64,000 bases of DNA from positions 1-64,000 of the forward strand of contig JAEACG010000009.1 of assembly GCA_016401345.1 (NCBI GenBank), read 5' to 3'. Numbering within the stretch: the first letter of the stretch is position 1; each line of letters begins with the position of its first letter. This document shows positions 1 to 64,000 of the stretch, piece after piece. Under the pieces are notes generated by a model. That model ran no database searches. It saw only the letters and a list, made by a program, of their open reading frames with translations, and was not told the origin of the DNA. Position numbers and translations under genes: made by a program. Source of the DNA: Fictibacillus nanhaiensis. Its GTDB lineage: Bacteria > Bacillota > Bacilli > Bacillales > Fictibacillaceae.

Positions 1-385
1 TAATATAGAAATAAGAAAAAAATATCCCAGTAATAAATAATATAAAAGAAAACGGAATATAGATTAGAACTTCTTTTTTTTCACTACTATAAAGTCCAGG
101 TTTTAAATATCTCCAAATCTGATATAAGCACCATGGAATGGTAAATATTAACCCACATATAAATGCAAACTTTACATAAATAGATATTACATCGGCAGGA
201 TGAAATACATTCCAATCTATATTAACCAGAGTGTCACTTGTTCTTATAAACATAAATAATGGCTTAGCTCCAAGGAAGCCAAGCGCAAAAGTAACAGTGA
301 ATACAATTAAGACTAAGAAACCTCGTACTCTTAACTCTGAAAAATGCTCTTCCCATGTAAATGATTTAAGCTTATGATCGGACAT
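1..385 (-). CDS. tatC: Sec-independent protein translocase TatC (3' end outside window)
   Basis: This is the N-terminal part of TatC, the multi-spanning membrane receptor that recognises twin-arginine signal peptides and works with TatA in exporting folded proteins. The translation starts MSDHKLKSFTWEEHFSELR, the cytoplasmic TatC start with the conserved HxxELR element. Hydrophobic segments follow, including the FxxPWxxYQxWxFxxPGLY-type stretch (IPWCLYQIWRYLKPGLY). The ATG directly follows the tatA stop codon (TAA ATG), so the two genes are co-transcribed. The gene runs off the left edge. A plasmid-borne Tat pair next to a Tat-type secreted protein suggests a dedicated export route. Confidence 0.93.
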   Translation of the reverse strand, partial: MSDHKLKSFTWEEHFSELRVRGFLVLIVFTVTFALGFLGAKPLFMFIRTSDTLVNIDWNVFHPADVISIYVKFAFICGLIFTIPWCLYQIWRYLKPGLYSSEKKEVLIYIPFSFILFITGIFFSYFYI

Positions 386-595
386 TTATAATACCCCTTT
401 TTCATGCTGCTCCTCATGTTTTTTTTCTTCAACTCGATTAGCTTCAATATAGCTGTTCGTCATTTCCCCTCTAAAAGCTTTAAGAGCTTGCCCTAAAGTT
501 TTACCCATTTCCGGCAATCTTTTTGGTCCATAAATTAAAAATGCAATTATTAAAACAAAAATTATTCCAGTAGGGCCAATTTGAAATAAATACAC
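386..595 (-). CDS. tatA: TatA family twin-arginine translocase subunit
   Basis: This 69-residue protein has the TatA/TatE plan: one N-terminal membrane helix (about residues 6-21), the hinge FLIYGPKRLPEMGKTLGQAL and an amphipathic helix with a charged tail. The F-G-P-K-R-L-P-E element is the TatA signature. TatA oligomers form the translocation path and TatC recognises the substrate. The start is a GTG preceded by AAAGGA. It lies directly upstream of tatC and diverges from the mau-like operon across a gap of about 100 bp. Confidence 0.93.
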   Translation of the reverse strand: MYLFQIGPTGIIFVLIIAFLIYGPKRLPEMGKTLGQALKAFRGEMTNSYIEANRVEEKKHEEQHEKGVL

Positions 596-625
596 ATTAC
601 CAATCCTTTCTTATTTTTTTAACTA

Positions 626-654
626 TTGCCAAAATTATAACATAATATTATAAT
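626..654 (+). promoter_or_regulatory. Sigma-A-type promoter of the mau-like operon
   Basis: TTGCCA (626-631) and TATAAT (649-654) are separated by 17 bp. They sit about 45 bp upstream of the TTG start at 699 and its GGGAGGAGG ribosome binding site (682-690). This matches the sigma-A consensus well. Only the sequence match supports it. Confidence 0.6.
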
Positions 655-698
655 TTTATACATAAATTTACAAATTTTATTGGGAGGAGGGTTAATAA

Positions 699-1238
699 TT
701 GGAGGTTATTGTCGTATTTAAAATTCTACTAGTCTCAATTTTCTTGATTTCAGGGGTTCCGAAGATATTCAATTTTAAGAAATTTATTATTGGAATGCAG
801 GAGTACAAACTTATACCCATCAAATATTTAAATGCTTTAGGGTTAATCTTTGTTATTTCTGAAATAACAGGTGCAGTATTATTATTTACTAAATTTATTC
901 TGATTGGAACTGGGCTTATTCTATTTGTTCTCATATGTTATGGCATTGCAGTTGGGATAAATTTAATCAAGAAAGAGGAAATGGATTGTCATTGTTTTGA
1001 TACGTTTGGTACTACTAAATTAACTTGGGCTACACTGACTAGAATAATCTTGCTGGCTGCTATTACTCTATATTTGGCTATTTATAACAACATTACTGTA
1101 ACAATTGTCGATCTAAATTATTCTTCTTTATCAATCATTGCATTTTTATCGATCTCTTTATTACTCTTTAATGAATTATTTCAAAAAGGGTTGGAACTTT
1201 ATTCAAAAATTAAAGACCAGTATGGTGTTGAATACTAG
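699..1238 (+). CDS. MauE/DoxX-like membrane protein
   Basis: A 179-residue polytopic membrane protein with about five hydrophobic helices. The N-terminal LISGVPKIFNFKKF and the pair DCHCFDTFG around residues 96-104 resemble MauE/DoxX redox-associated membrane proteins, where a CxC or CxxC pair after the third helix relays electrons or disulfides. The start is TTG at 699, chosen because GGGAGGAGG precedes it by 8 nt. It is followed by a thioredoxin-like gene, as in mau clusters where MauE and MauD help form disulfides in the methylamine dehydrogenase light chain. The role here is inferred from family and neighbours. Confidence 0.72.
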   Translation: MEVIVVFKILLVSIFLISGVPKIFNFKKFIIGMQEYKLIPIKYLNALGLIFVISEITGAVLLFTKFILIGTGLILFVLICYGIAVGINLIKKEEMDCHCFDTFGTTKLTWATLTRIILLAAITLYLAIYNNITVTIVDLNYSSLSIIAFLSISLLLFNELFQKGLELYSKIKDQYGVEY

Positions 1239-1248
1239 GAGGGAAAGC

Positions 1249-1818
1249 TTGAATACTTTATTTTATACTTCGTACATAGTTTTATGGGCTCTTGTTGTTG
1301 GCTTGTCATTGTTAATGCTGTTAGTTTTTAGACAGTTTGGAATTGTGTATTTAAAATCGTCTGATGGTGTTGCTAGAAGTGGAATTAGGATTGGGACAAA
1401 CGTACCTGATTTAACCCTCACAACCAAAAATGGAAATGATATTAATTTATCAAAATACACTGAACCTGTTGTTTTGTTATTTACTTCTCCAGGGTGTGGA
1501 CCATGCAAACAATTATTGGCAAAGTTAAATGATTATCTTATTGAATACCCAAAGATGAATATAATCGTTTTTAGTAATGATACAAACACAGATGACGTAT
1601 TACCAAATCTTAGGTGTCCAATTATTCCACTTCCAGATAGGAAGTTATATGAGGAAGTTTTCAAGGGAGAAGTTACCCCTTTTGCATTTTTATTAGATGA
1701 AAATAGAAAAGTTGTTTCCAAAGGCGTGGTAAGTGACATGTCGTCAATTGAGAACTTGTATAAAGCTTCTAAAAAATCTACTGTTTCTAGTTTGCTAAAA
1801 AGTGAAGTTTCAGCCTAA
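1249..1818 (+). CDS. Membrane-anchored thioredoxin-like protein (TlpA/MauD type)
   Basis: An N-terminal membrane helix (about residues 6-26) is followed by an extracytoplasmic thioredoxin/peroxiredoxin-like domain. The active site is FTSPGCGPCKQLL (CxxC = CGPC) and the cis-proline region is GEVTPFAFLLDE. An upstream in-frame ATG exists at 1138, but it lies inside the preceding gene. The TTG at 1249 has AGGAGGG just upstream and gives a clean membrane anchor, so I chose it. It probably oxidises or isomerises cysteines in the downstream Cys-rich secreted protein, by analogy with MauD. Confidence 0.8.
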   Translation: MNTLFYTSYIVLWALVVGLSLLMLLVFRQFGIVYLKSSDGVARSGIRIGTNVPDLTLTTKNGNDINLSKYTEPVVLLFTSPGCGPCKQLLAKLNDYLIEYPKMNIIVFSNDTNTDDVLPNLRCPIIPLPDRKLYEEVFKGEVTPFAFLLDENRKVVSKGVVSDMSSIENLYKASKKSTVSSLLKSEVSA

Positions 1819-1850
1819 TAGATAAAAAAATAACATAGAAGGGAGTGCCG

Positions 1851-1919
1851 ATGATGGAATTATTTATAGGTTCAGCTGTGGCATTATTGTCTGGATTATT
1901 AATGACACAGTCTGCTTGA
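1851..1919 (+). other. Short ORF encoding a membrane helix, ending in TGA in frame with the next gene
   Basis: ATG ATG with GAAGGGAG upstream starts a 22-codon ORF, MMELFIGSAVALLSGLLMTQ plus SA, a single hydrophobic helix. It ends at TGA (1917-1919). Without that codon the frame continues directly into the 1929-2516 protein. The combined product looks like a six-helix CcdA/MauF-type protein whose first helix would carry a cysteine where the TGA lies. It may therefore be the N-terminal exon-like part of one gene rather than a separate peptide. Confidence 0.6.
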
Positions 1920-1928
1920 GGAATTAAT

Positions 1929-2516
1929 ATGATCTATGTGATCAGACCTCAAGGTTGGGGTTTCAAAAAATTATCAAGTTGGCTATATCAAGTAACTTTG
2001 TATACCATTGCAACAGTTCTTTCGAGTGGAATTACAGGCTTACTCTTTGGATGGCTTGGAAGTGTTTTAAGATTAAAAGATATAACATACGGTTTATTAT
2101 TTGTTGGTGTTGTTGCGCTTTTGTATGGATTAAAAGAACTAGGTTATATTAAGTTACCTATGCCACAACGTAAGTGGCAGGTACCTATCTCCTGGATAAT
2201 TGAACGTAAATATATCGGTTCATTTACTTATGGACTAACAATAGGTGCAGGGTATTTAACTTATATTACTCATTCTGGTTTTTACATTTGGACTTTATTG
2301 TCTTTCTTCCTAGGCAGTCCCTATATTGGTTTAATAATTGGGGGTATATACGGTTTAGGTAGGAGTATTCCTTTAATAATTGGGGGTATATACATACAGA
2401 AAAACAATACTAATGTTGCTGCTTTTTCCCAATTAGTTTTCGTTAAAGGGAGGTTATGGCATAAAATTAGTAGTATCCTTCTTTTGAGTTCAGGGATTAT
2501 GTTAATCGTTTATTAA
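1929..2516 (+). CDS. CcdA/MauF-like membrane protein (lacks first helix unless UGA is read through)
   Basis: A 195-residue polytopic membrane protein with about five helices. The second half (FFLGSPYIGLIIGGIYGLGR, then SIPLIIGG) resembles the fourth to sixth helices of CcdA/DsbD-type electron carriers, with Tyr where the second redox Cys would be. It follows MauE- and MauD-like genes, which fits a MauF-like role in moving reducing equivalents across the membrane. The ATG at 1929 has GAGGA (1918-1922) at suitable spacing, overlapping the upstream TGA, so reinitiation is possible. The upstream 22 codons are in frame and supply the missing first helix. Confidence 0.6.
   Translation: MIYVIRPQGWGFKKLSSWLYQVTLYTIATVLSSGITGLLFGWLGSVLRLKDITYGLLFVGVVALLYGLKELGYIKLPMPQRKWQVPISWIIERKYIGSFTYGLTIGAGYLTYITHSGFYIWTLLSFFLGSPYIGLIIGGIYGLGRSIPLIIGGIYIQKNNTNVAAFSQLVFVKGRLWHKISSILLLSSGIMLIVY
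1930..1944 (+). other. Small hairpin 10 nt after the in-frame TGA (SECIS-like position)
   Basis: TGATC (1930-1934) pairs perfectly with GATCA (1940-1944) around the loop TATGT. The loop begins 16 nt after the TGA at 1917-1919, close to where bacterial SECIS apical loops lie, and contains a G. The stem is short and the position may be coincidental. Confidence 0.25.
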
Positions 2517-2555
2517 CTATTTTTTCTGGAATTTAATTGAAAGGAGGTGAACAAA

Positions 2556-2999
2556 ATGAAGAATTTTCTTGATAATTTAACTAAAGCTACTAGCATCAAT
2601 TTAGCTAGAACTACAACACGAAGAAAAGCAGTTGCTAAAATGGCTGGCTCTATAATTACTGGTATTATTGGTTTAACCTTTTTTTCAGACAAAGCATTTG
2701 CGGCTTCTTGTGATATGTGTGAACGATGGGGTGTAGGGAGCTGGTGTGGCTGCGGGCCACCTAATGGTGATTATTGTCCTGGATGCCCTTCAACTGTTGG
2801 TGGCAACCCTAGTGGATATAAAAAAAGTTATGCATGGGGTTATAGCTCTACAGGATGTTGGTGCTCAAGTTGTAGTGGTTCAAGAAACTATTACATTTGC
2901 TGTGACTATACTAAAACTGCAAACTCATCAACTCGACAGTATTCCTCAGATTGTGGATGTAAATGGACTTTAACACAGTCTGGTTATTGCGTTCAATAG
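2556..2999 (+). CDS. Tat-type secreted 14-cysteine protein, MADH light-chain-like
   Basis: 147 residues. A long N-region with a twin-arginine motif (TTTRRKAVAKMAG), a hydrophobic stretch and an AFA cleavage site give a Tat-type signal of about 49 residues. The mature part of about 98 residues holds 14 cysteines, including CxxC, CxC and CC pairs. Their spacing (CGC, CPGC, a CC doublet, CGCKW) recalls the methylamine dehydrogenase light chain (MauA), which has six disulfides and a Trp-Trp cofactor. Trp residues are present near the expected places. Start ATG 2556 follows AAGGAGG at 2541-2547. It is probably the substrate of the neighbouring Tat and Mau-like proteins. No heavy chain or MauG is in the window, so the enzymatic role is unproven and it could be a secreted peptide. 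Confidence 0.62.
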   Translation: MKNFLDNLTKATSINLARTTTRRKAVAKMAGSIITGIIGLTFFSDKAFAASCDMCERWGVGSWCGCGPPNGDYCPGCPSTVGGNPSGYKKSYAWGYSSTGCWCSSCSGSRNYYICCDYTKTANSSTRQYSSDCGCKWTLTQSGYCVQ

Positions 3000-3063
3000 T
3001 ATATAAAAAACCATGCACCAAAACAAAAACAAAAACAAAAACACTATGACTCCCCTTAGAATG

Positions 3064-3102
3064 TTAAATGCGATTAGTACATAAATGTCTAGTCGCATTT
3101 AA
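3064..3102 (+). terminator. Hairpin after the mau-like operon
   Basis: The arms TTAAATGCGATTAG (3064-3077) and CTAGTCGCATTTAA (3089-3102) pair over 14 positions with one G-U. It lies 65 bp after the last gene of the operon. The following T-run is weak. A simple CAAAAA repeat precedes it at about 3020-3042. From 3103 to 3353 I see no gene. Confidence 0.5.
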
Positions 3103-3353
3103 TTTAGTCAAACTAATTTTTGAATACTCTCTACTGTCATGCTACGACAACCTTAAGATAGAATTTTTAAATTGATTAAGAACTGTCATATTTACTGAAT
3201 CCTTACTTATTATCTTGACTCGCCGGCTAATTCCATTTCGTTGGAAATTAAACTGGAAAATTAATTTTTTAGAATTTTATAGTTCTTGCTTCTATTTCCT
3301 ACTTCCTCAATACAGTGGCTACAATACAAAAATCCTTCTCAAATACTCTGATA

Positions 3354-4001
3354 TTATACATTTCCTTCATCCTCTTTCAAAACGCTGCCATCATACAACA
3401 ATTCCCGTTTCATTAAGTACATTTTTAATTCTTCAGCAAGAGGAATTTCAGGGTTAATAGTGAAACGAACCGTTTTTTTTGCAAGTTCCATTCTTTCTTC
3501 TAGCGTCATTTCAAAAGTCATTTTACGTTGGGCTTCAAAATGCCCCTCAATTTTTATGGATTTTGCTAATACTAAATCAAAGTCAACGTCTGGGGAGCAG
3601 CCATTCACTTTAATGAAATGTACCATTAGGTTTTCCCATTGTTCCTTACTAAGCACTGATTTTGTTCGACCAATATGTTGAAGTGAGTGACAATCTTTAC
3701 AAATGAGTTTTATTTCTATTAACTGGCATACTTTGTTTTGAAAGTCGTAATTCTCCAACTCATGTAAATGAAGGCGTTTTATGTCTTCTTCTTTACCGGG
3801 TACCCAACCACAGATGGAACACTTATTCTCTTGTTGTTCTAACACTGCTGGACGAAGTTTCTTATTCCAAAAATATTGGGCTGCTTTCCTTACAGTGCTA
3901 CCATGAAAAAAAGGTGGTTTAGCTGAGGGTAAAAGTTTAAATTTCGCGAGATCAAGTTCTTCCCACTGCTTCTTACGCAATTGCTTTTTTCGAGATACCA
4001 T
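3354..4001 (-). CDS. HNH-type endonuclease-like protein
   Basis: 215 residues. The central part has CSICGW, LHLHELENYDF and CKDCHSLQHIG. This is a CxxC...H-E...CxxCH arrangement typical of zinc-bearing HNH nucleases, and LHLHE supplies the metal-binding histidines. The N-terminus is basic. AAGGAG lies upstream of the ATG. It sits 26 bp downstream of the DUF3895-like gene on the same strand, probably in one operon. The substrate is unknown, and plasmid HNH proteins range from homing-type to restriction enzymes. Confidence 0.6.
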   Translation of the reverse strand: MVSRKKQLRKKQWEELDLAKFKLLPSAKPPFFHGSTVRKAAQYFWNKKLRPAVLEQQENKCSICGWVPGKEEDIKRLHLHELENYDFQNKVCQLIEIKLICKDCHSLQHIGRTKSVLSKEQWENLMVHFIKVNGCSPDVDFDLVLAKSIKIEGHFEAQRKMTFEMTLEERMELAKKTVRFTINPEIPLAEELKMYLMKRELLYDGSVLKEDEGNV

Positions 4002-4027
4002 ACGTCTTGATGCTCCTTTTTATCATT

Positions 4028-5002
4028 TTAAACTTTGGTTGGACTAGAAGCTCTTTCATAGTAACGGTCTTCAGTGTTTTTTATGCGAAGTAGACTAAGG
4101 TTACCTTGCTTTACTAAAGTTTCTAAGTGCATACATACAGAAGGGTAAATTTTCGGTTTACTAGTGCTGTACCTCTCTCTAGATGCTCCGTGCTCTTTAA
4201 TTAGAAGCTCGCATAGTACCCTGGTGCTACTAATTCCCTGATCCAAATACTTCATAATTACATCCCTATATTCAGCTATAACAAAATCTTTGTGACCAAT
4301 GTCTATGGCAGGTAGTTCTTGGTTCTCAAAAAAAGTTTCTTGCCAAGGAGCCTGTTCCTCATCAACTATATTATTCTTTTTTGATCTCACCTCTACTTCA
4401 ATTTGCCTTCTAAGTAGTTGTTCCTCTTCTTTTGCAGCTATATAAGCAAGTTTTAACCTTTTAACTTGTCTATTAAGCAGTGGAATATAGGCATTCACAT
4501 GCAGCTGGATGTCTGAAGGAAAGATATAGTCTTCAGTAATAAACGGAAGTTCATTTTGAATCTGCCATCCAGTGTCTATTTTATATAGCAGTTCATCCAG
4601 TTCGTAATCGATAAAATTAAAACCGTTAACGATTGATTTGATAAGGTTTGGAGGAATCCCAGTATGCTCTTCAAAATGCGTAATACCAAACCTCCGTACA
4701 GTTCCTGTTCCCTTATGTTTAACGATGTATTGATACCTTAGTGGTCTGCCGCATTCACAAGGAGTTTCAGGGTTCACAAAACCGTTATCTATATAATCCT
4801 CAAGGATCCACTCATCAAGTAACATTTCAATCTCATCACTCGGTACATCTTCAGGAAACACTAATCCTTTATCACGTGCCATATGATTAGCAAAGACTGT
4901 TTTCTTGCTTCTCTTGAGATGCAGCTGTAAAAAGTTTGTTTGAACATCATCTAAGGAACTTAGCACTCTATCCCTTTCTTTAACGGTCAATATAACTGCC
5001 AT
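4028..5002 (-). CDS. DUF3895-like plasmid protein
   Basis: 324 residues, soluble. An early segment has CECGRPLRYQYIVKH and RRFGITHFEEHTGI, suggesting a small metal-binding treble-clef-like region at about residues 82-115. A charged coiled linker follows. The C-terminal region of about 85 residues looks like a winged-helix-type domain (YLDQGISSTRVLCELLIKEH, SVCMHLETLVKQGNL). The layout matches DUF3895 proteins common on Bacillus plasmids. The molecular function is unknown. It is the first gene of a leftward pair with the HNH gene. Confidence 0.5.
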   Translation of the reverse strand: MAVILTVKERDRVLSSLDDVQTNFLQLHLKRSKKTVFANHMARDKGLVFPEDVPSDEIEMLLDEWILEDYIDNGFVNPETPCECGRPLRYQYIVKHKGTGTVRRFGITHFEEHTGIPPNLIKSIVNGFNFIDYELDELLYKIDTGWQIQNELPFITEDYIFPSDIQLHVNAYIPLLNRQVKRLKLAYIAAKEEEQLLRRQIEVEVRSKKNNIVDEEQAPWQETFFENQELPAIDIGHKDFVIAEYRDVIMKYLDQGISSTRVLCELLIKEHGASRERYSTSKPKIYPSVCMHLETLVKQGNLSLLRIKNTEDRYYERASSPTKV

Positions 5003-5112
5003 CTGGATACCTACCTTCCCTTCTTGTAAACAAAAAATTATTTGGTATAGAAGTACGATTTTTACTTTAAAAAAAGAGAGCGGTATGCTCTCTCTTAATT
5101 GAAAACCTTATA

Positions 5113-5576
5113 TTACGCTGCGTCTGCAATCGCTACATTTACTTTATTTATAGACTGTTGGACTTTATCCTTTTCAATAATGGACATTTCAATATTAACT
5201 CGCTGACCTGCATTATTTGTGATAACCATATTGCTTGTGAATGAGTTAAGAAGTGGCAATGCACCTAAAACTGATAATATGAGTCCACCAAAAAAGGAAA
5301 GTTCTAGCATTCCCAAACCAATAAATAATAGAAATAGTCCAATTGCAAAACGCTTCATATAGAACTTTGTTGAAACTCCTACGCTGGCAACATTTTTTAA
5401 TGGGTAAGAAACCTCATTTTTACCTAACGGAAAAACACCAAATAGTGTATTAGGTTGAAAACCTACAACTCTCTTATTTGTAAGTGATAGATCAGTTTTT
5501 AACCAAGAAAGAACAAGGTTTGTAGTGAATTTTTCTGAACTTGTTATTACTTATCTTTACCTAACGCCATACTCAT
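5113..5576 (-). pseudogene. Frameshifted PH-like small membrane protein
   Basis: An intact ORF begins only at 5358 (MKRFAIGLFLLF, two membrane helices). The same frame, however, reads on upstream without a start codon through LTNKRVVGFQPNTLFG and FPLGKNEVSYPLKNVASVGV, which resemble bacterial PH-like domains. It stops at a TAA near 5551. A well-placed ATG at 5576 (AAGGGA upstream) opens MSMALGKDK in the neighbouring frame and ends at TAA TAA there. Inserting one base around 5550 would join MSMALGKDK to VITSSEKFTTN and give one protein of about 154 residues. It is a frameshift mutation or a sequencing error. A truncated product from 5358 remains possible. Confidence 0.7.
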
Positions 5577-5883
5577 GAAAATATATCCCTTATATGTATA
5601 CTTTATCTAATTATATATTATTAGATTTCCATATGTAAGAATATATTCATATTTATACCATTATTGTTGATGATAACCTATTCTATTTACCTATTTTTAA
5701 ACAAATCTAGATTAATGTATAGATTTTTTATCTATATAAGGGAGTTGATGATAGTTTGTCTAAAAAATAACTGACGGTTAAACAGCCATTTTTTGAACAC
5801 AACTCATGGTAACTTCAACCAATACGAAGTACAATAATAAAAGGCGCATCAGAATACCTCTCGGAAAGGAGCTATTTTGATAG
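5577..5883. other. AT-rich spacer without recognised genes
   Basis: No ORF of convincing quality lies here. The part around 5630-5660 is very AT-rich and contains ATATTCATATTTAT, a 14-mer also present near 15618 in the parA2 repeats. It may hold promoters for both flanking transcripts. Confidence 0.4.
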
Positions 5884-6036
5884 ATGATAAATAAAGCTAG
5901 ACCAGAAAAGGTCTCTAAACAATCAGCAGGAACACAAAATACCGACAAAAGTCAGACATTCAAGAATATATGCCAAGGTATAGCAGCTGTCGGCACAATG
6001 ATAATAGAAGCAATAAGGCTCTACTTAGGACTTTAA
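5884..6036 (+). CDS. Small protein of 50 residues with a hydrophobic C-terminus
   Basis: ATG at 5884 with AAAGGAG (5865-5871) upstream encodes a polar, Lys/Gln/Thr-rich N-terminal half and a hydrophobic or amphipathic C-terminal helix (GIAAVGTMIIEAIRLYLGL). I do not recognise the family. A convergent small RNA (about 6336 down to 6216) ends at a terminator downstream of it. That layout is seen in type I toxin-antitoxin loci, but the peptide is not similar to known toxins that I can name. Confidence 0.4.
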   Translation: MINKARPEKVSKQSAGTQNTDKSQTFKNICQGIAAVGTMIIEAIRLYLGL

Positions 6037-6215
6037 AAAGTAACAGGTAATACAATGTAACATCCAGAATTACAGACGAATAAAAGAAGAGATGCCTTAC
6101 CTGGTGTTGACAGGCAAGCGATTAAACCACGGAGTGCCTTCCACCACTTCTAGTGGGAGCTATCATGCGCCAATCCTGAGAGAGTCTGCCAGCTAGGTAA
6201 AGTATTTTCTGCAAC
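6037..6215 (+). other. Probable structured untranslated region
   Basis: No ORF is convincing. Several complementary segments occur: CCAC/GTGG around the loop TTCTA at about 6153, and TTACCT (about 6099) with AGGTAA (about 6196) as a longer-range pair. Downstream of the 50-codon ORF this could be a 3' UTR or a structured RNA. Confidence 0.3.
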
Positions 6216-6336
6216 AAAAAAAAGACAGCCTAGCTTCCACACTAGGGCTGTCCTTATTTATATTGCAAAGATGCTCTGGAGCTACCTTGCATAGATGATT
6301 GAGGAGCTACCCTCGTTAATACTTTAATCAACTTAC
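6216..6336 (-). ncRNA. Candidate small antisense-type RNA of about 120 nt
   Basis: On the minus strand an extended -10 (TGGTATAAT, positions 6351-6343) predicts a transcript start near 6336. The transcript would end at the T-rich terminator at 6216. Inside are two tandem 24/25-nt direct repeats (6263-6286 and 6287-6311) sharing GGAGCTACC. No convincing ORF is present, only a 12-codon one. It converges on the 50-codon ORF, so it could be an antitoxin-like or copy-control RNA. Existence and role are predicted only. Confidence 0.45.
6224..6252 (-). terminator. Bidirectional terminator, strongest on the minus strand
   Basis: GACAGCCTAG (6224-6233) pairs with CTAGGGCTGTC (6242-6252) with one bulged base. 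On the minus strand it is followed by eight T (from A6216-6223), a strong intrinsic terminator. On the plus strand the tail is CTTATTTAT. Confidence 0.7.
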
Positions 6337-6541
6337 AGTTATATTATACCAACTTTCAGGAACAAGTAAACACATAAGTTATCGACAAACATTGAAAAAA
6401 AGGAACAGATGTACATTATTATAGTTGTTTGTTTACTAATGCAGCTATTGGATGCATGTCCTATATTTTTAACTTTACAAGTCCCCTCTTTTTTGAAAAA
6501 ACTCAGTATCATCAAGGCAAGAATTAGGTAAACAATTAAAT

Positions 6542-6572
6542 AAAACCATCATCTCTTAGCGATGATGGTTTT
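6542..6572 (-). terminator. Terminator of the parA1 operon
   Basis: AAAACCATCATC (6542-6553) and GATGATGGTTTT (6561-6572) form a perfect 12-bp stem. It lies 15 bp beyond the stop of the small partition gene and has flanking A and T runs. Confidence 0.75.
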
Positions 6573-6586
6573 CAAGTTCTTTGTTT

Positions 6587-6862
6587 TTATTTATTACTTA
6601 AGTATTTATCTAGGGCCTCTTCAATCAATAGATAAATGTTTTTATCCTGAACAATCGATTGTAATTTTAGCTCTTTATGCAGGTCTGTCCTTAAATCGAA
6701 AGATACTCTCTTTCTTTCAACCTTCCTTTCTTCCATTCTTCCAACGTTTATTTCTTCCTTCGTTCCAATGTTTGATTCATCACTGGTCAAAACCTGAGCT
6801 GGTGTAACTTTCTTATTGTTTCTTGTCTTGTTCTTAATATTGTCTATTGTCGACACGTTCAA
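6587..6862 (-). CDS. Small ribbon-helix-helix-like partner of ParA1
   Basis: Up to 91 residues; TTG 6862 or GTG 6856 are both possible starts after AAGGAG. The N-terminal half is polar. The C-terminal half RKRVSFDLRTDLHKELKLQS and the helix following it look like a ribbon-helix-helix DNA-binding fold. It overlaps the end of parA1 by 29 nt. In type Ib partition systems such a protein binds the centromere and the parA promoter. The AATAAACGTTTATT palindromes upstream of parA1 are the likely binding sites. Confidence 0.6.
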   Translation of the reverse strand: MNVSTIDNIKNKTRNNKKVTPAQVLTSDESNIGTKEEINVGRMEERKVERKRVSFDLRTDLHKELKLQSIVQDKNIYLLIEEALDKYLSNK

Positions 6863-7634
6863 TCAACTCCTTATAAAATTCTTTGTATTGTGAAAGTGCT
6901 TGTTCAAGCTCTTTATTTTCTTCAAAGCCGTACAATGAAAGTCTTCCAGTAGGTGCTTTTCTAGTTATGATTGTACGGAAGACTTCATTTGGGTAGTCTT
7001 CTTCAATTAACTCATTAAATGCTTTTGCATCTGATCTACGAACATCATTCATTGTCCTAAGAATACCAATAACTTCAGTATTTCTCTTTCCAACTTCATT
7101 CGCAGCTACTACAGAATCCATAAAATTAGGTATAGCTGAATAGCACCAATTTGAACATTCATACATTACAACAACATATTCACTTGCACATAATGCATTT
7201 GTAGTTTGCTCTGATAAACTTGGAGCCGTATCAATAAGAATAAAATCGTATTCGTCTCTTACTTTATCTAAAAGGTTATCCAAAATGGCACTAGTATTTC
7301 CTTTATAAGGTCTGTATTCACCTTCATATGTTTTACCCGTGTAAATCCATCTGGCAAATGTAGCTAAAAAATTATTTGCAGGTAAAATATCTAGATTATT
7401 AGATACATTATAAATATACTTCTTAACTTCGTCTTGTTGCATTGCTTCTAGAATTGATTTCCCTACAAATTCATTGGATGGTTGTTGTGTTAGGAGTTCA
7501 CTTAAATTACCTTGGCTATCCATATCAATTGCCAATACTTTAAAATCCTCACTTAACAAATGAGCTAAGATACCGGTTGTTGTGGATTTACCACAGCCAC
7601 CCTTTTGAATACCCATCGTAATTGTTATAGCCAC
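6834..7634 (-). CDS. ParA-family partition ATPase
   Basis: A deviant Walker A motif, MGIQKGGCGKSTTTG (from about residue 7), the A' motif DMDSQGNLS and the Walker B motif FILIDTAPSLSEQT identify a ParA/Soj-type ATPase of about 266 residues. It partitions plasmid copies together with a centromere-binding protein. The GTG at 7634 is preferred over the upstream in-frame ATG at 7715 because AAGGAGG lies 5 nt before it and the Walker A motif then has the usual position. A GAATAAACGTTTATTC operator (7651-7666) sits just upstream of the ribosome binding site, suggesting autoregulation by the downstream partner. Confidence 0.9.
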   Translation of the reverse strand: MAITITMGIQKGGCGKSTTTGILAHLLSEDFKVLAIDMDSQGNLSELLTQQPSNEFVGKSILEAMQQDEVKKYIYNVSNNLDILPANNFLATFARWIYTGKTYEGEYRPYKGNTSAILDNLLDKVRDEYDFILIDTAPSLSEQTTNALCASEYVVVMYECSNWCYSAIPNFMDSVVAANEVGKRNTEVIGILRTMNDVRRSDAKAFNELIEEDYPNEVFRTIITRKAPTGRLSLYGFEENKELEQALSQYKEFYKELIERVDNRQY

Positions 7635-7650
7635 TTTTACCTCCTTCTTC

Positions 7651-7804
7651 GAATAAACGTTTATTCGAACGTTGATTTCTTCTTTTATTCTACACCGAAT
7701 GGAAAGATTTATCAATGAATATTTAAAGATTTATAAATTCTTTTCTTCCTTCAAATGAATAAACGTTTATATTTATAAATAAAGAAAAGAATAAACGTTT
7801 ATTT
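7651..7804. promoter_or_regulatory. parS/operator-like palindromes, cluster 1
   Basis: GAATAAACGTTTATTC is at 7651-7666. Further copies are at 7757-7770 (right arm ending AT) and 7789-7804. The perfect symmetry and the position in front of parA1 suggest an operator and possibly the centromere of this partition system. Confidence 0.65.
7733..7803 (+). repeat. 71-bp direct repeat, left copy
   Basis: This stretch is matched at 69 of 71 positions by 11442-11512. It contains two of the AATAAACGTTTATT palindromes. The two copies bracket the CBASS genes, the unknown 8830-9297 gene and a decayed gene. Confidence 0.8.
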
Positions 7805-7951
7805 CTTTGTTGATAATTGGATTGATTGATAGGGCAATCAAAATTGATCGGACTATCGTATTTTGTAAATGTTGTATTGAGCTGTTTTTTTTCAGCCAAT
7901 AATAAATAGGGTAAATTCTTCTATAATAAATTTTTTCGCCAGTGGGTGTTA

Positions 7952-8403
7952 CTAAATTGTGATTGCTTCAATTTCTTTGTTTTCATGTTCAATAGAGAGT
8001 GTTGTCTTTGAACTAAAGAATCTGCATATATTCACAAACCTGATGGAGATCATTTGAACTGTGTGTTGTTCCATTACGTTGCATTTTTCCTTGTGCATCA
8101 ACTTGTTTAGCATAAATATTCGCAGTACCGGACGCCTGTAAAATTGCTTCAATAAGATGGATATTTTTCTTTGATCTTCTCACATTGTTCTAAGGCTAGA
8201 TCATATACTCGTTCAACATCTTGTTTATCCCAACTTTTCAGATATAGAAAAACCGTCATAACAACAGTTAAAACATCCTGACAAGGGGGAGGTTAAATTT
8301 TGATAACTCTGAAGACGTGCTGCTTTTGATTAAATATCACTATGACATTTCTTATACTTTATTTTACTTCCGCAGAAGCAATGTCCATTCCAAGAATGGA
8401 CAT
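7952..8403 (-). pseudogene. Decayed gene of unknown family
   Basis: A perfect ribosome binding site (AAGGAGG, 8410-8416) and ATG at 8403 open MSILGMDIASAEVK, which stops after 14 codons. Further coding-like pieces follow on the same strand in different frames: MTVFLYLKSWDKQDVERVYD to about 8170, then LIEAILQASGTANIYAKQVD to 8013. I cannot assign the family. It looks like the remnant of one gene broken by several frameshifts. Confidence 0.45.
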
Positions 8404-8485
8404 TAATGATCCTCCTTAATTAATTAAGGAGTGTGTATAAAAAGATTTCTTCCTTCTTTTCTTCCTTTATTCAAAACAATAAAAG

Positions 8486-8718
8486 AATAAACGTTTATTA
8501 AAAGAGAGCAAACTAGGTTTTACCTTCACCGTTACCCCTTAAGTTACTCAAAACAAAAACTGTCATTTTGATTTTATGCCCCATTAATTGTCTCTTCTTA
8601 ATTCAATATTATGGAATTCTTCTTCACATGCAATTATAAAAACTCCAGGTTTAGTTTTCTCTGTTAAATGAAGAAATAAATGTTTATTCAAAGATAGAAA
8701 AGAATAAACGTTTATTCT
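8486..8718. promoter_or_regulatory. parS/operator-like palindromes, cluster 2
   Basis: AATAAACGTTTATT is at 8486-8499, an imperfect copy (AAATAAATGTTTATTC) at 8674-8689 and a perfect AGAATAAACGTTTATTCT at 8701-8718. The rest of 8404-8829 shows no gene. Confidence 0.6.
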
Positions 8719-8829
8719 TTTCTAATAAATATCTTTTATGAGCTTAAATCCATATGTACTCAATTATGTATAAAAAGAGTTGAACTTTGGACGATAAGAT
8801 AAAGTGAAAAATAGAATGGAGGAATTTTT

Positions 8830-9297
8830 ATTTTTAATAAACCTAGTAATCTTGAGGATGTTCATCATTGGCCAGGAATTTACAAATTCACTTTACCTTA
8901 CACTGTCCACAATGTAGCAGATAGTGAAGGAATAGTCCCGATTTATACATGTGATATTGAAATGCATATTGGCGGGGAACAAAACCTAAATAACATGCTA
9001 ATAGCTACTGTGATTGTAGGAGCAACTAAAGGGGGAGTAGGTGTAACTAACTTTATAGAAGATATTGCTAAGCTTGTTAAACAGGGATATCTTGATAAAG
9101 TGGTTAAACCTGCACACGGCCCGATTCATAATCGTATAAGATGGATTGAAAGAAACTATTACCCTTCTGAAATATACCACATAGTAACTCTGGAATGGGA
9201 TGACAAAAACCAAAAATACTATAATCCTTCGTGGCAAAATTTAGACAAAAAGGATTGGATATTTAAAAGTCATAGAATGGTACCATATACTTTTTAA
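8830..9297 (+). CDS. Unknown protein, apparently starting at ATT
   Basis: The open frame runs from a TAG at 8812 to 9299. The first ATG (8962) has no ribosome binding site. The 43 upstream codons look coding (HHWPGIYKFTLPYTVHN, then SEGIVPIYTCDIE) and contain no ATG, GTG or TTG. GGAGGA at 8818-8823 stands 6 nt before ATT 8830, so an AUU start giving about 155 residues is the simplest reading. The protein is soluble, rich in Tyr, Trp and His, and ends WIFKSHRMVPYTF. I do not recognise a family. It lies alone between palindrome cluster 2 and the CBASS pair, with its own terminator. Confidence 0.55.
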   Translation: MFNKPSNLEDVHHWPGIYKFTLPYTVHNVADSEGIVPIYTCDIEMHIGGEQNLNNMLIATVIVGATKGGVGVTNFIEDIAKLVKQGYLDKVVKPAHGPIHNRIRWIERNYYPSEIYHIVTLEWDDKNQKYYNPSWQNLDKKDWIFKSHRMVPYTF

Positions 9298-9324
9298 TAG
9301 TTGATTTTGAATATTAGGTTATAG

Positions 9325-9350
9325 AAAACAGCTGTTTCAGCTGTTTTTTT
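9325..9350 (+). terminator. Intrinsic terminator
   Basis: AAAACAGCTG (9325-9334), TTT, then CAGCTGTTTT and further T. It lies 28 bp after the 8830-9297 gene and separates it from the CBASS transcript. Confidence 0.8.
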
Positions 9351-9426
9351 ATTAACTATATATTGTGTATAGTAGTTATTTATTTCGACAAAAACACTAT
9401 ATTTTGTGTCCGTCTGGAAAATAACC

Positions 9427-9435
9427 TGATATAAT
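9427..9435 (+). promoter_or_regulatory. Extended -10 promoter of the CBASS operon
   Basis: TGATATAAT is an extended -10 element (TGnTATAAT). The -35 region is weak (TTGTGT at 9404-9409, 20-bp gap). The first gene starts about 95 bp downstream, after AAGGGG. Confidence 0.5.
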
Positions 9436-9528
9436 AGAATCGTATAAATGTTCTATTAAAAAGGGGGATAGCCACACCTCATCCTTAACGCAAGGTATTA
9501 GATCAAAATATTTTTTAAGGGGAAATTT

Positions 9529-10215
9529 ATGCACGAGTATACTGTAATTGATCACCCTAAACACAAAATATTATTTGGTATAGCATTGGTATCTGGAGGA
9601 ATATCTAGTCTATTTTCAAACCATATTCAACCTTGGATACAAGAAACTTTTAATGCCCCAGTTGTTGCTACGTATTCTGTCAGTGTATTAACAATTTTTT
9701 ACGGTCTCTATTTCTTATTTAATCTTCTAGTTTGGAAATTCCCTCTATTTGGAAAAGTGTTTAATTTTCCAAATTTAGATGGTGAATGGGAGTGCTCAGG
9801 TCTATCGACTAATACAAGGTTAAAAAAGCAGTTTGATTGGAAGGGGACTGTAACAATAAAACAAAATTGGGACAGAATATTGATCACTTTAAAAACTAAC
9901 AATTCAACATCTAGTTCACTGAGTACAACTGGTGGAATCAAGTACTATGCGGGGATGGGGTACAAGTTATCTTATCATTACGAAAATAATCCAAGTGCTA
10001 ATTCTGATGACGATTTATATAAGCATGAAGGATATTGTATCTTAACGTTTTGTGACGATGGGAAGACAGCTGAAGGCTGCTACTTTAATAATGCAAAAGA
10101 TAGACAATCTTATGGAGAAATGAAGTTAGAAAGGAAGGAAGTGAAAAAATGGCGAATTTTGACTACTCTAAAAGGCTGGATAACCTTAAAAAAAGAAGAC
10201 AAGATAGCGAGTTAA
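9529..10215 (+). CDS. cap15: Cap15-like CBASS effector (2TM + beta-barrel)
   Basis: 228 residues. Two membrane helices (about residues 14-31 and 45-69) are followed by a beta-rich domain starting PNLDGEWECSG, with alternating strands (GTVTIKQNW, RILITLKT, KLSYHYEN, CILTFCDDG, GEMKLERKE). This matches the Cap15 (S-2TMbeta) plan of CBASS effectors, in which a nucleotide-binding beta-barrel triggers membrane disruption after phage sensing. It directly precedes and overlaps a CD-NTase gene by 67 nt, giving a compact two-gene type I CBASS. The start ATG has AAGGGG upstream. Confidence 0.78.
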   Translation: MHEYTVIDHPKHKILFGIALVSGGISSLFSNHIQPWIQETFNAPVVATYSVSVLTIFYGLYFLFNLLVWKFPLFGKVFNFPNLDGEWECSGLSTNTRLKKQFDWKGTVTIKQNWDRILITLKTNNSTSSSLSTTGGIKYYAGMGYKLSYHYENNPSANSDDDLYKHEGYCILTFCDDGKTAEGCYFNNAKDRQSYGEMKLERKEVKKWRILTTLKGWITLKKEDKIAS

Positions 10216-11192
10216 TTAAGTCCCAATTTAGTGAGTACGAGTTAATCAAGGAAGCCTACGAAAAAATAAATGAGTCATCAACTATAAAGTATGTATTAGG
10301 TGCAATGGAGCCAGTTGACTTAAAATACACACATAATACAATAGCTGAAGGTGAAAGAGTCAAAAACCAACTTTCTAAATTAAAGGATAGAGGTTATGAT
10401 GTTGAGTTTAAGTATCAAGGCTCTGTAACTAATAACACACATATTAGAGCGCACAGTGATATTGATGTTCTAACTTTACATTCCGGATTCTTCTCATTAG
10501 AAGCTCCTCAAAAAGCTACATATCCGTATGCGGGTGATCCAGTGAAGGATTTATGTGAACTGAGAGAGGAAAGTTATTCAATTTTGAAAAGTGCTTTTCC
10601 AGCAGCAACGATAGATAATTCTGGCGCTAAATGCATTGGATTACAAGGGGGCTCATTGAGAAGGAAAGTCGATGTAGTACCATCGAACTGGTATAATACA
10701 ATTTTGTATAGTCAGACAGGACTTGACTATCATCGAGGTGTAATGGTACTTGATTATCATGAGAAAATAAGAATATCAAACACACCCTTTTATCATAATA
10801 AACTGCTAGACAATAAAGATCTCGAAAGTGCCTTTAACTATAAAAAAGTCGTAAGATTGTTAAAAACATTAAAATCAGATAGTGATGTTAAAATTAATCT
10901 TAGCAGTTATGATATTGCTGCATTGATGTATCACCAAGATAGTTCTTCATATTTAGTTGGCCATTCACCATTGAGACTTATACAAAATTCGCTCATTTTC
11001 TTAAAAGGACTTTATGATAATAGTTCTTATAGAAATGGACTACTTGTTCCAGATGGATCAAGATCTATTTTTGAAAAAGCTTCAATTGATGATCTAAGAC
11101 TAATCATATTAGAATTATTTGCCGTGCATCAAGATATAATTAACGACCTTCAGTCATCAGGGAATACAATTTATAAAGAAATTGTTGCATAA
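10149..11192 (+). CDS. CBASS CD-NTase (cyclic oligonucleotide synthase)
   Basis: 347 residues. The nucleotidyltransferase core has GS (residues 91-92, YQGSVTNNTHI), the catalytic pair DID (104-106, HSDIDVL) and a third acid D175 in RRKVDVVPS. The C-terminal half is helical. This is the CD-NTase architecture: on phage infection such enzymes make a cyclic di- or trinucleotide that activates the neighbouring effector. The Cap15-like gene upstream overlaps it. No Cap2/Cap3 (ubiquitin-like) or HORMA/TRIP13 accessory genes are present. The ATG at 10149 has GGAAGG upstream. Confidence 0.85.
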   Translation: MANFDYSKRLDNLKKRRQDSELIKSQFSEYELIKEAYEKINESSTIKYVLGAMEPVDLKYTHNTIAEGERVKNQLSKLKDRGYDVEFKYQGSVTNNTHIRAHSDIDVLTLHSGFFSLEAPQKATYPYAGDPVKDLCELREESYSILKSAFPAATIDNSGAKCIGLQGGSLRRKVDVVPSNWYNTILYSQTGLDYHRGVMVLDYHEKIRISNTPFYHNKLLDNKDLESAFNYKKVVRLLKTLKSDSDVKINLSSYDIAALMYHQDSSSYLVGHSPLRLIQNSLIFLKGLYDNSSYRNGLLVPDGSRSIFEKASIDDLRLIILELFAVHQDIINDLQSSGNTIYKEIVA

Positions 11193-11381
11193 CGCATAAC
11201 ATAAGGTGCAATAAGTAATGAAAATAATGGGTGGTGTTACACGGAATACATCACATATTGCTAAAATTATCGTACCTTAATAATAGATAGCATATACTAA
11301 AAAAGAAGCCACTAGGTGCTGTAACACCTAATTGCTTATATAGAACAGAGTATTTCCAAAAGGAAAAGCTCAACACAGGCT

Positions 11382-11423
11382 AAAACCATCCTCTAAGCTG
11401 CCGAGCTATTCAAGGGTGGTTTT
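11382..11423 (+). terminator. Terminator after the CBASS pair
   Basis: AAAACCATCC (11382-11391) pairs with GGGTGGTTTT (11414-11423), with an inner AGCT/AGCT pair. Its architecture is very similar to the terminator at 14141-14183 after the DUF2726 gene. Between 11193 and 11381 I see no gene. Confidence 0.7.
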
Positions 11424-11441
11424 ACTTATTATTTTGTAAAG

Positions 11442-11512
11442 ATAAATTCTTTTCTTCCTTCAAAAAAATAAACGTTTATATTTATAAATAAAGAAAAGAA
11501 TAAACGTTTATT
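11442..11512 (+). repeat. 71-bp direct repeat, right copy, with two palindromes
   Basis: 69 of 71 positions match 7733-7803. It contains AATAAACGTTTAT (from 11467) and GAATAAACGTTTATTC (11498-11513). The rest of 11514-11794 has no gene. It presumably contains the promoter of the DUF2726 gene. Confidence 0.8.
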
Positions 11513-11794
11513 CCTTTCTTTATCAGCGTCAATTAAAACGCTAAAGCTAATCATAAGCTTCTGAATGGCTCAACCCCTTCCACACTTAAAACGTTCCTCT
11601 ATTGTTTCATCAAAAACTTATAATTAGTTCTTAGAATACCTCTAGTTAATTAACAAGTAGTTCAAACACTTTCAATTACCCCCTTTTTTCTACCATGAAA
11701 TGGTGTGTTTTCATATTAAAAGTTACATGCTAATGTAGTATGGTCAGTTTCAGTCATTTGTTGTTAATACATTATTAAGTTTCATGGGGGATAT

Positions 11795-14095
11795 ATGAGT
11801 AAAAATGATATTAAAGACATATTAGATAGCGTTAAATCCGAAATACAAGAAGAAATTATAAAATATATTGAATTAGAAAATCCACTTCAATTAAAGCAGT
11901 TTCTTGAAAAGAAATTAGATGACATATTAGAATTAAAGCCTCATCTGCCAAAGAAGTTTATTGCTCTCTATATGAACATTTGTAGTGATTTGATAACTTA
12001 TTGCTTACAAATTAATGAGTTGGCATTAGCAAATTCCATATATCAAAAATTAATTCCAGGTTTCATCCCTGCCTTTTTAGAAGCAGAAGATATCGAAAAC
12101 AAAGAAGAACAATGGAGATTTTACCCATACTTAATTATTAATTACTTTATCATTCAGCACGGTACAAACGGATTAAAGGAAGAGATAATTCCGAGCTACA
12201 TAGATATGTTGAAATTGAAGTTTTTACACGAAGATAGAATCTATGATATGGATACAAACAAATCATCTTTCGTTGCTATGCTGATAGAGACACATTCGTT
12301 CTGGAAGGATAATGTAACACAAACAGAGGAAGAGGATATTTGGTTATGCATTCTAGATTGGGTCTCAGATGATTTTTTGCTAGGACATAGGTACAACGAT
12401 TCACTATACGATAGTTTTAAAATCTTCTATGTGAATTATAGAAAAACCAAGCGACTTGATTCACTAGCATATAAAGTAATAGAAATCTTAGTAGATACAT
12501 TCGGTGTTTTTGAAAGCAAGAAAAGTCTTTCAGTTTTATTAGGAAAAAAAGCTAACCTGATAAAACAATTAAACAAATCTTTTTGTAAAAAATATGGAGA
12601 TCAGCTGTCAAATATATTGGACAACCTCCTGGTTAATTGGAGACCATCTGAAGTTAATGCAGACAAACAGATATTTGAGAAATTAATAACTAACATTAAT
12701 TCTGCATCTTATAAGAGAGATACATTTATTAAGTGTTTAATTGATAGCTTAAACATTGAGAGTTGCTTTACTAACAAAGCGTATTCATTAATTGCTTTAA
12801 CATACTATCACGGACTTATTTCAAAAGATGAGATTCAACTATATCGTTTCGAGTTAGCATACAGTCTAAATCATGTTAAAGAGCATCAGCTAGCAAAAAA
12901 ATTCTATGAGGAATTGGTTGAAATAGGACAAGCTTCAGGTTCAGTTCTTAATAACGTAGCTGTAATATATAGAGATATTGACAGAGATAAAGATAAAGCT
13001 CTTCAATACTTTGAAGAAGCTGTTAAAAAGGAGCCAGAAGAAGCTCTTTTTAAAAGAAATGTAGAAACAACATTAGAAATGATAAAGAACGAAAAGGAAC
13101 GGCCCAAAAGGCAGCTGGAAAATTATTTCAAAAAGACAGATAAGCAATTAAAGAGCATCTGTTTTACTATTTATAAATTAGAAGACCTTGAGAAGGTAAC
13201 AACGGAAGACATTGAAAAAACAACTTCTTTTAAAGGATCTTATCTTAAAAAACATCTAATGACTCTAGAGACATTAGAGCTGATTTATAACGATCCCAAA
13301 AAAGGATGGAAACTGGAACCACCTATATATGAGAAGGTTGTTAATTATGTAGATCCTAAACTAGAAAGGCAAATCATAAGAAATAATCAAGCTGTAATGT
13401 ATCGACCAATCTTTTATCATGAAACAGAAATTACGTTATATCGTGTGTTAACTGAGTTGTTTCCACAACATTTTGTGTTTCCAAACATGGATTTGAAAAC
13501 TATTATCCAAGTAGAAAAAATTCGCGATTATTTAGAGCAAGATCTTTTAGACTATTTATTTAGGGCTCACGTTGATTTTGCAATAATTGACACAACTACC
13601 TATTTTCCGATTCTAACTTTTGAGAGAGATAGCGAGTTTCAGGATATAGAACCACAAAAAACAAACGCTGTTAAAAAGAACTTGATCTTTCAAACCAGTG
13701 GTTTACCGTTAATTCGAATTCGTTATAACAGTGCAATGGATTACGAACGTTTAAAAGAAGAGATTAAGCATGCTACTAAGGAATTCATACTAGAAATTAG
13801 CAAGGATACTGACTCTGAGACACGTAGAATTTTAAATTCAATTGATCCTAAGAAATTTGGTATATATCAAGAGATTCCCTCTGTTGAAGAGTTGAAAGAA
13901 GCTTGGAAGGTATTAGTAGGGAATACTATATCGGAGTATACAGAAAGCGTAGAATTTGATACAGAGCAGTGTGTGATGAAAGTTACAATTAATAAAAATG
14001 CAAGACCAGTAGTGGAACTTGCAGCTGAAACAATAAAAACTAAATTGTATCAAAAATATGCCATATTAAATTCAATTCAATTCTTTTGGTCGTAA
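11795..14095 (+). CDS. TPR protein with C-terminal DUF2726-like PD-(D/E)XK nuclease domain
   Basis: 766 residues. A long all-helical N-terminal part leads into TPR-like repeats near residues 370-425 (ALQYFEEAVKKEPEEALF). A winged-helix-like segment follows (TTEDIEKTTSFKGSYLKKHL). The C-terminal third has LYRVLTELFPQHFVFPNMDL, VDFAIIDTTTYFPILTFERD and SGLPLIRIRYN, the DUF2726 pattern of a PD-(D/E)XK fold (acidic residues in VDF and FER). DUF2726 proteins are poorly characterised nuclease-like proteins. Its place beside CBASS suggests anti-phage or anti-plasmid defence, which is inference. The ATG at 11795 follows GGGGG. Confidence 0.6.
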   Translation: MSKNDIKDILDSVKSEIQEEIIKYIELENPLQLKQFLEKKLDDILELKPHLPKKFIALYMNICSDLITYCLQINELALANSIYQKLIPGFIPAFLEAEDIENKEEQWRFYPYLIINYFIIQHGTNGLKEEIIPSYIDMLKLKFLHEDRIYDMDTNKSSFVAMLIETHSFWKDNVTQTEEEDIWLCILDWVSDDFLLGHRYNDSLYDSFKIFYVNYRKTKRLDSLAYKVIEILVDTFGVFESKKSLSVLLGKKANLIKQLNKSFCKKYGDQLSNILDNLLVNWRPSEVNADKQIFEKLITNINSASYKRDTFIKCLIDSLNIESCFTNKAYSLIALTYYHGLISKDEIQLYRFELAYSLNHVKEHQLAKKFYEELVEIGQASGSVLNNVAVIYRDIDRDKDKALQYFEEAVKKEPEEALFKRNVETTLEMIKNEKERPKRQLENYFKKTDKQLKSICFTIYKLEDLEKVTTEDIEKTTSFKGSYLKKHLMTLETLELIYNDPKKGWKLEPPIYEKVVNYVDPKLERQIIRNNQAVMYRPIFYHETEITLYRVLTELFPQHFVFPNMDLKTIIQVEKIRDYLEQDLLDYLFRAHVDFAIIDTTTYFPILTFERDSEFQDIEPQKTNAVKKNLIFQTSGLPLIRIRYNSAMDYERLKEEIKHATKEFILEISKDTDSETRRILNSIDPKKFGIYQEIPSVEELKEAWKVLVGNTISEYTESVEFDTEQCVMKVTINKNARPVVELAAETIKTKLYQKYAILNSIQFFWS

Positions 14096-14140
14096 ACAAA
14101 TTACAGAGTTACTGCCCAGTGAAACAGGCAAAATATAAGC

Positions 14141-14190
14141 GTAAATCCACCCTGAAAGCTGCAAAGCTAAAGGGTGGATTTACTTTTTTG
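14141..14190 (+). terminator. Terminator after the DUF2726 gene
   Basis: GTAAATCCACCC (14141-14152) pairs perfectly with GGGTGGATTTAC (14172-14183), with inner AGCT/AGCT and a T-run to 14190. It may also serve the converging parA2 operon. Confidence 0.85.
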
Positions 14191-14191
14191 T

Positions 14192-14527
14192 TTATTCACT
14201 TATAAGCTTGCTTAAAGTTTTAAATGCTCTTTTCTGATCGACGTCTAATGCAGTATCTACATAGTTATCAATCATACTGTCAATGAGTTCGTAAGCAAAT
14301 TTGTGAGAAGAAAATTTTAATAGTATATCAATTTGCTGTTTCGTATTTAGAGAAACCTTAATGTTACTTTGTTGATTAAGATTTATTTTTTTGACAGATT
14401 CCTGGTCAGCTTGTTTTTCTTTTAACTTTATTTTTTGTTCTTTAATTACCGTTTTATCAGGAAGTTCTGGCACCACTCTAGGTTGCTTTATTAAACCAGA
14501 GGGTTTTTTTCGGTTATTTTCAGTCAT
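14192..14527 (-). CDS. DUF5388/RepC-like partition partner of ParA2
   Basis: About 111 residues. The N-terminal half is very charged and disordered. The C-terminal helix bundle (IKVSLNTKQQIDILLKFSSH, then ELIDSMIDNYVDTALD) resembles DUF5388 proteins that accompany ParA on Gram-positive plasmids and probably bind the centromere. I use ATG 14527, which overlaps the parA2 stop by 8 nt. GTG codons at 14539/14536 are alternatives. Confidence 0.58.
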   Translation of the reverse strand: MTENNRKKPSGLIKQPRVVPELPDKTVIKEQKIKLKEKQADQESVKKINLNQQSNIKVSLNTKQQIDILLKFSSHKFAYELIDSMIDNYVDTALDVDQKRAFKTLSKLISE

Positions 14528-15374
14528 TTGTATCACCACTTTCTTCGAAGTATTGAATTCTACTTACAAGTTCATCTGCTACTTTGGAATATAATTTAAT
14601 TACTCGCTTGTCATGTTGATCTACTTCAATAATCCCAGTATTGTCAAAACGCTTTAACCTGGCCATGTTATGTACCTTGTTTTCAAAAATGTTTTCTTCC
14701 CCAAACACTTCAGCAGCATGATCTAAAACAAACTGATCTAAGGTTGCATTTCCATCCATTAAAACAGGAAGTACACCGCATATTTCGAATTCACCGTTAT
14801 ATTCATCAGCTAATGTCTGAAGATCTTTTAAATACATTTGAGCTCCATCTAGGGATAGCTCTTGTGTCTGTAAGACGATTAGTATGTAGTCTGCACACAT
14901 AACAGCACTGTCAGTAATATAAGATTTAGTCGGTGGTACATCAATAAAGATGTAGTCGTATTTATCTTTTAATGGTTCTAATAGCTTTGAAAAGTAAGTG
15001 ATCTTGTTTTTCGTTACTTCATGGTAGTCTGGATCATCTTCTTCTAAAATTCCAAATTGAATATCTAAAAATGTGGTGTAGTTTGCAAAGTCAATGTAAG
15101 AAGGGAGTAGCCAAAGATTATCAATAATTTGGACTTCTAAACCTTCAAGATTTCCCGTTCTTACGGCCGACATAAGTGTTTTTTCAAAACTAAATATCTC
15201 TGAAGAATGCGCTCTTTTCGTTCGTACTAGTACAGTGGTTGAATTTGCTTGAGGATCTAAGTCAACGACAAGTACTTTATAACCCTTTTTCGCTAGTGCG
15301 TAAGCGTTCATTACGTTGTTTTTTGTTTTTCCTACGCCGCCTTTATAATTGCCTACACATAGTGTAAGTGCCAC
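14520..15374 (-). CDS. ParA-family ATPase, second partition locus
   Basis: 284 residues. The deviant Walker A motif NYKGGVGKTKNN is at residues 9-20, the A' motif is DLDPQANSTT and Walker B is YIFIDVPPTKSYIT. This is a ParA/Soj-type ATPase. It differs clearly from ParA1 and has its own partner and its own upstream repeats (15405-15650), so the window carries two partition systems. The start is GTG. Confidence 0.88.
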   Translation of the reverse strand: MALTLCVGNYKGGVGKTKNNVMNAYALAKKGYKVLVVDLDPQANSTTVLVRTKRAHSSEIFSFEKTLMSAVRTGNLEGLEVQIIDNLWLLPSYIDFANYTTFLDIQFGILEEDDPDYHEVTKNKITYFSKLLEPLKDKYDYIFIDVPPTKSYITDSAVMCADYILIVLQTQELSLDGAQMYLKDLQTLADEYNGEFEICGVLPVLMDGNATLDQFVLDHAAEVFGEENIFENKVHNMARLKRFDNTGIIEVDQHDKRVIKLYSKVADELVSRIQYFEESGDTND

Positions 15375-15404
15375 AAAATCTACCTACCTTCAAAAATATT
15401 TTTT

Positions 15405-15650
15405 TATATCTATATTCATATAGATAAATTTGAATATAGATAAATATGATAATATCTATAATACATCAAGTGTTTATCTGTTGCATTAATGAATGTTACC
15501 AAACCACAAAAATTACTTAAACCGCAAGGAAAACAACGGCAGATATTAAACCACTCTAAATTAAATTAAACACAACAAAGATGTAGTTCTATTATTTATC
15601 TATAGATAAATTATCATATATTCATATTTATCTATTATCATTTATGATAC
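15405..15650. repeat. AT-rich repeats upstream of parA2 and rep (centromere or origin candidates)
   Basis: Two clusters, 15405-15462 and 15591-15650, carry several copies and inverted copies of TATAGATAAA, plus shared elements such as TATATTCATAT and TGATAAT. They lie between the divergent parA2 and rep genes, the usual place for partition sites or replication iterons. Confidence 0.55.
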
Positions 15651-15800
15651 ATTTTGAACTGAATTGTAAAATTCCACTATTTACAAAAAAAAAAAACTGT
15701 TGTAGAGTAGTTCACAACAGAGATGTACATATATCATTAAAAAATCGATATATATTTCCTTTTAAAAAATTCTAAAAATTAATAGATGTAGGATAAATAA

Positions 15801-15856
15801 AAAAGCCATTTTAATCGATCACGGCGTCGCCAAACGCTACGATTAAAATGACTTTT
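15801..15856. other. Large hairpin upstream of rep
   Basis: A 17-nt arm (15801-15817) pairs with 15840-15856 with one mismatch. The 22-nt loop contains GGCG/CGCC. A second hairpin follows, ACCTGA (about 15858) with TCAGGT (about 15883). It is flanked by A6 and CTTTT. It could be a bidirectional terminator, an origin element or a copy-control RNA structure. Confidence 0.5.
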
Positions 15857-16114
15857 GACCTGACACTCCTTAGCCCGGATTCAGGTTAATTAGCTACACA
15901 CTTATTATACTACCCTTTTGGTATGTATTTCAACCCGAAGTTACAGTTTTTCTATGTTACTTTTTGGTAAAAAATCATACAAAAAACGACAGGGTTTCTA
16001 GTGAGGCGTGATCTTTTTAACTTGTGCACGGACGAGTGCGTTTACAGGTTTCAGAGATTGCGTCTTTTTTGTCGTGTCCTGGTTATTTATCCCGATAATT
16101 CGGGAGGTGAAACA

Positions 16115-17626
16115 ATGGGACAAGTGTATCAAGAAGTTATCGATCTAATCACGCATGATGGGTTAACTCGCTTTAAACCAAAGCAATCAAAAGGGTCTGT
16201 GGCTGAACAAATTCAATCGATGCGTGAAGAGAACAGAAGAAGAAATAAAAAAGGATCTGTGGCCGTGGTCAAAGAGAAGAAACATCTTGCGACAGCTGCT
16301 GGAGTGAAAGGCTTTCCGGTCACATCCAAAGAATCTTTATTTAACATAGCTAATGACGTGTCCCATTGGACACCAAATATATATAATACATTAACTTACA
16401 TAGATGCTCGACGTACATACATAAAAGGCCATGCGGAAGACAATCTCCAACAAGTGAACTGTTTTGTGATTGATTGTGACACGAAAGAGGGTGTTACGGT
16501 CAATAATCTACTGATTCACGGATTGGACGAAAGTATCGGCATGCCAACTTTAATTTTAGAAACCCCAAAAGGGTTCCAGTTGTATTACATACTTGAAGAT
16601 CCTCTGTTCATTTCGAATAAAAATGACTTTAGAGGTTTATTTGTGGCAAAAACCATTTCTAGTAATCTACGAAAATCCTATGCTAGAGGCATCAAAGGCG
16701 TTGACTTAGCATGCAACGACTTTGGTTTTTTCCGTATGCCAAATGAGGAAAACATTCGATGGTTTAACCCAGAGTATGTATATTCCATGAAGCAACTTAT
16801 CAGCTGGTCTTCTAAAGAGTCCGATAATGAAGGTGTGCACCTATATCCGGTGCGCTCTGTAGAGAGCAACTTTAATGCACTCGATCAGGAATGGTTTCAG
16901 GAATTAATACGTTTGACAAACATAAAAGGGGAGAAGGGTTTAATGGGTCGTGATAACGCTATTTTCACGATCGCTTTAGCGTGCTTTTCGGCAGGTAAAA
17001 GTAAAGACGCAGCCTTTGATCTACTCGATGAGTTCAATTCGAACTTGGAGTACCCTGTAACACTTCCACAACTGAAGAAGTCTATAAAAAGTGCGTATTC
17101 TGGTAAATATAAAGGCGCTAGTAAAGACTATGTATCTCATCTTTTAGAAACATGGGGGAGTGGTCTGTCTTCTTTTGGTGTACAAGGATGGCATAAACAC
17201 GCGAAACCTCGTGAAGAGCGTGAACGCTCACATTGGTATGAGTGGGAGCAAGACGTGATCAACTTTATCCAGGAGAATATTACAGCCAACAAACCATTCT
17301 ATGAATGCACGCAGAAAGAGATTTCTGAAGCAATCGGAATCTCTAGATCCATGCTAAATGTTGTATTTAAGAAATCTACGAAACTATACAAAAAGTGCTT
17401 TGGAAAAGGGAGAAACAGCAATTCTGGTTTTACGACAAAAGCACATCTATTACACTATTTAATTCAGCTGAAGCAAACGAAAACAGCTTTTTATAAGAGC
17501 ATTATTAAGGCATTAGATGTTCGCAAGTTCGAGATGGATAGTATCCTATTAGCAGTTGAAAAAGGCTTGAATATCGCCCGCGGAGCACCTCTGGACAAGC
17601 AATTAACCATCCATTCGTCTGCCTAA
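16115..17626 (+). CDS. Primase-type plasmid replication protein
   Basis: 503 residues. An archaeo-eukaryotic-primase-like core is indicated by NTLTYIDARRTY, FVIDCDTK (acid pair D120/D122) and PTLILETPKGFQLYYIL. A PriCT-1-like helical region (GRDNAIFTIALACFSAGKSK) and a C-terminal helix-turn-helix-like region (CTQKEISEAIGISRSMLNVV) follow. This matches primase/initiator Rep proteins of Gram-positive plasmids. I use ATG 16115 because GGGAGGTG (16102-16109) lies directly before it; the upstream in-frame ATG/GTG has none. Nearby repeats and hairpins suggest the origin is at 15400-16000. Confidence 0.75.
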   Translation: MGQVYQEVIDLITHDGLTRFKPKQSKGSVAEQIQSMREENRRRNKKGSVAVVKEKKHLATAAGVKGFPVTSKESLFNIANDVSHWTPNIYNTLTYIDARRTYIKGHAEDNLQQVNCFVIDCDTKEGVTVNNLLIHGLDESIGMPTLILETPKGFQLYYILEDPLFISNKNDFRGLFVAKTISSNLRKSYARGIKGVDLACNDFGFFRMPNEENIRWFNPEYVYSMKQLISWSSKESDNEGVHLYPVRSVESNFNALDQEWFQELIRLTNIKGEKGLMGRDNAIFTIALACFSAGKSKDAAFDLLDEFNSNLEYPVTLPQLKKSIKSAYSGKYKGASKDYVSHLLETWGSGLSSFGVQGWHKHAKPREERERSHWYEWEQDVINFIQENITANKPFYECTQKEISEAIGISRSMLNVVFKKSTKLYKKCFGKGRNSNSGFTTKAHLLHYLIQLKQTKTAFYKSIIKALDVRKFEMDSILLAVEKGLNIARGAPLDKQLTIHSSA

Positions 17627-17767
17627 AATTAATTGTCTCTTCTGCCAATACATATCTAGTAACCTGTCTTCTTAGACTCTCGGCAAAGGACTATGTTTAC
17701 CTTCTAGGTTCGCTTATAAGTGGTCTATGGTACGTGAAATTACTACTGATCTTTGTCTAATAAGCAT

Positions 17768-17836
17768 AAACTTGGGAAAGTTTTGTTGTTTAACCTGTTA
17801 TTAGTAGGTTGTAGTAGGGTCTATTTTCCCAAGTTT
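17768..17836 (+). terminator. Long-stem terminator after rep
   Basis: AAACTTGGGAAA (17768-17779) pairs with TTTCCCAAGTTT (17825-17836), with an inner AACCT/AGGTT helix and a T-run following. The segment 17627-17767 has no gene. Confidence 0.65.
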
Positions 17837-17924
17837 TTTAATCGAATAATCGTGTAAAATTGACTAGAATATTGTTTTTATTTGTCATTTTTGCGGGTTT
17901 AATAGGTTCGGAGGAGGGATATTC

Positions 17925-19208
17925 GTGTGTGTACGTCATATTATAGATCAACAAATGGCTATATTAGGTATATCAGTAAGAGGGTTAGCAAGTCGTTGCA
18001 ATTTTAAAGATCGAAAAAAGATTAGTAATTATATTAAAGGTAAATCAGAGTTGAACTTCTATGCCATGATTAAAATTTGCAAAGTACTTTTTAAAGACAA
18101 TCCTTGTGATGTACTTAATCTCTATGCATTAGAGGTCAAACGTTTGGTAAATATAAAAACTGCACTCGAATATTGTTCAATGAATAGACAATTGGATATA
18201 GGAGATAAGTTATTAGATAAATTAAAAGCTATGACTAATCCTAAGAAAAAGAATTATTTAAGCATTATGGAATGGGTTGAAGTATATAGACTTTTATTTG
18301 GAAGAGTGAAAATTAAGCAGTCTGATGGTTCTTTAAAATCAAAAATAGGACCAGAAGAAGTTTTAATTAAGTTAAAAGAGATTAAAGTAAAATCTTCAGA
18401 ACTAAAGATTTTACTTCAATTGCTACAAAGTTATGCTTATCAGGATCAAGAGAAGTATGATTTTTGTTATGCCAGTTTTGATGGTATTACCGATGAAATA
18501 AAGAAACTAAGTTCTTCTGAATATTTTAAAGTTAGTTTGGAAATAAGGTTTAAAGAACTTGCTGGATATATTTGTTTGCATGTATTTGGAGATTTTGAAA
18601 CCTGTAGAAGGTATAGCAAAGATTTGATTGCTAATTCTGAGGTTGAAATAGGTTATAAGGCTACTGCGCATTATAACCTAGGAACGTCTTATATGTTTGA
18701 AAGTTTAGATAAAGCAATCTATCATTTTCACCAATCTTTAGATTTATTAAAAGGGACAACAAGGTCTGATACGCATATAAAGGATTATTTAATTCCATTA
18801 ACTTATATAATACATAATAAATTTTCAAAGGTTAAAACTCAGGATAAATCACTATTGGCGTATTTATATATTAAGACAAATGATTATAAAGAGGGCTTGA
18901 GAATATTAGATAGTTTTATAACTGAGAATGGAGAAACAACAGCGTTTACACAGTTTGTTAATGGATTAGCAACAATGGACATAGAATTACTCTCGGATTC
19001 TATGTCATTATACGAGAATAAACGTGACATGGTATTCATTCACCTTCCAAGAATTTCTTTAAAAGGTTTAGGTTTACCAGAATGTTTAATTGATGATAGA
19101 ATAAAATATAAGATTAAGAGTTTTAAAGGGGTGGATGAATTTGAAAAAAGCAGTTTTCGTAACATTAGTAGCATTAATGGTTTTCGGCACAAACGGGAGT
19201 ACGGTTGA
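17925..19208 (+). CDS. aimR: AimR-family peptide-responsive regulator (arbitrium receptor)
   Basis: 427 residues. The N-terminal helix-turn-helix region (LGISVRGLASRCNFKDRKK, then ISNYIKG) is followed by TPR-like helical repeats. Segments KTALEYCSMNRQLDIGDKLL, ETCRRYSKDLIANSEV, HYNLGTSYMFESLDKAIYHF and DMVFIHLPRISLKGLGLPE match the order and character of phage SPbeta AimR. AimR binds a short peptide made by its neighbour and then loses or changes DNA binding. Start GTG 17925 follows GGAGGAGGG. The family is usually about 380 residues, so this one is slightly longer. An AimP-like ORF overlaps its 3' end. Confidence 0.8.
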   Translation: MCVRHIIDQQMAILGISVRGLASRCNFKDRKKISNYIKGKSELNFYAMIKICKVLFKDNPCDVLNLYALEVKRLVNIKTALEYCSMNRQLDIGDKLLDKLKAMTNPKKKNYLSIMEWVEVYRLLFGRVKIKQSDGSLKSKIGPEEVLIKLKEIKVKSSELKILLQLLQSYAYQDQEKYDFCYASFDGITDEIKKLSSSEYFKVSLEIRFKELAGYICLHVFGDFETCRRYSKDLIANSEVEIGYKATAHYNLGTSYMFESLDKAIYHFHQSLDLLKGTTRSDTHIKDYLIPLTYIIHNKFSKVKTQDKSLLAYLYIKTNDYKEGLRILDSFITENGETTAFTQFVNGLATMDIELLSDSMSLYENKRDMVFIHLPRISLKGLGLPECLIDDRIKYKIKSFKGVDEFEKSSFRNISSINGFRHKREYG

Positions 19209-19260
19209 TTCAAGAGGTTATTTGATAAAAGCTGATCCAATTTGCTGTGGTCAGGGTTAA
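19135..19260 (+). CDS. aimP: AimP-like communication peptide precursor
   Basis: 41 residues: MNLKK, a hydrophobic signal core (AVFVTLVALMVFG) and a short tail ending ADPICCGQG. The ATG has AAAGGGGTGG upstream and lies inside the 3' end of aimR (74-nt overlap), as in arbitrium and Rap-Phr pairs. AimP precursors are secreted and cut to a C-terminal six-residue signal. Here that would be ICCGQG or a nearby peptide. The two adjacent cysteines are unusual for the family. Confidence 0.75.
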   Translation: MNLKKAVFVTLVALMVFGTNGSTVDSRGYLIKADPICCGQG

Positions 19261-19295
19261 AAAACTAATTAAAACAATTCAATTACATAGATTTG

Positions 19296-19329
19296 AAAAG
19301 ACGTTGCCATTACTGGCTGCGTCTTTTGT
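19296..19329 (+). terminator. Terminator after aimP
   Basis: AAAAGACG (19296-19303) pairs with CGTCTTTT (19320-19327). Confidence 0.7.
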
Positions 19330-19370
19330 ACTTTTTAGAGGGTGGGGACATTGCGGATTTCACCTAAAAA

Positions 19371-19389
19371 CCCCCCACATTAAGGGGGG
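19371..19389 (+). other. G/C hairpin upstream of a short ORF
   Basis: CCCCCC (19371-19376), a 7-nt loop and GGGGGG (19384-19389). It lies 30 nt before the GTG of the 57-codon ORF and could be an attenuator or an mRNA structure. Confidence 0.5.
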
Positions 19390-19417
19390 AATTATAAGAA
19401 ATGAGGGAATATGACCC

Positions 19418-19591
19418 GTGCAGGAAAAAGAAATTAGAAAATGCCTTCTTAATATTGGAATTGAAACAAATATTTTTAGCTATGATTTAGATCTTTCAAA
19501 TATTGCCGCAGTAGTAAATTATCTAAACAGTAAAGGTCTCAGTAATGATAAAGAGATTAAAATGTTTTTTGAGATGTACAAAACAAGTTAA
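19418..19591 (+). CDS. Small protein of 57 residues in the aimX position
   Basis: GTG start with GAGGGA upstream. The product is charged and helical (QEKEIRKCLLNIGIETN, LSNIAAVVNYLNSKGLSNDK). No family is recognised. It directly follows aimR-aimP and a hairpin, where phage arbitrium loci carry aimX. It faces the XRE repressor gene and ends 8 bp before it. The alternative frame from ATG 19401 is shorter and less protein-like. Confidence 0.45.
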   Translation: MQEKEIRKCLLNIGIETNIFSYDLDLSNIAAVVNYLNSKGLSNDKEIKMFFEMYKTS

Positions 19592-19599
19592 AAGATTTG

Positions 19600-19974
19600 T
19601 TAGTCGTTATTTTCTTTGTTACTGTTTTTCGGTAGGCGATCTCGAACCACTATTTCAAGAAATTTACGAATGGGTTCTAATTCTTCCTCGTTAAGTGGTC
19701 TACCATTCCAGTGGAGCTTTTCTCTCAAAAACAGTTTTTGTACATCAAGTAGGTCTTGATTGGGTTTTGGATCTTTTTCATCTGTAAGTCCAAGTATGTA
19801 ATCAGTCGATACATTATATAAATTTGCTAGGGATCGAAGCATATCTATAGAGGGTCTTTTTTCTTCTCTTTCGTAGGCGCCATATGTGGTCATACCGATA
19901 TTTAATCTTTCGGCTACTTTGACTAAGGTAAGCTTTCGAGATTTTCGTAAATCTCTTAATCTTTTACCGTACAT
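19600..19974 (-). CDS. XRE-family transcriptional repressor
   Basis: 124 residues. The N-terminal HTH_3 domain is clear: LRDLRKSRKLTLVKVAERLN, then TTYGAYEREEKRPSIDMLRS and LANLYNVSTDYILGLTDE. The C-terminal part is charged. Such SinR/ImmR-like repressors control promoters of mobile elements. AAGGAG precedes the ATG. It converges with the arbitrium locus and diverges from the structured RNA transcript, where it may act; ATATACC half-sites at 20130 and 20211 are candidate operators. Confidence 0.88.
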   Translation of the reverse strand: MYGKRLRDLRKSRKLTLVKVAERLNIGMTTYGAYEREEKRPSIDMLRSLANLYNVSTDYILGLTDEKDPKPNQDLLDVQKLFLREKLHWNGRPLNEEELEPIRKFLEIVVRDRLPKNSNKENND

Positions 19975-20129
19975 TATCTAAATGCTCCTTCCACCGTATC
20001 ATCAATAGTGTTGCTATTATAACATTATTTCTTACTCTAGTTAGTCAACGTTTATCCCTTAAGGATAAAAAATACTTGTTTTATTTTCCGTTAAGGGTTA
20101 TTATTAAATTAATTTCAAATAAAGGAAAA

Positions 20130-20217
20130 ATATACCTAGTTAATAATAGCTATAGTATGTCGATGTATAGGTAGTAAGATACAGGAACTAATTCTTACAT
20201 TTTTTGAATAATATACC
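20130..20217. promoter_or_regulatory. ATATACC half-sites in the XRE/RNA intergenic region
   Basis: ATATACCTAGTT starts at 20130 and ATATACCTATTG at 20211. The same half-site starts at 42772 and forms the left arm of the four dyads at 57090-57204. A shared plasmid-encoded regulator would explain this. Confidence 0.35.
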
Positions 20218-20225
20218 TATTGTGT

Positions 20226-20254
20226 TTGACTTACTATTTTGGTTAATGTAGGAT
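20226..20254 (+). promoter_or_regulatory. Promoter of the first structured RNA
   Basis: TTGACT (20226-20231), a 17-bp spacer and TAGGAT (20249-20254). It points into a region without ORFs but with several hairpins. Confidence 0.5.
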
Positions 20255-20259
20255 ACTTC

Positions 20260-20570
20260 CTGAAGGGTCACCTGTTCGCATTTTATGCGAAAGAAAGTAT
20301 AACAATAAAAAAAGTGGGCGGAAACGATAAAGATTTACCAGATCTTTATCATTTCGACCAACTAAAACATTCACAGTGTTTTAGCCAGTCTGCCCACTTC
20401 TCCTGATGCATAATGTTACATTATGCAACATGAATAAGTATACCCTGTTTTTGTTAATTAACAAGGGGAGAAGCATACTTTTACCTTTCCAGTATTTTCC
20501 TGTAAAGGTGTTCATGATGGAGAAGTGGTTTAAAAGAGGCATGGGCTAAAAGTCCGTGCCTCTTTTCTTT
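20260..20570 (+). ncRNA. Candidate structured RNA with three-way junction
   Basis: No ORF. AAGTGGGC (20312-20319) closes on GCCCACTT (20392-20399). Inside, GATAAAGAT/ATCTTTATC (20326-20334/20342-20350) and CTAAAACA/TGTTTTAG (20362-20369/20377-20384) form two hairpins with similar 7-nt loops, TTACCAG and TTCACAG. Upstream is TTCGCAT/ATGCGAA; downstream are a TGCATAATGT/ACATTATGCA palindrome and an intrinsic terminator (20532-20566, stem starting AAAAGAGGCA). Promoter and terminator frame it as one transcript of about 310 nt. It could also be a long leader of the 20603 gene with an attenuator. No known class is recognised. Confidence 0.6.
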
Positions 20571-20602
20571 TAAAAACCATATTCTTAGAGGAGTGATTGG
20601 GA

Positions 20603-20893
20603 ATGCAGTTAGAAATGAAAAACTACAATAGTGCAAAGTACAAGACAGTCTATTTATCAGATTTCTCATTAGGGAAGCTTCAAACATTAGGACATCTCTT
20701 TTTCACCTTTGATAAACAACAATTTGTTAATTTGTATGATGGAACAGCATTTGAAGTGGAATCAAGATCGGTTATCTCTTTAACTGGGCTGTTTTCTCAG
20801 ATTCGCAACGTAAGAAATAAAAAGGGTCATATTATTGCTAAGAGAAAAAATCCACTAACGACCTTGAAAAAAGTAAGATTTCAAAAAAGATAG
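20603..20893 (+). CDS. Small basic protein, unknown
   Basis: 96 residues, strongly basic at the C-terminus (IIAKRKNPLTTLKKVRFQKR). The ATG at 20603 is chosen over TTG 20597 because GAGGAG lies 9 nt before it. No domain is recognised. It lies between the two structured RNA regions, 36 bp after the terminator of the first. Confidence 0.5.
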   Translation: MQLEMKNYNSAKYKTVYLSDFSLGKLQTLGHLFFTFDKQQFVNLYDGTAFEVESRSVISLTGLFSQIRNVRNKKGHIIAKRKNPLTTLKKVRFQKR

Positions 20894-20941
20894 TTATCTA
20901 ATTGTGGGTGCAGCAAGAAATTACATAACAAGATGTGTGTT

Positions 20942-21393
20942 TGGAAGATACGAACAAGTGAAATAAGCGCAAATTGTAATGGTTCTTTGAAAACTAAATA
21001 TAGTTACTGGTTGTGATATATTAACTGCTGTATATCATTACTCCGTTATTCGGAGGACCTAAGGCGAAAAATTCGCGTGGAGCAGTCTAGGTCTTTGATG
21101 TTTTTTACGGCGCAATAATGGGTTTGTTATTGCGTGAAGGTTGTTGGTATGTGCCGAAAACCAACCACATTCAACCACATTGTTTAAACAATGTTAGCTA
21201 GGTTGATAGGGTGCTGTGTGACTCCGCCTGCCTTAACGTCACACCTAATTCATGTATTTGAATTTAGATAAGGCCAATTTTAATTTTTAAAGAACCAAGA
21301 ATATTACTCCCATTTCGATGAAAACCCTTGTCTAAGTGGTAGTGGTATTCTCTGAACAAAAAACAAGTTGCGCTTGCTTGTTCGTATCTTCCA
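20942..21393 (+). ncRNA. Candidate large structured RNA of about 450 nt
   Basis: No ORF. The outer stem is perfect: GGAAGATACGAACAAG (20942-20957) with CTTGTTCGTATCTTCC (21378-21393), followed inward by GCGCAA/TTGCGC. A nested stem TGGTTCTTT (about 20980) pairs with AAAGAACCA (about 21290). Within are hairpins TGATATA/TATATCA, CTCCG/CGGAG, GACCTA/TAGGTC enclosing GCGAA/TTCGC, CGCAATAA/TTATTGCG, GTTGG/CCAAC, an 18-nt palindrome centred on TTTAAA (about 21184) and GTGTGAC/GTCACAC. This nesting is what a large ornate RNA looks like. Its strand is unproven, because stems alone are symmetric. Confidence 0.6.
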
Positions 21394-21476
21394 GATCCAC
21401 ATTGAAAACCCCGACACCTATTATTGGAAAAAATGGTAAACTAAATTCAATCGAAATATAGAAGGGGAGTTAATCT

Positions 21477-22472
21477 ATGAAAAACAGCGTGATTGTAGGA
21501 TTCCTTTCAGCAGCATTAGTTACCGGTGGAGGATTTTATACTTACAGTAATCATGTAGAAGCAGTAGAGTCTAAAAGGGTAGAAGCACAGCAAACCGAAA
21601 CCATCACTGATATACAAAAAAGAGTTGAGAAGCTATATAGCAATTCAAAGAAAGAGTTTTTATCTAAAGGTATTAACTATGACCAGATACAAGTCATTAA
21701 AAGGGATTTAGAGAATCAAGAAGGTAAAGGATTTACTACTGACAATGCTGTAAAGTTGAACACGGCAATCATGGAGCTTAGTGATGCTGAAAACATGCTT
21801 CAGCTTCAAACCTTAGTTCAAGGTCTATTAGATCAAAAAGGTGTATTGGTGGAGAATGCTTCTATCTCTAAAGCGAGTGAGAAAGCTTCAAATCTAAAGG
21901 GAATAAAACCAGCTTTTGCAGATCAACAGCTTAAAGTCATCAATTTAGCTAAACAGCAAGATGTTCAATTGAAAGATAGTACTAAGAAGGTACACAGCCT
22001 ATTCCTTAATCTTCAACAAAAGAAAGTTCGTCCAGAAGTGAATCAGCAACAGTTAGAGGCAATAAAGAAACAAGTATTGCAGATCAAACAGGAGAATACA
22101 AAGAAAGAGTTAGTAAATTTGCTCAATGTTGTGAATCAAGAACTAAAGAAAAAAGAGCAAATTAAAAAGGAAGCTATAGAAACCCAACAAGAACAAAAGC
22201 AATCAAATAAGGATAGTTCCATTAAGCCCACTAAACCAAGAACTAATGAAAGTTCTTCAACTTTAAATGAGTCTAAGAAAGTTCCAGATAATAATAATAA
22301 ATCACATAATAAACCTAGTAATCCAAAATCTAAAAACAATGGTTCTTCTAACAAAGAAGAAAATAAAAATGAGAACATTGACTTACAGCCAGGTGATTCA
22401 ATTGAAATAGAATTAGATCAAAGTGGCGATATAGAAGGCGGAGGAACCTGGGAATCAGGCGGTACATGGTAA
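21477..22472 (+). CDS. Secreted coiled-coil protein
   Basis: 331 residues. An N-terminal signal (MKNSVIVGFLSAALVTGGGF) is followed by a helical, Gln/Lys-rich coiled-coil region to about residue 240, then a low-complexity Ser/Asn/Lys/Pro linker. The acidic tail ends with a short repeat (GGGTWESGGTW). There is no LPxTG anchor. No family is recognised. It precedes the thioester/MucBP-type adhesin and may be a surface or stalk protein. AAGGGGAG precedes the ATG. Confidence 0.6.
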   Translation: MKNSVIVGFLSAALVTGGGFYTYSNHVEAVESKRVEAQQTETITDIQKRVEKLYSNSKKEFLSKGINYDQIQVIKRDLENQEGKGFTTDNAVKLNTAIMELSDAENMLQLQTLVQGLLDQKGVLVENASISKASEKASNLKGIKPAFADQQLKVINLAKQQDVQLKDSTKKVHSLFLNLQQKKVRPEVNQQQLEAIKKQVLQIKQENTKKELVNLLNVVNQELKKKEQIKKEAIETQQEQKQSNKDSSIKPTKPRTNESSSTLNESKKVPDNNNKSHNKPSNPKSKNNGSSNKEENKNENIDLQPGDSIEIELDQSGDIEGGGTWESGGTW

Positions 22473-22480
22473 CAAGATTT

Positions 22481-22520
22481 AAAAAGCATTTTATCTACTC
22501 TTAGATAAAATGCTTTTTTT
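22481..22520 (+). terminator. Intrinsic terminator
   Basis: The 17-bp perfect stem (22481-22497 with 22502-22518) with loop CTCT is followed by T. Confidence 0.9.
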
Positions 22521-22541
22521 AAGTATGGAGGGATATAAAAT

Positions 22542-24872
22542 TTGATTAGTCATAGTCTTAAAAAATCATCATTCCTTATAGTGACAATGTTGATTTTACA
22601 GGTTTTTTTACCTTTTATGGATTACTTAATAAACCCAAGGGTAAACGCAGCAAGTGTAACAGTTGTTTATCACGGTCCTGTAAAATATGGTCTTTCAACT
22701 GTGGGAGACTTTACAGTTAACGGTATTCAAGCTTTTTGTATAGAGCATGATAAACCAACACCACCTACGGGTTCAAATAATAATGGTGGTAGTGTTTACA
22801 ATAATCAAAAAATAGCTGCTGCTTTATATTGGGGATGGGGAGGTAGCGAAAATATTTTCGGTGCCGATAGAGACCGTGGTATTGTTGTTACATCTTTAAT
22901 TTTAAGTAGATTGTACACTGGAGAGGATTCTGGTGGAAAAAGTATTCCTGGGTATTCAACCCTATGGAATAAAGCACAATTAGAGGATATTCCAGATAGA
23001 GATATTAGTTTTTCACAAACTGATATTGATAGTTCTGTTAGTGGAGATGTTCAAAGAACTGAGACAATTACTTTTCAAGCAGATACTGCTAATACTATAT
23101 CCTTTAATTTGCCAAGTGCAGTGACACTTCATAATTTAACAACTAAGAAGATTCAGAGTGGAGGGACTGTGAGTTTAAAGGGTGGAGATTCATTTTATTT
23201 AACAGCTCCTTTATCTTATGACAAGGATTTTAATACTGGTAATTTGAAAGGAAGCTTGAAAGAATTCGTACCCATTCTTTACAAAATGACAAATTCTTCG
23301 CTTCAGACATTGTCACATGGAGTTACTATTGATCCACTTCAGACAGCAAGTTTCACAGCACACTTTGAAGCACGTCAGGCGAAAATAAACGTTCTTCATC
23401 GAGATGCTTACAACAATACGTTGCTCGATAGTGATAGTTATTCAAAAAACATTGGATCCAAATACAGTTACTCACCAAGAGCTCAGATTTCTTATCAAGG
23501 AAATGATTATGTGCCAACATCCACTGCTGGCAGATCCGGTACAGTGACCGAAGACATAACGATTACATTCTTTTATGATCTTCAACGTAACATCACCGTG
23601 CTTCACAAAGATGCTAGAGATGGCTCTTTATTAGCGAGAACGGATGAAGAAAAGTCACGAGGGGATGAGTACAGTTACTCACCAAGAACGGATTTAAGGA
23701 AAGGGAAATACACGTATCGGCCACTCTCAACGGCTACTAGGTCAGGAATTGTTCAGGATCGGAACTTAATCATTACGTTCTTATATGATGTTCCTCTTAT
23801 TGAAACGGGTTTGAAGAAGATACAGATCTACACAGCACCAGCTGCGGATAAGTTACCTATTAAACTAGAACTAAATAAAACAGATAACTATGACGACTCA
23901 GTGCCAGACATGGAAACGGCAAGAGTGAACGTTAACTTGTATAAGGGAACTACATTGATTCAATCAAACCCATATACCGCAAAGTCACTACCAACAAAGA
24001 TTGATATGGAAATTCCTTCAAAATATCTGACGGTAAATACGAAAGCCCCTTACACGGTGAAGCTTGAAGGGTACAATCCAAACGACATCGATATTGCATC
24101 GGATGCTCGTACGTTAACGACAGACGGCTATACAAGTAGTGAAAAGAGATTACGAGCTTATGCGGAAGATCAATCTTCTTTAGGTTATACCGGCGTTGTG
24201 ATGACAGAACGTGAAGTTAGAGAAAACATGGTTCTGTACTTCGAAAATTTATCGTTGAAATTTAAAAAGATTGAAAAGAAGAGAACAGGTTACGGTTTTA
24301 ATACTCCTATCCAAGTGAATTACAGCAATGATCTAGGAGGTACGATCAACACTTCTTACAACATGCAGCTGCCGAAACAATTGGTAGATACTTACGTCAA
24401 TTATCCGGTAACTAACGACCAAGCAGTTGTAACGCTCGACAAAGTTTTAACGGATACAATTACCACCGGACAGAAACGGACAACCAATAATATGTTTGAG
24501 TTGCCTCATGTAAATGTGGAAAGGGAAACGGGTTATCTGTTTACCGATCAACAAGTCGCAGCGAAGGACAAGCGTATTAAAAAGGCGTTACGAGATGGCG
24601 GTAGAAAGTTTTATACCCCGATTTGGGGAGACTTAGGTACGTATCCAATTATGTTTGAATCTACCATTCCGATAGGGGTAAACAAGGTTCACACTGAGAT
24701 TAATGACAACCTAGAAATCTTTGCGTTCATGTATGGCCATATGGATTCTCCAACAACGAAACAAGACGGTATCTTTTTGAGTCCAGTGAATCCTTCAGAT
24801 CCATTGTTTCCAGACTCATGGACAGACCAAGACATTAAAGAATTCAATATTTGGAATAAGAAAGTGAATTAA
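22542..24872 (+). CDS. Large surface adhesin, thioester-like domain plus MucBP repeats
   Basis: 776 residues. A signal/membrane segment (about residues 8-30) leads to a domain with QAFCIEHDKPTPPTG, the Cys region of bacterial thioester (TED/TQXA) adhesins. The usual TQxA glutamine is not evident (the matching place reads VVTSLILSRLY). Two MucBP repeats follow (INVLHRDAYNNTLLDSDSYS and ITVLHKDARDGSLLARTDEE, each ending TFFYD or TFLYD). The rest is beta-rich. No LPxTG or C-terminal anchor is present, so attachment is unclear. The start is TTG with GGAGGG upstream. Just before the Tad genes, it may decorate the pilus or mediate cell contact. Confidence 0.65.
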   Translation: MISHSLKKSSFLIVTMLILQVFLPFMDYLINPRVNAASVTVVYHGPVKYGLSTVGDFTVNGIQAFCIEHDKPTPPTGSNNNGGSVYNNQKIAAALYWGWGGSENIFGADRDRGIVVTSLILSRLYTGEDSGGKSIPGYSTLWNKAQLEDIPDRDISFSQTDIDSSVSGDVQRTETITFQADTANTISFNLPSAVTLHNLTTKKIQSGGTVSLKGGDSFYLTAPLSYDKDFNTGNLKGSLKEFVPILYKMTNSSLQTLSHGVTIDPLQTASFTAHFEARQAKINVLHRDAYNNTLLDSDSYSKNIGSKYSYSPRAQISYQGNDYVPTSTAGRSGTVTEDITITFFYDLQRNITVLHKDARDGSLLARTDEEKSRGDEYSYSPRTDLRKGKYTYRPLSTATRSGIVQDRNLIITFLYDVPLIETGLKKIQIYTAPAADKLPIKLELNKTDNYDDSVPDMETARVNVNLYKGTTLIQSNPYTAKSLPTKIDMEIPSKYLTVNTKAPYTVKLEGYNPNDIDIASDARTLTTDGYTSSEKRLRAYAEDQSSLGYTGVVMTEREVRENMVLYFENLSLKFKKIEKKRTGYGFNTPIQVNYSNDLGGTINTSYNMQLPKQLVDTYVNYPVTNDQAVVTLDKVLTDTITTGQKRTTNNMFELPHVNVERETGYLFTDQQVAAKDKRIKKALRDGGRKFYTPIWGDLGTYPIMFESTIPIGVNKVHTEINDNLEIFAFMYGHMDSPTTKQDGIFLSPVNPSDPLFPDSWTDQDIKEFNIWNKKVN

Positions 24873-24884
24873 ATATAAAAGTTA

Positions 24885-24916
24885 GACACCCTGCTAAACC
24901 GCAAGGTGTCTTTTTT
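24885..24916 (+). terminator. Intrinsic terminator
   Basis: GACACCCTGC (24885-24894) pairs with GCAAGGTGTC (24901-24910), followed by TTTTTT. It separates the adhesin from the Tad operon. Confidence 0.85.
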
Positions 24917-24941
24917 GTTGGTAAGAGAAAGGAGTACTGGA

Positions 24942-25616
24942 ATGAAGAACAGATTGAAATTAAAAATTTGGACAGGCGTTCTTTTGATGCTCTTCTTTGG
25001 TTGGATTGTCGCAGACAACACCATTTTTAAGGGTGGGTTTAGTAGTCAGAACGTTGTTGTCGCAACGGATGAAATTCCCGTAGATTCCATCATTGAAGAA
25101 GAACATATTACCGTTCAAAAGATACCGAATGAATATGTCACAGAAGAAATGATTAAAAATCCTGAAGAATTACTAGGGAAACGAACAATAACGGTCATTG
25201 AAAAATTTGATTCGTTTTCAAAAAACAAAGTCGGTGATCCTTCATTAAAAAAGAACAAAGAAGAGTTTTTCTTTTCAATTCCGTCATCTTGGATTGAGAG
25301 TGTACCTGGTTCTTTAAGAAGGTTGGATACGGTGGATATTTGGTTGAGTAAGCCTGAAGGGAAAAATGAAAAATCAGATGGACCGAATACGATTGAGGAT
25401 GAGATCGGGAACGCTTCAACACCCATTGCTTCAGACTTAGTTGTGGCATTTATAAAAAACAGTCAAAACACAGAAGTACAGGGTGCAGAAGAAAAAACAG
25501 ATCGGTTGGATGGGAACAGTTCACCTTCCCAAATAGAAGTGTTAATGAAAAAAGATGATTTTTCTAAACTGAATGCAGCTGTTACGCAAGGTTATAAGCT
25601 CATTGTGAGTTATTAA
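24942..25616 (+). CDS. CpaB/RcpC-like Tad pilus protein (SAF domain)
   Basis: About 224 residues. One N-terminal membrane helix, then a SAF-type domain (VVATDEIPVDSIIEEEHITV, IPNEYVTEEMI, LLGKRTITVIEKF), the layout of CpaB. CpaB-like proteins link the Tad secretion apparatus to the envelope. The C-terminal part is acidic. ATG 24942 is used because AAAGGAG precedes it. It opens a tightly spaced operon. Confidence 0.72.
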   Translation: MKNRLKLKIWTGVLLMLFFGWIVADNTIFKGGFSSQNVVVATDEIPVDSIIEEEHITVQKIPNEYVTEEMIKNPEELLGKRTITVIEKFDSFSKNKVGDPSLKKNKEEFFFSIPSSWIESVPGSLRRLDTVDIWLSKPEGKNEKSDGPNTIEDEIGNASTPIASDLVVAFIKNSQNTEVQGAEEKTDRLDGNSSPSQIEVLMKKDDFSKLNAAVTQGYKLIVSY

Positions 25617-25630
25617 TAGGAGGCGCGCTT

Positions 25631-26785
25631 ATGAAAGTCGCTTTTATGAGTCAAAATACGGGTTTCGAAGCAAGTATTGAAAAAATCAATCAGATTACAG
25701 AGCTGATTAAGATTAGCGATGTCGGTGAAATTACTCATCGCTACGAGGGTTTGATATTTGATCAGACCAATTTAGATACCGTTGACCTTATCAATCTCAG
25801 AGATCAATTTCCTGAAGTAAAGATGGCCATGATCGCACAGGTGTTGAGCGAAACACTTATAAACGTTTGTCATGGGAACAACATTACGGTGATTCATGAA
25901 AAAGTGCCATCAAACGAATTTATGAAGGTTCTTCTTCTTGAATGGTTTGGGATTGAAAAAAGAAGAATGGATTATAACACGGTCTTCTCTCTTTCTGGTA
26001 CGCATTCACAAGTAGGCGTGACGCAGCTCGCCTTATGCCTTGCTAGTGAACTCTCTTCCTTTAATCTGAAGGTAGGTGTTTTAGGCCTTAACCAATACAA
26101 TGCCGGGGACATTCCAGGTAAGGAAACAGATTATAGCTTTGATAGTTTATATGCTTCCATAGAGAACGGTATTTTTGAAAAAGAGTACCAACGTGACAAA
26201 AATAAATTAAAGTCCTTGATGCTTGAACTAGATGGCTTTTATTATCTCGTTGGCAATCGAGATAAAAGATTTGCTTCTGAGTCATTTTATAACATGGAGG
26301 CTATACAAAAGCTGATTGAAATTGCCAAGCAAGAGTTTGATATTGTGCTTCTGGATCTCGGATCAATCTATGATACAGCGTCAGTGGTAGCTGGATTAAA
26401 ATATTCAACCACTCATTTACTGGTTGCTACTCAGCAAGATATATCCGCAAGAAACTTTAAGCAAATTCGCAATCAAATTCTAAAAGAGCTTGGTTACACC
26501 GAAGATCAGTTCCAACTCATTATTAATAAACACTCAGTAAACGCAGCCTACAACGCTAGACTTTTAACCGATCAGTTAGGCATTCCACTTGTCGGTAGAG
26601 TACCGTATGTTCCAGGAGCTGAAGACATTGAAATTGCACATGGCATTATCTGGAATGAGGCTGGCAAACCTTTTAATAAGGCCATTCATACGATCGCAAG
26701 AGCAATTACAACCTCTTTAGTTGAAGGGAACATGCCAAAACTTAAGAAAAAGTCATTTTTTTCTTTCATGGGGGCGAATGTATGA
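25631..26785 (+). CDS. TadZ/CpaE-like localisation ATPase
   Basis: 384 residues. An N-terminal receiver-like region is followed by a MinD/ParA-type domain whose P-loop is degenerate (SGTHSQVGVTQLALCLA, no Walker lysine), as is known for many TadZ proteins. Walker B is FDIVLLDLGSIYDTAS. TadZ places the Tad machine at a cell site. AGGAGG precedes the ATG, and the end overlaps the next gene by 4 nt. Confidence 0.72.
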   Translation: MKVAFMSQNTGFEASIEKINQITELIKISDVGEITHRYEGLIFDQTNLDTVDLINLRDQFPEVKMAMIAQVLSETLINVCHGNNITVIHEKVPSNEFMKVLLLEWFGIEKRRMDYNTVFSLSGTHSQVGVTQLALCLASELSSFNLKVGVLGLNQYNAGDIPGKETDYSFDSLYASIENGIFEKEYQRDKNKLKSLMLELDGFYYLVGNRDKRFASESFYNMEAIQKLIEIAKQEFDIVLLDLGSIYDTASVVAGLKYSTTHLLVATQQDISARNFKQIRNQILKELGYTEDQFQLIINKHSVNAAYNARLLTDQLGIPLVGRVPYVPGAEDIEIAHGIIWNEAGKPFNKAIHTIARAITTSLVEGNMPKLKKKSFFSFMGANV

Positions 26786-28242
26786 CAACAAAAACGGGTA
26801 AACGGTTCAGCATAAACGAGTATCTTTCCCAACAAAATCATACAGGGTTTATTAAAAAGAATGCATCCTTCTATGACATCGTAGAAAGAGCCAAACAATT
26901 CGTGAAAGAAGAGATCAACAACCGAATTGAACAGGATAACAAACAAGAAGATTTTGTAGAGAACATGCATCGTTCAGCGATGGGGGATAAGATAGCGAGA
27001 AAATCAATCCTCGTTATCATCGATGATTTCTTGCTGAAGAATGCGATTTCTGAGGTGGAGATTCCAGATTATTATTCCGAATTAAATAACGCTATTTTTG
27101 AAGAAGCTTATGGTTGGGGACCATTAGGACAGTGGAGAAACGTACTGATTAATTCTCCAAAAGCGCAAGTGATCGGAAAGGATATCTTCATCGATAAGAA
27201 TGGCCGTTATGTAAAAGCACCGTACTCCTTTCAAACCATAGAAAAAGTGTATGAACTGACTGAGAGGTTAAAAAATACCGACCGAAAAAACAAGTTAGAT
27301 GCGATCCAACATACCGAGCTCTTAACAACAACGATGGATGGCATACGAGTAACCATTAGTATTCCAGGCAGAACCATTGAACCAGTCATAACGTTTAGAA
27401 GACAAATCGTGAAAACGTATGATCTTAGCACACAAGTGAAGCTCAATACGATTCCACAGGAAGCTGTACTTTTACTCGAGATATTGGCCAAGTTGCCTTT
27501 TAGCAGCATCATAGGAGGGCCACCGGAATGCGGCAAGAGCACCTTTTTAATGACACTATTAAATGGCTCAGAAGACTTGAGTCGAACAGGATTCATTGAG
27601 TCCTCTTTTGAAATGTACCCAAGAATTCACTTTCCGGGGGAACAGATCATTCACAAGCAGGGAACGGGTAAAGAGCTTGAAACTGTCGTGTTTCCTACCT
27701 TGTTAAGAGAAGATATTAAACGTTTAGTCATGGCGGAGATAAGAGAAGATGAAGCTGAGATATTCGCTAGTGGAATGACCAGAGGAATCACGCAAGTAAT
27801 GGGTACGATTCATGAGAGCGACCCAATTGATATACCAGATATTCTAGCTACGATCAGCTTACGTAATAAAAGGGAAGGTGGTAACAAATACGCCGAATAT
27901 TTACGGTTTGCAAAAGCTCTTCACTTCTCGATTTCTATGGATGCTATCGATGATCCTAAACATGAAAAGAAAGTAACAGGCATTCAGTTTTATCATGTAG
28001 ATGAAGATACATTAGATGTCTCCATATGGAAAGTCATGGACTATGACTGGGAACAAGACACTTGGACCTACCACCATGAGATTCCAAATAATATTAAACG
28101 GTTGGCTAATAAAAAGAACCGTAAAGAAATGGTTACGCTACAAAAAGCACTGGAAGAATTAAGTGAAAAATATCCGATGAAAGTTGAAGAAAGAAGAAAG
28201 ACCGGTTACACGTTTAAGGTTCTGCGAGGAAGTGATTATTAA
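26782..28242 (+). CDS. TadA/CpaF secretion ATPase, first copy
   Basis: 486 residues, GspE/VirB11 superfamily. Walker A is GGPPECGKST (residues 245-254). The Asp/Glu region is RLVMAEIREDEAEIF, and the arginine/histidine region is TQVMGTIHESDP. It powers assembly of Tad (Flp) pili. The ATG overlaps the tadZ stop, and its own stop overlaps the tadB start (TAATG). A second TadA lies at 38202, so the plasmid carries two motor sets. Confidence 0.87.
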   Translation: MTTKTGKRFSINEYLSQQNHTGFIKKNASFYDIVERAKQFVKEEINNRIEQDNKQEDFVENMHRSAMGDKIARKSILVIIDDFLLKNAISEVEIPDYYSELNNAIFEEAYGWGPLGQWRNVLINSPKAQVIGKDIFIDKNGRYVKAPYSFQTIEKVYELTERLKNTDRKNKLDAIQHTELLTTTMDGIRVTISIPGRTIEPVITFRRQIVKTYDLSTQVKLNTIPQEAVLLLEILAKLPFSSIIGGPPECGKSTFLMTLLNGSEDLSRTGFIESSFEMYPRIHFPGEQIIHKQGTGKELETVVFPTLLREDIKRLVMAEIREDEAEIFASGMTRGITQVMGTIHESDPIDIPDILATISLRNKREGGNKYAEYLRFAKALHFSISMDAIDDPKHEKKVTGIQFYHVDEDTLDVSIWKVMDYDWEQDTWTYHHEIPNNIKRLANKKNRKEMVTLQKALEELSEKYPMKVEERRKTGYTFKVLRGSDY

Positions 28243-29177
28243 TGCGTGATTACGTGGATGTGTTTCTAAACCTTCTTCATTATTCAATCGGTCTTGCGGC
28301 CATACTCATCTTGTTACACTTGTTCGGCTTTAATTACAAAGCAGCGTTTATTCGGATGCGTGTCAGCAAGCTGTTAAAACAAGATAAAGAGCAGGTAATT
28401 AAGAACAAAATGTTGTCCTGGTATAACCAGTTGTTACGAGCAACAATACCGAGTTATCGACCTGTCATGTTACGAAAGATCCTAATGGTTCAAGCCTGCT
28501 TTTTCACATTGTTTCTTTTGTTCTTTTTAACAAGGACGCAAAATGTGATGTTCTCTTTAAGTTTTTCTATCTTGTTTGCGATCTGTGTTCCAGTCGTATT
28601 CCTTTACATTCGACTCTCGCGAATTCGAGCGAACGCACAAGCCAATATTAATGTAGCTGCACTTAAACTGTTTCAGTCATATTTGAAAAATGATAAAAGC
28701 ATGTATTTTGCTTTAAAGGAAATGAGCCAAGAATTAAAGGGAAACCTAAAAGTGGTGTTTACCATGTTTTATCTTCGTCTACTCGAACATGAGGAACGAG
28801 AAGAGGCAGCTCAAGTCTTTTCGTATCAAATTGGTAGTTTTGCAGGTAGAAACTTGTCTCTGGCTATCTTAAGGGCTTTAGATGGAACGGACGTAAGCAA
28901 CATCTTACAAGATGTAACTGAGGAAATTTCATTACAAGAAAGAAATCTACGGAAAGCTGAAACAAAAGGAAGAGAAACAGCACAACTAGGCTGGTTACCT
29001 GCAATCGCGGCACCCATACTTTTTATTATCAACGATCAAAAGATCATGTTAACCAGTTCTTACCCTTATCTTTTATCGACTTCTATGGGGGTAAAGGCAC
29101 TTTCTATTACAGTGACCGTCGCAGTTATTGGTATTTTAATGGCTATAATCTTAGCTAATCCTAAAAAACAACTATAA
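28242..29177 (+). CDS. TadB-like inner membrane platform protein, first copy
   Basis: 311 residues with membrane helices at the N-terminus, at about 85-125 and two at the C-terminus around a cytoplasmic helical part. This matches T2SF/TadB platform proteins placed after TadA. Sequence conservation visible to me is low, so position and topology carry the assignment. Confidence 0.68.
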   Translation: MRDYVDVFLNLLHYSIGLAAILILLHLFGFNYKAAFIRMRVSKLLKQDKEQVIKNKMLSWYNQLLRATIPSYRPVMLRKILMVQACFFTLFLLFFLTRTQNVMFSLSFSILFAICVPVVFLYIRLSRIRANAQANINVAALKLFQSYLKNDKSMYFALKEMSQELKGNLKVVFTMFYLRLLEHEEREEAAQVFSYQIGSFAGRNLSLAILRALDGTDVSNILQDVTEEISLQERNLRKAETKGRETAQLGWLPAIAAPILFIINDQKIMLTSSYPYLLSTSMGVKALSITVTVAVIGILMAIILANPKKQL

Positions 29178-29192
29178 GGGTGAAGAGAGCCT

Positions 29193-30089
29193 ATGAATCT
29201 ACTAAATCCCGGTACATTAGCCTTCTATGGAATAGGAACTTCCTTTCTAATAGGGGCTTTTCTTTTATTAACCAAGGTGTATCAAGACGATCGACAACGA
29301 TACACGCGATTGAATTTAAAGTTTAAGCAAGTCGTAACCAATCCAAAGGATACTACGTTAGGATCTATTCTGTATAACGAAACAACAGAAAATGAATTAA
29401 AGAAATGTATGATGCCAGCATGGCTAGATAGCATCGTGTTTAATGGCATTCGCTTATCGGTTGTGGGATTGGGAGTGGTTTTATACCTGATAAAGATGAA
29501 TACCGGTATCGGCCCTTTTTCATCAACAGCTCTTTTGCTTATCTGTCTTTTGTTTTCAGTAGGATGTGTTCTACGAAAAGGGTTTCCTTTGCACTACCTC
29601 TTAAACACGTATAGGAAATCCCGTATAAGAAGAAAAAACAATGAAGTGTATTCCCTATATCTTTTGATCACATCTGAATTTAGTACACACGAGGAGAAGG
29701 TAGGGAATATTTACAACTTACTTTATGAAAGTAGAAAATACTTTCACCATATTAAAAAAGCCATTGATAAAGCGTTATCGAGTGGTGACGGAAAAGAAAT
29801 CAATTGGAATGCGTTTGTAAGAGACATTCATACACCTGAAGCTGAGAGGCTGGCGCTTGTGATGCAAGAAGTAGAGATGTTGCCGATCAGCCAAACCAAA
29901 CAATTGCTAGAACAAAAACGAGAAGAGTTCTCTAATCAAAATATCAGAGAATACGAGGATTACTTAGAAGACCGGGGCAAGATTATTTACATGATCTGTT
30001 TCATGTGTGCGTTTAGTATCTTTATCTGTCCCCTTGTTGTTCACTTTCTTCAATACAAGGACATTATCAACATGTCTAATAATCTATAG
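29193..30089 (+). CDS. TadC-like platform protein, first copy
   Basis: 298 residues. Helices lie near residues 8-26, 90-130 and 265-285, with a cytoplasmic helical core between. It follows tadB by 15 bp and would be the second platform subunit. The assignment is by topology and gene order. Confidence 0.65.
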   Translation: MNLLNPGTLAFYGIGTSFLIGAFLLLTKVYQDDRQRYTRLNLKFKQVVTNPKDTTLGSILYNETTENELKKCMMPAWLDSIVFNGIRLSVVGLGVVLYLIKMNTGIGPFSSTALLLICLLFSVGCVLRKGFPLHYLLNTYRKSRIRRKNNEVYSLYLLITSEFSTHEEKVGNIYNLLYESRKYFHHIKKAIDKALSSGDGKEINWNAFVRDIHTPEAERLALVMQEVEMLPISQTKQLLEQKREEFSNQNIREYEDYLEDRGKIIYMICFMCAFSIFICPLVVHFLQYKDIINMSNNL

Positions 30090-30147
30090 ATACTACACAA
30101 ATATCATTTGTGATTATCATAAATAAACTGTGGAGGTTAGAAGGAAA

Positions 30148-30306
30148 ATGAAAGAAATTGCAATGAAAGTAGTTATGTTGGTGTTTGCCCTAACTTTAGC
30201 ATCAGGCTTTTTATATGGTGACGGAGGATTTCAAGGTGATGCAGAAGATATGAAGGACACCACGAAAACCAAGCTTGCAGAAGTACAAACGGAAATGTCG
30301 AAGTAA
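30148..30306 (+). CDS. Small pilin-like subunit, first Tad module
   Basis: 52 residues. MKEIAMKVVMLVFALTLASG has a hydrophobic helix, followed by a polar tail rich in Asp/Lys/Thr. GGAGG (30132-30136) precedes it. It lies directly after tadC, and a hairpin with T-run follows, a common way to make pilin the most abundant product. It may be the Flp-like pilin or a leaderless substrate; no obvious prepilin Gly-Glu processing site is seen. Confidence 0.55.
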   Translation: MKEIAMKVVMLVFALTLASGFLYGDGGFQGDAEDMKDTTKTKLAEVQTEMSK

Positions 30307-30315
30307 AACGGAATG

Positions 30316-30338
30316 GGGGACAAGCAGTCCCCTGTTTT
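30316..30338 (+). terminator. Attenuating terminator after the pilin gene
   Basis: GGGGAC (30316-30321), loop AAGCA, GTCCCC (30327-30332), TGTTTTT. Confidence 0.7.
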
Positions 30339-30350
30339 TAGGAGGAATTT

Positions 30351-30740
30351 ATGAAAGAGATCATTCTTTTTACTATCGTATTCCCTTTCCTTCTTTATTT
30401 TTCGTTCACTCCAATATTAAATGATTTAGAAAACGCTAGAGGAAAGATTATACAAGGAACCATCTATAAAGCGACTGAAAAGGCAGCATTAGACGGTTAT
30501 TATACAGAAGAAAACAAAGAAGAAATATACACGCAATTAGAAGAGATTGGATATGAGCGAGATGAGGTAGAACTTAGGTTAACAGAAGATATGAAGATGA
30601 GAGGTGAATACGTGGAAGGAACTATTACTGCTCCTAATAAGTACACTTTTATCTTCGGTGGTCTTATTGCTTCTGATTCAGAAGAAGAGAATCCGCCGCA
30701 TGTTCGGTCTTCAGCCAGGATGAGTGAATTTGTAAATTAG
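30351..30740 (+). CDS. TadE/pseudopilin-like protein
   Basis: 129 residues. MKEIILFTIVFPFLLYFSF is a single N-terminal membrane helix, followed by an extracellular acidic domain (ENARGKIIQGTIYKATEKAA). This resembles the minor-pilin (TadE/DUF4320-like) proteins of Tad operons. GGAGG precedes the ATG. The C-terminal part is polar. Confidence 0.55.
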   Translation: MKEIILFTIVFPFLLYFSFTPILNDLENARGKIIQGTIYKATEKAALDGYYTEENKEEIYTQLEEIGYERDEVELRLTEDMKMRGEYVEGTITAPNKYTFIFGGLIASDSEEENPPHVRSSARMSEFVN

Positions 30741-30752
30741 AGGTGAAGTGGT

Positions 30753-31250
30753 TTGAAGTATGTATTTGTGACGGGGTTCCTAGCTGTTTTGTGGGCTTAT
30801 ATCAACATGTATCAACTTGAGGTGGCTCTATTTGATATCGGAATGGATAAAGTGGAATATGCGGTAGAAAACGCCGCACATGACGCAGCCTTACAAGTTG
30901 ACGAAGATATGATCGCAAACAACAAAGTTTTATTTGTGAAAAGTAAAGCCGATAAAACATTTAGAGAGACGATGATGGCTAACCTGAAAATTGATCAGGA
31001 TCTCAAGCCCATACACTCGACGATCTTAGAACAGCCTATAAAACTGTTAGACGTCCAATACATCGACAATAGCTATATTAATCCTTTAACAAGCAAGCTC
31101 GTTACATACCCTTTTATCTATCAGTACAGAGGCGATAAAAGGCTAGAACGTACGGTCTTCGGACCAAGTATCGTATATGTGATTGAAACAACATTTTACA
31201 AAAGTGAAGAGCCTCATCAGTTTGTCGTGATCCAAGAATATAAAAAGTAA
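30753..31250 (+). CDS. Pseudopilin-like membrane-anchored protein
   Basis: 165 residues, TTG start after GAGGTG. An N-terminal helix (FVTGFLAVLWAYINMY) and an extracellular domain beginning DKVEYAVENAAHDAALQVDE fit a minor pilin, since AxxAxxAA-type patterns after the helix are typical. The C-terminal part is beta-rich (VIETTFYKS, QFVVIQEYK). It is part of the first Tad module. Confidence 0.55.
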   Translation: MKYVFVTGFLAVLWAYINMYQLEVALFDIGMDKVEYAVENAAHDAALQVDEDMIANNKVLFVKSKADKTFRETMMANLKIDQDLKPIHSTILEQPIKLLDVQYIDNSYINPLTSKLVTYPFIYQYRGDKRLERTVFGPSIVYVIETTFYKSEEPHQFVVIQEYKK

Positions 31251-31273
31251 ATCAAGAAAAGGAGAATGACCAT

Positions 31274-31999
31274 ATGAAATTTTTAAAGTCTAAAAGTTTA
31301 GCAGCTTTATCGCTTGCGTTGATTGTAACGTTGATGCCTCAGAGAGTAGATGGAGCTTCACCTCCGAAAGATCCATTTGCGAATTTTATGCAAATGAGGG
31401 ATTATGCATCGGTTCATAAGTACAGAGCCATTAATAAGACCCTTTATTTTCAAAAGGATGGACAATCAGGTCGTTTTGAAAGAAAGATGAATCCAAAACG
31501 TATTAATCCTTATGTAAATAGCCAGATTTACAATGCTACGGTTTCGTTATTACATGGAAAATATTATACGAGCACAAGCTATATGCCTAAAAATGATACC
31601 ATTCCTTCTCGTGTGATAATGTCGTTTTCTCCTGCTGAGGCGTTTGCATTATCAGGAAGTACAGCTTTCTATTATATTTTCTATGATGAGAAGGCTGATC
31701 TTTACAACAGTCATCTTACGCTAACAACAAATAGGTTATGGTATAACGATGTTAGTGAACTTAACAAAGATCATGCAGAAGCTGTTTATAAAGCAAAACT
31801 ACAAAATAGCATATTTGCTATATTTGACGAAAAAGAGGAAAAACAGATATTTGAATTTGTATTTAGTGAATACTTAAAATCTGCTAAACGTCAAACTAAA
31901 GATGGTACCATTCGCAAAAAGAAATTCGGAAATATTAATGTGGTTATGGAAAAAAGAACAGTTCCGACATTCTATTTCTCCTATGTAAGAAAGCCTTAA
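31274..31999 (+). CDS. Secreted protein of unknown function
   Basis: 241 residues. A signal peptide (SLAALSLALIVTLMPQ, cut near VDGAS) is followed by a Tyr- and Lys-rich domain without a recognised family. Five bp separate it from the giant surface protein, so the two may be exported partners. AAAGGAG lies before the ATG. Confidence 0.55.
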   Translation: MKFLKSKSLAALSLALIVTLMPQRVDGASPPKDPFANFMQMRDYASVHKYRAINKTLYFQKDGQSGRFERKMNPKRINPYVNSQIYNATVSLLHGKYYTSTSYMPKNDTIPSRVIMSFSPAEAFALSGSTAFYYIFYDEKADLYNSHLTLTTNRLWYNDVSELNKDHAEAVYKAKLQNSIFAIFDEKEEKQIFEFVFSEYLKSAKRQTKDGTIRKKKFGNINVVMEKRTVPTFYFSYVRKP

Positions 32000-32003
32000 G
32001 AAA

Positions 32004-35000
32004 ATGAATGGTAAATGGAAGTATATAGTTACATTCATTCTACTTCTTATATGTTTATGTAATACAAATAGAATACAAGCTGCAAGTTATCCAGCGAATG
32101 AAACAGAATTCTATGACTACTTAACAAAAATAGGTAAAGGAGTTATAAATACCTCAGGTCAAAGAGCAAACTATAAGACCTATCAACAGTACAATCTAAT
32201 CGTTTACGGGGATCGACATGGTACACTTCGAGCAGGAAGCTATTGTGGGAATGTAGCTGAATTCCGGGATCTGGGTTATAACGAGTATGGAAATGTAGTA
32301 TCCAATAAGTGTTTTATCAATGATGCTACAGGCTCTAGCCCAGATGAATGGAAATTCATAAAGGTAGATTCCAGTGAATCATCATGGAGAAGGATGGATG
32401 ATTCAGATCAGTTTAACTATACAAACAACGTTCTTCTTCAAGGGAACGGGGCAAAAAACCTAAACGTTCATAAATTAGGTGGTAGACCATACGGAAGAGT
32501 GGAGGTTGCTCCAACTTGGAAATCCGCAGGGTCGATTTACACGGAGCACCAAAATAGCAACGGAAGTGTTTGGTATGCAACCTTTACCGTTCCTCCAATG
32601 GTGGCAGGGAGTGCGATAGAAACGAATATTAGTACGGATAATGATACTTATATTATTTCTAACACAGAAAATAAAGTTGAAGGCCAAATGGCGGTTACAT
32701 CTTCCGCGAAGTTATCCGGTTATGCAAAAAAAGATCACATTACTCGAATTACTTCAGAATTTAAAGGAAAACAAACAACAGATCGCTATACAGATCGGGT
32801 ATGGCACAGACAAGCTATCACGTTCTCAAGAAGTGGTTTTTCAAAACCCGGTACATTTAATGTTGTATTAGAAGCAAAAGGATCTCTAGAAACGAAATTT
32901 GGAGATAAAGATCAAGACGTCGCCACAAAGAAAGTAAAAGTTATTGTTGAACCTTATTTAGAAGCTGAGGTGTTGGCTGAAGCAACTGCGAGTCCTGAAC
33001 GCCAGGTAATCGAAGGAGACAAGGCAACCATCACAGTGAATGTCAAAGGAACAGTAAAAGATGCAGCTGGGGACATTCAGTCATGGACCTTCCTAGCTAA
33101 GAAATCAGAAGCGAACAGTTACATTTCAAGAGTTGTAAATTCGAAGAAGACAAGTGAGAGTGTCAATTTTACGTTTACGGTTCCGAAAGAAATGGTTAAA
33201 AACGGTACCTATAAACAAATTTTTGATACAAAGGTTAGGGTGAATCGAAAGGCTGCGGACAAGGAAGATGCTGATCGAACTCATGCATATGTGATGCCAA
33301 AAGATAGTGAGGAACCGCCTCCTCCTCCACCACCAGAAACAAAACCACCAAGTAGTGGTTGTGATCCAAATGATCCAACGTGTGCGCCCGATCAGGAGTA
33401 TGCGCCACCTGTTGCCAGTGTCTTTGCTCAAGATAGCTATTTCTGGCCAGAAACAGTCGAAGCTCAAAACAATTCATACCACCCAGATCCACGATCTAAG
33501 ATCGTTGAACATGCTTGGTCATTCGATAACCAGCGAGCTGAAAGTGGTACGAAGAAGTTCTCACGGGTCACTGAACCTGAACAACATACAGTTACCATAA
33601 AAGTTTTAGACGATCACACGCTATCCGATGTGGCTTCTAAAACTTTTTCTATTTTACCGACTAAGCCGGTTGCGGACTTTGCGATAGGCGGTCATAAAAA
33701 AGAGAATCGCGCCATCTCGTTAGATGCAAAACCATCGGAAGGAAAAACACCATCGGTTCATGTTGCGCCGATAGATTACACCAAAACAGAGTGGCATATT
33801 GTTCCTTTAACACCAGGTGTTGATCCAAAAGGTATTATGATTCGACCAACAACTAATAAGCAAAAACTAGAGTTCCTTGTACGAGAGGCAGGAGACTATG
33901 AAGCCACTGTAACCGTGACAAACAAGTTTGGCGAAACGTCTGATCCTGTTTCAAAAGAATTCACCGTTTTAGAGGATGCTGCACCTGAAGCAAAGTTTGC
34001 GGTTGATACGAAAACAGCTTATCGAGATGGAACTTCAAAAGAAGCACAAATTGAACTGACAGATTTAAGTACAAGCCCTGATGGTGACACGATTAAAGAA
34101 AGAATCTACTATGTTGAATTTGATTCAAACAATGATGGCTTTGTAGGGACGAAGTTAGATTCGCCTAAGCAAGTGATTGCTTCTGGAAACCTAGCATCTG
34201 TTCTTTATAAAACAAATAAGGTAGGTAACTACCGATTTAGTATGGAGATCAAAGAAGGTTTTGCAGAACCAACATTACCGGAATTTATTTCAGACGAACA
34301 TTATCAAAAGGATCAGTCCAATAATCTACACGGGGCAGGGGATACGGCTTTTTATTTAGAGGACAAAAACTTCAACATTCATGACACCGACAAGGTAGTA
34401 GAAGTCGATAATACACCGCCGGTAGTTGATTTTGGGATGTTTAGACGTAATAAGGTAGATGTTGTTTTAAACTATGCTGGCTTAGATACGGCTACACCGC
34501 AGCATCTCACCGGCAAAGCACCAAACGATGGCCAATACGATCATCAATACTTTACGTATGACGAGGTCTCAAAGAATGCCATGACAGCTTTATCAGGTAA
34601 ATTGCAATCTAATCTTGCGGCAAAGGGAATTGATGCAAAGATTTCCTTTGATAATAAGTACTATAAAGTTCTGGATGCGGACGGAGTAGGAATTAGAAAC
34701 ATCCCTCAATGGGGTTGGACCTATTGGCAAACCTATGACTATCAAAACGTATACGATCAGCCTTCGGGTTACTCTCCTCCGTCTGGATGGGTCATTGATA
34801 GTTCGACTCCGAAGAAACAGACACAAACGATCAAGAGATATGGACAAGGAAGACCTTCGGCAGGAAGTGATTGGCGCTATGTGAGAGAGGTCATCGGACA
34901 GGCATCCGATGCGGTGGAGGTAGGAGCTTCAAGTGTGTCTTACACCGTGTATGCGTCAACACCTTCTCAAGAACCACCAACAGGTGCTTATGAGAATTGG

Positions 35001-37742
35001 CCATATGGATCCCGAAGATGGTACCAGAGTAGTTCAGATTGTTCGAAAACAGATCCTAAAACGAAAGGTTGTATTGAATACAAAACGGTTTGGGGATCAA
35101 GCTCGTGGTGGCTTCGCGCCATCTACCATGATTTTGAGCGAACGGTTTATGACCACAGGTTAAAAAAGACGAACTATCACCAACGATGGGAAATTCAATA
35201 TTATTACGATCAAGGTGTGAATTCGATTGAACAAGTAAACACCACGGATTTTGCATCAGCTTATAACAGTCAAACATACCGGACAGATGCAAAGCGACAC
35301 TATATCCGAATGGATAAAGAAGCATGGAACTGGATGGGAGATACGACAAAAGTAAATATGGTAGCCAATAAGACGAAGACAGAGGATGTTTTTCTTTATA
35401 ACATGGCTGTCGTATCCAATAGAGCTAACGCGGATCAAATCTTCCTGAAGAGCTCAAGAATTGGTAAGTTTCAAAGCTATGATCCGTTTATCTTATCGAA
35501 GAACGTAAGTGATGTTGAGAACTTTTTGATCAATGCTTATGGTCTAAAGCAGAACGGAGAAGAGTTAACGGTATTAATTGGAGATCGGATCGATTACACC
35601 GTAACGTATCAGGATAACGAGAACGACCCAGAGATCAAACGCGAGTGGAAGTTCACGCACGATAAAACAGAGGTAAATGGCCGCGTTATCGATAATCAAG
35701 CTGATACTGAAATCTCTGAAAATAATAAGTGGTTGAATGACCCATTACAACTATCAAAGCCAGGCACATATAAAGTCAACCTTCGCTCATTAGATGATCC
35801 GGTACATTGGAAAGATCAAAGATTTTTTAACTACCGAAAATGGTCGGATGAGGAAGTGCCAAAAGAATATACGGTACATGTTCATCGCCCACCGGTGGCG
35901 AATTTCACCTTTAAGATCGATCCATATAAAGGCTATGAACTCATGCTCGACCCTACTCTTTCTTATGATCCTGACCACCAAGTCAATCGGTCAGATAAAG
36001 GGATTGTAAAACATGAATGGATGTCTTACACCGTTGACGGTGTTACTCATGAAGGGAAGCCGCCAACTCAGTTGCAGCCAAATAAAATTTATGATGTTAC
36101 TCTGCAAGTGGAAGACATCGATGGTGCTTATGCATCTGTAACGAAACGGATCAATACGGGAGATAATGTTCCTCCTGTTGCGGATTTCACACTGCAAGAT
36201 GTTGTAAGTACAAAAACAAAGTTAGACATTCAAGATTTAAGTTATGATCCAAACGGTGATGAGCTAGATAACTATCAAATCACGGTTCGTAAACAAGGGG
36301 AATCCACTATTTTAAAAACGTTTTCTGAATGGCCAACAAGCTTTAACGATATGGGGTTAGGAGAAGGGACGTACGTAATGGGGCTTACCGTGTGGGATGT
36401 TCCGCGAAAAGGTCCTTCCCTACAGTCGGAGATCCATGAAGAACAGGTGAAAGTGATGAACAATAATCCACCATTATCGAGGTTTACACTAGCTCCAAAG
36501 CCGTTAGAGCTTGGAACCGTCGCAACCTACACAGATACAAGTATAGACCCAGATAATCACAATCCGTTGAAGTATTCATGGAAAGTGGAAAAACTTGATT
36601 CGAATGGTGATGTTCTTGAAACATGGGAGACAGGTGTTGCACCTACTGACTTTAGAGATTTTGGTGGAAGTGGCACCTACAGAATTTATCAAACGGTGTG
36701 GGATTCGCCTCCGTTTCCTTTAGAGTCTCTGTCCGATACAACGGTGCAACATATTGAAGTCATCAAAGGGCCTGATCGTCCATTCGCGCTATTCTCTTGG
36801 TATCCTGAGGTAATTTATGCGACAGACACGTTCACGCTAGATCCTATTGATAGTTATGACTTAGACGGAGACATTGTGGGTTACCAGTGGAAAATCCAAG
36901 CGCCAACTGGCACGGTGACTTCTTCAACAGAAATGTTTCCTAAAATAAGTCGTGCAGTTGAAGGTGTCTATACGGTGGAATTGCATGTAACGGATGATGA
37001 TGGACTTAAATCATTAGTGCCGGAGATCCGAAAGATTACAGTTTTACCTAAGCCACCAAATGAGCCACCAGTCGCTACATTTGTTTGGGAACCCTTTGAG
37101 CCGTTCTTAGGAAAGAGCATATCGTTTAACCCTGATTCGTCTTACGATCCATCTAAAGGTGGAAAAATCGTCTCTTGGGCTTGGGAATTCACTTCTGTTG
37201 ATGGAAAGAAGACAACGAGTACTGAAAGGTATCCATCGCTTTTAGCTGCCAGTCCATCCTACCAGGTCAAGTTAACGGTTACGGATAATGAAGGGGCTAC
37301 GGGGAGTACAACCCAACAAGTAAACGTTCATATCGCGAACTTAAAGGCTTCCGTAAAACATACAACAGAATGGCAGAAGTTATGGGAAGAAGAAGGAAAA
37401 GATCCTCATACAAGAGTGTTCCGGGCTGGCGAAAAATTCGTCATCGAGCTAACGTCTACCCCGGCCAATCGTGTTTTTGGAACGGTTGATTTTGGTGGAA
37501 AAGTAGGGAAGGTAGACATCCCTTCAGGAGCCTTTAAATTAATGAAGAATGAGCCGTTTGAGATGCTGTGGAGAGCTGAACTATGGAGAGAAGACTTCAA
37601 GTACATTGAAGAAGGAGAATATCTCTTTAGGTTCAATTCACTACATCCGATCAGCTTACCAAGTGTGACAGCTGAAGATACGTTCATGATTGAAATTGAG
37701 GGGAACGTGTTCGATATACTAGGGTTTCATCGAAACTACTAG
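32004..37742 (+). CDS. Giant secreted PKD-repeat surface protein
   Basis: 1912 residues. Signal peptide at residues 5-26 (VTFILLLICLCN, cut near IQAAS). Around residue 430 a proline run and CDPNDPTCAPDQ form a hinge. Ig/PKD-like domains then repeat: PPVADFTLQDVVSTKTKLDI, PPLSRFTLAPKPLELG, PFALFSWYPEVIYATD, PPVATFVWEPFEPFLG, each followed by a YDP(N/S)xG or YDLDG-type loop and a W-containing strand. No LPxTG motif or membrane anchor lies at the C-terminus. Lying between two Tad motor sets, it is a candidate pilus-tip adhesin or large contact protein. Confidence 0.7.
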   Translation: MNGKWKYIVTFILLLICLCNTNRIQAASYPANETEFYDYLTKIGKGVINTSGQRANYKTYQQYNLIVYGDRHGTLRAGSYCGNVAEFRDLGYNEYGNVVSNKCFINDATGSSPDEWKFIKVDSSESSWRRMDDSDQFNYTNNVLLQGNGAKNLNVHKLGGRPYGRVEVAPTWKSAGSIYTEHQNSNGSVWYATFTVPPMVAGSAIETNISTDNDTYIISNTENKVEGQMAVTSSAKLSGYAKKDHITRITSEFKGKQTTDRYTDRVWHRQAITFSRSGFSKPGTFNVVLEAKGSLETKFGDKDQDVATKKVKVIVEPYLEAEVLAEATASPERQVIEGDKATITVNVKGTVKDAAGDIQSWTFLAKKSEANSYISRVVNSKKTSESVNFTFTVPKEMVKNGTYKQIFDTKVRVNRKAADKEDADRTHAYVMPKDSEEPPPPPPPETKPPSSGCDPNDPTCAPDQEYAPPVASVFAQDSYFWPETVEAQNNSYHPDPRSKIVEHAWSFDNQRAESGTKKFSRVTEPEQHTVTIKVLDDHTLSDVASKTFSILPTKPVADFAIGGHKKENRAISLDAKPSEGKTPSVHVAPIDYTKTEWHIVPLTPGVDPKGIMIRPTTNKQKLEFLVREAGDYEATVTVTNKFGETSDPVSKEFTVLEDAAPEAKFAVDTKTAYRDGTSKEAQIELTDLSTSPDGDTIKERIYYVEFDSNNDGFVGTKLDSPKQVIASGNLASVLYKTNKVGNYRFSMEIKEGFAEPTLPEFISDEHYQKDQSNNLHGAGDTAFYLEDKNFNIHDTDKVVEVDNTPPVVDFGMFRRNKVDVVLNYAGLDTATPQHLTGKAPNDGQYDHQYFTYDEVSKNAMTALSGKLQSNLAAKGIDAKISFDNKYYKVLDADGVGIRNIPQWGWTYWQTYDYQNVYDQPSGYSPPSGWVIDSSTPKKQTQTIKRYGQGRPSAGSDWRYVREVIGQASDAVEVGASSVSYTVYASTPSQEPPTGAYENWPYGSRRWYQSSSDCSKTDPKTKGCIEYKTVWGSSSWWLRAIYHDFERTVYDHRLKKTNYHQRWEIQYYYDQGVNSIEQVNTTDFASAYNSQTYRTDAKRHYIRMDKEAWNWMGDTTKVNMVANKTKTEDVFLYNMAVVSNRANADQIFLKSSRIGKFQSYDPFILSKNVSDVENFLINAYGLKQNGEELTVLIGDRIDYTVTYQDNENDPEIKREWKFTHDKTEVNGRVIDNQADTEISENNKWLNDPLQLSKPGTYKVNLRSLDDPVHWKDQRFFNYRKWSDEEVPKEYTVHVHRPPVANFTFKIDPYKGYELMLDPTLSYDPDHQVNRSDKGIVKHEWMSYTVDGVTHEGKPPTQLQPNKIYDVTLQVEDIDGAYASVTKRINTGDNVPPVADFTLQDVVSTKTKLDIQDLSYDPNGDELDNYQITVRKQGESTILKTFSEWPTSFNDMGLGEGTYVMGLTVWDVPRKGPSLQSEIHEEQVKVMNNNPPLSRFTLAPKPLELGTVATYTDTSIDPDNHNPLKYSWKVEKLDSNGDVLETWETGVAPTDFRDFGGSGTYRIYQTVWDSPPFPLESLSDTTVQHIEVIKGPDRPFALFSWYPEVIYATDTFTLDPIDSYDLDGDIVGYQWKIQAPTGTVTSSTEMFPKISRAVEGVYTVELHVTDDDGLKSLVPEIRKITVLPKPPNEPPVATFVWEPFEPFLGKSISFNPDSSYDPSKGGKIVSWAWEFTSVDGKKTTSTERYPSLLAASPSYQVKLTVTDNEGATGSTTQQVNVHIANLKASVKHTTEWQKLWEEEGKDPHTRVFRAGEKFVIELTSTPANRVFGTVDFGGKVGKVDIPSGAFKLMKNEPFEMLWRAELWREDFKYIEEGEYLFRFNSLHPISLPSVTAEDTFMIEIEGNVFDILGFHRNY

Positions 37743-37762
37743 TCATAATAGATTCATAAGGA

Positions 37763-37794
37763 ATGACCCAGTTATATAACTGGGTCATATTTTT
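37763..37794 (+). terminator. Perfect palindromic terminator
   Basis: 13-nt arms (37763-37775 and 37776-37788, starting ATGACCCAG) with T-run. It separates the giant gene from the second Tad module, although a small gene with its own GGAGG follows closely. Confidence 0.85.
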
Positions 37795-37808
37795 TAGGAG
37801 GGTGAAAG

Positions 37809-38186
37809 ATGAAAGACTTTCCCTGGGTTATTTTTATCATCTGTTTAGGTTTCATGATAATCATACTGGTCAGTAATCATAAGAGTGAAGAGTTTCGGTA
37901 TCGGGCTACGTTAACGACAATGACCGAATCAGCTGAGATCGCAGGTGTTAAGAGTTTAGATAACAGTGCACGAGTGGAGTCGGGTCGTGCAGAATTAACA
38001 GAGTCTAACTTCGAGACATCGTTTCAGCAACTATTTAAAACAAACGCAAATGCAAAGATTAATCCAAAGGATTTTGATTATCAATATTTAAAAGCAACTG
38101 ACGGAAGAATTAAAGCCGTTCGTATTCAAATTACTGACGATCGTGACAATGCTTACAAAACAACCTATGTCGCAGACGTTCAGTAA
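37809..38186 (+). CDS. TadE-like minor pilin
   Basis: 125 residues. An N-terminal helix (WVIFIICLGFMIIILVS) and an extracellular domain with TESAEIAGVKSLDNSARVES are typical of pseudopilins. It lies 15 bp before the second TadA, with GGAGGG upstream of the ATG. Confidence 0.55.
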   Translation: MKDFPWVIFIICLGFMIIILVSNHKSEEFRYRATLTTMTESAEIAGVKSLDNSARVESGRAELTESNFETSFQQLFKTNANAKINPKDFDYQYLKATDGRIKAVRIQITDDRDNAYKTTYVADVQ

Positions 38187-38201
38187 ATAAAAGAGGAGTG
38201 A

Positions 38202-39401
38202 GTGATCACAGTGAAAATACATCCACAAACACTAGAAGGTATACAAAATGAACTAAAGAGACTTCATCCGCAGCTGTTGCTCGATGCGTTTACTGATTAT
38301 GAGGCACGAGAAGTCCTACGAGATATTTTAAAGACAGAACATGGAACATTCCTCTCAACAGATGAACTATTGGATCATGTCGTTCAAGAGACTGTTGGGC
38401 TAGGAATCATTGAAACGATTATCAAGGACGAAAACGTGACAGATATCAGCTACAACGGAACGGAATTAATCGTGAATACGAATGAAAGAAAATACACCTA
38501 TGAATATGAGGTGACAGAAAACTATATCGTAAAGCTCATTCAAAAGTTTGCGAACGCTGTTGGAAAAGAATTTACGCCCAAGTCACCGATTCTAGATGCG
38601 ACACTCAGTAACTTGCGTTTAAATGCCGTTCATAACAGTATTTCACCTTATGGTACGACAATGGCTTTACGTGCTTCAAAAGCCAAACTAGCTTTAAATG
38701 AAGAGAACTTTTCAGATTTTGCGCCACCATATATTCTAGATTTTTTTAGAGACGCTATTGCGACACGTTCTAACATTGTGATCTCTGGGGAAACGGGAAC
38801 AGGAAAAACGGAGCTACAGAAACTATTGGTAAGTATGATTCCTTTTGACGAAAAGATTGCCATGGTAGAAGATACGATCGATAGCCATATTAAGGATCTT
38901 TTTCCGGACAAGGATATTCACAGTTGGATAACATCACCGTCCACGACTCATACGGATCTCATTAAGGCAGGACTGCGAAACAATCCGGTATGGATCTTGG
39001 TTTCTGAAACGCGGGGAAAAGAAGCGTACGAGATGCTTCAGGCCGTCCTTTCAGGGCACAGAATCATTACAACACTACATGCGGTGGATGCAAGAGCCAT
39101 CCCTAAACGGTTTGTAAACATGATGAAAATGGGTTACCAGGTAGACGAAGAATCCATCAAGTCAGATATCTATAACTATTTTCAGTTTGGCGTTCATATC
39201 GAAAAGACGGAGATCAATGGCAAGGTGGTTCGATATCTTCGAGAGATTGTAGAATATCAAGCAGACGGCACCGCGCTCACGGTCTATGAACAGAAAAAAG
39301 AAGGCGATGAAATTTACGGTGTGGTAGGAAAGTATAGTCAAGATTTCGCAGAAAGACTAAAGAAATATAAACGTGCTAATCATTTTATAGGAACGACTTA
39401 A
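38202..39401 (+). CDS. TadA/CpaF secretion ATPase, second copy
   Basis: 399 residues. An N-terminal domain (IIKDENVTDISYNG) is followed by Walker A SGETGTGKTEL (195-205), the Walker B/Asp box WILVSETRGKEAYEML and the His box GHRIITTLHAVDA. This is a clear CpaF/VirB11-type ATPase, closer to the consensus than the first copy. GTG 38202 lies 3 nt from GAGGAG; GTG 38211 is an equally good start. It powers the second Tad-like motor. Confidence 0.9.
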   Translation: MITVKIHPQTLEGIQNELKRLHPQLLLDAFTDYEAREVLRDILKTEHGTFLSTDELLDHVVQETVGLGIIETIIKDENVTDISYNGTELIVNTNERKYTYEYEVTENYIVKLIQKFANAVGKEFTPKSPILDATLSNLRLNAVHNSISPYGTTMALRASKAKLALNEENFSDFAPPYILDFFRDAIATRSNIVISGETGTGKTELQKLLVSMIPFDEKIAMVEDTIDSHIKDLFPDKDIHSWITSPSTTHTDLIKAGLRNNPVWILVSETRGKEAYEMLQAVLSGHRIITTLHAVDARAIPKRFVNMMKMGYQVDEESIKSDIYNYFQFGVHIEKTEINGKVVRYLREIVEYQADGTALTVYEQKKEGDEIYGVVGKYSQDFAERLKKYKRANHFIGTT

Positions 39402-39405
39402 TTCC

Positions 39406-39624
39406 ATGTCCAAAGTTTTCGTTTTCCTATTGTCGGCATTCTGTGCACTGACAGTAATGGTATTTGTAATGGAACTTATAATGGAATTTGAGAAGCATTT
39501 TCAGGCAAATGTGTCGCCTATCATAATTTCAATTACCGTAATTGGGATACCTGCCCTTTTGCTTTTAGGTAGGAAGCATGACTGTAATAGTAACCATGAC
39601 CCCAATGAAAAAAAGGAGAGCTAG
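39406..39624 (+). CDS. Small two-helix membrane protein
   Basis: 72 residues with helices at about 3-25 and 35-55 and a polar Asn/Asp/Lys tail. It lies between TadA and TadB of the second module and may be a pilus assembly accessory. No family is recognised. Confidence 0.5.
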   Translation: MSKVFVFLLSAFCALTVMVFVMELIMEFEKHFQANVSPIIISITVIGIPALLLLGRKHDCNSNHDPNEKKES

Positions 39625-39629
39625 TCAAT

Positions 39630-40439
39630 ATGCTAAAGAAAAGAAAGATATATACCTTAGATGAGTTAAATGCATATAAAAAAGCATATGGAAATCCCAT
39701 TCAACGTAAAGAGCTGTTTACGACATTAACCATTCCTTTTGTCGTGGCAGCTCTTTATACGTTTTCTCTGTATTACTACTGGTGGCTTGCGCTCATTGCT
39801 GGATGCATTGGGATGCTCTACAGCTACCGGGTAATGTTACCGGCTAACATTAAACGAATCTACGAAAACAATGCATTTCGAGAACGAAACAACTTTGTAA
39901 ATAACATTACGCAGATTTTAACGAATCCGGAACGAACAGTACTCGAAGCACTCAAAATTGTGAGTGAACGAGCGCATGGTGAATTCAAAAATGATCTTCT
40001 TCAACTCCAAGCATCTTTGATTGATGCAGATAAAGAAGAAATCCAAAGAGCTTTTCAAGTCCTATCAAAGAAGTATGAAAAAGACGTGATTTTCGATATG
40101 TACATTGAACAGTTGACGACTGCTATGACAGAAGGACGCTTTAGTATGGAGACTTTAAAGGACATAAAAACGTACCATAATGAAGTTAAAAAGAGACAAG
40201 ACAAATTCAAAGCAGCTAAAAGTCGTGAGGCTTATAACTTCAAGTTTATTTGTACCATTGGTCTTGCCCTCATTGCGGCGATTTCGTTTAGTTTTGGGTG
40301 GAAGCAATTTATTACGGTCTACGCACACAGTCCGATCGGTTGGGTGGTAAGTGGAGCTTACCTTATGATTCTTGGTGGCTACTTTGCATCCTTCCGAAAA
40401 CGGATCGTAGATGACGACATTATGGAGGTGCAGCTATGA
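39630..40439 (+). CDS. TadB-like platform protein, second copy
   Basis: 269 residues. Two helices near residues 30-65, a cytoplasmic helical domain (ILTNPERTVLEALKIVSERA) and two C-terminal helices. Order and topology match TadB after TadA. It overlaps the next gene by 4 nt. Confidence 0.7.
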   Translation: MLKKRKIYTLDELNAYKKAYGNPIQRKELFTTLTIPFVVAALYTFSLYYYWWLALIAGCIGMLYSYRVMLPANIKRIYENNAFRERNNFVNNITQILTNPERTVLEALKIVSERAHGEFKNDLLQLQASLIDADKEEIQRAFQVLSKKYEKDVIFDMYIEQLTTAMTEGRFSMETLKDIKTYHNEVKKRQDKFKAAKSREAYNFKFICTIGLALIAAISFSFGWKQFITVYAHSPIGWVVSGAYLMILGGYFASFRKRIVDDDIMEVQL

Positions 40440-41158
40440 CACAAGAAAAACAAAACATATGGCATCGACTGGCAGAACATGATTTGTTCCAAATGCTCGA
40501 GGAAATGGGGCTTAATGAGGAGCGATTCATTAAATTTCAGAAAAGACGTTTCTTTCTAACCGTATCCATATTCTTAACTTTCATTCTACTTTCTATTTTT
40601 ATAAACAAATGGTTATTTATTGCCGGTATTGCAATAAGTGTTTTTATTTGGACAAGCGAATATAAACGGGCACTTAAGTTTTATCGGAACTTTCAGTTCG
40701 AAAAACAGCTCGTGTTTTCAAAGTTCATGAGAATGCTTATACCGTACCTTTTACAATCTGGCGCCACATTATATAGTGTGTTCAATCGAATGCTTAGCCG
40801 CCTAGAGGATGGTCATGTGAAGCACTGTTTAGAACGTTTGCTTATTGAGATGAACGAACAACCAAACTCTGAAGAACCGTTTAAGAAGTTTGCGATCGAT
40901 GCGAGTGGGACAGACAGTGCCATTCTCTTTATGACAACACTGTACGATTTTCAGCAAAACACTTTTGATCATTCCATCATTACAGAACTTGGCCAAATGG
41001 CTAGTGAAGAATTGTTTGAAGGTGTAGATGATATCATCGCCTACAAATTAAGAAAATTTGTTATGTATCCAACAAAACTAACAATGGCCAGTTTCTTAAT
41101 TACAGCAGGATATGCCGCAGCGATGTTAACTGACGTTGTGACGTCTATTTCATTCTAG
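40436..41158 (+). CDS. TadC-like platform protein, second copy
   Basis: 240 residues. Helices lie near residues 40-75, with a cytoplasmic core (MRMLIPYLLQSGATLYSVFN, then RLEDGHVKHCLERLL) and a C-terminal helix. The core resembles the T2SF helical domain. It is the second platform subunit of this motor. Confidence 0.68.
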   Translation: MTQEKQNIWHRLAEHDLFQMLEEMGLNEERFIKFQKRRFFLTVSIFLTFILLSIFINKWLFIAGIAISVFIWTSEYKRALKFYRNFQFEKQLVFSKFMRMLIPYLLQSGATLYSVFNRMLSRLEDGHVKHCLERLLIEMNEQPNSEEPFKKFAIDASGTDSAILFMTTLYDFQQNTFDHSIITELGQMASEELFEGVDDIIAYKLRKFVMYPTKLTMASFLITAGYAAAMLTDVVTSISF

Positions 41159-41176
41159 GAAGGGAGGTGTCGTCGA

Positions 41177-41539
41177 ATGATGGAAGGTTCTGTTATGGAG
41201 ATGGGAAAACTCTACATTTCCTTATTCATCATCTTTACTTTGTTTTCGCTGGCCATGTTTTTTGCATCGATTAACCACGCCAATGAATATAAGCAGTATG
41301 TAAATTACCAGATTGAGAGATATGGTGGGTTGAATGGAACAGCAATAACAAAGATCAACGAATATAACCATGACCATTACGATGGGAAGTTCGAGGTTGA
41401 AAGTCCTCAAATGGATCAAAAGTTTCAATACGGAGAACAAATAACTTATACCATTAAAACGAAGTATGAATTTTTCTTCTTACCGATTCTTAGTCGGGAT
41501 ATACAGGTGAAAGGCGCAGCGTTATCCAATATTAGATAG
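41177..41539 (+). CDS. DUF4320/TadE-like pseudopilin
   Basis: 120 residues. An N-terminal helix (LYISLFIIFTLFSLAMFFA) is followed by a small extracellular domain that is Tyr-rich and ends ILSRDIQVKGAALSNIR. This resembles the DUF4320 proteins of Gram-positive Tad operons. GGGAGGTG precedes the ATG. Confidence 0.55.
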   Translation: MMEGSVMEMGKLYISLFIIFTLFSLAMFFASINHANEYKQYVNYQIERYGGLNGTAITKINEYNHDHYDGKFEVESPQMDQKFQYGEQITYTIKTKYEFFFLPILSRDIQVKGAALSNIR

Positions 41540-41576
41540 CGCTTTTTTGTTGTCAAAAATTAAAAAATGTTTGCTT

Positions 41577-41603
41577 AAAAGACGAGGATATCCTGGTCTT
41601 TTT
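41577..41603 (+). terminator. Hairpin before the second pilin gene
   Basis: AAAGACGAGG and CCTGGTCTTT pair with one mismatch around ATAT, followed by TTT. Confidence 0.5.
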
Positions 41604-41639
41604 CAATAAAAAACACAAATAGAAAAGGATGATATTAAT

Positions 41640-41789
41640 ATGTTAGATCAAAACGCAGACCGTCAGTATTGGATGATTGGAGCAGTTATCGTAGTGGGGT
41701 TAATGATTGCTGTATTAAAAGTAGCGTTTCCGGGATTAATTACTTCAGTTATTGAGGCATTCCAAGCAAAATTGACAGCTGGTATCTAA
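41640..41789 (+). CDS. Flp-type pilin-like subunit, second Tad module
   Basis: 49 residues, one long hydrophobic helix (WMIGAVIVVGLMIAVLKVAF) with short polar ends, finishing SVIEAFQAKLTAGI. This resembles mature Flp pilin (one helix, about 50 residues). A strong hairpin with T-rich tail follows immediately. AAAGGATG precedes the ATG. Confidence 0.65.
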   Translation: MLDQNADRQYWMIGAVIVVGLMIAVLKVAFPGLITSVIEAFQAKLTAGI

Positions 41790-41803
41790 GAAGGATTCGA
41801 AGA

Positions 41804-41826
41804 GGCTGGGAATACCCAGCCCTTTC
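41804..41826 (+). terminator. Terminator after the second pilin gene
   Basis: GGCTGGG (41804-41810), loop AATA, CCCAGCC (41815-41821), then CTTTCATT. Confidence 0.75.
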
Positions 41827-41865
41827 ATTAATCGTTAACAAAATAGAACAAGAAAGGAGAACGCC

Positions 41866-42186
41866 ATGCGGAATGAAAAGGATTTTATGGTTATGAATTT
41901 TACTGAAGCAGACTACAAACATAATGATATAAAGCCTTCTAACTATTTAATCGAAAGAGTAGATTCATATAATTATGTAATACACCGAGAAGTTACACGT
42001 AGTGAGTTAACCGACTATGAGCAGGATAGACTTTTTCTTTTTCAAAACAGATATTATTTATCATGTATTAAACATACACCAGATCAACATACAGCTGAAT
42101 TAGTCGTTATTGGTTATTGGGAAGCTATGAAACAATTGAATCGCATGAAGCGTTCACTTGGGGGAAGTGGCAGGTGGAACAGGTAA
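41866..42186 (+). CDS. Small soluble protein, unknown
   Basis: 106 residues, charged and Tyr-rich (SYNYVIHREVTRSELTDYEQ), with no recognised domain. AAAGGAG precedes the ATG. The last 13 nt overlap the next gene, so the two are translationally coupled. Confidence 0.5.
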   Translation: MRNEKDFMVMNFTEADYKHNDIKPSNYLIERVDSYNYVIHREVTRSELTDYEQDRLFLFQNRYYLSCIKHTPDQHTAELVVIGYWEAMKQLNRMKRSLGGSGRWNR

Positions 42187-42371
42187 TACAGTCTCTTTGG
42201 ATAATGTGGGAAGATTTAAAACCGAAACTTATAATCATGTCTGTCTTTTTAAGCGTAACTTTACTTATTCTAATTATTAAACAAAAATCGGCAACACTAT
42301 CTTTTTTCTTACTCTGTATAACTGGGGGAATCATTTTAGGTATAGGCTGGGCTGTAGTTTTAATCCTATAG
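42174..42371 (+). CDS. Small two-helix membrane protein
   Basis: 65 residues from GTG 42174, with helices about 20-36 and 42-63 (IIMSVFLSVTLLILII, LLCITGGIILGIGWAVVLIL). GGGGGAAG lies upstream of the GTG. No family is recognised. It overlaps the previous gene. Confidence 0.45.
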   Translation: MEQVIQSLWIMWEDLKPKLIIMSVFLSVTLLILIIKQKSATLSFFLLCITGGIILGIGWAVVLIL

Positions 42372-42451
42372 TTTAACTTCCGTTTTAGTAGCTTAATTTG
42401 TACTACATTATACTTGCAAATTTGTACTACAAATTTTTAAGGGGGGTCAAC

Positions 42452-42658
42452 TTGAAAAGGCAGAATCGTTCGTCTAGCATTCAATGTAGGTTGAACCAAA
42501 ATGAAAGAGACAAGTTTGAAGAGATAAAAAGAATCATTGCCTTTGAGAGCCAAATGGGCAATCGACTAACTCCTACTCATGCCTTTGCAAAGGAAGATAG
42601 AGTAACAGATGCAGACGTCATCCGTTATTTAATAAATAAATTTAAGTTTCAGAACTAG
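42452..42658 (+). CDS. Small DNA-binding-like protein
   Basis: 68 residues from TTG 42452, chosen because AAGGGGGG is just upstream. RSSSIQCRLNQNERDKFEEI followed by a helix resembles a ribbon-helix-helix or CopG-like fold. The C-terminal DADVIRYLINKFKF would be the last helix. It may be a small regulator. It stands alone, followed by two hairpins. Confidence 0.5.
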   Translation: MKRQNRSSSIQCRLNQNERDKFEEIKRIIAFESQMGNRLTPTHAFAKEDRVTDADVIRYLINKFKFQN

Positions 42659-42698
42659 CAATTAATGCATCATGATTTGATGCTGAATAACAAAAATA

Positions 42699-42722
42699 GC
42701 CAGAGAAAACTCTGGCCATTTT
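42699..42722 (+). terminator. Intrinsic terminator
   Basis: GCCAGAG, AAAA, CTCTGGC (42710-42716), then a T-rich tail. Confidence 0.8.
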
Positions 42723-42818
42723 AATATAGGGAATCATTGGGTACTATTATTATGGTCGATGGATAACAATAATATACCTATTGATTAGAGTAAACGTACT
42801 CATTTATATAAGTAAAGT

Positions 42819-42847
42819 AAGAGCCGAAGTCGGGAACTTCGGCTCTT
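42819..42847 (+). other. Strong hairpin without T-tail
   Basis: AAGAGCCGAAGT (42819-42830), loop CGGGA, ACTTCGGCTCTT (42836-42847): a 12-bp perfect stem. No T-run follows. The rest of 42723-43001 contains an ATATACC half-site (42772) but no gene. It may be a leader structure of the transfer operon. Confidence 0.6.
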
Positions 42848-43001
42848 GTCATGTACCCACCACATGAACAACAACGATACACAAGCATTGCGAAAACTTG
42901 TGTACAGAAGGAATTGGAGTCTCTTTCAAATGAAGAGATACGTATAGCTTTTCCATAACATTCATTATTTATTCAGAATGAAAGAAAGGATAGATAGTTT
43001 A

Positions 43002-43505
43002 ATGAATTATGATTCGTATATAAAAAATATTGTTAATTTAGTTAATAGCAAACGTACTAAAGCGACAGGATATTTAATTTCTGGAGGGTCTATGCATGAC
43101 AGACGTTCATTAACTTGGGATCTCTTAGAAAATATAGCTGTGAATGATGCTGTTGAAGTTGCACATGTTGATCTACATACAATCCATACTGATGATTTAA
43201 GAATTGATGCAATTAAAAGAAAGATTACTGATCTAAAAAAATCAGGCAAGAGTGAAAATCGCTTTTTGATTCTTGAGTCGTTTGAATCCATCAGTGATGA
43301 GCAAAGAATGGATGCCGTTCTTAAATTGATCGGGTGTCAAAATTCCGGTATCAATCTCGTAGTCAGTGCTTCAGAGCCCATTGTCCATCTAGTAGGATTA
43401 TCTGAGTTCATGATTCGCTTATTACCTTCGGAGAAGGTGTTGACCGATGTTTATCGGTTAAACAATCAAAAAGTCTTATTCTCATTACCAACGGTACAGA
43501 ATTGA
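43002..43505 (+). CDS. AAA-like protein with degenerate P-loop
   Basis: 167 residues from ATG 43002 (AAAGGA upstream); ATG 42978 is an alternative. GYLISGGSMHDRRSLTWDLL resembles a P-loop that has lost its GK(S/T). NRFLILESFESIS resembles Walker B, and SGINLVVSASEP a sensor-1 strand. It could be an inactive DnaA/delta-prime-like protein. It opens the transfer operon. The function is unknown. Confidence 0.5.
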   Translation: MNYDSYIKNIVNLVNSKRTKATGYLISGGSMHDRRSLTWDLLENIAVNDAVEVAHVDLHTIHTDDLRIDAIKRKITDLKKSGKSENRFLILESFESISDEQRMDAVLKLIGCQNSGINLVVSASEPIVHLVGLSEFMIRLLPSEKVLTDVYRLNNQKVLFSLPTVQN

Positions 43506-43521
43506 AAGGAGGGATCAAAAT

Positions 43522-43707
43522 ATGAAAGATAAAGGTTCGTCCATTTTAAAATCAAAACGGATTTTAGTGGACATTTTCCAATTAGATGATAAATACAGAT
43601 TGGGAAACAGTATCAATGTTTTTTGTAAGGCATTAAACACGCTGCATACGCTGACGATCGTAAATGTAACGTTGTGTCGTACACATTGGATCGTGTACCT
43701 AAAGTAA
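43522..43707 (+). CDS. Small protein, unknown
   Basis: 61 residues with a strong ribosome binding site (AAAGGAGGG) 9 nt before the ATG and 16 bp after the previous gene. The composition is ordinary and no domain is recognised. A terminator (43721-43752) follows. Confidence 0.45.
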   Translation: MKDKGSSILKSKRILVDIFQLDDKYRLGNSINVFCKALNTLHTLTIVNVTLCRTHWIVYLK

Positions 43708-43720
43708 TTCTTTACAACCA

Positions 43721-43752
43721 GTAAGAGCTAGAACATTCTAGGTCTTTTTTTG
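43721..43752 (+). terminator. Intrinsic terminator
   Basis: AAGAGCTAGAA and TTCTAGGTCTT pair with one mismatch around CA, followed by TTTTTTT. Confidence 0.75.
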
Positions 43753-43775
43753 TTGCTCAAGAAAGGAGAATAATC

Positions 43776-43958
43776 ATGGCAAAAGCAGTAAGTAAACAAG
43801 AACTAAAGAAGAGTAAGGATGTTGCTACCCTTCTATTAAAGGCTCAAGGGGTCAATTATGACGATTGGCTTCATGAACAACACCAGGAGATTGAAAAGAA
43901 CAATCAAGATGTCGTAGAAAAAGCTCTAGAACTATTTATCAACCAAAAGGCTCAGTAA
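43776..43958 (+). CDS. Small helical protein, unknown
   Basis: 60 residues, charged and helical (KQELKKSKDVATLLLKAQGV, then HQEIEKNNQDVVEKALELFI). AAAGGAG precedes the ATG. It may be an antitoxin- or RHH-like protein. It leads into the type IV secretion genes. Confidence 0.5.
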   Translation: MAKAVSKQELKKSKDVATLLLKAQGVNYDDWLHEQHQEIEKNNQDVVEKALELFINQKAQ

Positions 43959-43995
43959 TTTTAAATAAATTTATAAATCTCAGGAGGTTCATCTC

Positions 43996-44223
43996 GTGGA
44001 ACAATTAATTGAAATTATCACTTACTGTATTCGTGCGGTACAAGGGGTAGGCGGAAGTTACGCTGCCTTTAAATTATCGATTTACGGAATAGCTTATATG
44101 AAAAAGAACATGCAGAAGGTAGAAGAAGCTAAAGACGGTATGAAAAATGTAGGGATTGGGCTTGCTGTAGTGTTGGGCTGTGAGGCAGGAATTACGTTCT
44201 TAAAGTCAGGTCTCGTTTTTTAA
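43996..44223 (+). CDS. VirB2/TrbC-like small membrane subunit
   Basis: 75 residues, GTG start after AGGAGG. A weak hydrophobic first helix, GVGGSYAAFKLSIYGIAYMK, and a second helix, NVGIGLAVVLGCEAGITFLK, give the two-helix plan of VirB2/TrbC pilin-type subunits. It lies at the head of the type IV secretion genes. No long signal peptide is present. Confidence 0.55.
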   Translation: MEQLIEIITYCIRAVQGVGGSYAAFKLSIYGIAYMKKNMQKVEEAKDGMKNVGIGLAVVLGCEAGITFLKSGLVF

Positions 44224-44241
44224 TAACAGGAGGTGTACGAG

Positions 44242-45621
44242 GTGATTTACGTTCGCTTTAAGGTGGATAAGAAATGGAAGAGTGTTCTATCCCCCAATAA
44301 AAAATATACACTTAAAAACGCTTCTATTTCGTTATCAAACGCGGAGGAGTATGCAACAGAACACAATGTATCCGGACAAATAGAATTTATTATCTATGAA
44401 GATGAGAGTCTTTTATTTCGAGACATTTGTTCGGTTGGGAAAGGTGAGGCTTCCAATCTTATTCTCCTTGTGAGCAGAACATTGAATACCACCTTTCAGG
44501 ATACACCAAAGGAAGAAAAAGAAGCATTGTTGTACAAGCTGTCTATTGCAATGAATGATGATGAAGCAGAAGTGAAACAAACATCAGGAATAAATAGGAT
44601 TCAGTCTTTATTAAAAGATAAAAAAGCGAAATTCACATCGCATTTAAAGCAAAGAGAGGAAGAAAAAAGAGAACAGCAGCAAGCCGATTTGTTACGCCAA
44701 GAAGAGGAAAAGGAAGTTCAGCGACAGTTAGCACTTGAACGTCAAGCCGAAGAAAGAGAAGCACTTCGTCAAGCTGAGATCATGAGGCAAGAGGCTGAAC
44801 GGAAAGCACAGCGTCAGGCGGAATTGAAACGCCAGGAATTAGAAGAACTAACCAAAGAGGCCAAAAAGGATGCTGAGAGACAAGAAGAGCTAAAGCGTCA
44901 AGAAGCCGAAAGGGATGCAGAGAGACAAGTTGAACTGAAGCGTCAAGAAGCCGAAAGGGATACAGAGAGACAAGTTGAACTAAAGCGTCAAGAAGCCGAA
45001 AGAGAGGCAGAGAGACAAGCTGAACTTAAACAACAAGAAGCTGAAATAGAAGCAGAGAAGCAAGATGAAGTGAACCGTAAAAATTGCGGTTCACAAAACC
45101 AACAAGCCGAAAGAGAGGCAGAGAGACAAGCTGAATTTAAACAACAAGAAGCTGAAAGAGAAGCAGAGAAGCAAGATGAAGTGAACCGTAAAAATTACGG
45201 TTCACAAAACCAGCAAGAAACAACAGAGAATAAAGCCCGGGTGTTTCCTGAAGCTCAGTTGCCGATGAGTCTTCAACAGGAGATTGATAAGGGTAAGCTT
45301 GAATTTCTCGAAGATTTGAAGCGTGAAAAACATCTTCTTGAAAAGCAGATGAAGAAGGAATTTAAAAGAAAAGAAAAAGAACATGCTGCCTTCGAGAGAA
45401 AACAGAAAAGGTTTCAGAAGGAGATCCGTAACGCGCAGTCTAGTTTGTACAGATCTCGTCCACTTGTTGGTTTAAAAAAAGTAATGATTGCAGCTGCACT
45501 TTTTGGAATTGGTTTCTACGGGTTTAGCGCCACATCTGAGAATCAAGACATCTCTTTGTTAAAGGATGGAGTAGAAGCCAAATATAATAAGATAAAAGAG
45601 GCGATTCTTAATGGTGAATAA
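44242..45621 (+). CDS. Coiled-coil membrane protein with internal tandem repeat
   Basis: About 459 residues from GTG 44242 (AGGAGG 8 nt upstream). The N-terminal globular part of about 130 residues is followed by a very long Glu/Arg/Gln coiled coil (repeats of RQVELKRQEAERD). It includes a 37-residue unit duplicated in tandem (44995-45105 and 45106-45216). One membrane helix (KVMIAAALFGIGFYGF) lies near the C-terminus. It may be a structural or TolA-like spanning component of the transfer apparatus. No family is recognised. Confidence 0.6.
   Translation: MIYVRFKVDKKWKSVLSPNKKYTLKNASISLSNAEEYATEHNVSGQIEFIIYEDESLLFRDICSVGKGEASNLILLVSRTLNTTFQDTPKEEKEALLYKLSIAMNDDEAEVKQTSGINRIQSLLKDKKAKFTSHLKQREEEKREQQQADLLRQEEEKEVQRQLALERQAEEREALRQAEIMRQEAERKAQRQAELKRQELEELTKEAKKDAERQEELKRQEAERDAERQVELKRQEAERDTERQVELKRQEAEREAERQAELKQQEAEIEAEKQDEVNRKNCGSQNQQAEREAERQAEFKQQEAEREAEKQDEVNRKNYGSQNQQETTENKARVFPEAQLPMSLQQEIDKGKLEFLEDLKREKHLLEKQMKKEFKRKEKEHAAFERKQKRFQKEIRNAQSSLYRSRPLVGLKKVMIAAALFGIGFYGFSATSENQDISLLKDGVEAKYNKIKEAILNGE
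44995..45216 (+). repeat. 111-bp tandem duplication carrying an 11-bp palindrome
   Basis: Copies 44995-45105 and 45106-45216 differ at about 4 positions. Each contains GTGAACCG...CGGTTCAC. In the second copy (45181-45205) the arms are 11 bp (GTGAACCGTAA) around AAA. Confidence 0.85.
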
Positions 45622-45722
45622 TCAAAGCCTTCGTCTTTTCTTGTTAGTAGGGTTGGTAGACGATAGTGGCTTTCTTCGTGTTTAAGGATCTTTTTGTTAG
45701 ATAGAAAAGGAGTGACTGAAAA

Positions 45723-45935
45723 ATGATAGGAAATGAGGAATTAGGATTACTCGTAGAAGTAAAAAAGCCCTTTCTTGTTTTAGAAACATCTGATAAGCAA
45801 GTAGTAAAAATTGAAGTTCAAGCTGAGAAGGATAATCCAGAGTATTGGGAAGCCTTAGAAGCTAATATGGCTGAAGGACTCTATTTACCGTTTAATAGGA
45901 AAACAAAACAGCTCACAGCTGAGAGTGAGGTGTGA
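45723..45935 (+). CDS. Small acidic protein, unknown
   Basis: 70 residues (GLLVEVKKPFLVLETSDKQV, then YLPFNRKTKQL). GGAG precedes the ATG. It lies 1 bp before the ArdC-like gene and is presumably co-translated. No domain is recognised; the beta-rich pattern suggests a small OB- or SH3-like fold. The gap 45622-45722 has only a weak hairpin. Confidence 0.5.
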   Translation: MIGNEELGLLVEVKKPFLVLETSDKQVVKIEVQAEKDNPEYWEALEANMAEGLYLPFNRKTKQLTAESEV

Positions 45936-45936
45936 C

Positions 45937-46992
45937 ATGGCCAAAATTAAAGATAAAGAAGAAAGACAAAAAGAATTATCAGAAATTGTAAATACGATGA
46001 ATGATCGTATTGAAGAGGTGACGCAATCACCTGAAGATCTAAAAGAATACTTACGTTTCATGTCTAACTTTTATACGTACTCAATTAGTAATACCCTACT
46101 GATTCAACATCAATTTATGGGTGCTTCAGCTGTCGCATCTTTTACTGACTTTAAGAAAAAGGGATTCTTCGTAAATAAAGGTGAAAAGGGAATCGGTATC
46201 TTAGTTCCTTTTGAACTTCCTAAGATGTTTAGGGCTTTAAACGGAGAGAAAAAGAAAGTATCTGAAGCAACACCGGAAGAAAAGAAACTTCTGAAAAACG
46301 GAACACTAGAAGTGCTCAAACAACGTAGCATTGGCTTTAAAAAGGGTTATGTTTTTGATATCTCACAGACGAACGCTACAGCTGAAGACCTACCTAAGAT
46401 TTTCCCGAATCGTTGGTTAGAAGGGGATGTAAAAGATTATGACCTTCTCGATCAAGGGATCAATGCGTTTATGGAAAAAATCGGTGTGCAATTAAGAGGA
46501 AACGAGAATTATAGTTTAGGTGTCGCAAAAGGTGCCTACTTTAGAGGAACACATGAAATCATTTTAAATCCTCGGAATAGTCAGCTGCAAAACATCAAAA
46601 CAAAAATACATGAATTAGCTCATGCAACACTTCATCGCGATTCAAAACTAAGTCAGCCGGAAAAGGAATTTCAGGCGGAATTAGTTGCGGTGAGTGTTGC
46701 TTCTTATTTTGGCATAGATACAACAGAATACTCGCTACCTTACCTTCATGAATGGACGAAGGGTGCAAAACTAGAGAACAAAAAAGATCTCCTTCAGGGC
46801 GTTCACAAGACCGTGAAAGATATGGTCAGCACAATAGAGGAGACGAGAAACAAACAATTAGAACGAGAGGTAAGTAAGGAGAATGAACCTGTTTTGGAAC
46901 AAACGTTACCCCTTTCCTTTACTATCCCTATTCCTCATAAAGCAAACAAGCCTAGTATATCTAAAGAATTAGAAAAGACATTACTACCCTAA
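45937..46992 (+). CDS. ArdC-like antirestriction protein with zincin metallopeptidase motif
   Basis: 351 residues. The N-terminal ArdC-type domain (YSISNTLLIQHQFMGASAVA, FTDFKKKGFFVNKGEKGIGI) binds single-stranded DNA in characterised relatives. The C-terminal domain has KIHELAHATLHRD with an additional Glu in EKEFQAELVAVSVASYFG, a zinc-peptidase arrangement. ArdC protects incoming plasmid DNA from host restriction. Its place among the transfer genes fits early expression in the recipient. ATG 45937 follows GAGGTG. Confidence 0.8.
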   Translation: MAKIKDKEERQKELSEIVNTMNDRIEEVTQSPEDLKEYLRFMSNFYTYSISNTLLIQHQFMGASAVASFTDFKKKGFFVNKGEKGIGILVPFELPKMFRALNGEKKKVSEATPEEKKLLKNGTLEVLKQRSIGFKKGYVFDISQTNATAEDLPKIFPNRWLEGDVKDYDLLDQGINAFMEKIGVQLRGNENYSLGVAKGAYFRGTHEIILNPRNSQLQNIKTKIHELAHATLHRDSKLSQPEKEFQAELVAVSVASYFGIDTTEYSLPYLHEWTKGAKLENKKDLLQGVHKTVKDMVSTIEETRNKQLEREVSKENEPVLEQTLPLSFTIPIPHKANKPSISKELEKTLLP

Positions 46993-47007
46993 ATGTACGA
47001 ATAAAAC

Positions 47008-47036
47008 GAGGATGGCTAAAAGCTATCCTCTTATTT
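47008..47036 (+). terminator. Intrinsic terminator
   Basis: GAGGATGGCT, AAA, AGCTATCCTC (one G-U pair), then TTATTTCTT. Confidence 0.75.
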
Positions 47037-47062
47037 CTTAACTGAAATGAGGTGGATTCACC

Positions 47063-49423
47063 ATGCATAAAGAGTCAAAACAATGGAAGAAAATCTTGGC
47101 CAATAAGTATACACTGCTAGCCTTTTTTGTCGCTACCTTTATAAGTGGCACACTAGTAGTTAACTTTCTATTAAACTTTATCCTCAACATTCCAAACTAC
47201 TTGGCTTTATTTAAAAACTACTCAGTAGATAATCCGGTCGATCCTCGGTCAATGCTATCTGCCGAATGGCCACTTATCATCCGTTGGGAGTATTGGTTTG
47301 TTTACCTGATCGTGTACGGCTTCTTGGGCTTCTTTTGTTCACTTAAAGCGTACAACCTCAGAAGATCGTTTCAAGACATCAACAAAGGCACAAAAGGTAC
47401 CGCAAGGTGGACAACACTGGAAGAAGTGAGAGAAGTCTATCATGCGGTTAAAGATAATGACGAGGACTACGAAGGAAAATCCGGAATCCCTGTAACTCAT
47501 TACGAGGATGAATTGTACATAGATCCAAATAACACGAACACGCTAGTCGTTGCCTCTACACAATCCGGTAAAACGGAGATGTTTTCGTACCCTTTACTTG
47601 ACGTTATTATGAGGGCTGAAGAAAAGGATTCTGTTATTGTGACAGATATTAAAGGGGACATGCTAAAGAATACGCGAGGAGAGTTTATTAAGCGCGGTTA
47701 TGATGTTCATGTCTTAAACTTGTTAAATCCCTATCAAAGTATTGGGTACAACCCACTTGAACTCATTAAACAAGCCTATATGAAAGGGGAATATTCCAGG
47801 GCGCAGATGCTTTGTAACACGTTGTCATATTCCCTTTTTCATAATCCTAATGCCAAAGATCCAATGTGGGAAGAGAGTTCCATCGCCTTAGTAAATGCTT
47901 TAATTCTAGCTGTCTGTGATATTAGCTTAACGGCGAACAAGCCTGAGAATATTACGATGTACACTGTAACGGTTATGCTCAGTGAATTAGGAAGTAATCC
48001 CGATGAAGATGGACAAACCAAACTGGATTACTTTTTTGGAAACCTTCCGGCCAATCACCCAGCAAAATTACAGTATGCGACGATTCAATTTTCTCAAGGT
48101 GTCACACGTGGGGGTATTTTCACGGGAACGATGGCAAAGCTGAAGAACTATGCCTACGATACAATCGCAAGAATGACCGCGACTACAACCTTCCATATTG
48201 AAGACCTGGCGTTTGGTGAAAAACCAATCGCTTTATTTATTGTTTATCCAGACTGGGACGATTCTAACTACAGTATCATTTCAACATTCTTGTCCCAAGT
48301 TGCTGCTGTATTATCTGAAAAAGCCACCCTAACTAAGGAAAGTAAGTTACCTCGAAGGGTGAGACACTTGTTTGAAGAGGTGGCCAACATTCCTGCCATT
48401 GAAGGATTAAGTCGTTCACTGGCCGTTGGATTAAGCCGTGGTCTACTCTACTGTCTCGTGATTCAGAACATTGCACAGATCGCTGAGAAGTATGGGGACA
48501 AGGCCGCAAAAGCCATCACAGGGAACTGTGGAAATCAAATCTATATCATGTCTGATGAGCTCGAAGACGCAGAAGAATTTAGTAAAAAGCTAGGAACGAA
48601 AACGGTTGTTTCCTCTGATCGTTCTGGACAACCATTAAGCCTTGATAAGTCGTTCAGCGAAAAAGAAGAGGAACGTCCACTAATGATGCCGGATGAACTG
48701 AGGAGGCTTAAAAAAGGTGAATGGGTACTAGTTCGAACCAAGAAAAGAGAAGATCTAGACTATGAACGAATTGAACCCTTTCCCATTTTCTCTTCTTTAA
48801 AAGCCGGCACACAGATGTTGCATCGATATGAGTATTTGATGGGGCGTTTTAACAATCCCATTGCCTTTGATGAAATGGGACTTGAAGCTGAACACAAAAG
48901 CCTTGATCTAAATAGTCTCCTCATTCAGTTCAATACAAAGTATCTAGAAAAAGAAAAACCGGAGAAGAAAACGAAGCCGAAAAAAGAGGCTAAAACAAAG
49001 AAGAAGGATAAAGAGTCAGAAGAATCCTCAGAAGCTGTTGAAAAGCAAGAACCACCAAATAAAAAAGCTGAGAATAAGAAGAAACAAGAGGACATCCAGC
49101 CACCTGTAATGGTGGAAGTTGCGGCAACACTTATTCCTGAAGCAGAAGAGAATTTCGCAAGTGAAGTCATTTTGGATTATGAAGAGAGAGGAGAAGAAGA
49201 TTTTATGAATCAAATAGAAGGTGTAATCGATACGAGTACTCCTATTTTAGAAGTGATTACGGAGGACAAATATATCTTAATCAAGGCTATCGTAAAGAAA
49301 ACGTTGTCTGGACAAGAGTATGCTTATTTTGAAGGGCTAAAGACGATAGAGGAAATCGAAACCTATTTCTCATCACCTGAGAAACAAGCTTTGTATCAGA
49401 AGGTCGAGCAATACTTTGTTTAA
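47063..49423 (+). CDS. virD4: VirD4/TraG-family coupling protein
   Basis: 786 residues. Two N-terminal membrane helices (about 16-42 and 75-95). Walker A is STQSGKTEM (165-173) and Walker B is SVIVTDIKGDM. Conserved TraG/VirD4 features include GNCGNQIYI and FEEVANIPAIEGL. It is the ATPase that brings the relaxase-DNA complex to the type IV channel. The C-terminal extension of about 200 residues is Lys/Glu-rich and poorly conserved, and may bind the relaxosome. Confidence 0.9.
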   Translation: MHKESKQWKKILANKYTLLAFFVATFISGTLVVNFLLNFILNIPNYLALFKNYSVDNPVDPRSMLSAEWPLIIRWEYWFVYLIVYGFLGFFCSLKAYNLRRSFQDINKGTKGTARWTTLEEVREVYHAVKDNDEDYEGKSGIPVTHYEDELYIDPNNTNTLVVASTQSGKTEMFSYPLLDVIMRAEEKDSVIVTDIKGDMLKNTRGEFIKRGYDVHVLNLLNPYQSIGYNPLELIKQAYMKGEYSRAQMLCNTLSYSLFHNPNAKDPMWEESSIALVNALILAVCDISLTANKPENITMYTVTVMLSELGSNPDEDGQTKLDYFFGNLPANHPAKLQYATIQFSQGVTRGGIFTGTMAKLKNYAYDTIARMTATTTFHIEDLAFGEKPIALFIVYPDWDDSNYSIISTFLSQVAAVLSEKATLTKESKLPRRVRHLFEEVANIPAIEGLSRSLAVGLSRGLLYCLVIQNIAQIAEKYGDKAAKAITGNCGNQIYIMSDELEDAEEFSKKLGTKTVVSSDRSGQPLSLDKSFSEKEEERPLMMPDELRRLKKGEWVLVRTKKREDLDYERIEPFPIFSSLKAGTQMLHRYEYLMGRFNNPIAFDEMGLEAEHKSLDLNSLLIQFNTKYLEKEKPEKKTKPKKEAKTKKKDKESEESSEAVEKQEPPNKKAENKKKQEDIQPPVMVEVAATLIPEAEENFASEVILDYEERGEEDFMNQIEGVIDTSTPILEVITEDKYILIKAIVKKTLSGQEYAYFEGLKTIEEIETYFSSPEKQALYQKVEQYFV

Positions 49424-49441
49424 GGAAGGGGCGTGGGGAAT

Positions 49442-51445
49442 ATGAGCGAAGAACAAATGATTGATACCCTCGTAGACTTTCGGGATCATCTATCACTGGC
49501 TAACTTGTTAAATGCACCCTTTCGCATTATCGCTTGGTTAATCATTAGAGGCTTAGCACTCTGTGTGGACACACTCTCAGGGGCGTTAGAGGAGATCTAC
49601 TCTGTTATGAATTTCTTTGATAGTGCTGTCATTGATGAGTGGATCGATAAGTATGATCTAGTGATTGTGGCGATCGCATCACTAGCATTGTTGTGGTTAG
49701 GATTTAAAATTATGATCCTCAATCAAACGGATAAAAGTAAGTACATCACAAATAGTTTACTAGCGTTAACGTTAATTGCTGTACTCCCTTGGTCAATGCT
49801 TCAGATGGAGAAGTTAGTCTCTCAAGGAGTAAGTTTATTAGAAGCTGAATCGAAAAAGTCTACAAAGATCATTCAAAGCAATATGACAGACATCTATGTG
49901 TTAGATAAAGGTGGTTGGAAAAATGTTAATCCGTCCCCTGGTAACTACATCAAAAGTGATCAGAGTATAAGTCTTCTTGATATTACAGAAACGGTAGACA
50001 CCGGAGGTATCCTATCCTCTTCTCCTTTATCTGAAGGTGGAAAAGAGATGTTACAAAAGAAAGTAAACGATGCTTCAGGAACGTACAAGCTAGAAGATCT
50101 CGAATCTAACTTCTTTACGGAAGACGAGGCTTACTATCGCTACTCATGGCATCCCGTCTACATGATTATCGAGCTGTTGACGGTATGCTTGGTACTACTG
50201 TTTACAGGTTTCAAGACAACTCAACTCATTATTGAGCTAGGTTTTTTAAAGCTATTCACGATGTCTACAGCCATGACTGATATAGATACGGGGCAACGAA
50301 ATAAAAAGCTTGTAGAAAAGATCAGAAACACGTTTATTATTCTTTATGTCATTATGTTGTTGCTTAACTTTTATTTAATATTTGTAGACTTTATTGTCGA
50401 TACAGACATATCAAAGCCGGTTCAAATCTTCATTCTTCTTGCGGCCGGTGTGTTTGTCATAGATGGTCCGAACATCATTGAAGAATTGTTTGGCATCGAT
50501 GCCGGGTTAAAGAGTGCCAGTCGATCCATTATGGGTGTGATGGGTGCAGCTAAAACGGCAAGCATGGCAACGAATGCAATTGGGAAGGGTGCCAAGACAA
50601 TTGGAAAGATGGCCAAAGGAACAGCAAAAGGATTTGGGAAGGCAGCTGTTGGGGGTGCAACGGTTGGCGCTGGTGTAAAAGGAGCACTTGATGGATTTAA
50701 AGAAAACAGAATGGCCGTAAAAGCTCAAGATGAAACACCATTAGGTTCAGACAAAAACACAGGTGGGACGAACAATGCTTCAGAACAAATAAATACACCA
50801 CTTGAAGGCAAAAGCCCACTTGGTGAAAAAAGCTCGCCTTCTGGAAGCAACACTCTATTAGGAGCTGAAAATAAAACTCCAAATGGAGGTGCACCAGCAG
50901 AAACATTATCTAAGGTCGACCAATCACCTTTAGCTGGTGCCGGAAGTTCGAATGGCCAGAAACAAAGTGATGGGCAAAACGCACCAAATAGTGGACATGT
51001 TGCGCTCGGAAACACGAATAGCCAAAACAACACGCCACTTGGTGGTATGCAAGAACCGGGAAGTCAGGGGAATACATCGCCATTAGGTATGAACACGATG
51101 GCAAAACATCCTCTTGCTTCAAAAGCCGAGAACAACTCACCGTTATCGGGAGGAAACGGTTATAAGCCTTCAGCCAAATTCTCACCAATCCGAGGAGTCG
51201 CTTCTAGTGGAAACGGTGTAATGTCGCCTCGTGTAAATATGCCATCTTATATTACACAGGCGAAGCAACATTTTGATCAATCGGTAACGCCAAAACCATC
51301 TACGAATCTTACGCTAGGTGACGCAGCGATTAATAAGTACGCAGAAACTGCTCAAAAGGTATATGATTCTACACCGGTTCAGAACATGAGGAAAACGTAC
51401 GATATGTCGAAAAATTCGATTCTAAACAAAAATGGAGGGAACTAG
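49442..51445 (+). CDS. VirB6/TrbL-like polytopic membrane protein
   Basis: 668 residues. About six membrane helices lie in the first 320 residues. An Ala/Gly/Lys-rich helix-forming stretch follows (KTASMATNAIGKGAKTIGKM). The hydrophilic tail repeats short PLG/PLxG motifs (TPLGS, SPLGE, TPLGG, SPLGM, SPLSG). Architecture and position match TrbL/VirB6-type conjugation channel proteins. ATG 49442 is preferred to GTG 49433 because of spacing to AAGGAAGGGG. The PLG repeats may bind a partner and vary in number. Confidence 0.68.
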   Translation: MSEEQMIDTLVDFRDHLSLANLLNAPFRIIAWLIIRGLALCVDTLSGALEEIYSVMNFFDSAVIDEWIDKYDLVIVAIASLALLWLGFKIMILNQTDKSKYITNSLLALTLIAVLPWSMLQMEKLVSQGVSLLEAESKKSTKIIQSNMTDIYVLDKGGWKNVNPSPGNYIKSDQSISLLDITETVDTGGILSSSPLSEGGKEMLQKKVNDASGTYKLEDLESNFFTEDEAYYRYSWHPVYMIIELLTVCLVLLFTGFKTTQLIIELGFLKLFTMSTAMTDIDTGQRNKKLVEKIRNTFIILYVIMLLLNFYLIFVDFIVDTDISKPVQIFILLAAGVFVIDGPNIIEELFGIDAGLKSASRSIMGVMGAAKTASMATNAIGKGAKTIGKMAKGTAKGFGKAAVGGATVGAGVKGALDGFKENRMAVKAQDETPLGSDKNTGGTNNASEQINTPLEGKSPLGEKSSPSGSNTLLGAENKTPNGGAPAETLSKVDQSPLAGAGSSNGQKQSDGQNAPNSGHVALGNTNSQNNTPLGGMQEPGSQGNTSPLGMNTMAKHPLASKAENNSPLSGGNGYKPSAKFSPIRGVASSGNGVMSPRVNMPSYITQAKQHFDQSVTPKPSTNLTLGDAAINKYAETAQKVYDSTPVQNMRKTYDMSKNSILNKNGGN

Positions 51446-51447
51446 CT

Positions 51448-51771
51448 TTGAGAAGATCGTTACGAGTGCCTGAAGAGATTCAAGCAAGTGCCAAGTGGTC
51501 TAAACTTACAGTTTTAGATGGAATCATTATTATTGCTAGTCTAGGTGTCGGATGGATCACCAAATGGATTGTCCTTCCGATTTTAGAGGTTCCTTACGTT
51601 GCTTTGTTTCCAATCTCACTTTATGTATTGTTGTTACCGAGTTCGAATGTTCCACACAAGAAAAACTATCAGACGGCCATGATTGTGTTAAAGAAAGACC
51701 GAAAGGTGTATAAATCCCTGTCCTTAGAGGATAGGGATTTTTATGTAGGAGGCAGAGATGATGCAGTTTGA
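51448..51771 (+). CDS. VirB3/PrgI-like membrane protein (DUF5592-like)
   Basis: 107 residues, TTG start after GGAGGG. Two helices (about 25-40 and 47-64) with short polar ends match VirB3/PrgI-type subunits, which precede VirB4 as here. The 3' end overlaps the next gene by 14 nt. Confidence 0.6.
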   Translation: MRRSLRVPEEIQASAKWSKLTVLDGIIIIASLGVGWITKWIVLPILEVPYVALFPISLYVLLLPSSNVPHKKNYQTAMIVLKKDRKVYKSLSLEDRDFYVGGRDDAV

Positions 51772-52348
51772 CGCTGTAAAGGTGAAAGAATCCAAAAAAC
51801 CTAATCAAACAAGGCAAGAAAAGAAAATTACGAAGCAGATTAATAAGATCAATAAAGTATATCCCGTATGTGGTGTTACGGAAGAAGAATTTATAAAAAG
51901 TAAGATTGGTGCGACGGTTGTTTATTTTGAGATCCTAGACGTTCGTAAATACGATCTGTTTCTCATGGATGAACAAGAATTTCAGTTTGTGACCGAAAAC
52001 AACTGGAAGTTTCAAAAGCAGTATCCGTTTCCGATTAAGGAAGTGTATATGAACTTCCCAGAGGACAATCAACAGCAGCAAGACTACTTTAAACACAAGA
52101 TCGAACGAACGACTAACCCGGCTCAATTAGAAGCGTTACACACAGAGTTAGAAAAGCTGAAGCATATTGAAAAAACGTATGAGATGCGTGAAACGTACCT
52201 TTTTGTATTTGGTAAAAGTGTGGAAGAACTTCAGAAGCGATTGGAACAAGTGAGGAGATTTAATAATTTTCTCGGCATGAATACGGTACCCATGCGGAAG
52301 AAAGAAAAAATCTTGTTTCGACTAAACAATCACAATACAAGGGGATGA
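51758..52348 (+). CDS. TrsD-like conjugation protein (VirB4 N-domain-like)
   Basis: 196 residues, soluble and charged, with WKFQKQYPFPIKEVYMNFPE and ETYLFVFGKSVEELQKRLEQ. It resembles the small protein (TrsD type) that precedes the VirB4 ATPase in Gram-positive transfer operons, where it replaces the VirB4 N-terminal domain. It overlaps the next gene by 4 nt. Confidence 0.6.
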   Translation: MMQFDAVKVKESKKPNQTRQEKKITKQINKINKVYPVCGVTEEEFIKSKIGATVVYFEILDVRKYDLFLMDEQEFQFVTENNWKFQKQYPFPIKEVYMNFPEDNQQQQDYFKHKIERTTNPAQLEALHTELEKLKHIEKTYEMRETYLFVFGKSVEELQKRLEQVRRFNNFLGMNTVPMRKKEKILFRLNNHNTRG

Positions 52349-52644
52349 GGAAAATGTGTAAAGAACTAATATCGATAGATGATAATCCGATGATACGTGA
52401 TCTAGATACCGGAAGAATGTGCCGATATGAACGTCCGGCAAACTTCGTCGTAGCAGGTACATTAGGTTCCGGTTATAATAGTGGGCCATTTCAGCGTTAT
52501 ATTTCCAAACAACTAGTAGATTCATATTTAAATAAATCCTCGCGACTTGGAGGCGTTCAGATTCATTTAGAAGATTGGAATCATTCTATTAATCCACTAC
52601 ACGCCTCAGCCTTCCATTTTAACGACAAGAAGGTGAAGCAATGA
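52345..52644 (+). CDS. Small soluble protein between the split VirB4 parts
   Basis: 99 residues: MRDLDTGRMCRYERPAN-like basic start, TLGSGYNSGPFQRYISKQLV, then RLGGVQIHLEDWNHS. It overlaps both neighbours by 4 nt, so translation is coupled. Not recognised. It may be a detached piece of the VirB4 N-terminal half or a separate adaptor. Confidence 0.5.
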   Translation: MRKMCKELISIDDNPMIRDLDTGRMCRYERPANFVVAGTLGSGYNSGPFQRYISKQLVDSYLNKSSRLGGVQIHLEDWNHSINPLHASAFHFNDKKVKQ

Positions 52645-54536
52645 GCGTAGAAAAAGATATCGCAATGATCTATGAGACGCAGCCTATGGGAGGTATCTCC
52701 TTTAAAGAAGAATATTACAACCGCAAAGGAGATGGATATGAGGCTTGTCTTCATGTCTACCGGTTCCCAAACGTCTTTACAGAATTTTGGTTAAATGAGA
52801 TTACAAGTTTAGAAAACACAATCGTCACGGTCGATACGTTTACAACCCAAGACGTGAATTATGTAGAAAAGGTTACACACTCTACAGAAGAGTTACGGTC
52901 TCGACGGGATAACGCAAAAAATCAGAGTCAGTATGACGTAGCAAACGAGGAATTTGAAACTTTGCGAGAATTGGGACTAGCTTTACACAAAGAAGGCGAA
53001 GTAATTAAACGTATTCACGTTCGCATCTATATTAACGCACCTACTCAAATACAACTTGAAGAACGAATCAACAAGATCTGCAAGTCTCTAGACAGTGATG
53101 GATACAAAAGTATTGTTTTTTTAGATGAACAAAAGGAAGAATGGCAAGCGAAGTTCTTAGATTATGAATCTCAGCAAAAGCTCGTAAACAAGAGGCCTGG
53201 TATTGAAATTCCGGCTGAAGCGTTAGGTCTTGGCTTTGCGCACGATCAAACGAGTTTAAAGGACCCAACAGGAGCCTATTATGGCTACACTCGAACAAGA
53301 GGAACAGTCTATTGGGATATGTTTCATCAGACGATGAAACGTCTTTATTATAACCTTTTCGTATCAGGTGATATGGGCTCTGGTAAATCAACTCTTTTGA
53401 AAAAAATCTTACGTGATAATGCATTAAAAGGAAACTTTATTCGAGGATTTGATAAGTCAGGAGAGTTTTTAGCTGTAACAGAAGATTTTGGTGGGAAGAC
53501 CGTCAATCTGGATGGATCAGGTGGAAGGGTTAACCTTTTTCAAGTATTCCCTACGGTTTCATCAGAAGGCGAAAATGAATTAAAGGTCGATGAAGCAGCT
53601 TCTTTCAGGCAACACGTATCGAAACTTAACATGTGTTATCGCATGTTAAATCCTAATAGCACAGACGCTGAACAACAACAGTTTGATGAACTTGTTTATG
53701 ACTTTTATGTGTTTAAGGGACTGTGGGATTATTCTGGTGACGTGCGTATAACCAATTTACCGGCTGAAGACTACCCTATTCTCTCCGAATTTCATGCGTT
53801 CTGTTTAGAACGTTATAAATTAGAGGAAGACGAACGTTTCAAAGGAAGAATCGGTGATATTTCAAAATCTATTGGTAACCTCGTGAGACAGTACGGGGAG
53901 CTATTTGATGGGTGTACAACCATTCCAGACATGACCCATGAACAGATTGTATTCTACGATATTGGGAATCTATCACAGCTTAAGGCAGAAATTTTTGACA
54001 TCCAGGTGTTCAATGCACTAACTCAAATTTGGGCAAATATGATGCACTCCGGTAGAAGAGAAAAAGACGCTTATGACACGCAGACCAAGCACTGGTGGGA
54101 TATCAAGCGATTCTTAATTATCGTGGACGAATGTCACAATGTTCTTAACATCCAAAAATCGTTTACAGCTGACTTCTTTGTAACATTGATGTCTGAAGCA
54201 CGAAAGTTTTTCGGGGGAGTTGTTCTGGCCACGCAGCGTATGGAACGAATGTTTCCGAAGGCAGAGAACGTATCCAATGACAAGATGGCGCTTGCTTCTA
54301 ATAAGCTGTCTGAGATCTTCGGATTGACGCAGTATAAAACCATCTTCAGACAAGACGCGACCTCCATGAAACTAATAAAAAATCTCTTTGGTGACCAGAT
54401 GACAGACATGGAATATGGGATGATGCCAACGTTTGATAAAGGAAATTGTGTTCTTTCTATCGCTGGTGATCAGAACCTAGTAATGACTGTAGAAGTTACA
54501 CCGGAAGAGCTAGCGCTATTCAAAGGAGGGGCTTAA
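52641..54536 (+). CDS. virB4: VirB4/TrsE-family ATPase
   Basis: 631 residues. Walker A is GDMGSGKST (243-251), Walker B is RFLIIVDECHNVL, and the later motif is FFGGVVLATQRMERMF. This is the VirB4/CagE ATPase that energises assembly of the conjugation channel. It is shorter than single-chain VirB4 proteins (about 800 residues), consistent with the N-terminal domain being encoded by the preceding one or two genes. Confidence 0.9.
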   Translation: MSVEKDIAMIYETQPMGGISFKEEYYNRKGDGYEACLHVYRFPNVFTEFWLNEITSLENTIVTVDTFTTQDVNYVEKVTHSTEELRSRRDNAKNQSQYDVANEEFETLRELGLALHKEGEVIKRIHVRIYINAPTQIQLEERINKICKSLDSDGYKSIVFLDEQKEEWQAKFLDYESQQKLVNKRPGIEIPAEALGLGFAHDQTSLKDPTGAYYGYTRTRGTVYWDMFHQTMKRLYYNLFVSGDMGSGKSTLLKKILRDNALKGNFIRGFDKSGEFLAVTEDFGGKTVNLDGSGGRVNLFQVFPTVSSEGENELKVDEAASFRQHVSKLNMCYRMLNPNSTDAEQQQFDELVYDFYVFKGLWDYSGDVRITNLPAEDYPILSEFHAFCLERYKLEEDERFKGRIGDISKSIGNLVRQYGELFDGCTTIPDMTHEQIVFYDIGNLSQLKAEIFDIQVFNALTQIWANMMHSGRREKDAYDTQTKHWWDIKRFLIIVDECHNVLNIQKSFTADFFVTLMSEARKFFGGVVLATQRMERMFPKAENVSNDKMALASNKLSEIFGLTQYKTIFRQDATSMKLIKNLFGDQMTDMEYGMMPTFDKGNCVLSIAGDQNLVMTVEVTPEELALFKGGA

Positions 54537-54538
54537 CG

Positions 54539-55156
54539 ATGGGAGATCAAGGAATGAAAAATAGACAAGGGAACAAGAACCTCAAAAGGATTTATTTGAC
54601 CACAGTTGCGTTATTTATCACAGCTGTGGTTTTATTTTTTTTCCAACAGAAACAACCTGTTCAGGAGAAAAAGACGCAAACGGCCACTGATTTAATTATT
54701 GAATCCGGAGTTCAGGAAGATACCATGAGCGATTATGAAAAAGAAAAGGCCGCAATCAAGAAAAAGAACCGAGAAGAGGTTGCGAAAACGGTCACGGACT
54801 TTATAAAAGCGTACTATACCTATGATGCCAACAATCGATTTAAAAGCCTTGAGGATGCTAAGCCATATCTCACGCGTGACTTTTACGAGGAGTTAAAGAA
54901 AACCGAAGATAAAAACACAAAAGTGCCTATACATGCGTATCGAGAGGTAACTAAAATTAGCTTACAAGACTACCTAAGAATGGGAGAAAACCACACAATC
55001 ATTGCAAAAACGACAGCCGAACTATTTGATGAAAAAAAGAAACGGTTAAGTACGATTGGTGTTGAATTTCACTTTAATGTTGTGCGCGAAGACAACAAAT
55101 GGAAGATCTCCTATTTCGCACTGTTTGGAAAGAGTTTAGAATCAAATGAAGAATAA
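54539..55156 (+). CDS. VirB8/TcpC-like conjugation protein
   Basis: 205 residues. One N-terminal membrane helix (LTTVALFITAVVLFFF) and an extracytoplasmic domain with an NTF2-like pattern (VAKTVTDFIKAYYTYDAN, YLTRDFYEEL, GVEFHFNVVREDNKWKISY). This is the plan of TcpC/VirB8-type subunits that form the periplasmic or extracellular side of the channel. AAAGGAGG precedes the ATG. Confidence 0.65.
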   Translation: MGDQGMKNRQGNKNLKRIYLTTVALFITAVVLFFFQQKQPVQEKKTQTATDLIIESGVQEDTMSDYEKEKAAIKKKNREEVAKTVTDFIKAYYTYDANNRFKSLEDAKPYLTRDFYEELKKTEDKNTKVPIHAYREVTKISLQDYLRMGENHTIIAKTTAELFDEKKKRLSTIGVEFHFNVVREDNKWKISYFALFGKSLESNEE

Positions 55157-55175
55157 ATTGATCAAAGGAGTGCTA

Positions 55176-56216
55176 ATGAAACTATTAGCTCTCCTTTTGT
55201 CTTCTGTGGGCGTTTATGTGTTTATCGGTCTATTTGTTAGCCTCCTGATTCTTGGGGCAATAGGAGGCAATTCGAATAACGGAGGTTCATTGGAAGGCGT
55301 CTCCCCTATTAATATTTCTCCTGAAGTCGAACAGTATCGTTCGAAAGTGGAAGAGGAATGTTTGAAGAATGGAATACCCGAGACTGTAAACTTAATCCTC
55401 GCGATCATGATGCAAGAAAGTGGAGGACGAGTCCCTGATGTGATGCAGTCAAGTGAGTCTCAAGGGCTGCCACCCAATGCTATTACAGATCCTCATTACT
55501 CAATTGAAGTCGGAGTGAAGTACTTCTCGATCGGATACAAATACGCAAAGGAAAACGCCAAGCAAAACGTCAATGAAACTAGCCTTCAGGGATACAATTA
55601 TGGCTACGGTTTTATCCCTTGGGCGATTAATACTCACGGTGGCTGGTCGGAAACAAATGCCGCAGAATTTGCGTTTATGAAGAGTGGTGGAAGGAAACGG
55701 GATAATGGCCAGTGGAAGTATGGCGACCAGTTATATGTGTCACATGTGATGAGGTATTTAGTAGCAAATGATGGTTCCGAAAACGGAGGGATAAAGCCGT
55801 TACCTGGCGGACATAAGACGGTTGAAAAGGCCATATCTGAGGGTTCAAAGTTTATCGGTCGTTCAACGTACGTGTTCGGTGGAGGACGGAATCAGGGTGA
55901 TATTGCACGGGGTCATTTTGATTGTAGTAGCTTCATTCATTACGCTTTTTCACGAGCTGGATTGAACCTCGGACCACTTTCATCTGTGACAACGGATACG
56001 TTAATAAACAAAGGTCCGCGTGTGAATCCTTCAGATATTAAACGAGGCGATTTAGTTTTCTTTGATACTTATAAAGTGAATGGACACGTGGGCATCTATC
56101 TAGGGAATGGCGAATTTTTAAACTGTCAAGACACCGGTGGTGTAAGAGTGGCATCGATGCAAAATAGTTACTGGAAAGGCACGTATAATGGCGTCATTGT
56201 TCGTGTAACCCAGTAA
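55176..56216 (+). CDS. CwlT/VirB1-like bifunctional cell-wall hydrolase
   Basis: 346 residues. A membrane anchor (about residues 2-28) is followed by a lysozyme-like domain with LILAIMMQESGG (catalytic Glu) and SLQGYNYGYGF. An NlpC/P60 endopeptidase domain follows, with FDCSSFIHYAF (catalytic Cys) and GHVGIYLG (His). It matches CwlT of ICEBs1, which opens peptidoglycan for the type IV channel. ATG 55176 is preferred to 55146 because AAAGGAG lies 5 nt before it. Confidence 0.88.
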   Translation: MKLLALLLSSVGVYVFIGLFVSLLILGAIGGNSNNGGSLEGVSPINISPEVEQYRSKVEEECLKNGIPETVNLILAIMMQESGGRVPDVMQSSESQGLPPNAITDPHYSIEVGVKYFSIGYKYAKENAKQNVNETSLQGYNYGYGFIPWAINTHGGWSETNAAEFAFMKSGGRKRDNGQWKYGDQLYVSHVMRYLVANDGSENGGIKPLPGGHKTVEKAISEGSKFIGRSTYVFGGGRNQGDIARGHFDCSSFIHYAFSRAGLNLGPLSSVTTDTLINKGPRVNPSDIKRGDLVFFDTYKVNGHVGIYLGNGEFLNCQDTGGVRVASMQNSYWKGTYNGVIVRVTQ

Positions 56217-56237
56217 AAAAGAGAGGTGCATAACGAG

Positions 56238-57047
56238 TTGTTTTCAAAAATAAAATTCAAGAAAAACGGAACGAAGTACAAGCTGATGGTCTTCTCTATC
56301 GGCTTTCTTTTTTTATTCTTTTTATCTAGTAGAGTGCTATTTAATATGCCAAAAGCTCATGAAGATACAGCTCTTCGAACGCCGGTTTCATTCTCTAAAA
56401 TGGATATTGAAGTGGCTAGTAAAGACTTTTATGAAAAGAAAAGGCTACTTGAAATCAATGTCTTAGTGAAAGAAAGAGGAAATGGAATTCCGATTGATCT
56501 TGGTGTAAATATAAAAGAAAAATCTGATACAGAAGTTGCCTTTAAAAAGAAAATTGTAAAGATTACCGATCAATATTATGTCATTTTCGTTCATGGTTTA
56601 CCGGACAAATGGAAGAGTGTTTCATTTTATTTTTATGATAAAAACGAATCAAAAAGTGTGATGAAAAGTGACCAAAAAATCTATGTTTCTTCTGCTAAAG
56701 CAGAAAAACATGATCGATTTATTCCTCAAAAAGATTCATTTTATGAAGTGAAATATACAAATCTGTTAATGAAAGATGCAGAAAAAATCATCAAAGAAGA
56801 ACAAAAAATGATTACAAAAGCCAACGAAAACCAGAATGAGTTAAAACAAAAAATAGAGTCTCTAGAAGAAGAACTTGATTACAAAACAGAAGCAGAAAAA
56901 GCAGAAGTAAACCAAACAATTTCTTCTCTTACTTTAAAAATTGAAGGTTACAAAAGAGAAAAAACAGATCGTGAGAAGCTGATAAGAGAGCAGCAAGGAC
57001 GAATAAAAAATCTCAAGAAAAAGAAGCAAGAACTAGAAGTGCAATGA
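56238..57047 (+). CDS. Membrane-anchored protein with C-terminal coiled coil
   Basis: About 269 residues. The start is uncertain (TTG 56238 or GTG 56226, both near GAGAGG). One N-terminal helix (LMVFSIGFLFLFFLSS) leads to a beta-rich extracytoplasmic domain (IDLGVNIKEKSDTEVAFKKK) and a long coiled coil to the end. No family is recognised. It is the last gene of the channel operon and may be a cell-surface or entry-exclusion-like factor. Confidence 0.5.
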   Translation: MFSKIKFKKNGTKYKLMVFSIGFLFLFFLSSRVLFNMPKAHEDTALRTPVSFSKMDIEVASKDFYEKKRLLEINVLVKERGNGIPIDLGVNIKEKSDTEVAFKKKIVKITDQYYVIFVHGLPDKWKSVSFYFYDKNESKSVMKSDQKIYVSSAKAEKHDRFIPQKDSFYEVKYTNLLMKDAEKIIKEEQKMITKANENQNELKQKIESLEEELDYKTEAEKAEVNQTISSLTLKIEGYKREKTDREKLIREQQGRIKNLKKKKQELEVQ

Positions 57048-57089
57048 TAGCTTTATTCCGAAAATGACGATTAAAACACCACTCATTAT

Positions 57090-57204
57090 GTATACCAGAT
57101 AGGTATTATCTCTAAAAAATTGATATACCTGGTTGGTATTTAATCAGGAAAAACATATACCTGGGTGGTATTTTCGTAGATTTTCATATACCTGATTGGT
57201 ATTA
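57090..57204. repeat. Four dyad repeats spaced about 32 bp
   Basis: The dyads (G/A)TATACC-5 nt-GGTATT(A/T) are at 57090-57108, 57123-57141, 57155-57173 and 57186-57204. Spacings of 33, 32 and 31 bp are about three helical turns, so bound proteins would sit on one face. They precede the relaxosome genes and are likely operators or accessory oriT sites. Confidence 0.8.
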
Positions 57205-57234
57205 TTTTATGATTTCGTGGAACCGCAAAAAAAC

Positions 57235-57387
57235 AAACCGCACTGCGGTTTCAACCATGAAATGGTTGCAGTTTCCCCTTATGCTCTTTATTGCTTTCGC
57301 CTCCCCTTCTTTTCGAAGGGGAGGACGTCTGGTAGCTATCGCTACCAGACTCGAAAGAATAAACGATCTTTCGAAGGCTAAAGATCG
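57235..57387. other. Cluster of five hairpins, oriT candidate
   Basis: In order: AAACCGC/GCGGTTT (57235-57251), CAACCAT/ATGGTTG (57252-57268), CCTCCCCTTC/GAAGGGGAGG (57300-57324), GTCTGGTAGC/GCTACCAGAC with loop TATC (57327-57350), and CGATCTTT/AAAGATCG (57364-57387). All stems are perfect. Such a cluster beside dyad repeats and directly upstream of relaxosome and relaxase genes is what an origin of transfer looks like. Which stem flanks the nick cannot be told from sequence alone. Confidence 0.6.
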
Positions 57388-57423
57388 CGTTTGCTCAATC
57401 TAACGAAGAAAGGTTTTGAAAAA

Positions 57424-57666
57424 ATGGCCCACTTAACAATAAAAGATATCTCCACTTCGACGAATCAAAAGCTCACAGACAAAGCGAAGGCTGCGGGCGT
57501 TTCCAAGAACAAATATTTGCAAAAACTTCTCGACACGCATGTGATCGCAGAAGAAGTAGAAGGGATAAGAACGGACTATGAAGAGCTCGTGAAGAGTTGT
57601 CTTCAGGTGATTCAACATAACACAAAAGTGATTAACGAATTTATTCGGATGAACGAGGAAGGATGA
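57424..57666 (+). CDS. Small relaxosome accessory protein (RHH/MobC-like)
   Basis: 80 residues from ATG 57424. THLTIKDIS-type start (MAHLTIKDISTSTNQKLTDK), then AKAAGVSKNKYLQKLLDTHV is a ribbon-helix-helix pattern, followed by a helix. Proteins like this bind oriT and help the relaxase. It is the first gene after the hairpin cluster. AAAGG lies upstream. Confidence 0.68.
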   Translation: MAHLTIKDISTSTNQKLTDKAKAAGVSKNKYLQKLLDTHVIAEEVEGIRTDYEELVKSCLQVIQHNTKVINEFIRMNEEG

Positions 57667-57672
57667 TAAAGA

Positions 57673-58110
57673 ATGGTAAGTAAACATGTACGCTTTAGTG
57701 AAGAGGAAGAATCAGATTATGGGATTGCCTATTTAAACAAAAAAATGGCCCAGTATAACTTAAACATGAACCAAACAATCGAGAGAATTTTTTCAGAACA
57801 TGAGTTGTTTCAAAAGTTGCTGAACAATCATGATGAGCTGCTAGTCGAAAAAATTTATGAGCGATTCAAGAGAGATCTGGACGTGATCCGAGTTAGAACC
57901 GGATACGCTGACAAGAACGCCCGAATTAGTCTAGAACTTTGGAACGGATACATCTTAACGAACAACCAAGAGAACTATGTCACGACAGAATTAGTCGAGA
58001 CGAAAGCCCTTCAGCAAGCCAGAGAAAAAGTGGAAGGTGACATCGCAGCGTATCGTCAAAAGAAACTAGAACGTGAGAAAAAAGGAGAGCCAGTCAGTGA
58101 TTCAACTTAA
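57673..58110 (+). CDS. Second relaxosome-type accessory protein
   Basis: 145 residues. VSKHVRFSEEEESDYGIAYL and MAQYNLNMNQTIERIF suggest an RHH-like N-terminus with a charged helical tail (QQAREKVEGDIAAYRQKKLE). It overlaps the macro-domain gene by 14 nt and lies in the same operon. It may be an auxiliary oriT-binding protein. The assignment is by position and size. Confidence 0.52.
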   Translation: MVSKHVRFSEEEESDYGIAYLNKKMAQYNLNMNQTIERIFSEHELFQKLLNNHDELLVEKIYERFKRDLDVIRVRTGYADKNARISLELWNGYILTNNQENYVTTELVETKALQQAREKVEGDIAAYRQKKLEREKKGEPVSDST

Positions 58111-58624
58111 GAAAGGTCTCATAGAAAACTGTGAGGCTGATGTGATCGTGAATGCTTCAAATGGAGTCGGCTATATGGGCGGATTTCTTGGTAAGTACAT
58201 CAAGTTTCCGGGGGGTGCTGAAGCTCTTCATTTTGCGACAAAAGGCTCGATTGAAAGAGAAGCAAAACAGGTATTAGCTCAACGAAAAATGAATGCTGGA
58301 GGCGTCTTCATAACTTCAGCCGGAGGCTTGAAAGCCAACTACATCTTTCATGCGATCACAATGAACAAGCCAGGGCAAACCTCTTCTTTACAAACGATCG
58401 AAACGTGCCTGAAAAACATTGTAAATCTTGCGCGAACTTTCAATTGTAAGATCTCGCTTCCTTCTTTAGGAACAGGTACGGGTCGATTGAACAAGCAGAT
58501 GGTCGCAAAACTTTACTTCGATGTACTAAAGAATGAACGCAACACATATGAAGTTGTCGATCCTCAAGGTGATTTCAACAGTCACCTTGATTTTTATTTT
58601 AAAAACCGAATGAATGTAAGGTGA
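58097..58624 (+). CDS. Macro-domain protein in the relaxase operon
   Basis: 175 residues from GTG 58097 (AAAGGAG 9 nt before). Macro-domain hallmarks are ADVIVNASNGVGYMGGFLGK (ADP-ribose loop), AGGVFITSAGG and KISLPSLGTGTGRLNKQM. Macro domains bind or hydrolyse ADP-ribose modifications. Between relaxosome proteins and the relaxase, it may reverse ADP-ribosylation of transferred DNA or proteins, or counter defences that use it; that is inference. The coding end holds a terminator-like hairpin (58564-58595). Confidence 0.83.
   Translation: MIQLKKGLIENCEADVIVNASNGVGYMGGFLGKYIKFPGGAEALHFATKGSIEREAKQVLAQRKMNAGGVFITSAGGLKANYIFHAITMNKPGQTSSLQTIETCLKNIVNLARTFNCKISLPSLGTGTGRLNKQMVAKLYFDVLKNERNTYEVVDPQGDFNSHLDFYFKNRMNVR
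58564..58595 (+). terminator. Terminator-like hairpin inside the macro-domain gene
   Basis: TCAAGGTGA (58564-58572) pairs perfectly with TCACCTTGA (58582-58590), followed by TTTTT. It is inside the coding sequence, 30 bp before its end, and upstream of the relaxase gene. Confidence 0.5.
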
Positions 58625-58628
58625 TCTC

Positions 58629-59855
58629 ATGGGAAGTCCAGGTGTCGTGCTTGTATCAAAATATGTATCGGGGAAGTCAAAAAAGTTTACGTCTTATGTG
58701 AACTATATTAATCGAAATGAAGCCACTCGCTCACAGAAATTTGAAACGTATAATGTGAATCAGCTAGACGGTTACAACCAATACATGGAGAACCCAGAGA
58801 AGAGTAATGGGATCTTCACCAAACATAAAGATAACCTCACTCAACGAGAGAAGGATCAGTTAAAACTTATTTTCAAAACCGCCCAGGAGAATGACTCAGT
58901 TATGTGGCAGGATGTGATTAGTTTTGATAATGCATGGCTAGAGAATAATGGGTTTTATAAAGAAGAAACCGGATGGATTAATGAGAGTGCCATCCAACAA
59001 GCTGTACGAAAAGGAATGGATGTTGTTCTTCAACAAGAGAGCATGGAGGAGAGTGCAGTTTGGGCTGCCTCCCTCCATTTTAATACGGACAACATACACG
59101 TTCATGTTGCTATCGTGGAACCACACCCAACGAAACCTTACGGTATTTATACAGATAAGAAGACGGGAGAAACCTATGAGGCTAGACGTGGTAATCGTAA
59201 AAAAACAACGTTGGATAAATTCAAAAGCAAAGTAGCCAACTCTCTATTGGATCGTGACAAGGAGTTAACAAAAATATCGGAACTGATCCACGATCGAATC
59301 GCTCCTAAAGGATACAAATTTAGAACGAAGCAAGATCGTTTCTTATTGAAGAAATACAACGAAGTGTACACAAAACTTCCTTCAGATATGAGCTTGTGGA
59401 AATACAATAACAATGCCATTAAGGAAGTAAGACCGGAGATCGACACGCTGATTACGATGTATATCGAGAAGTATCACCAAGCCGATTATAAAGAGCTCGA
59501 TCAAGCGTTAAAAGAGGAGATGAACTTTCGAAAGGGCGTGTATGGAGACGGTGAAATTGAGGTCAAACGGTACGAGGAATACCGGGAGAATAAACATCAT
59601 GAACTATACACGAAACTTGGGAATGCCATGTTAAAGGAAATGAAAGAGATCCGCATGGAGGAGAGAGCTTCCTTTCAAAACCGTTCTCTTGATGGGAAAG
59701 CTCCTCAGTCCTTCCAACCTGAGTACCAGGGCCGATTAGAGAATTCAGCTCTGTATCAAATAAAGCGAGCGCTTGATGTCGATTATCAAAGCTTAAAGAA
59801 CAAACGTAAGTATCAACGACTACAAAAAGAAATGGAATATGAACAAGGAAGGTGA
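58629..59855 (+). CDS. MOBL/MobP2-type relaxase
   Basis: 408 residues. VLVSKYVSGKSKKFTSYVNY (N-terminal catalytic Tyr candidate) is followed by the metal-binding motif HFNTDNIHVHVAIVEPHP (HxH plus upstream H). This fits MOBL-type relaxases described for Bacillus plasmid pLS20. The relaxase nicks oriT and covalently leads the DNA strand to the recipient. The C-terminal part is helical. The ATG has AAGGTGAT upstream and overlaps nothing. It follows the accessory genes, as usual. Confidence 0.85.
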   Translation: MGSPGVVLVSKYVSGKSKKFTSYVNYINRNEATRSQKFETYNVNQLDGYNQYMENPEKSNGIFTKHKDNLTQREKDQLKLIFKTAQENDSVMWQDVISFDNAWLENNGFYKEETGWINESAIQQAVRKGMDVVLQQESMEESAVWAASLHFNTDNIHVHVAIVEPHPTKPYGIYTDKKTGETYEARRGNRKKTTLDKFKSKVANSLLDRDKELTKISELIHDRIAPKGYKFRTKQDRFLLKKYNEVYTKLPSDMSLWKYNNNAIKEVRPEIDTLITMYIEKYHQADYKELDQALKEEMNFRKGVYGDGEIEVKRYEEYRENKHHELYTKLGNAMLKEMKEIRMEERASFQNRSLDGKAPQSFQPEYQGRLENSALYQIKRALDVDYQSLKNKRKYQRLQKEMEYEQGR

Positions 59856-59882
59856 AGCCCACATAGGTCTTCACCTTTTTTT
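59851..59882 (+). terminator. Intrinsic terminator
   Basis: GGTGAAG (59851-59857) and CTTCACC (59869-59875), then TTTTTTT. It overlaps the relaxase stop codon. Confidence 0.75.
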
Positions 59883-59902
59883 ATTTTAAGGAGGGAATAC
59901 AC

Positions 59903-61300
59903 ATGAAAAAACGAATGAGCGATGAACAAATTCAAAACGCAGCATCCGTCGATATCGTGAGTCTTTGTGAAGAGATGGGCTATGCACTTGAAAAGAAATC
60001 TGAACGTTATTACTTTGGAATCGATCATGATAGTTTGGTCATCGATCGGAAAGAAAATGTCTTCCACTGGAACTCGCAGCGCATCTCGGGAAACGCCATC
60101 ATCTTTGTTCAAACCTTCTTTAATAAAACGTTTCCTGAAGCCGTTAAGATGCTTATCTCAAATGACTACCAAAAAGGGATGGAGAAGCATTTTGAAGAGG
60201 CTTCGGCGCAAGAATATGTCTATCAGATCCAACATGATACTTCTACAGCTGCGGTTGAAGGCTATTTGATTCAGGAGAGAGGCATCGATCGCCAAATCGT
60301 TTCTGCTTTAATCAAGAAGGGACTCATTCGCCAGGACATCAAAAAAAACTGCGTGTTTGTCTGGGGGTCAACCGGTCAGTGCGTGGGGGCAGATCTTCAG
60401 GGAACGGTGGCCATGAACAATGGGAATGGAAAGCGTACAACGTTTAAGCAAATTAGCAAAAATTCCGAAGCTCATTATGGATTTAACGTATCTTTAGGAT
60501 TGCCCAAATCACTCTACTTTTTTGAAAGTCCCATCGATTTATTAAGCTATTGGTCCTTAAATAAAAATCTAAAAGAATGCCGGTTGATCTCCATGAGTGG
60601 ACTAAAACGGCAAACAGTAATGAATATGATTCATCATACAGCTGCATCCAGGGGAACGTTGCCGGTGAACGGGATATTCTTTGGTGTAGACAATGATGTG
60701 GCCGGACACAAATTCGTTGATAAGATGGAACAGATGACAATGAAGGCAAAAGATGGCCAACAGATTAAACTACAGAATTTGATTCCTAATGACACGCAGA
60801 TCCCAAAAGAATACGTTCTGATGTACCAGGACGCAGCTATTGCATACAGAGTGGATTGGAAGCAGATTGCGGCCATTCATAAAGCAGAAACCAATCTAAG
60901 TGAGACTAATGAAATATCCAATGACTTTGGTTATGGACATTTCTTTGGAAAACCGTTAGAAGCCGGAGAAAAGCCTGAGAGGGTCGATTTGCAATCTTCC
61001 ATACAAAAGTGTGCAGAAGTTCTTTCAAAGCATCTTACACACGGTACAGTGGATTTAAACGCGGTTTTACATGGATCTTCCTACACCTTAGATACATTAG
61101 AGAAAGTGCAAAGAAAAGTGGTCAAGTATCATGAAGCATACAAAAATCTAGGATACCTACCTGTGCAGGAGTCCATAAAAGACTGGAACGACAAGTTAAA
61201 GGAAAAGAACCATCAAAAACAGATGGATCGAGGCTATACGATTTTCACAAAAAAGCCTAAACAAGAAAGTAAGAAACAACAACTTACCTATGGCATGTAA
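59903..61300 (+). CDS. DUF3991/TOPRIM primase-like protein
   Basis: 465 residues. The N-terminal region (VSLCEEMGYALEKKSERYYF, VFHWNSQRISGNAIIFVQTF) is of the DnaG zinc-finger-replacement/DUF3991 type. A TOPRIM domain follows, with SLYFFESPIDLLSYWSL (Glu) and NGIFFGVDNDVAGHKF (DxD). A helical C-terminus completes it. Such proteins prime or process the transferred strand. It follows the relaxase behind a terminator and has GGAGG before the ATG. Confidence 0.82.
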   Translation: MKKRMSDEQIQNAASVDIVSLCEEMGYALEKKSERYYFGIDHDSLVIDRKENVFHWNSQRISGNAIIFVQTFFNKTFPEAVKMLISNDYQKGMEKHFEEASAQEYVYQIQHDTSTAAVEGYLIQERGIDRQIVSALIKKGLIRQDIKKNCVFVWGSTGQCVGADLQGTVAMNNGNGKRTTFKQISKNSEAHYGFNVSLGLPKSLYFFESPIDLLSYWSLNKNLKECRLISMSGLKRQTVMNMIHHTAASRGTLPVNGIFFGVDNDVAGHKFVDKMEQMTMKAKDGQQIKLQNLIPNDTQIPKEYVLMYQDAAIAYRVDWKQIAAIHKAETNLSETNEISNDFGYGHFFGKPLEAGEKPERVDLQSSIQKCAEVLSKHLTHGTVDLNAVLHGSSYTLDTLEKVQRKVVKYHEAYKNLGYLPVQESIKDWNDKLKEKNHQKQMDRGYTIFTKKPKQESKKQQLTYGM

Positions 61301-61339
61301 GGTAACTGAAGAAACGAGCAGTGGGGGGAGAAGAAGCTT

Positions 61340-61402
61340 ATGATGGAATTAGTGAAACTACTTAAAATGTCAGCTGCATTTTTTATCTTTGCTAATGAAT
61401 GA
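61340..61402 (+). CDS. Possible 20-residue peptide
   Basis: ATG at 61340 with a strong GGGGGGAG upstream encodes MMELVKLLKMSAAFFIFANE. The ribosome binding site is better than chance, but the peptide is tiny. It may be a small hydrophobic membrane peptide or nothing. The stretch 61403-61600 holds a weak hairpin (AGAGCGTCATCC...GGATGGTGCTCT-like, about 61541-61572) and no gene. Confidence 0.25.
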   Translation: MMELVKLLKMSAAFFIFANE

Positions 61403-61582
61403 TAATTTCATCTATTTATTTAAGTGTAAAACACTTAAAATTCGTTACAATCTGCCGATAAACATGATAGGTAGCAGTTTTATCCGACCAGAAGAATTTA
61501 TCTTGCGTTAGATTATTTCTTCGTCCCTTTCATGTACCTTTAGAGCGTCATCCATTTTTGGATGGTGCTCTTTATATGTTTG

Positions 61583-61660
61583 TTGACAGTAGAATAGATT
61601 ATAATTATACCTCATTAACATTAAAGTGTTGTTATTTTAATGTTAATGAGGTATAATTAT
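61583..61660 (+). promoter_or_regulatory. 25-bp inverted repeat with two overlapping promoters
   Basis: Perfect 25-nt arms at 61601-61625 and 61636-61660 with a 10-nt spacer. TTGACA (61583-61588) with TATACC (61606-61611), gap 17, and TTGTTA (61629-61634) with TATAAT (61652-61657), gap 17, both point right. Each -10 lies in an arm, so a dimeric or tetrameric repressor bound to the arms would block both promoters. Confidence 0.65.
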
Positions 61661-61682
61661 TTTATGGATGGAGGTGCTAATC

Positions 61683-61868
61683 ATGAGAGATCAAAAAAGT
61701 ATTATTAGTAATTTACCAATTGGAACTTCGCTATTAATAAGAACATTACATCAATCATTTGGCGGTACGTTATCAGCTATTCATAGTGAATGGTTCGTCA
61801 TAAAAGAAGCGAATGGATTGAGATTCCCCATTGATTTTCAAGAGGTACTTTGGAACTCAGCAGAATAG
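61683..61868 (+). CDS. Small protein, unknown
   Basis: 61 residues from ATG 61683 (GGAGGTG upstream). Beta-rich start (IGTSLLIRTLHQSFGGTLSA, then WFVIKEANGLRFPIDFQEVL) suggests a small SH3-like or Hfq-like fold, unassigned. It is the first gene after the inverted-repeat promoter. Confidence 0.5.
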   Translation: MRDQKSIISNLPIGTSLLIRTLHQSFGGTLSAIHSEWFVIKEANGLRFPIDFQEVLWNSAE

Positions 61869-61927
61869 AGAAGACTTAAATAGAAATAGCTAATAATAAG
61901 AAAAAAAGTTTAGGAGAAAGAAAGAAT

Positions 61928-62173
61928 ATGAATACCGTTACGATTGAAAGACATCATACCCATTATCAAAACCATACATCCTTTATGTTCGAAGGGACAA
62001 TTAAGATTGGAAAAAGTTATCGAATTAATTATTCTGATGAGTACATTTACGAAGGGTATGTTGATCAGATTTTTCTAGATCCAGATGGTGATGAACTGAT
62101 AGAGCTTCAAACCATAGAAGGAAAACTTGAATTCATACCAACGAAAGGAATTTATGAATTTGAAGTGATTTAA
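61928..62173 (+). CDS. Small protein, unknown
   Basis: 81 residues, beta-rich and acidic (SYRINYSDEYIYEGYVDQIF, DELIELQTIEGKLEF). It resembles the preceding small protein in character. AGGAGAAAG precedes the ATG. No domain is recognised. A hairpin (about 62188-62213) follows. Confidence 0.5.
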   Translation: MNTVTIERHHTHYQNHTSFMFEGTIKIGKSYRINYSDEYIYEGYVDQIFLDPDGDELIELQTIEGKLEFIPTKGIYEFEVI

Positions 62174-62230
62174 ATGATAAAAATAAGAGGGAAGGCAAGT
62201 TAAGGCTTTCCCTGATAAAGGATGAGGAAT

Positions 62231-62479
62231 ATGAACATACTGGAACATTCTTTCGAACTGGAAAAAGACATCTGCTATAGCGCCGGCCAATTAATATCCC
62301 AAAAAGAAATAGAGGTTACAAACATACAAGATTTTATTTCAATAATCGTACCCCAAATAGAAAAAGAGTTTAAGGAAAGCTTTTCTTTATCAGATATAAA
62401 AGAAAACTATGAGGGGCTCATTTTTGACTTCACCACAGAACGCCTATTAATTTACCATAGAGAGCGCAGATTACCTTAA
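62231..62479 (+). CDS. Small protein, unknown
   Basis: 82 residues from ATG 62231; ATG 62222 is an alternative, and AAGGATGAGG lies in between. The protein is acidic and helical (FISIIVPQIEKEFKESFSLS). No domain is recognised. A hairpin terminator (about 62498-62528) follows, and a second one (ACCTGG/CCAGGT, 62620-62648) precedes the next gene. Confidence 0.45.
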   Translation: MNILEHSFELEKDICYSAGQLISQKEIEVTNIQDFISIIVPQIEKEFKESFSLSDIKENYEGLIFDFTTERLLIYHRERRLP

Positions 62480-62619
62480 ACGAATGCAGATGAGGAAGAC
62501 AGGAAATTAAAATTGAATATCCTGTCCTACTCTTTTATTTAAAAACTCATTGGCTTTTTAAGTATGGCTACAGTATGATTGTTTTGAAAGACTTTTTTTC
62601 TTATATTGGCTATTTCTTC

Positions 62620-62648
62620 ACCTGGGACACTGATTCCAGGTCTTTTTT
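62620..62648 (+). terminator. Intrinsic terminator
   Basis: ACCTGG (62620-62625), loop, CCAGGT (62636-62641), then CTTTTTT. Confidence 0.75.
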
Positions 62649-62711
62649 AAAACAATTAATGCGTTTTTGTTATAATTTTGGTACTAAAATAAGAAGTAGG
62701 TGGCTTAAGTT

Positions 62712-63350
62712 TTGACTAGATTAAGTTTCAACTTTGACAAAGGTATGATTAATCGTTTTAATGCCTTAGTCCCCGAAACAGCAAGATCCAGAACCATTAG
62801 AAACTATCTGCTGAAGGAATATCAATTACCTTTAGATATAAAAGATTTACCCGTTCAATTGGAAGGTGAAAATGAAATCTATCCTTTTCATTTTAATTCA
62901 AGAAGTATTAAAAAATTAGAGGAGATTGTACAAGAAGCTCAAAAGATGGGCATAAGCATAAATAAATCCGTTGTTCTTAGGGATGTAATAAATAAGCTTA
63001 TCCGACGTTATACAATAAACCCATTCCCACCTAGGGTCATGAAAAGGAACACATTTAAAGTGGATCTTGGAACAGTTCAAGACTTGGATAAGTATATTCC
63101 TAAGAAGGAGCGAAGCATTTTTATTGAGGATTTTATTATGGAAGAATATGAAGGACCTAATGTGCCAGGTGAGGTATTAAGAATACGGCCGGCTTATAAT
63201 CAAGATCTCAGTGTATCTTTGGAGATGGCCGTGTTTGAAAAACTTGAGTATTATGTCATTCAGACAAATACAAAAGGTGTGACTAAGGCAGCAATCTTTA
63301 GAGATGCGGTCAATAGTCTCCTCACACATTTAAAAAATGAGAGAAAGTAA
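62712..63350 (+). CDS. RHH-repeat-like protein, unknown
   Basis: 212 residues, TTG start with AGGTGG upstream. Three segments have a beta strand followed by two helices: LSFNFDKGMINRFNALV, FHFNSRSIKKLEEIVQEAQK and FKVDLGTVQDLDKYIP, then LSVSLEMAVFEKLEYYV. This suggests tandem ribbon-helix-helix-like units, perhaps a DNA-binding protein. No family is recognised. It lies 45 bp before the Fic gene. Confidence 0.5.
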   Translation: MTRLSFNFDKGMINRFNALVPETARSRTIRNYLLKEYQLPLDIKDLPVQLEGENEIYPFHFNSRSIKKLEEIVQEAQKMGISINKSVVLRDVINKLIRRYTINPFPPRVMKRNTFKVDLGTVQDLDKYIPKKERSIFIEDFIMEEYEGPNVPGEVLRIRPAYNQDLSVSLEMAVFEKLEYYVIQTNTKGVTKAAIFRDAVNSLLTHLKNERK

Positions 63351-63394
63351 TTTTAAAAAACAATAAATGAATGTATTAAGAAAGGAGATTTGGT

Positions 63395-64000
63395 ATGAAG
63401 AAAGAAGGCTTGCCACAAGAATATTTAGAAGATGTTTTAGTAAGGTTGGCGCATCATTCAACTGCAATAGAGGGAAATACGATTAGTCTTGCGGATACGG
63501 TTTCCATCCTTTTATATAACACGGTTCCAAGTCAAGTTAATTTACGTGAATTTTACGAAGTGGATAATCATCGAGAAGCGTTTGAGTATATTGTCCATCA
63601 AGTTCAGACGGAACAATCGTTAACTGTAAACATAGTAAAAGACATTCATGAGCTACTAACGAATAAATTGCAGCATGATAGAGGAAGATTCAAGTCTTCA
63701 GATAATGCAATTAGAGGGGCTGACTTTTTAACAGCTTCAGCTAGTGAAACACCACAGTTAATGGATCAATGGGTGGGAAATTTGAATTGGCAGCTGGGAG
63801 AAGCAAAAAGTAAAAAAGACATAATTAAAATCGTAGGTGATTTTCACATTCAGTTTGAGCGCATTCATCCCTTTTCAGACGGAAATGGACGTACGGGACG
63901 TTTAATTATGAACTACTCTTTGCTTCAGCACGGAATCCCGCCATTAGTCATTGAAGCTAAGGATAAAGTAAACTATATTAACATTCTTGCCAACCAGGAT
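63395..64000 (+). CDS. Fic-domain protein (3' end outside window)
   Basis: About 202 codons are visible. The Fic core motif HPFSDGNGRTGRL is present in full, with upstream flap-like residues FERI and the N-terminal HHSTAIEGN, an (S/T)xxxEG inhibitory-helix motif. Fic proteins transfer AMP or other nucleotides to target proteins. The inhibitory helix in the same chain suggests self-inhibition. AAAGGAG precedes the ATG. The gene runs off the right edge. Confidence 0.88.
   Translation, partial: MKKEGLPQEYLEDVLVRLAHHSTAIEGNTISLADTVSILLYNTVPSQVNLREFYEVDNHREAFEYIVHQVQTEQSLTVNIVKDIHELLTNKLQHDRGRFKSSDNAIRGADFLTASASETPQLMDQWVGNLNWQLGEAKSKKDIIKIVGDFHIQFERIHPFSDGNGRTGRLIMNYSLLQHGIPPLVIEAKDKVNYINILANQD

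Follow-up and report, generated by a model that had tools for sequence, protein, structure and literature searches.

The window analyzed here comprises the first 64,000 nucleotides (nt) of Fictibacillus nanhaiensis contig JAEACG010000009.1, which measures 68,724 nt and lacks a terminal overlap. A PriCT_1 protein encoded at 16001-17626 would fit a plasmid replicon, the alternative being an integrated element. Next comes a gene for an AimR-family (arbitrium-type) receptor (17925-19208; NCBIfam match above the cut-off), near the place of Rap in pLS20 relatives; a small open reading frame (ORF) overlapping it (19135-19260; 41 amino acids [aa], hydrophobic start) may encode the receptor's signal peptide. 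Beyond a divergent helix-turn-helix gene (19600-19974; NCBIfam matches below the cut-off), a consensus scan that returned fewer promoter-like sites than in shuffles offers TTGACT-17-TAGGAT (20226-20254, + strand; 9/12) as a weak candidate for the operon promoter. The leader at 20308-20404 shows a three-way-junction fold (z = −7.84); on the − strand this element is followed by a T run and may end transcription toward the helix-turn-helix gene.

The ConAn1-family gene (20603-20893, + strand) encodes 96 aa from ATG at 20603 and is listed as 98 aa from TTG at 20597; ORF 20597-20893 matches Pfam pXO2-34 above the cut-off, and PF17362 is found at 2.3e-11. Family membership was checked by leaving sequences out: with the window withheld from the profile, 20597-20893 is recovered at 1.1e-21 (529 ORFs); with pLS20 withheld, the pLS20 gene 2551-3082 is recovered at 4.1e-14 (442 ORFs); and the next matches are 0.3 or worse. 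The common core of the family is IRNVR..G.IIAKRK. ConAn1 is ORF28 of pLS20 (PMC11730352), and in the record of pBatNRS213 the gene orthologous to the 172-aa one of pLS20 is annotated as "Antiterminator protein ConAn1." The AlphaFold model is confident (pLDDT 89.5) and shows a small fold of strands and two helices; a search for a known fold gave no match with E ≤ 0.001 in the PDB or in BFVD (viral). Several records of Lacticaseibacillus paracasei plasmids tag a ConAn1-like ORF as APH(2'')-Ie (PLSDB resistance prediction), which, by sequence family, looks like a false label.

Between 21477 and 61300, the main ORFs lie on the + strand and make up a putative operon of roughly 40 kb (>30 kb). To judge from its sequence, it is a conjugation operon of the pLS20 type with a T4SS, predicted to be read as a single transcript. 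Its products include a VirD4-type coupling protein (47063-49423; NF045973, 8.9e-105), a pLS20_p028-family conjugation membrane protein (49433-51445; NF045890, 3.7e-109), and a MobP2/MobL relaxase (58629-59855; NF041498, 2.2e-115; PF18555, 1.7e-110), with all three NF matches above the cut-off, as well as a thioester-domain protein, T2SSE/TadA-type ATPases, a lysozyme/NlpC protein, and a VirB4-like ATPase whose match is below the cut-off. Also within the operon is a 1912-aa protein with PKD domains (32004-37742), perhaps a surface protein. The first gene (21477-22472; 331 aa) takes the place of the pLS20 gene at 3466-4638; tblastn recovers it in 11 plasmid records, 10 from Listeria and one from Carnobacterium, and its PF18449 match is below the cut-off.

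Between the ConAn1 gene and the 21477 gene lies the segment 20942-21393, which the original prediction described as a large, nested, gene-free, structured RNA. The structure is real, and the description holds: the minimum free energy (MFE) of 20935-21400 is −165 kcal/mol, compared to −107.3 (standard deviation, 5.6) for 100 dinucleotide shuffles, none of which equaled it (z = −10.25), while no ORF of ≥60 aa overlaps 20894-21476, and none of the seven ORFs of 25 to 41 aa that do overlap it is taken as a gene. Stems of 16, 6, and 9 bp were all found where the prediction had placed them. The outer closing stem pairs GGAAGATACGAACAAG (20943-20958) perfectly with CTTGTTCGTATCTTCC (21377-21392) and extends to 23 pairs when G-U and flanking pairs are counted; the inner stem pairs GCGCAA (20967-20972) with TTGCGC (21368-21373); and in the nested stem, TGGTTCTTT (20980-20988) can pair with AAAGAACCA (21289-21297). 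The predicted fold further contains internal hairpins CTCCG-TTATT-CGGAG (21041-21055) and GCGCAATAAT...GTTATTGCGT (21110-21135) and a 3' hairpin, AGAATATTACT...AGTGGTATTCT (21298-21351); a signature hairpin, AAGGTT-GTTGGT-ATGTGCCGAAA-ACCAAC-CA (21137-21167), scores 37.5 bits with the hairpin model R1, described below.

The segment is single copy in the 4.28-Mb genome, where its sole match is itself. Searches of plasmids, phages, and same-family genomes gave only short DNA matches and no long relative; the blastn matches include no pLS20 record, and a short Listeria match turned out to span the boxA discussed below. OLE, GOLLD, ROOL, and HEARO are all represented in Rfam; with zero matches at the gathering score in the whole 64-kb window, these and other Rfam large RNAs were rejected. 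Under permissive settings, Rfam yielded 13 matches in 20150-21500; each fell well below its gathering score and lay outside 20942-21393. The remark that no known class was recognized holds for Rfam, but the location of the RNA, the gene beside it, and the operon agree with what has been published on the conAn2 RNA of conjugative elements.

ConAn1 genes for comparison came from plasmids, from viral contigs (four stretches, two of them real), and from a pattern scan of genome contigs (12 stretches, six of them real as judged by ORFs). In 398 genomes, PF17362 matched nothing but the window; we therefore turned to a wider ConAn1 profile, A2, which matched 25 of 397 genomes of the order, the host's own included. 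After dropping copies of the window (L001, L002, L037, L053, and L070) and near-duplicates, and keeping nonredundant Priestia-type loci, 39 regions behind ConAn1 genes were counted. Gene order is similar in pLS20, Bacillus plasmids, Listeria, and Carnobacterium; the genes that follow the RNA (surface proteins, small hypotheticals) vary between plasmids, with ConAn1 and the RNA remaining. Two ConAn1 genes (L105 and L106) are on multimegabase contigs about 2.5 kb before VirD4-type genes, where they probably sit in integrated conjugative elements; a boxA-like motif accompanies the one in L106 (= L096) and is absent from L105 (= L079). Four Priestia-type homologues (L040, L064, L071, and L073) have no boxA within 200 nt, and in L040 the next annotated genes are divergent.

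The start of the nested stem had been noted as resembling sequences that flank rRNA genes, possibly by coincidence. Coincidence is not borne out: on sequence grounds, TTCTTTGAAAACT at 20983-20995 is to be read as the boxA of rRNA (rrn) operons, and it recurs at the same place in many relatives. It is the sole exact copy in the window, where copies with two mismatches are no commoner than expected by chance, and the longer element TGGTTCTTTGAAAACTAAATA (20980-21000, + strand) agrees at 18 of 20 positions with the boxA in the rrn spacer of a genome from the same genus. In that genome (L026), the motif occupies 1502-1514, with 16S ending at 1409 and 23S beginning at 1603; in L025, a genome of the same family, it is found ahead of 16S. 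The boxA of Bacillus rrn operons binds NusB-S10.

A boxA pattern drawn from the relatives occurs within 170 nt of the ConAn1 stop in 21 of 39 regions, compared to 0.13 predicted from shuffles and to none of 39 in a control stretch 450 to 620 nt further on; it is absent from the other 18, pLS20 included. Since that pattern was drawn after the relatives had been inspected, we repeated the test using the same-genus rrn boxA itself as a 20-nt query (300 shuffles per region). This query was found at P ≤ 0.01 in 21 of 39 regions, and at ≥14 of 20 identical positions in 26 of 39, compared to 3 of 38 in the control stretch; identity reaches 18/20 in five regions (the window, pLIS48, two Carnobacterium plasmids, and an Enterococcus). 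Among the regions without it are pLS20, those of the Priestia type, and several from elements identified in whole genomes. Within the pattern, it is the 3' part, TTGAAAACTNNATA, that recurs, next to a more variable 5' part. One further exact boxA was seen in a same-family genome, in a gene-free stretch (L005, 1425-1805; fold z = −3.96) directly before a gene of the DUF961 family, which we take to be that of Tn916 Orf22/23 and ICEBs1 HelP; rRNA is absent nearby, as are ConAn1 and the R1 hairpin, and this stretch is perhaps another conjugation-linked antiterminator RNA.

In predicted folds of 25 boxA regions (21 found by the pattern and four by eye: L045, L046, L050, and L055), boxA is paired about as often as the rest, so we dropped a conserved role for a stem covering it; in the window, boxA is almost fully paired, and the 9-bp nested stem overlying it is not conserved. 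The partner at 21289-21297 is made about 300 nt later in the transcript, and Nus factors could therefore bind boxA first.

The closing stem fared differently. We sought a helix with one arm before boxA and the other 150 to 520 nt after it, with 40 shuffles per region; the best closing helix was better than all 40 in 19 of the 25 regions, and the test failed in L034, L054, L058, L061, L075, and L089. Arm sequences are unrelated across lineages: the compensation proposed as a check in the original prediction is thus seen as closing stems wholly changed in sequence yet still paired. The signature hairpin (RGGTT-stem-GCC-NAAA-stem) recurs in part of the 44 regions scanned. Among 20 chosen copies, all six pairs changed on both sides, and covariation was 0.853, compared to 0.181 when shuffled and ≤0.175 when slid; 95% of cells pair, a percentage partly built in because the copies were selected for having the stem. 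Model R1, trained on these 20 rows (the window among them), was run on 39 sources (of 103 loci collected). It found all 11 sources with training rows and, of the 28 without, five at E < 0.01 (L069, L047, L079, L046, and L094); the L069 match is a near copy of a training row, and that in L079 lies about 700 nt behind ConAn1. R1 misses pLS20 and Listeria pLIS48. Across the host genome it scores highest at 21137-21167 (6.1e-5), the runner-up reaching 18.3 bits (E = 3.3); the single-sequence MFE of the window pairs the hairpin bases in another register. The hairpin occurs three times in Bacillus massiliglaciei (L067, 3593-3747) and twice in Pontibacillus (L058, 7066-7178).

Terminators are pertinent to any antitermination. 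A strong intrinsic terminator (20533-20565, + strand; hairpin of −23.0 kcal/mol, then TCTTTTAA) precedes the ConAn1 gene; 13 of the 40 loci with enough sequence, the window included, have a terminator-like hairpin there, compared to none of 40 on the opposite strand. The others are L032, L036 (pLS20), L038, L039, L042, L045, L046, L049, L092, L093, L099, and L100; such a hairpin might serve for attenuation or to filter out transcription reading in from upstream. Across 20.4 to 61.6 kb, the operon strand carries 13 terminator-like hairpins: one upstream of ConAn1, six intergenic or at gene ends between 22.4 and 47.1 kb, five intragenic, and one at 61542-61571. The other strand carries 12 (five intergenic), and hence there is no strand excess. 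Those between genes or at gene ends on the + strand are at 22483-22516 (on paper working for both strands), 30314-30334, 37763-37788 (both strands), 41518-41543 (at a gene end), 41804-41821, and 47008-47030. A looser scan of both strands gave 28 in the 35- to 54-kb stretch, compared to 12.4 in shuffles, and no excess in the 16- to 35-kb stretch (12 compared to 10.5). As support for antitermination, the terminator content is weak.

PMC8955417 places conAn at the start of such conjugation operons, with the conAn2 RNA mediating antitermination and ConAn1 contributing processivity, and reports more than 20 terminators in the pLS20 conjugation operon and many in conAn operons. Structure, position, partner gene, the recurring closing stem, and the recurrence of boxA are established in our material, with a covarying hairpin in part of the cases, and we consider it very probable that 20942-21393 is a conAn2-type processive antiterminator RNA of the conjugation operon; our confidence was lowered slightly because the strand control shows no terminator excess. 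Also counting against it, the pLS20 gap has no boxA core, R1 reaches few sources outside its training set and does not reach pLS20, boxA is predicted to be paired almost throughout in the window, and the active canT fragment of Tn916 seems to cut into boxA. The RNA would be made as an early part of the conjugation transcript, right after the ConAn1 gene; the nascent RNA would close through its long outer stem, display boxA and the signature hairpin, and stay tied to the RNA polymerase that made it. By analogy to pLS20, the RNA would act in cis, and ConAn1 would be the processivity factor with which polymerase reads through terminators in the ~40-kb operon; polymerases started by accident inside the operon, lacking the RNA, would stop at internal terminators. 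That boxA recruits NusB-S10 and other Nus factors, as suggested by rRNA and phage systems, has in our estimate somewhat less than an even chance.

The same RNA could instead use its boxA-like motif to contact ConAn1 or RNA polymerase rather than NusB-S10, the likeness to rrn reflecting convergence or a shared polymerase-contact motif; we judge this possible, if a little doubtful. It would accommodate the pLS20 gap, which has no boxA core although pLS20 conAn2 is reported active (PMC8955417), the active Tn916 canT fragment, which seems to lack the first boxA bases (see below), and the recurrence of the 3' part with a more variable 5' part. It accords less well with 18/20 identity to the rrn boxA in five of 39 regions, and in the rrn and phage systems boxA has NusB-S10 as its known partner (PMC12691694).

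Three other explanations depart further from the conAn2-type reading. The size, nesting, and fold strength would suit a free-standing ornate RNA in the manner of OLE, GOLLD, ROOL, or HEARO, a separate molecule in the operon leader by chance. We consider this quite improbable: there is no Rfam match at the gathering score, and the + strand between the RNA and 21477 has no terminator-like hairpin. Similar regions also occur behind ConAn1, but they were sought there and so are not independent; the sole finding free of such bias is the one R1 match that the host genome gave. A cis-regulatory leader controlling translation or attenuation of the 21477 gene, with no processive antitermination, would be in keeping with a gene-free RNA directly preceding that gene and with the lack of the clear terminator excess that antitermination needs; the following genes, however, differ between plasmids while ConAn1 and the RNA stay, and such a leader seems to us no less improbable. 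A DNA-level inverted repeat (oriT or recombination site) without RNA function would explain a long, perfect repeat, but in relatives the succession of stem arm, boxA, hairpin, and second stem arm is maintained with arms unrelated in sequence, and boxA is a transcript motif, leaving this scarcely credible.

Taking the conAn2-type reading further, antiterminator RNAs of Gram-positive conjugative elements (many of conAn2 type, the canT of some Tn916-like elements, and that in the DUF961 context) may be built around the rrn boxA and use host NusB-S10, NusA, and NusG for long transfer operons, with the large RNA and ConAn1 adding resistance to intrinsic terminators and pLS20 being a derived case that lost the boxA core; we hold this tentatively, at a shade under even chances. 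How the nascent conAn2 or canT RNA carries polymerase past many terminators over tens of kilobases has not been worked out, as far as the partial texts of PMC8955417 and PMC11658703 go, and the word boxA does not occur in those texts. Among the literature matches listed, no title links boxA to conAn or canT, and a search for boxA together with pLS20 returned nothing. A boxA at a fixed place provides a concrete hypothesis, host Nus factors, whose use could help explain the differences in host range reported for conAn components (PMC8955417). It is also a searchable signature for RNAs where Rfam finds nothing.

Among known systems, Nus-factor antitermination of rrn operons has the boxA sequence in common with the window RNA; to our knowledge, rrn leaders have neither ConAn1 nor such a large RNA. 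EAR is represented in Rfam, and the put RNA of HK022 is far smaller. Both EAR (of eps operons) and put are RNA-based processive antiterminators (PMC8955417), as the conAn2-type reading would have it for the window RNA. No protein partner is reported for them, and the window RNA has no Rfam match.

The canT of Tn916 is a cis-acting antiterminator RNA between orf8 and xis and, like the window RNA, is about 450 nt long and part of a conjugative element (PMC11658703); it is not known to have a partner protein, whereas ConAn1 lies beside the window RNA. The boxA pattern occurs in the place of canT in three of 17 Tn916-type xis loci (L113, L114, and L115), on the xis strand and about 350 to 390 nt before the xis match; L113 and L114 are closely related (2156 of 3168 12-mers in common). 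None of the 17 loci yielded the R1 hairpin (best E, 2). If the 76-aa ORF 798-1028 of L114 is orf8, the S3 position (+283) carries the ATA given in the publication, and the published canT coordinates therefore map onto this locus. The active fragment of 452 bp (+126 to +577; PMC11658703) then begins within boxA and leaves out the first four bases, evidence against a strict requirement for an intact boxA.

The closest counterpart is conAn itself, which is already published; what is new is this member, for which Rfam has no match. In pLS20, a tetratricopeptide protein gene, a divergent helix-turn-helix gene, the 172-aa gene, a 383-nt gap, and a 390-aa gene follow in that order, and from this gene order and PMC8955417 we infer that the gap is conAn2. 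An Rfam search of seven other loci turned up one match only, to BsrG in pLS20, which is unrelated. A full boxA and the R1 hairpin are present in the window RNA, whereas the pLS20 gap lacks the boxA core and shows, by eye, a hairpin variant with a longer loop in a similar architecture. Features that the window has in common with the conAn system are a ConAn1-family gene, a large structured RNA next to it, and a conjugation operon of more than 30 kb downstream.
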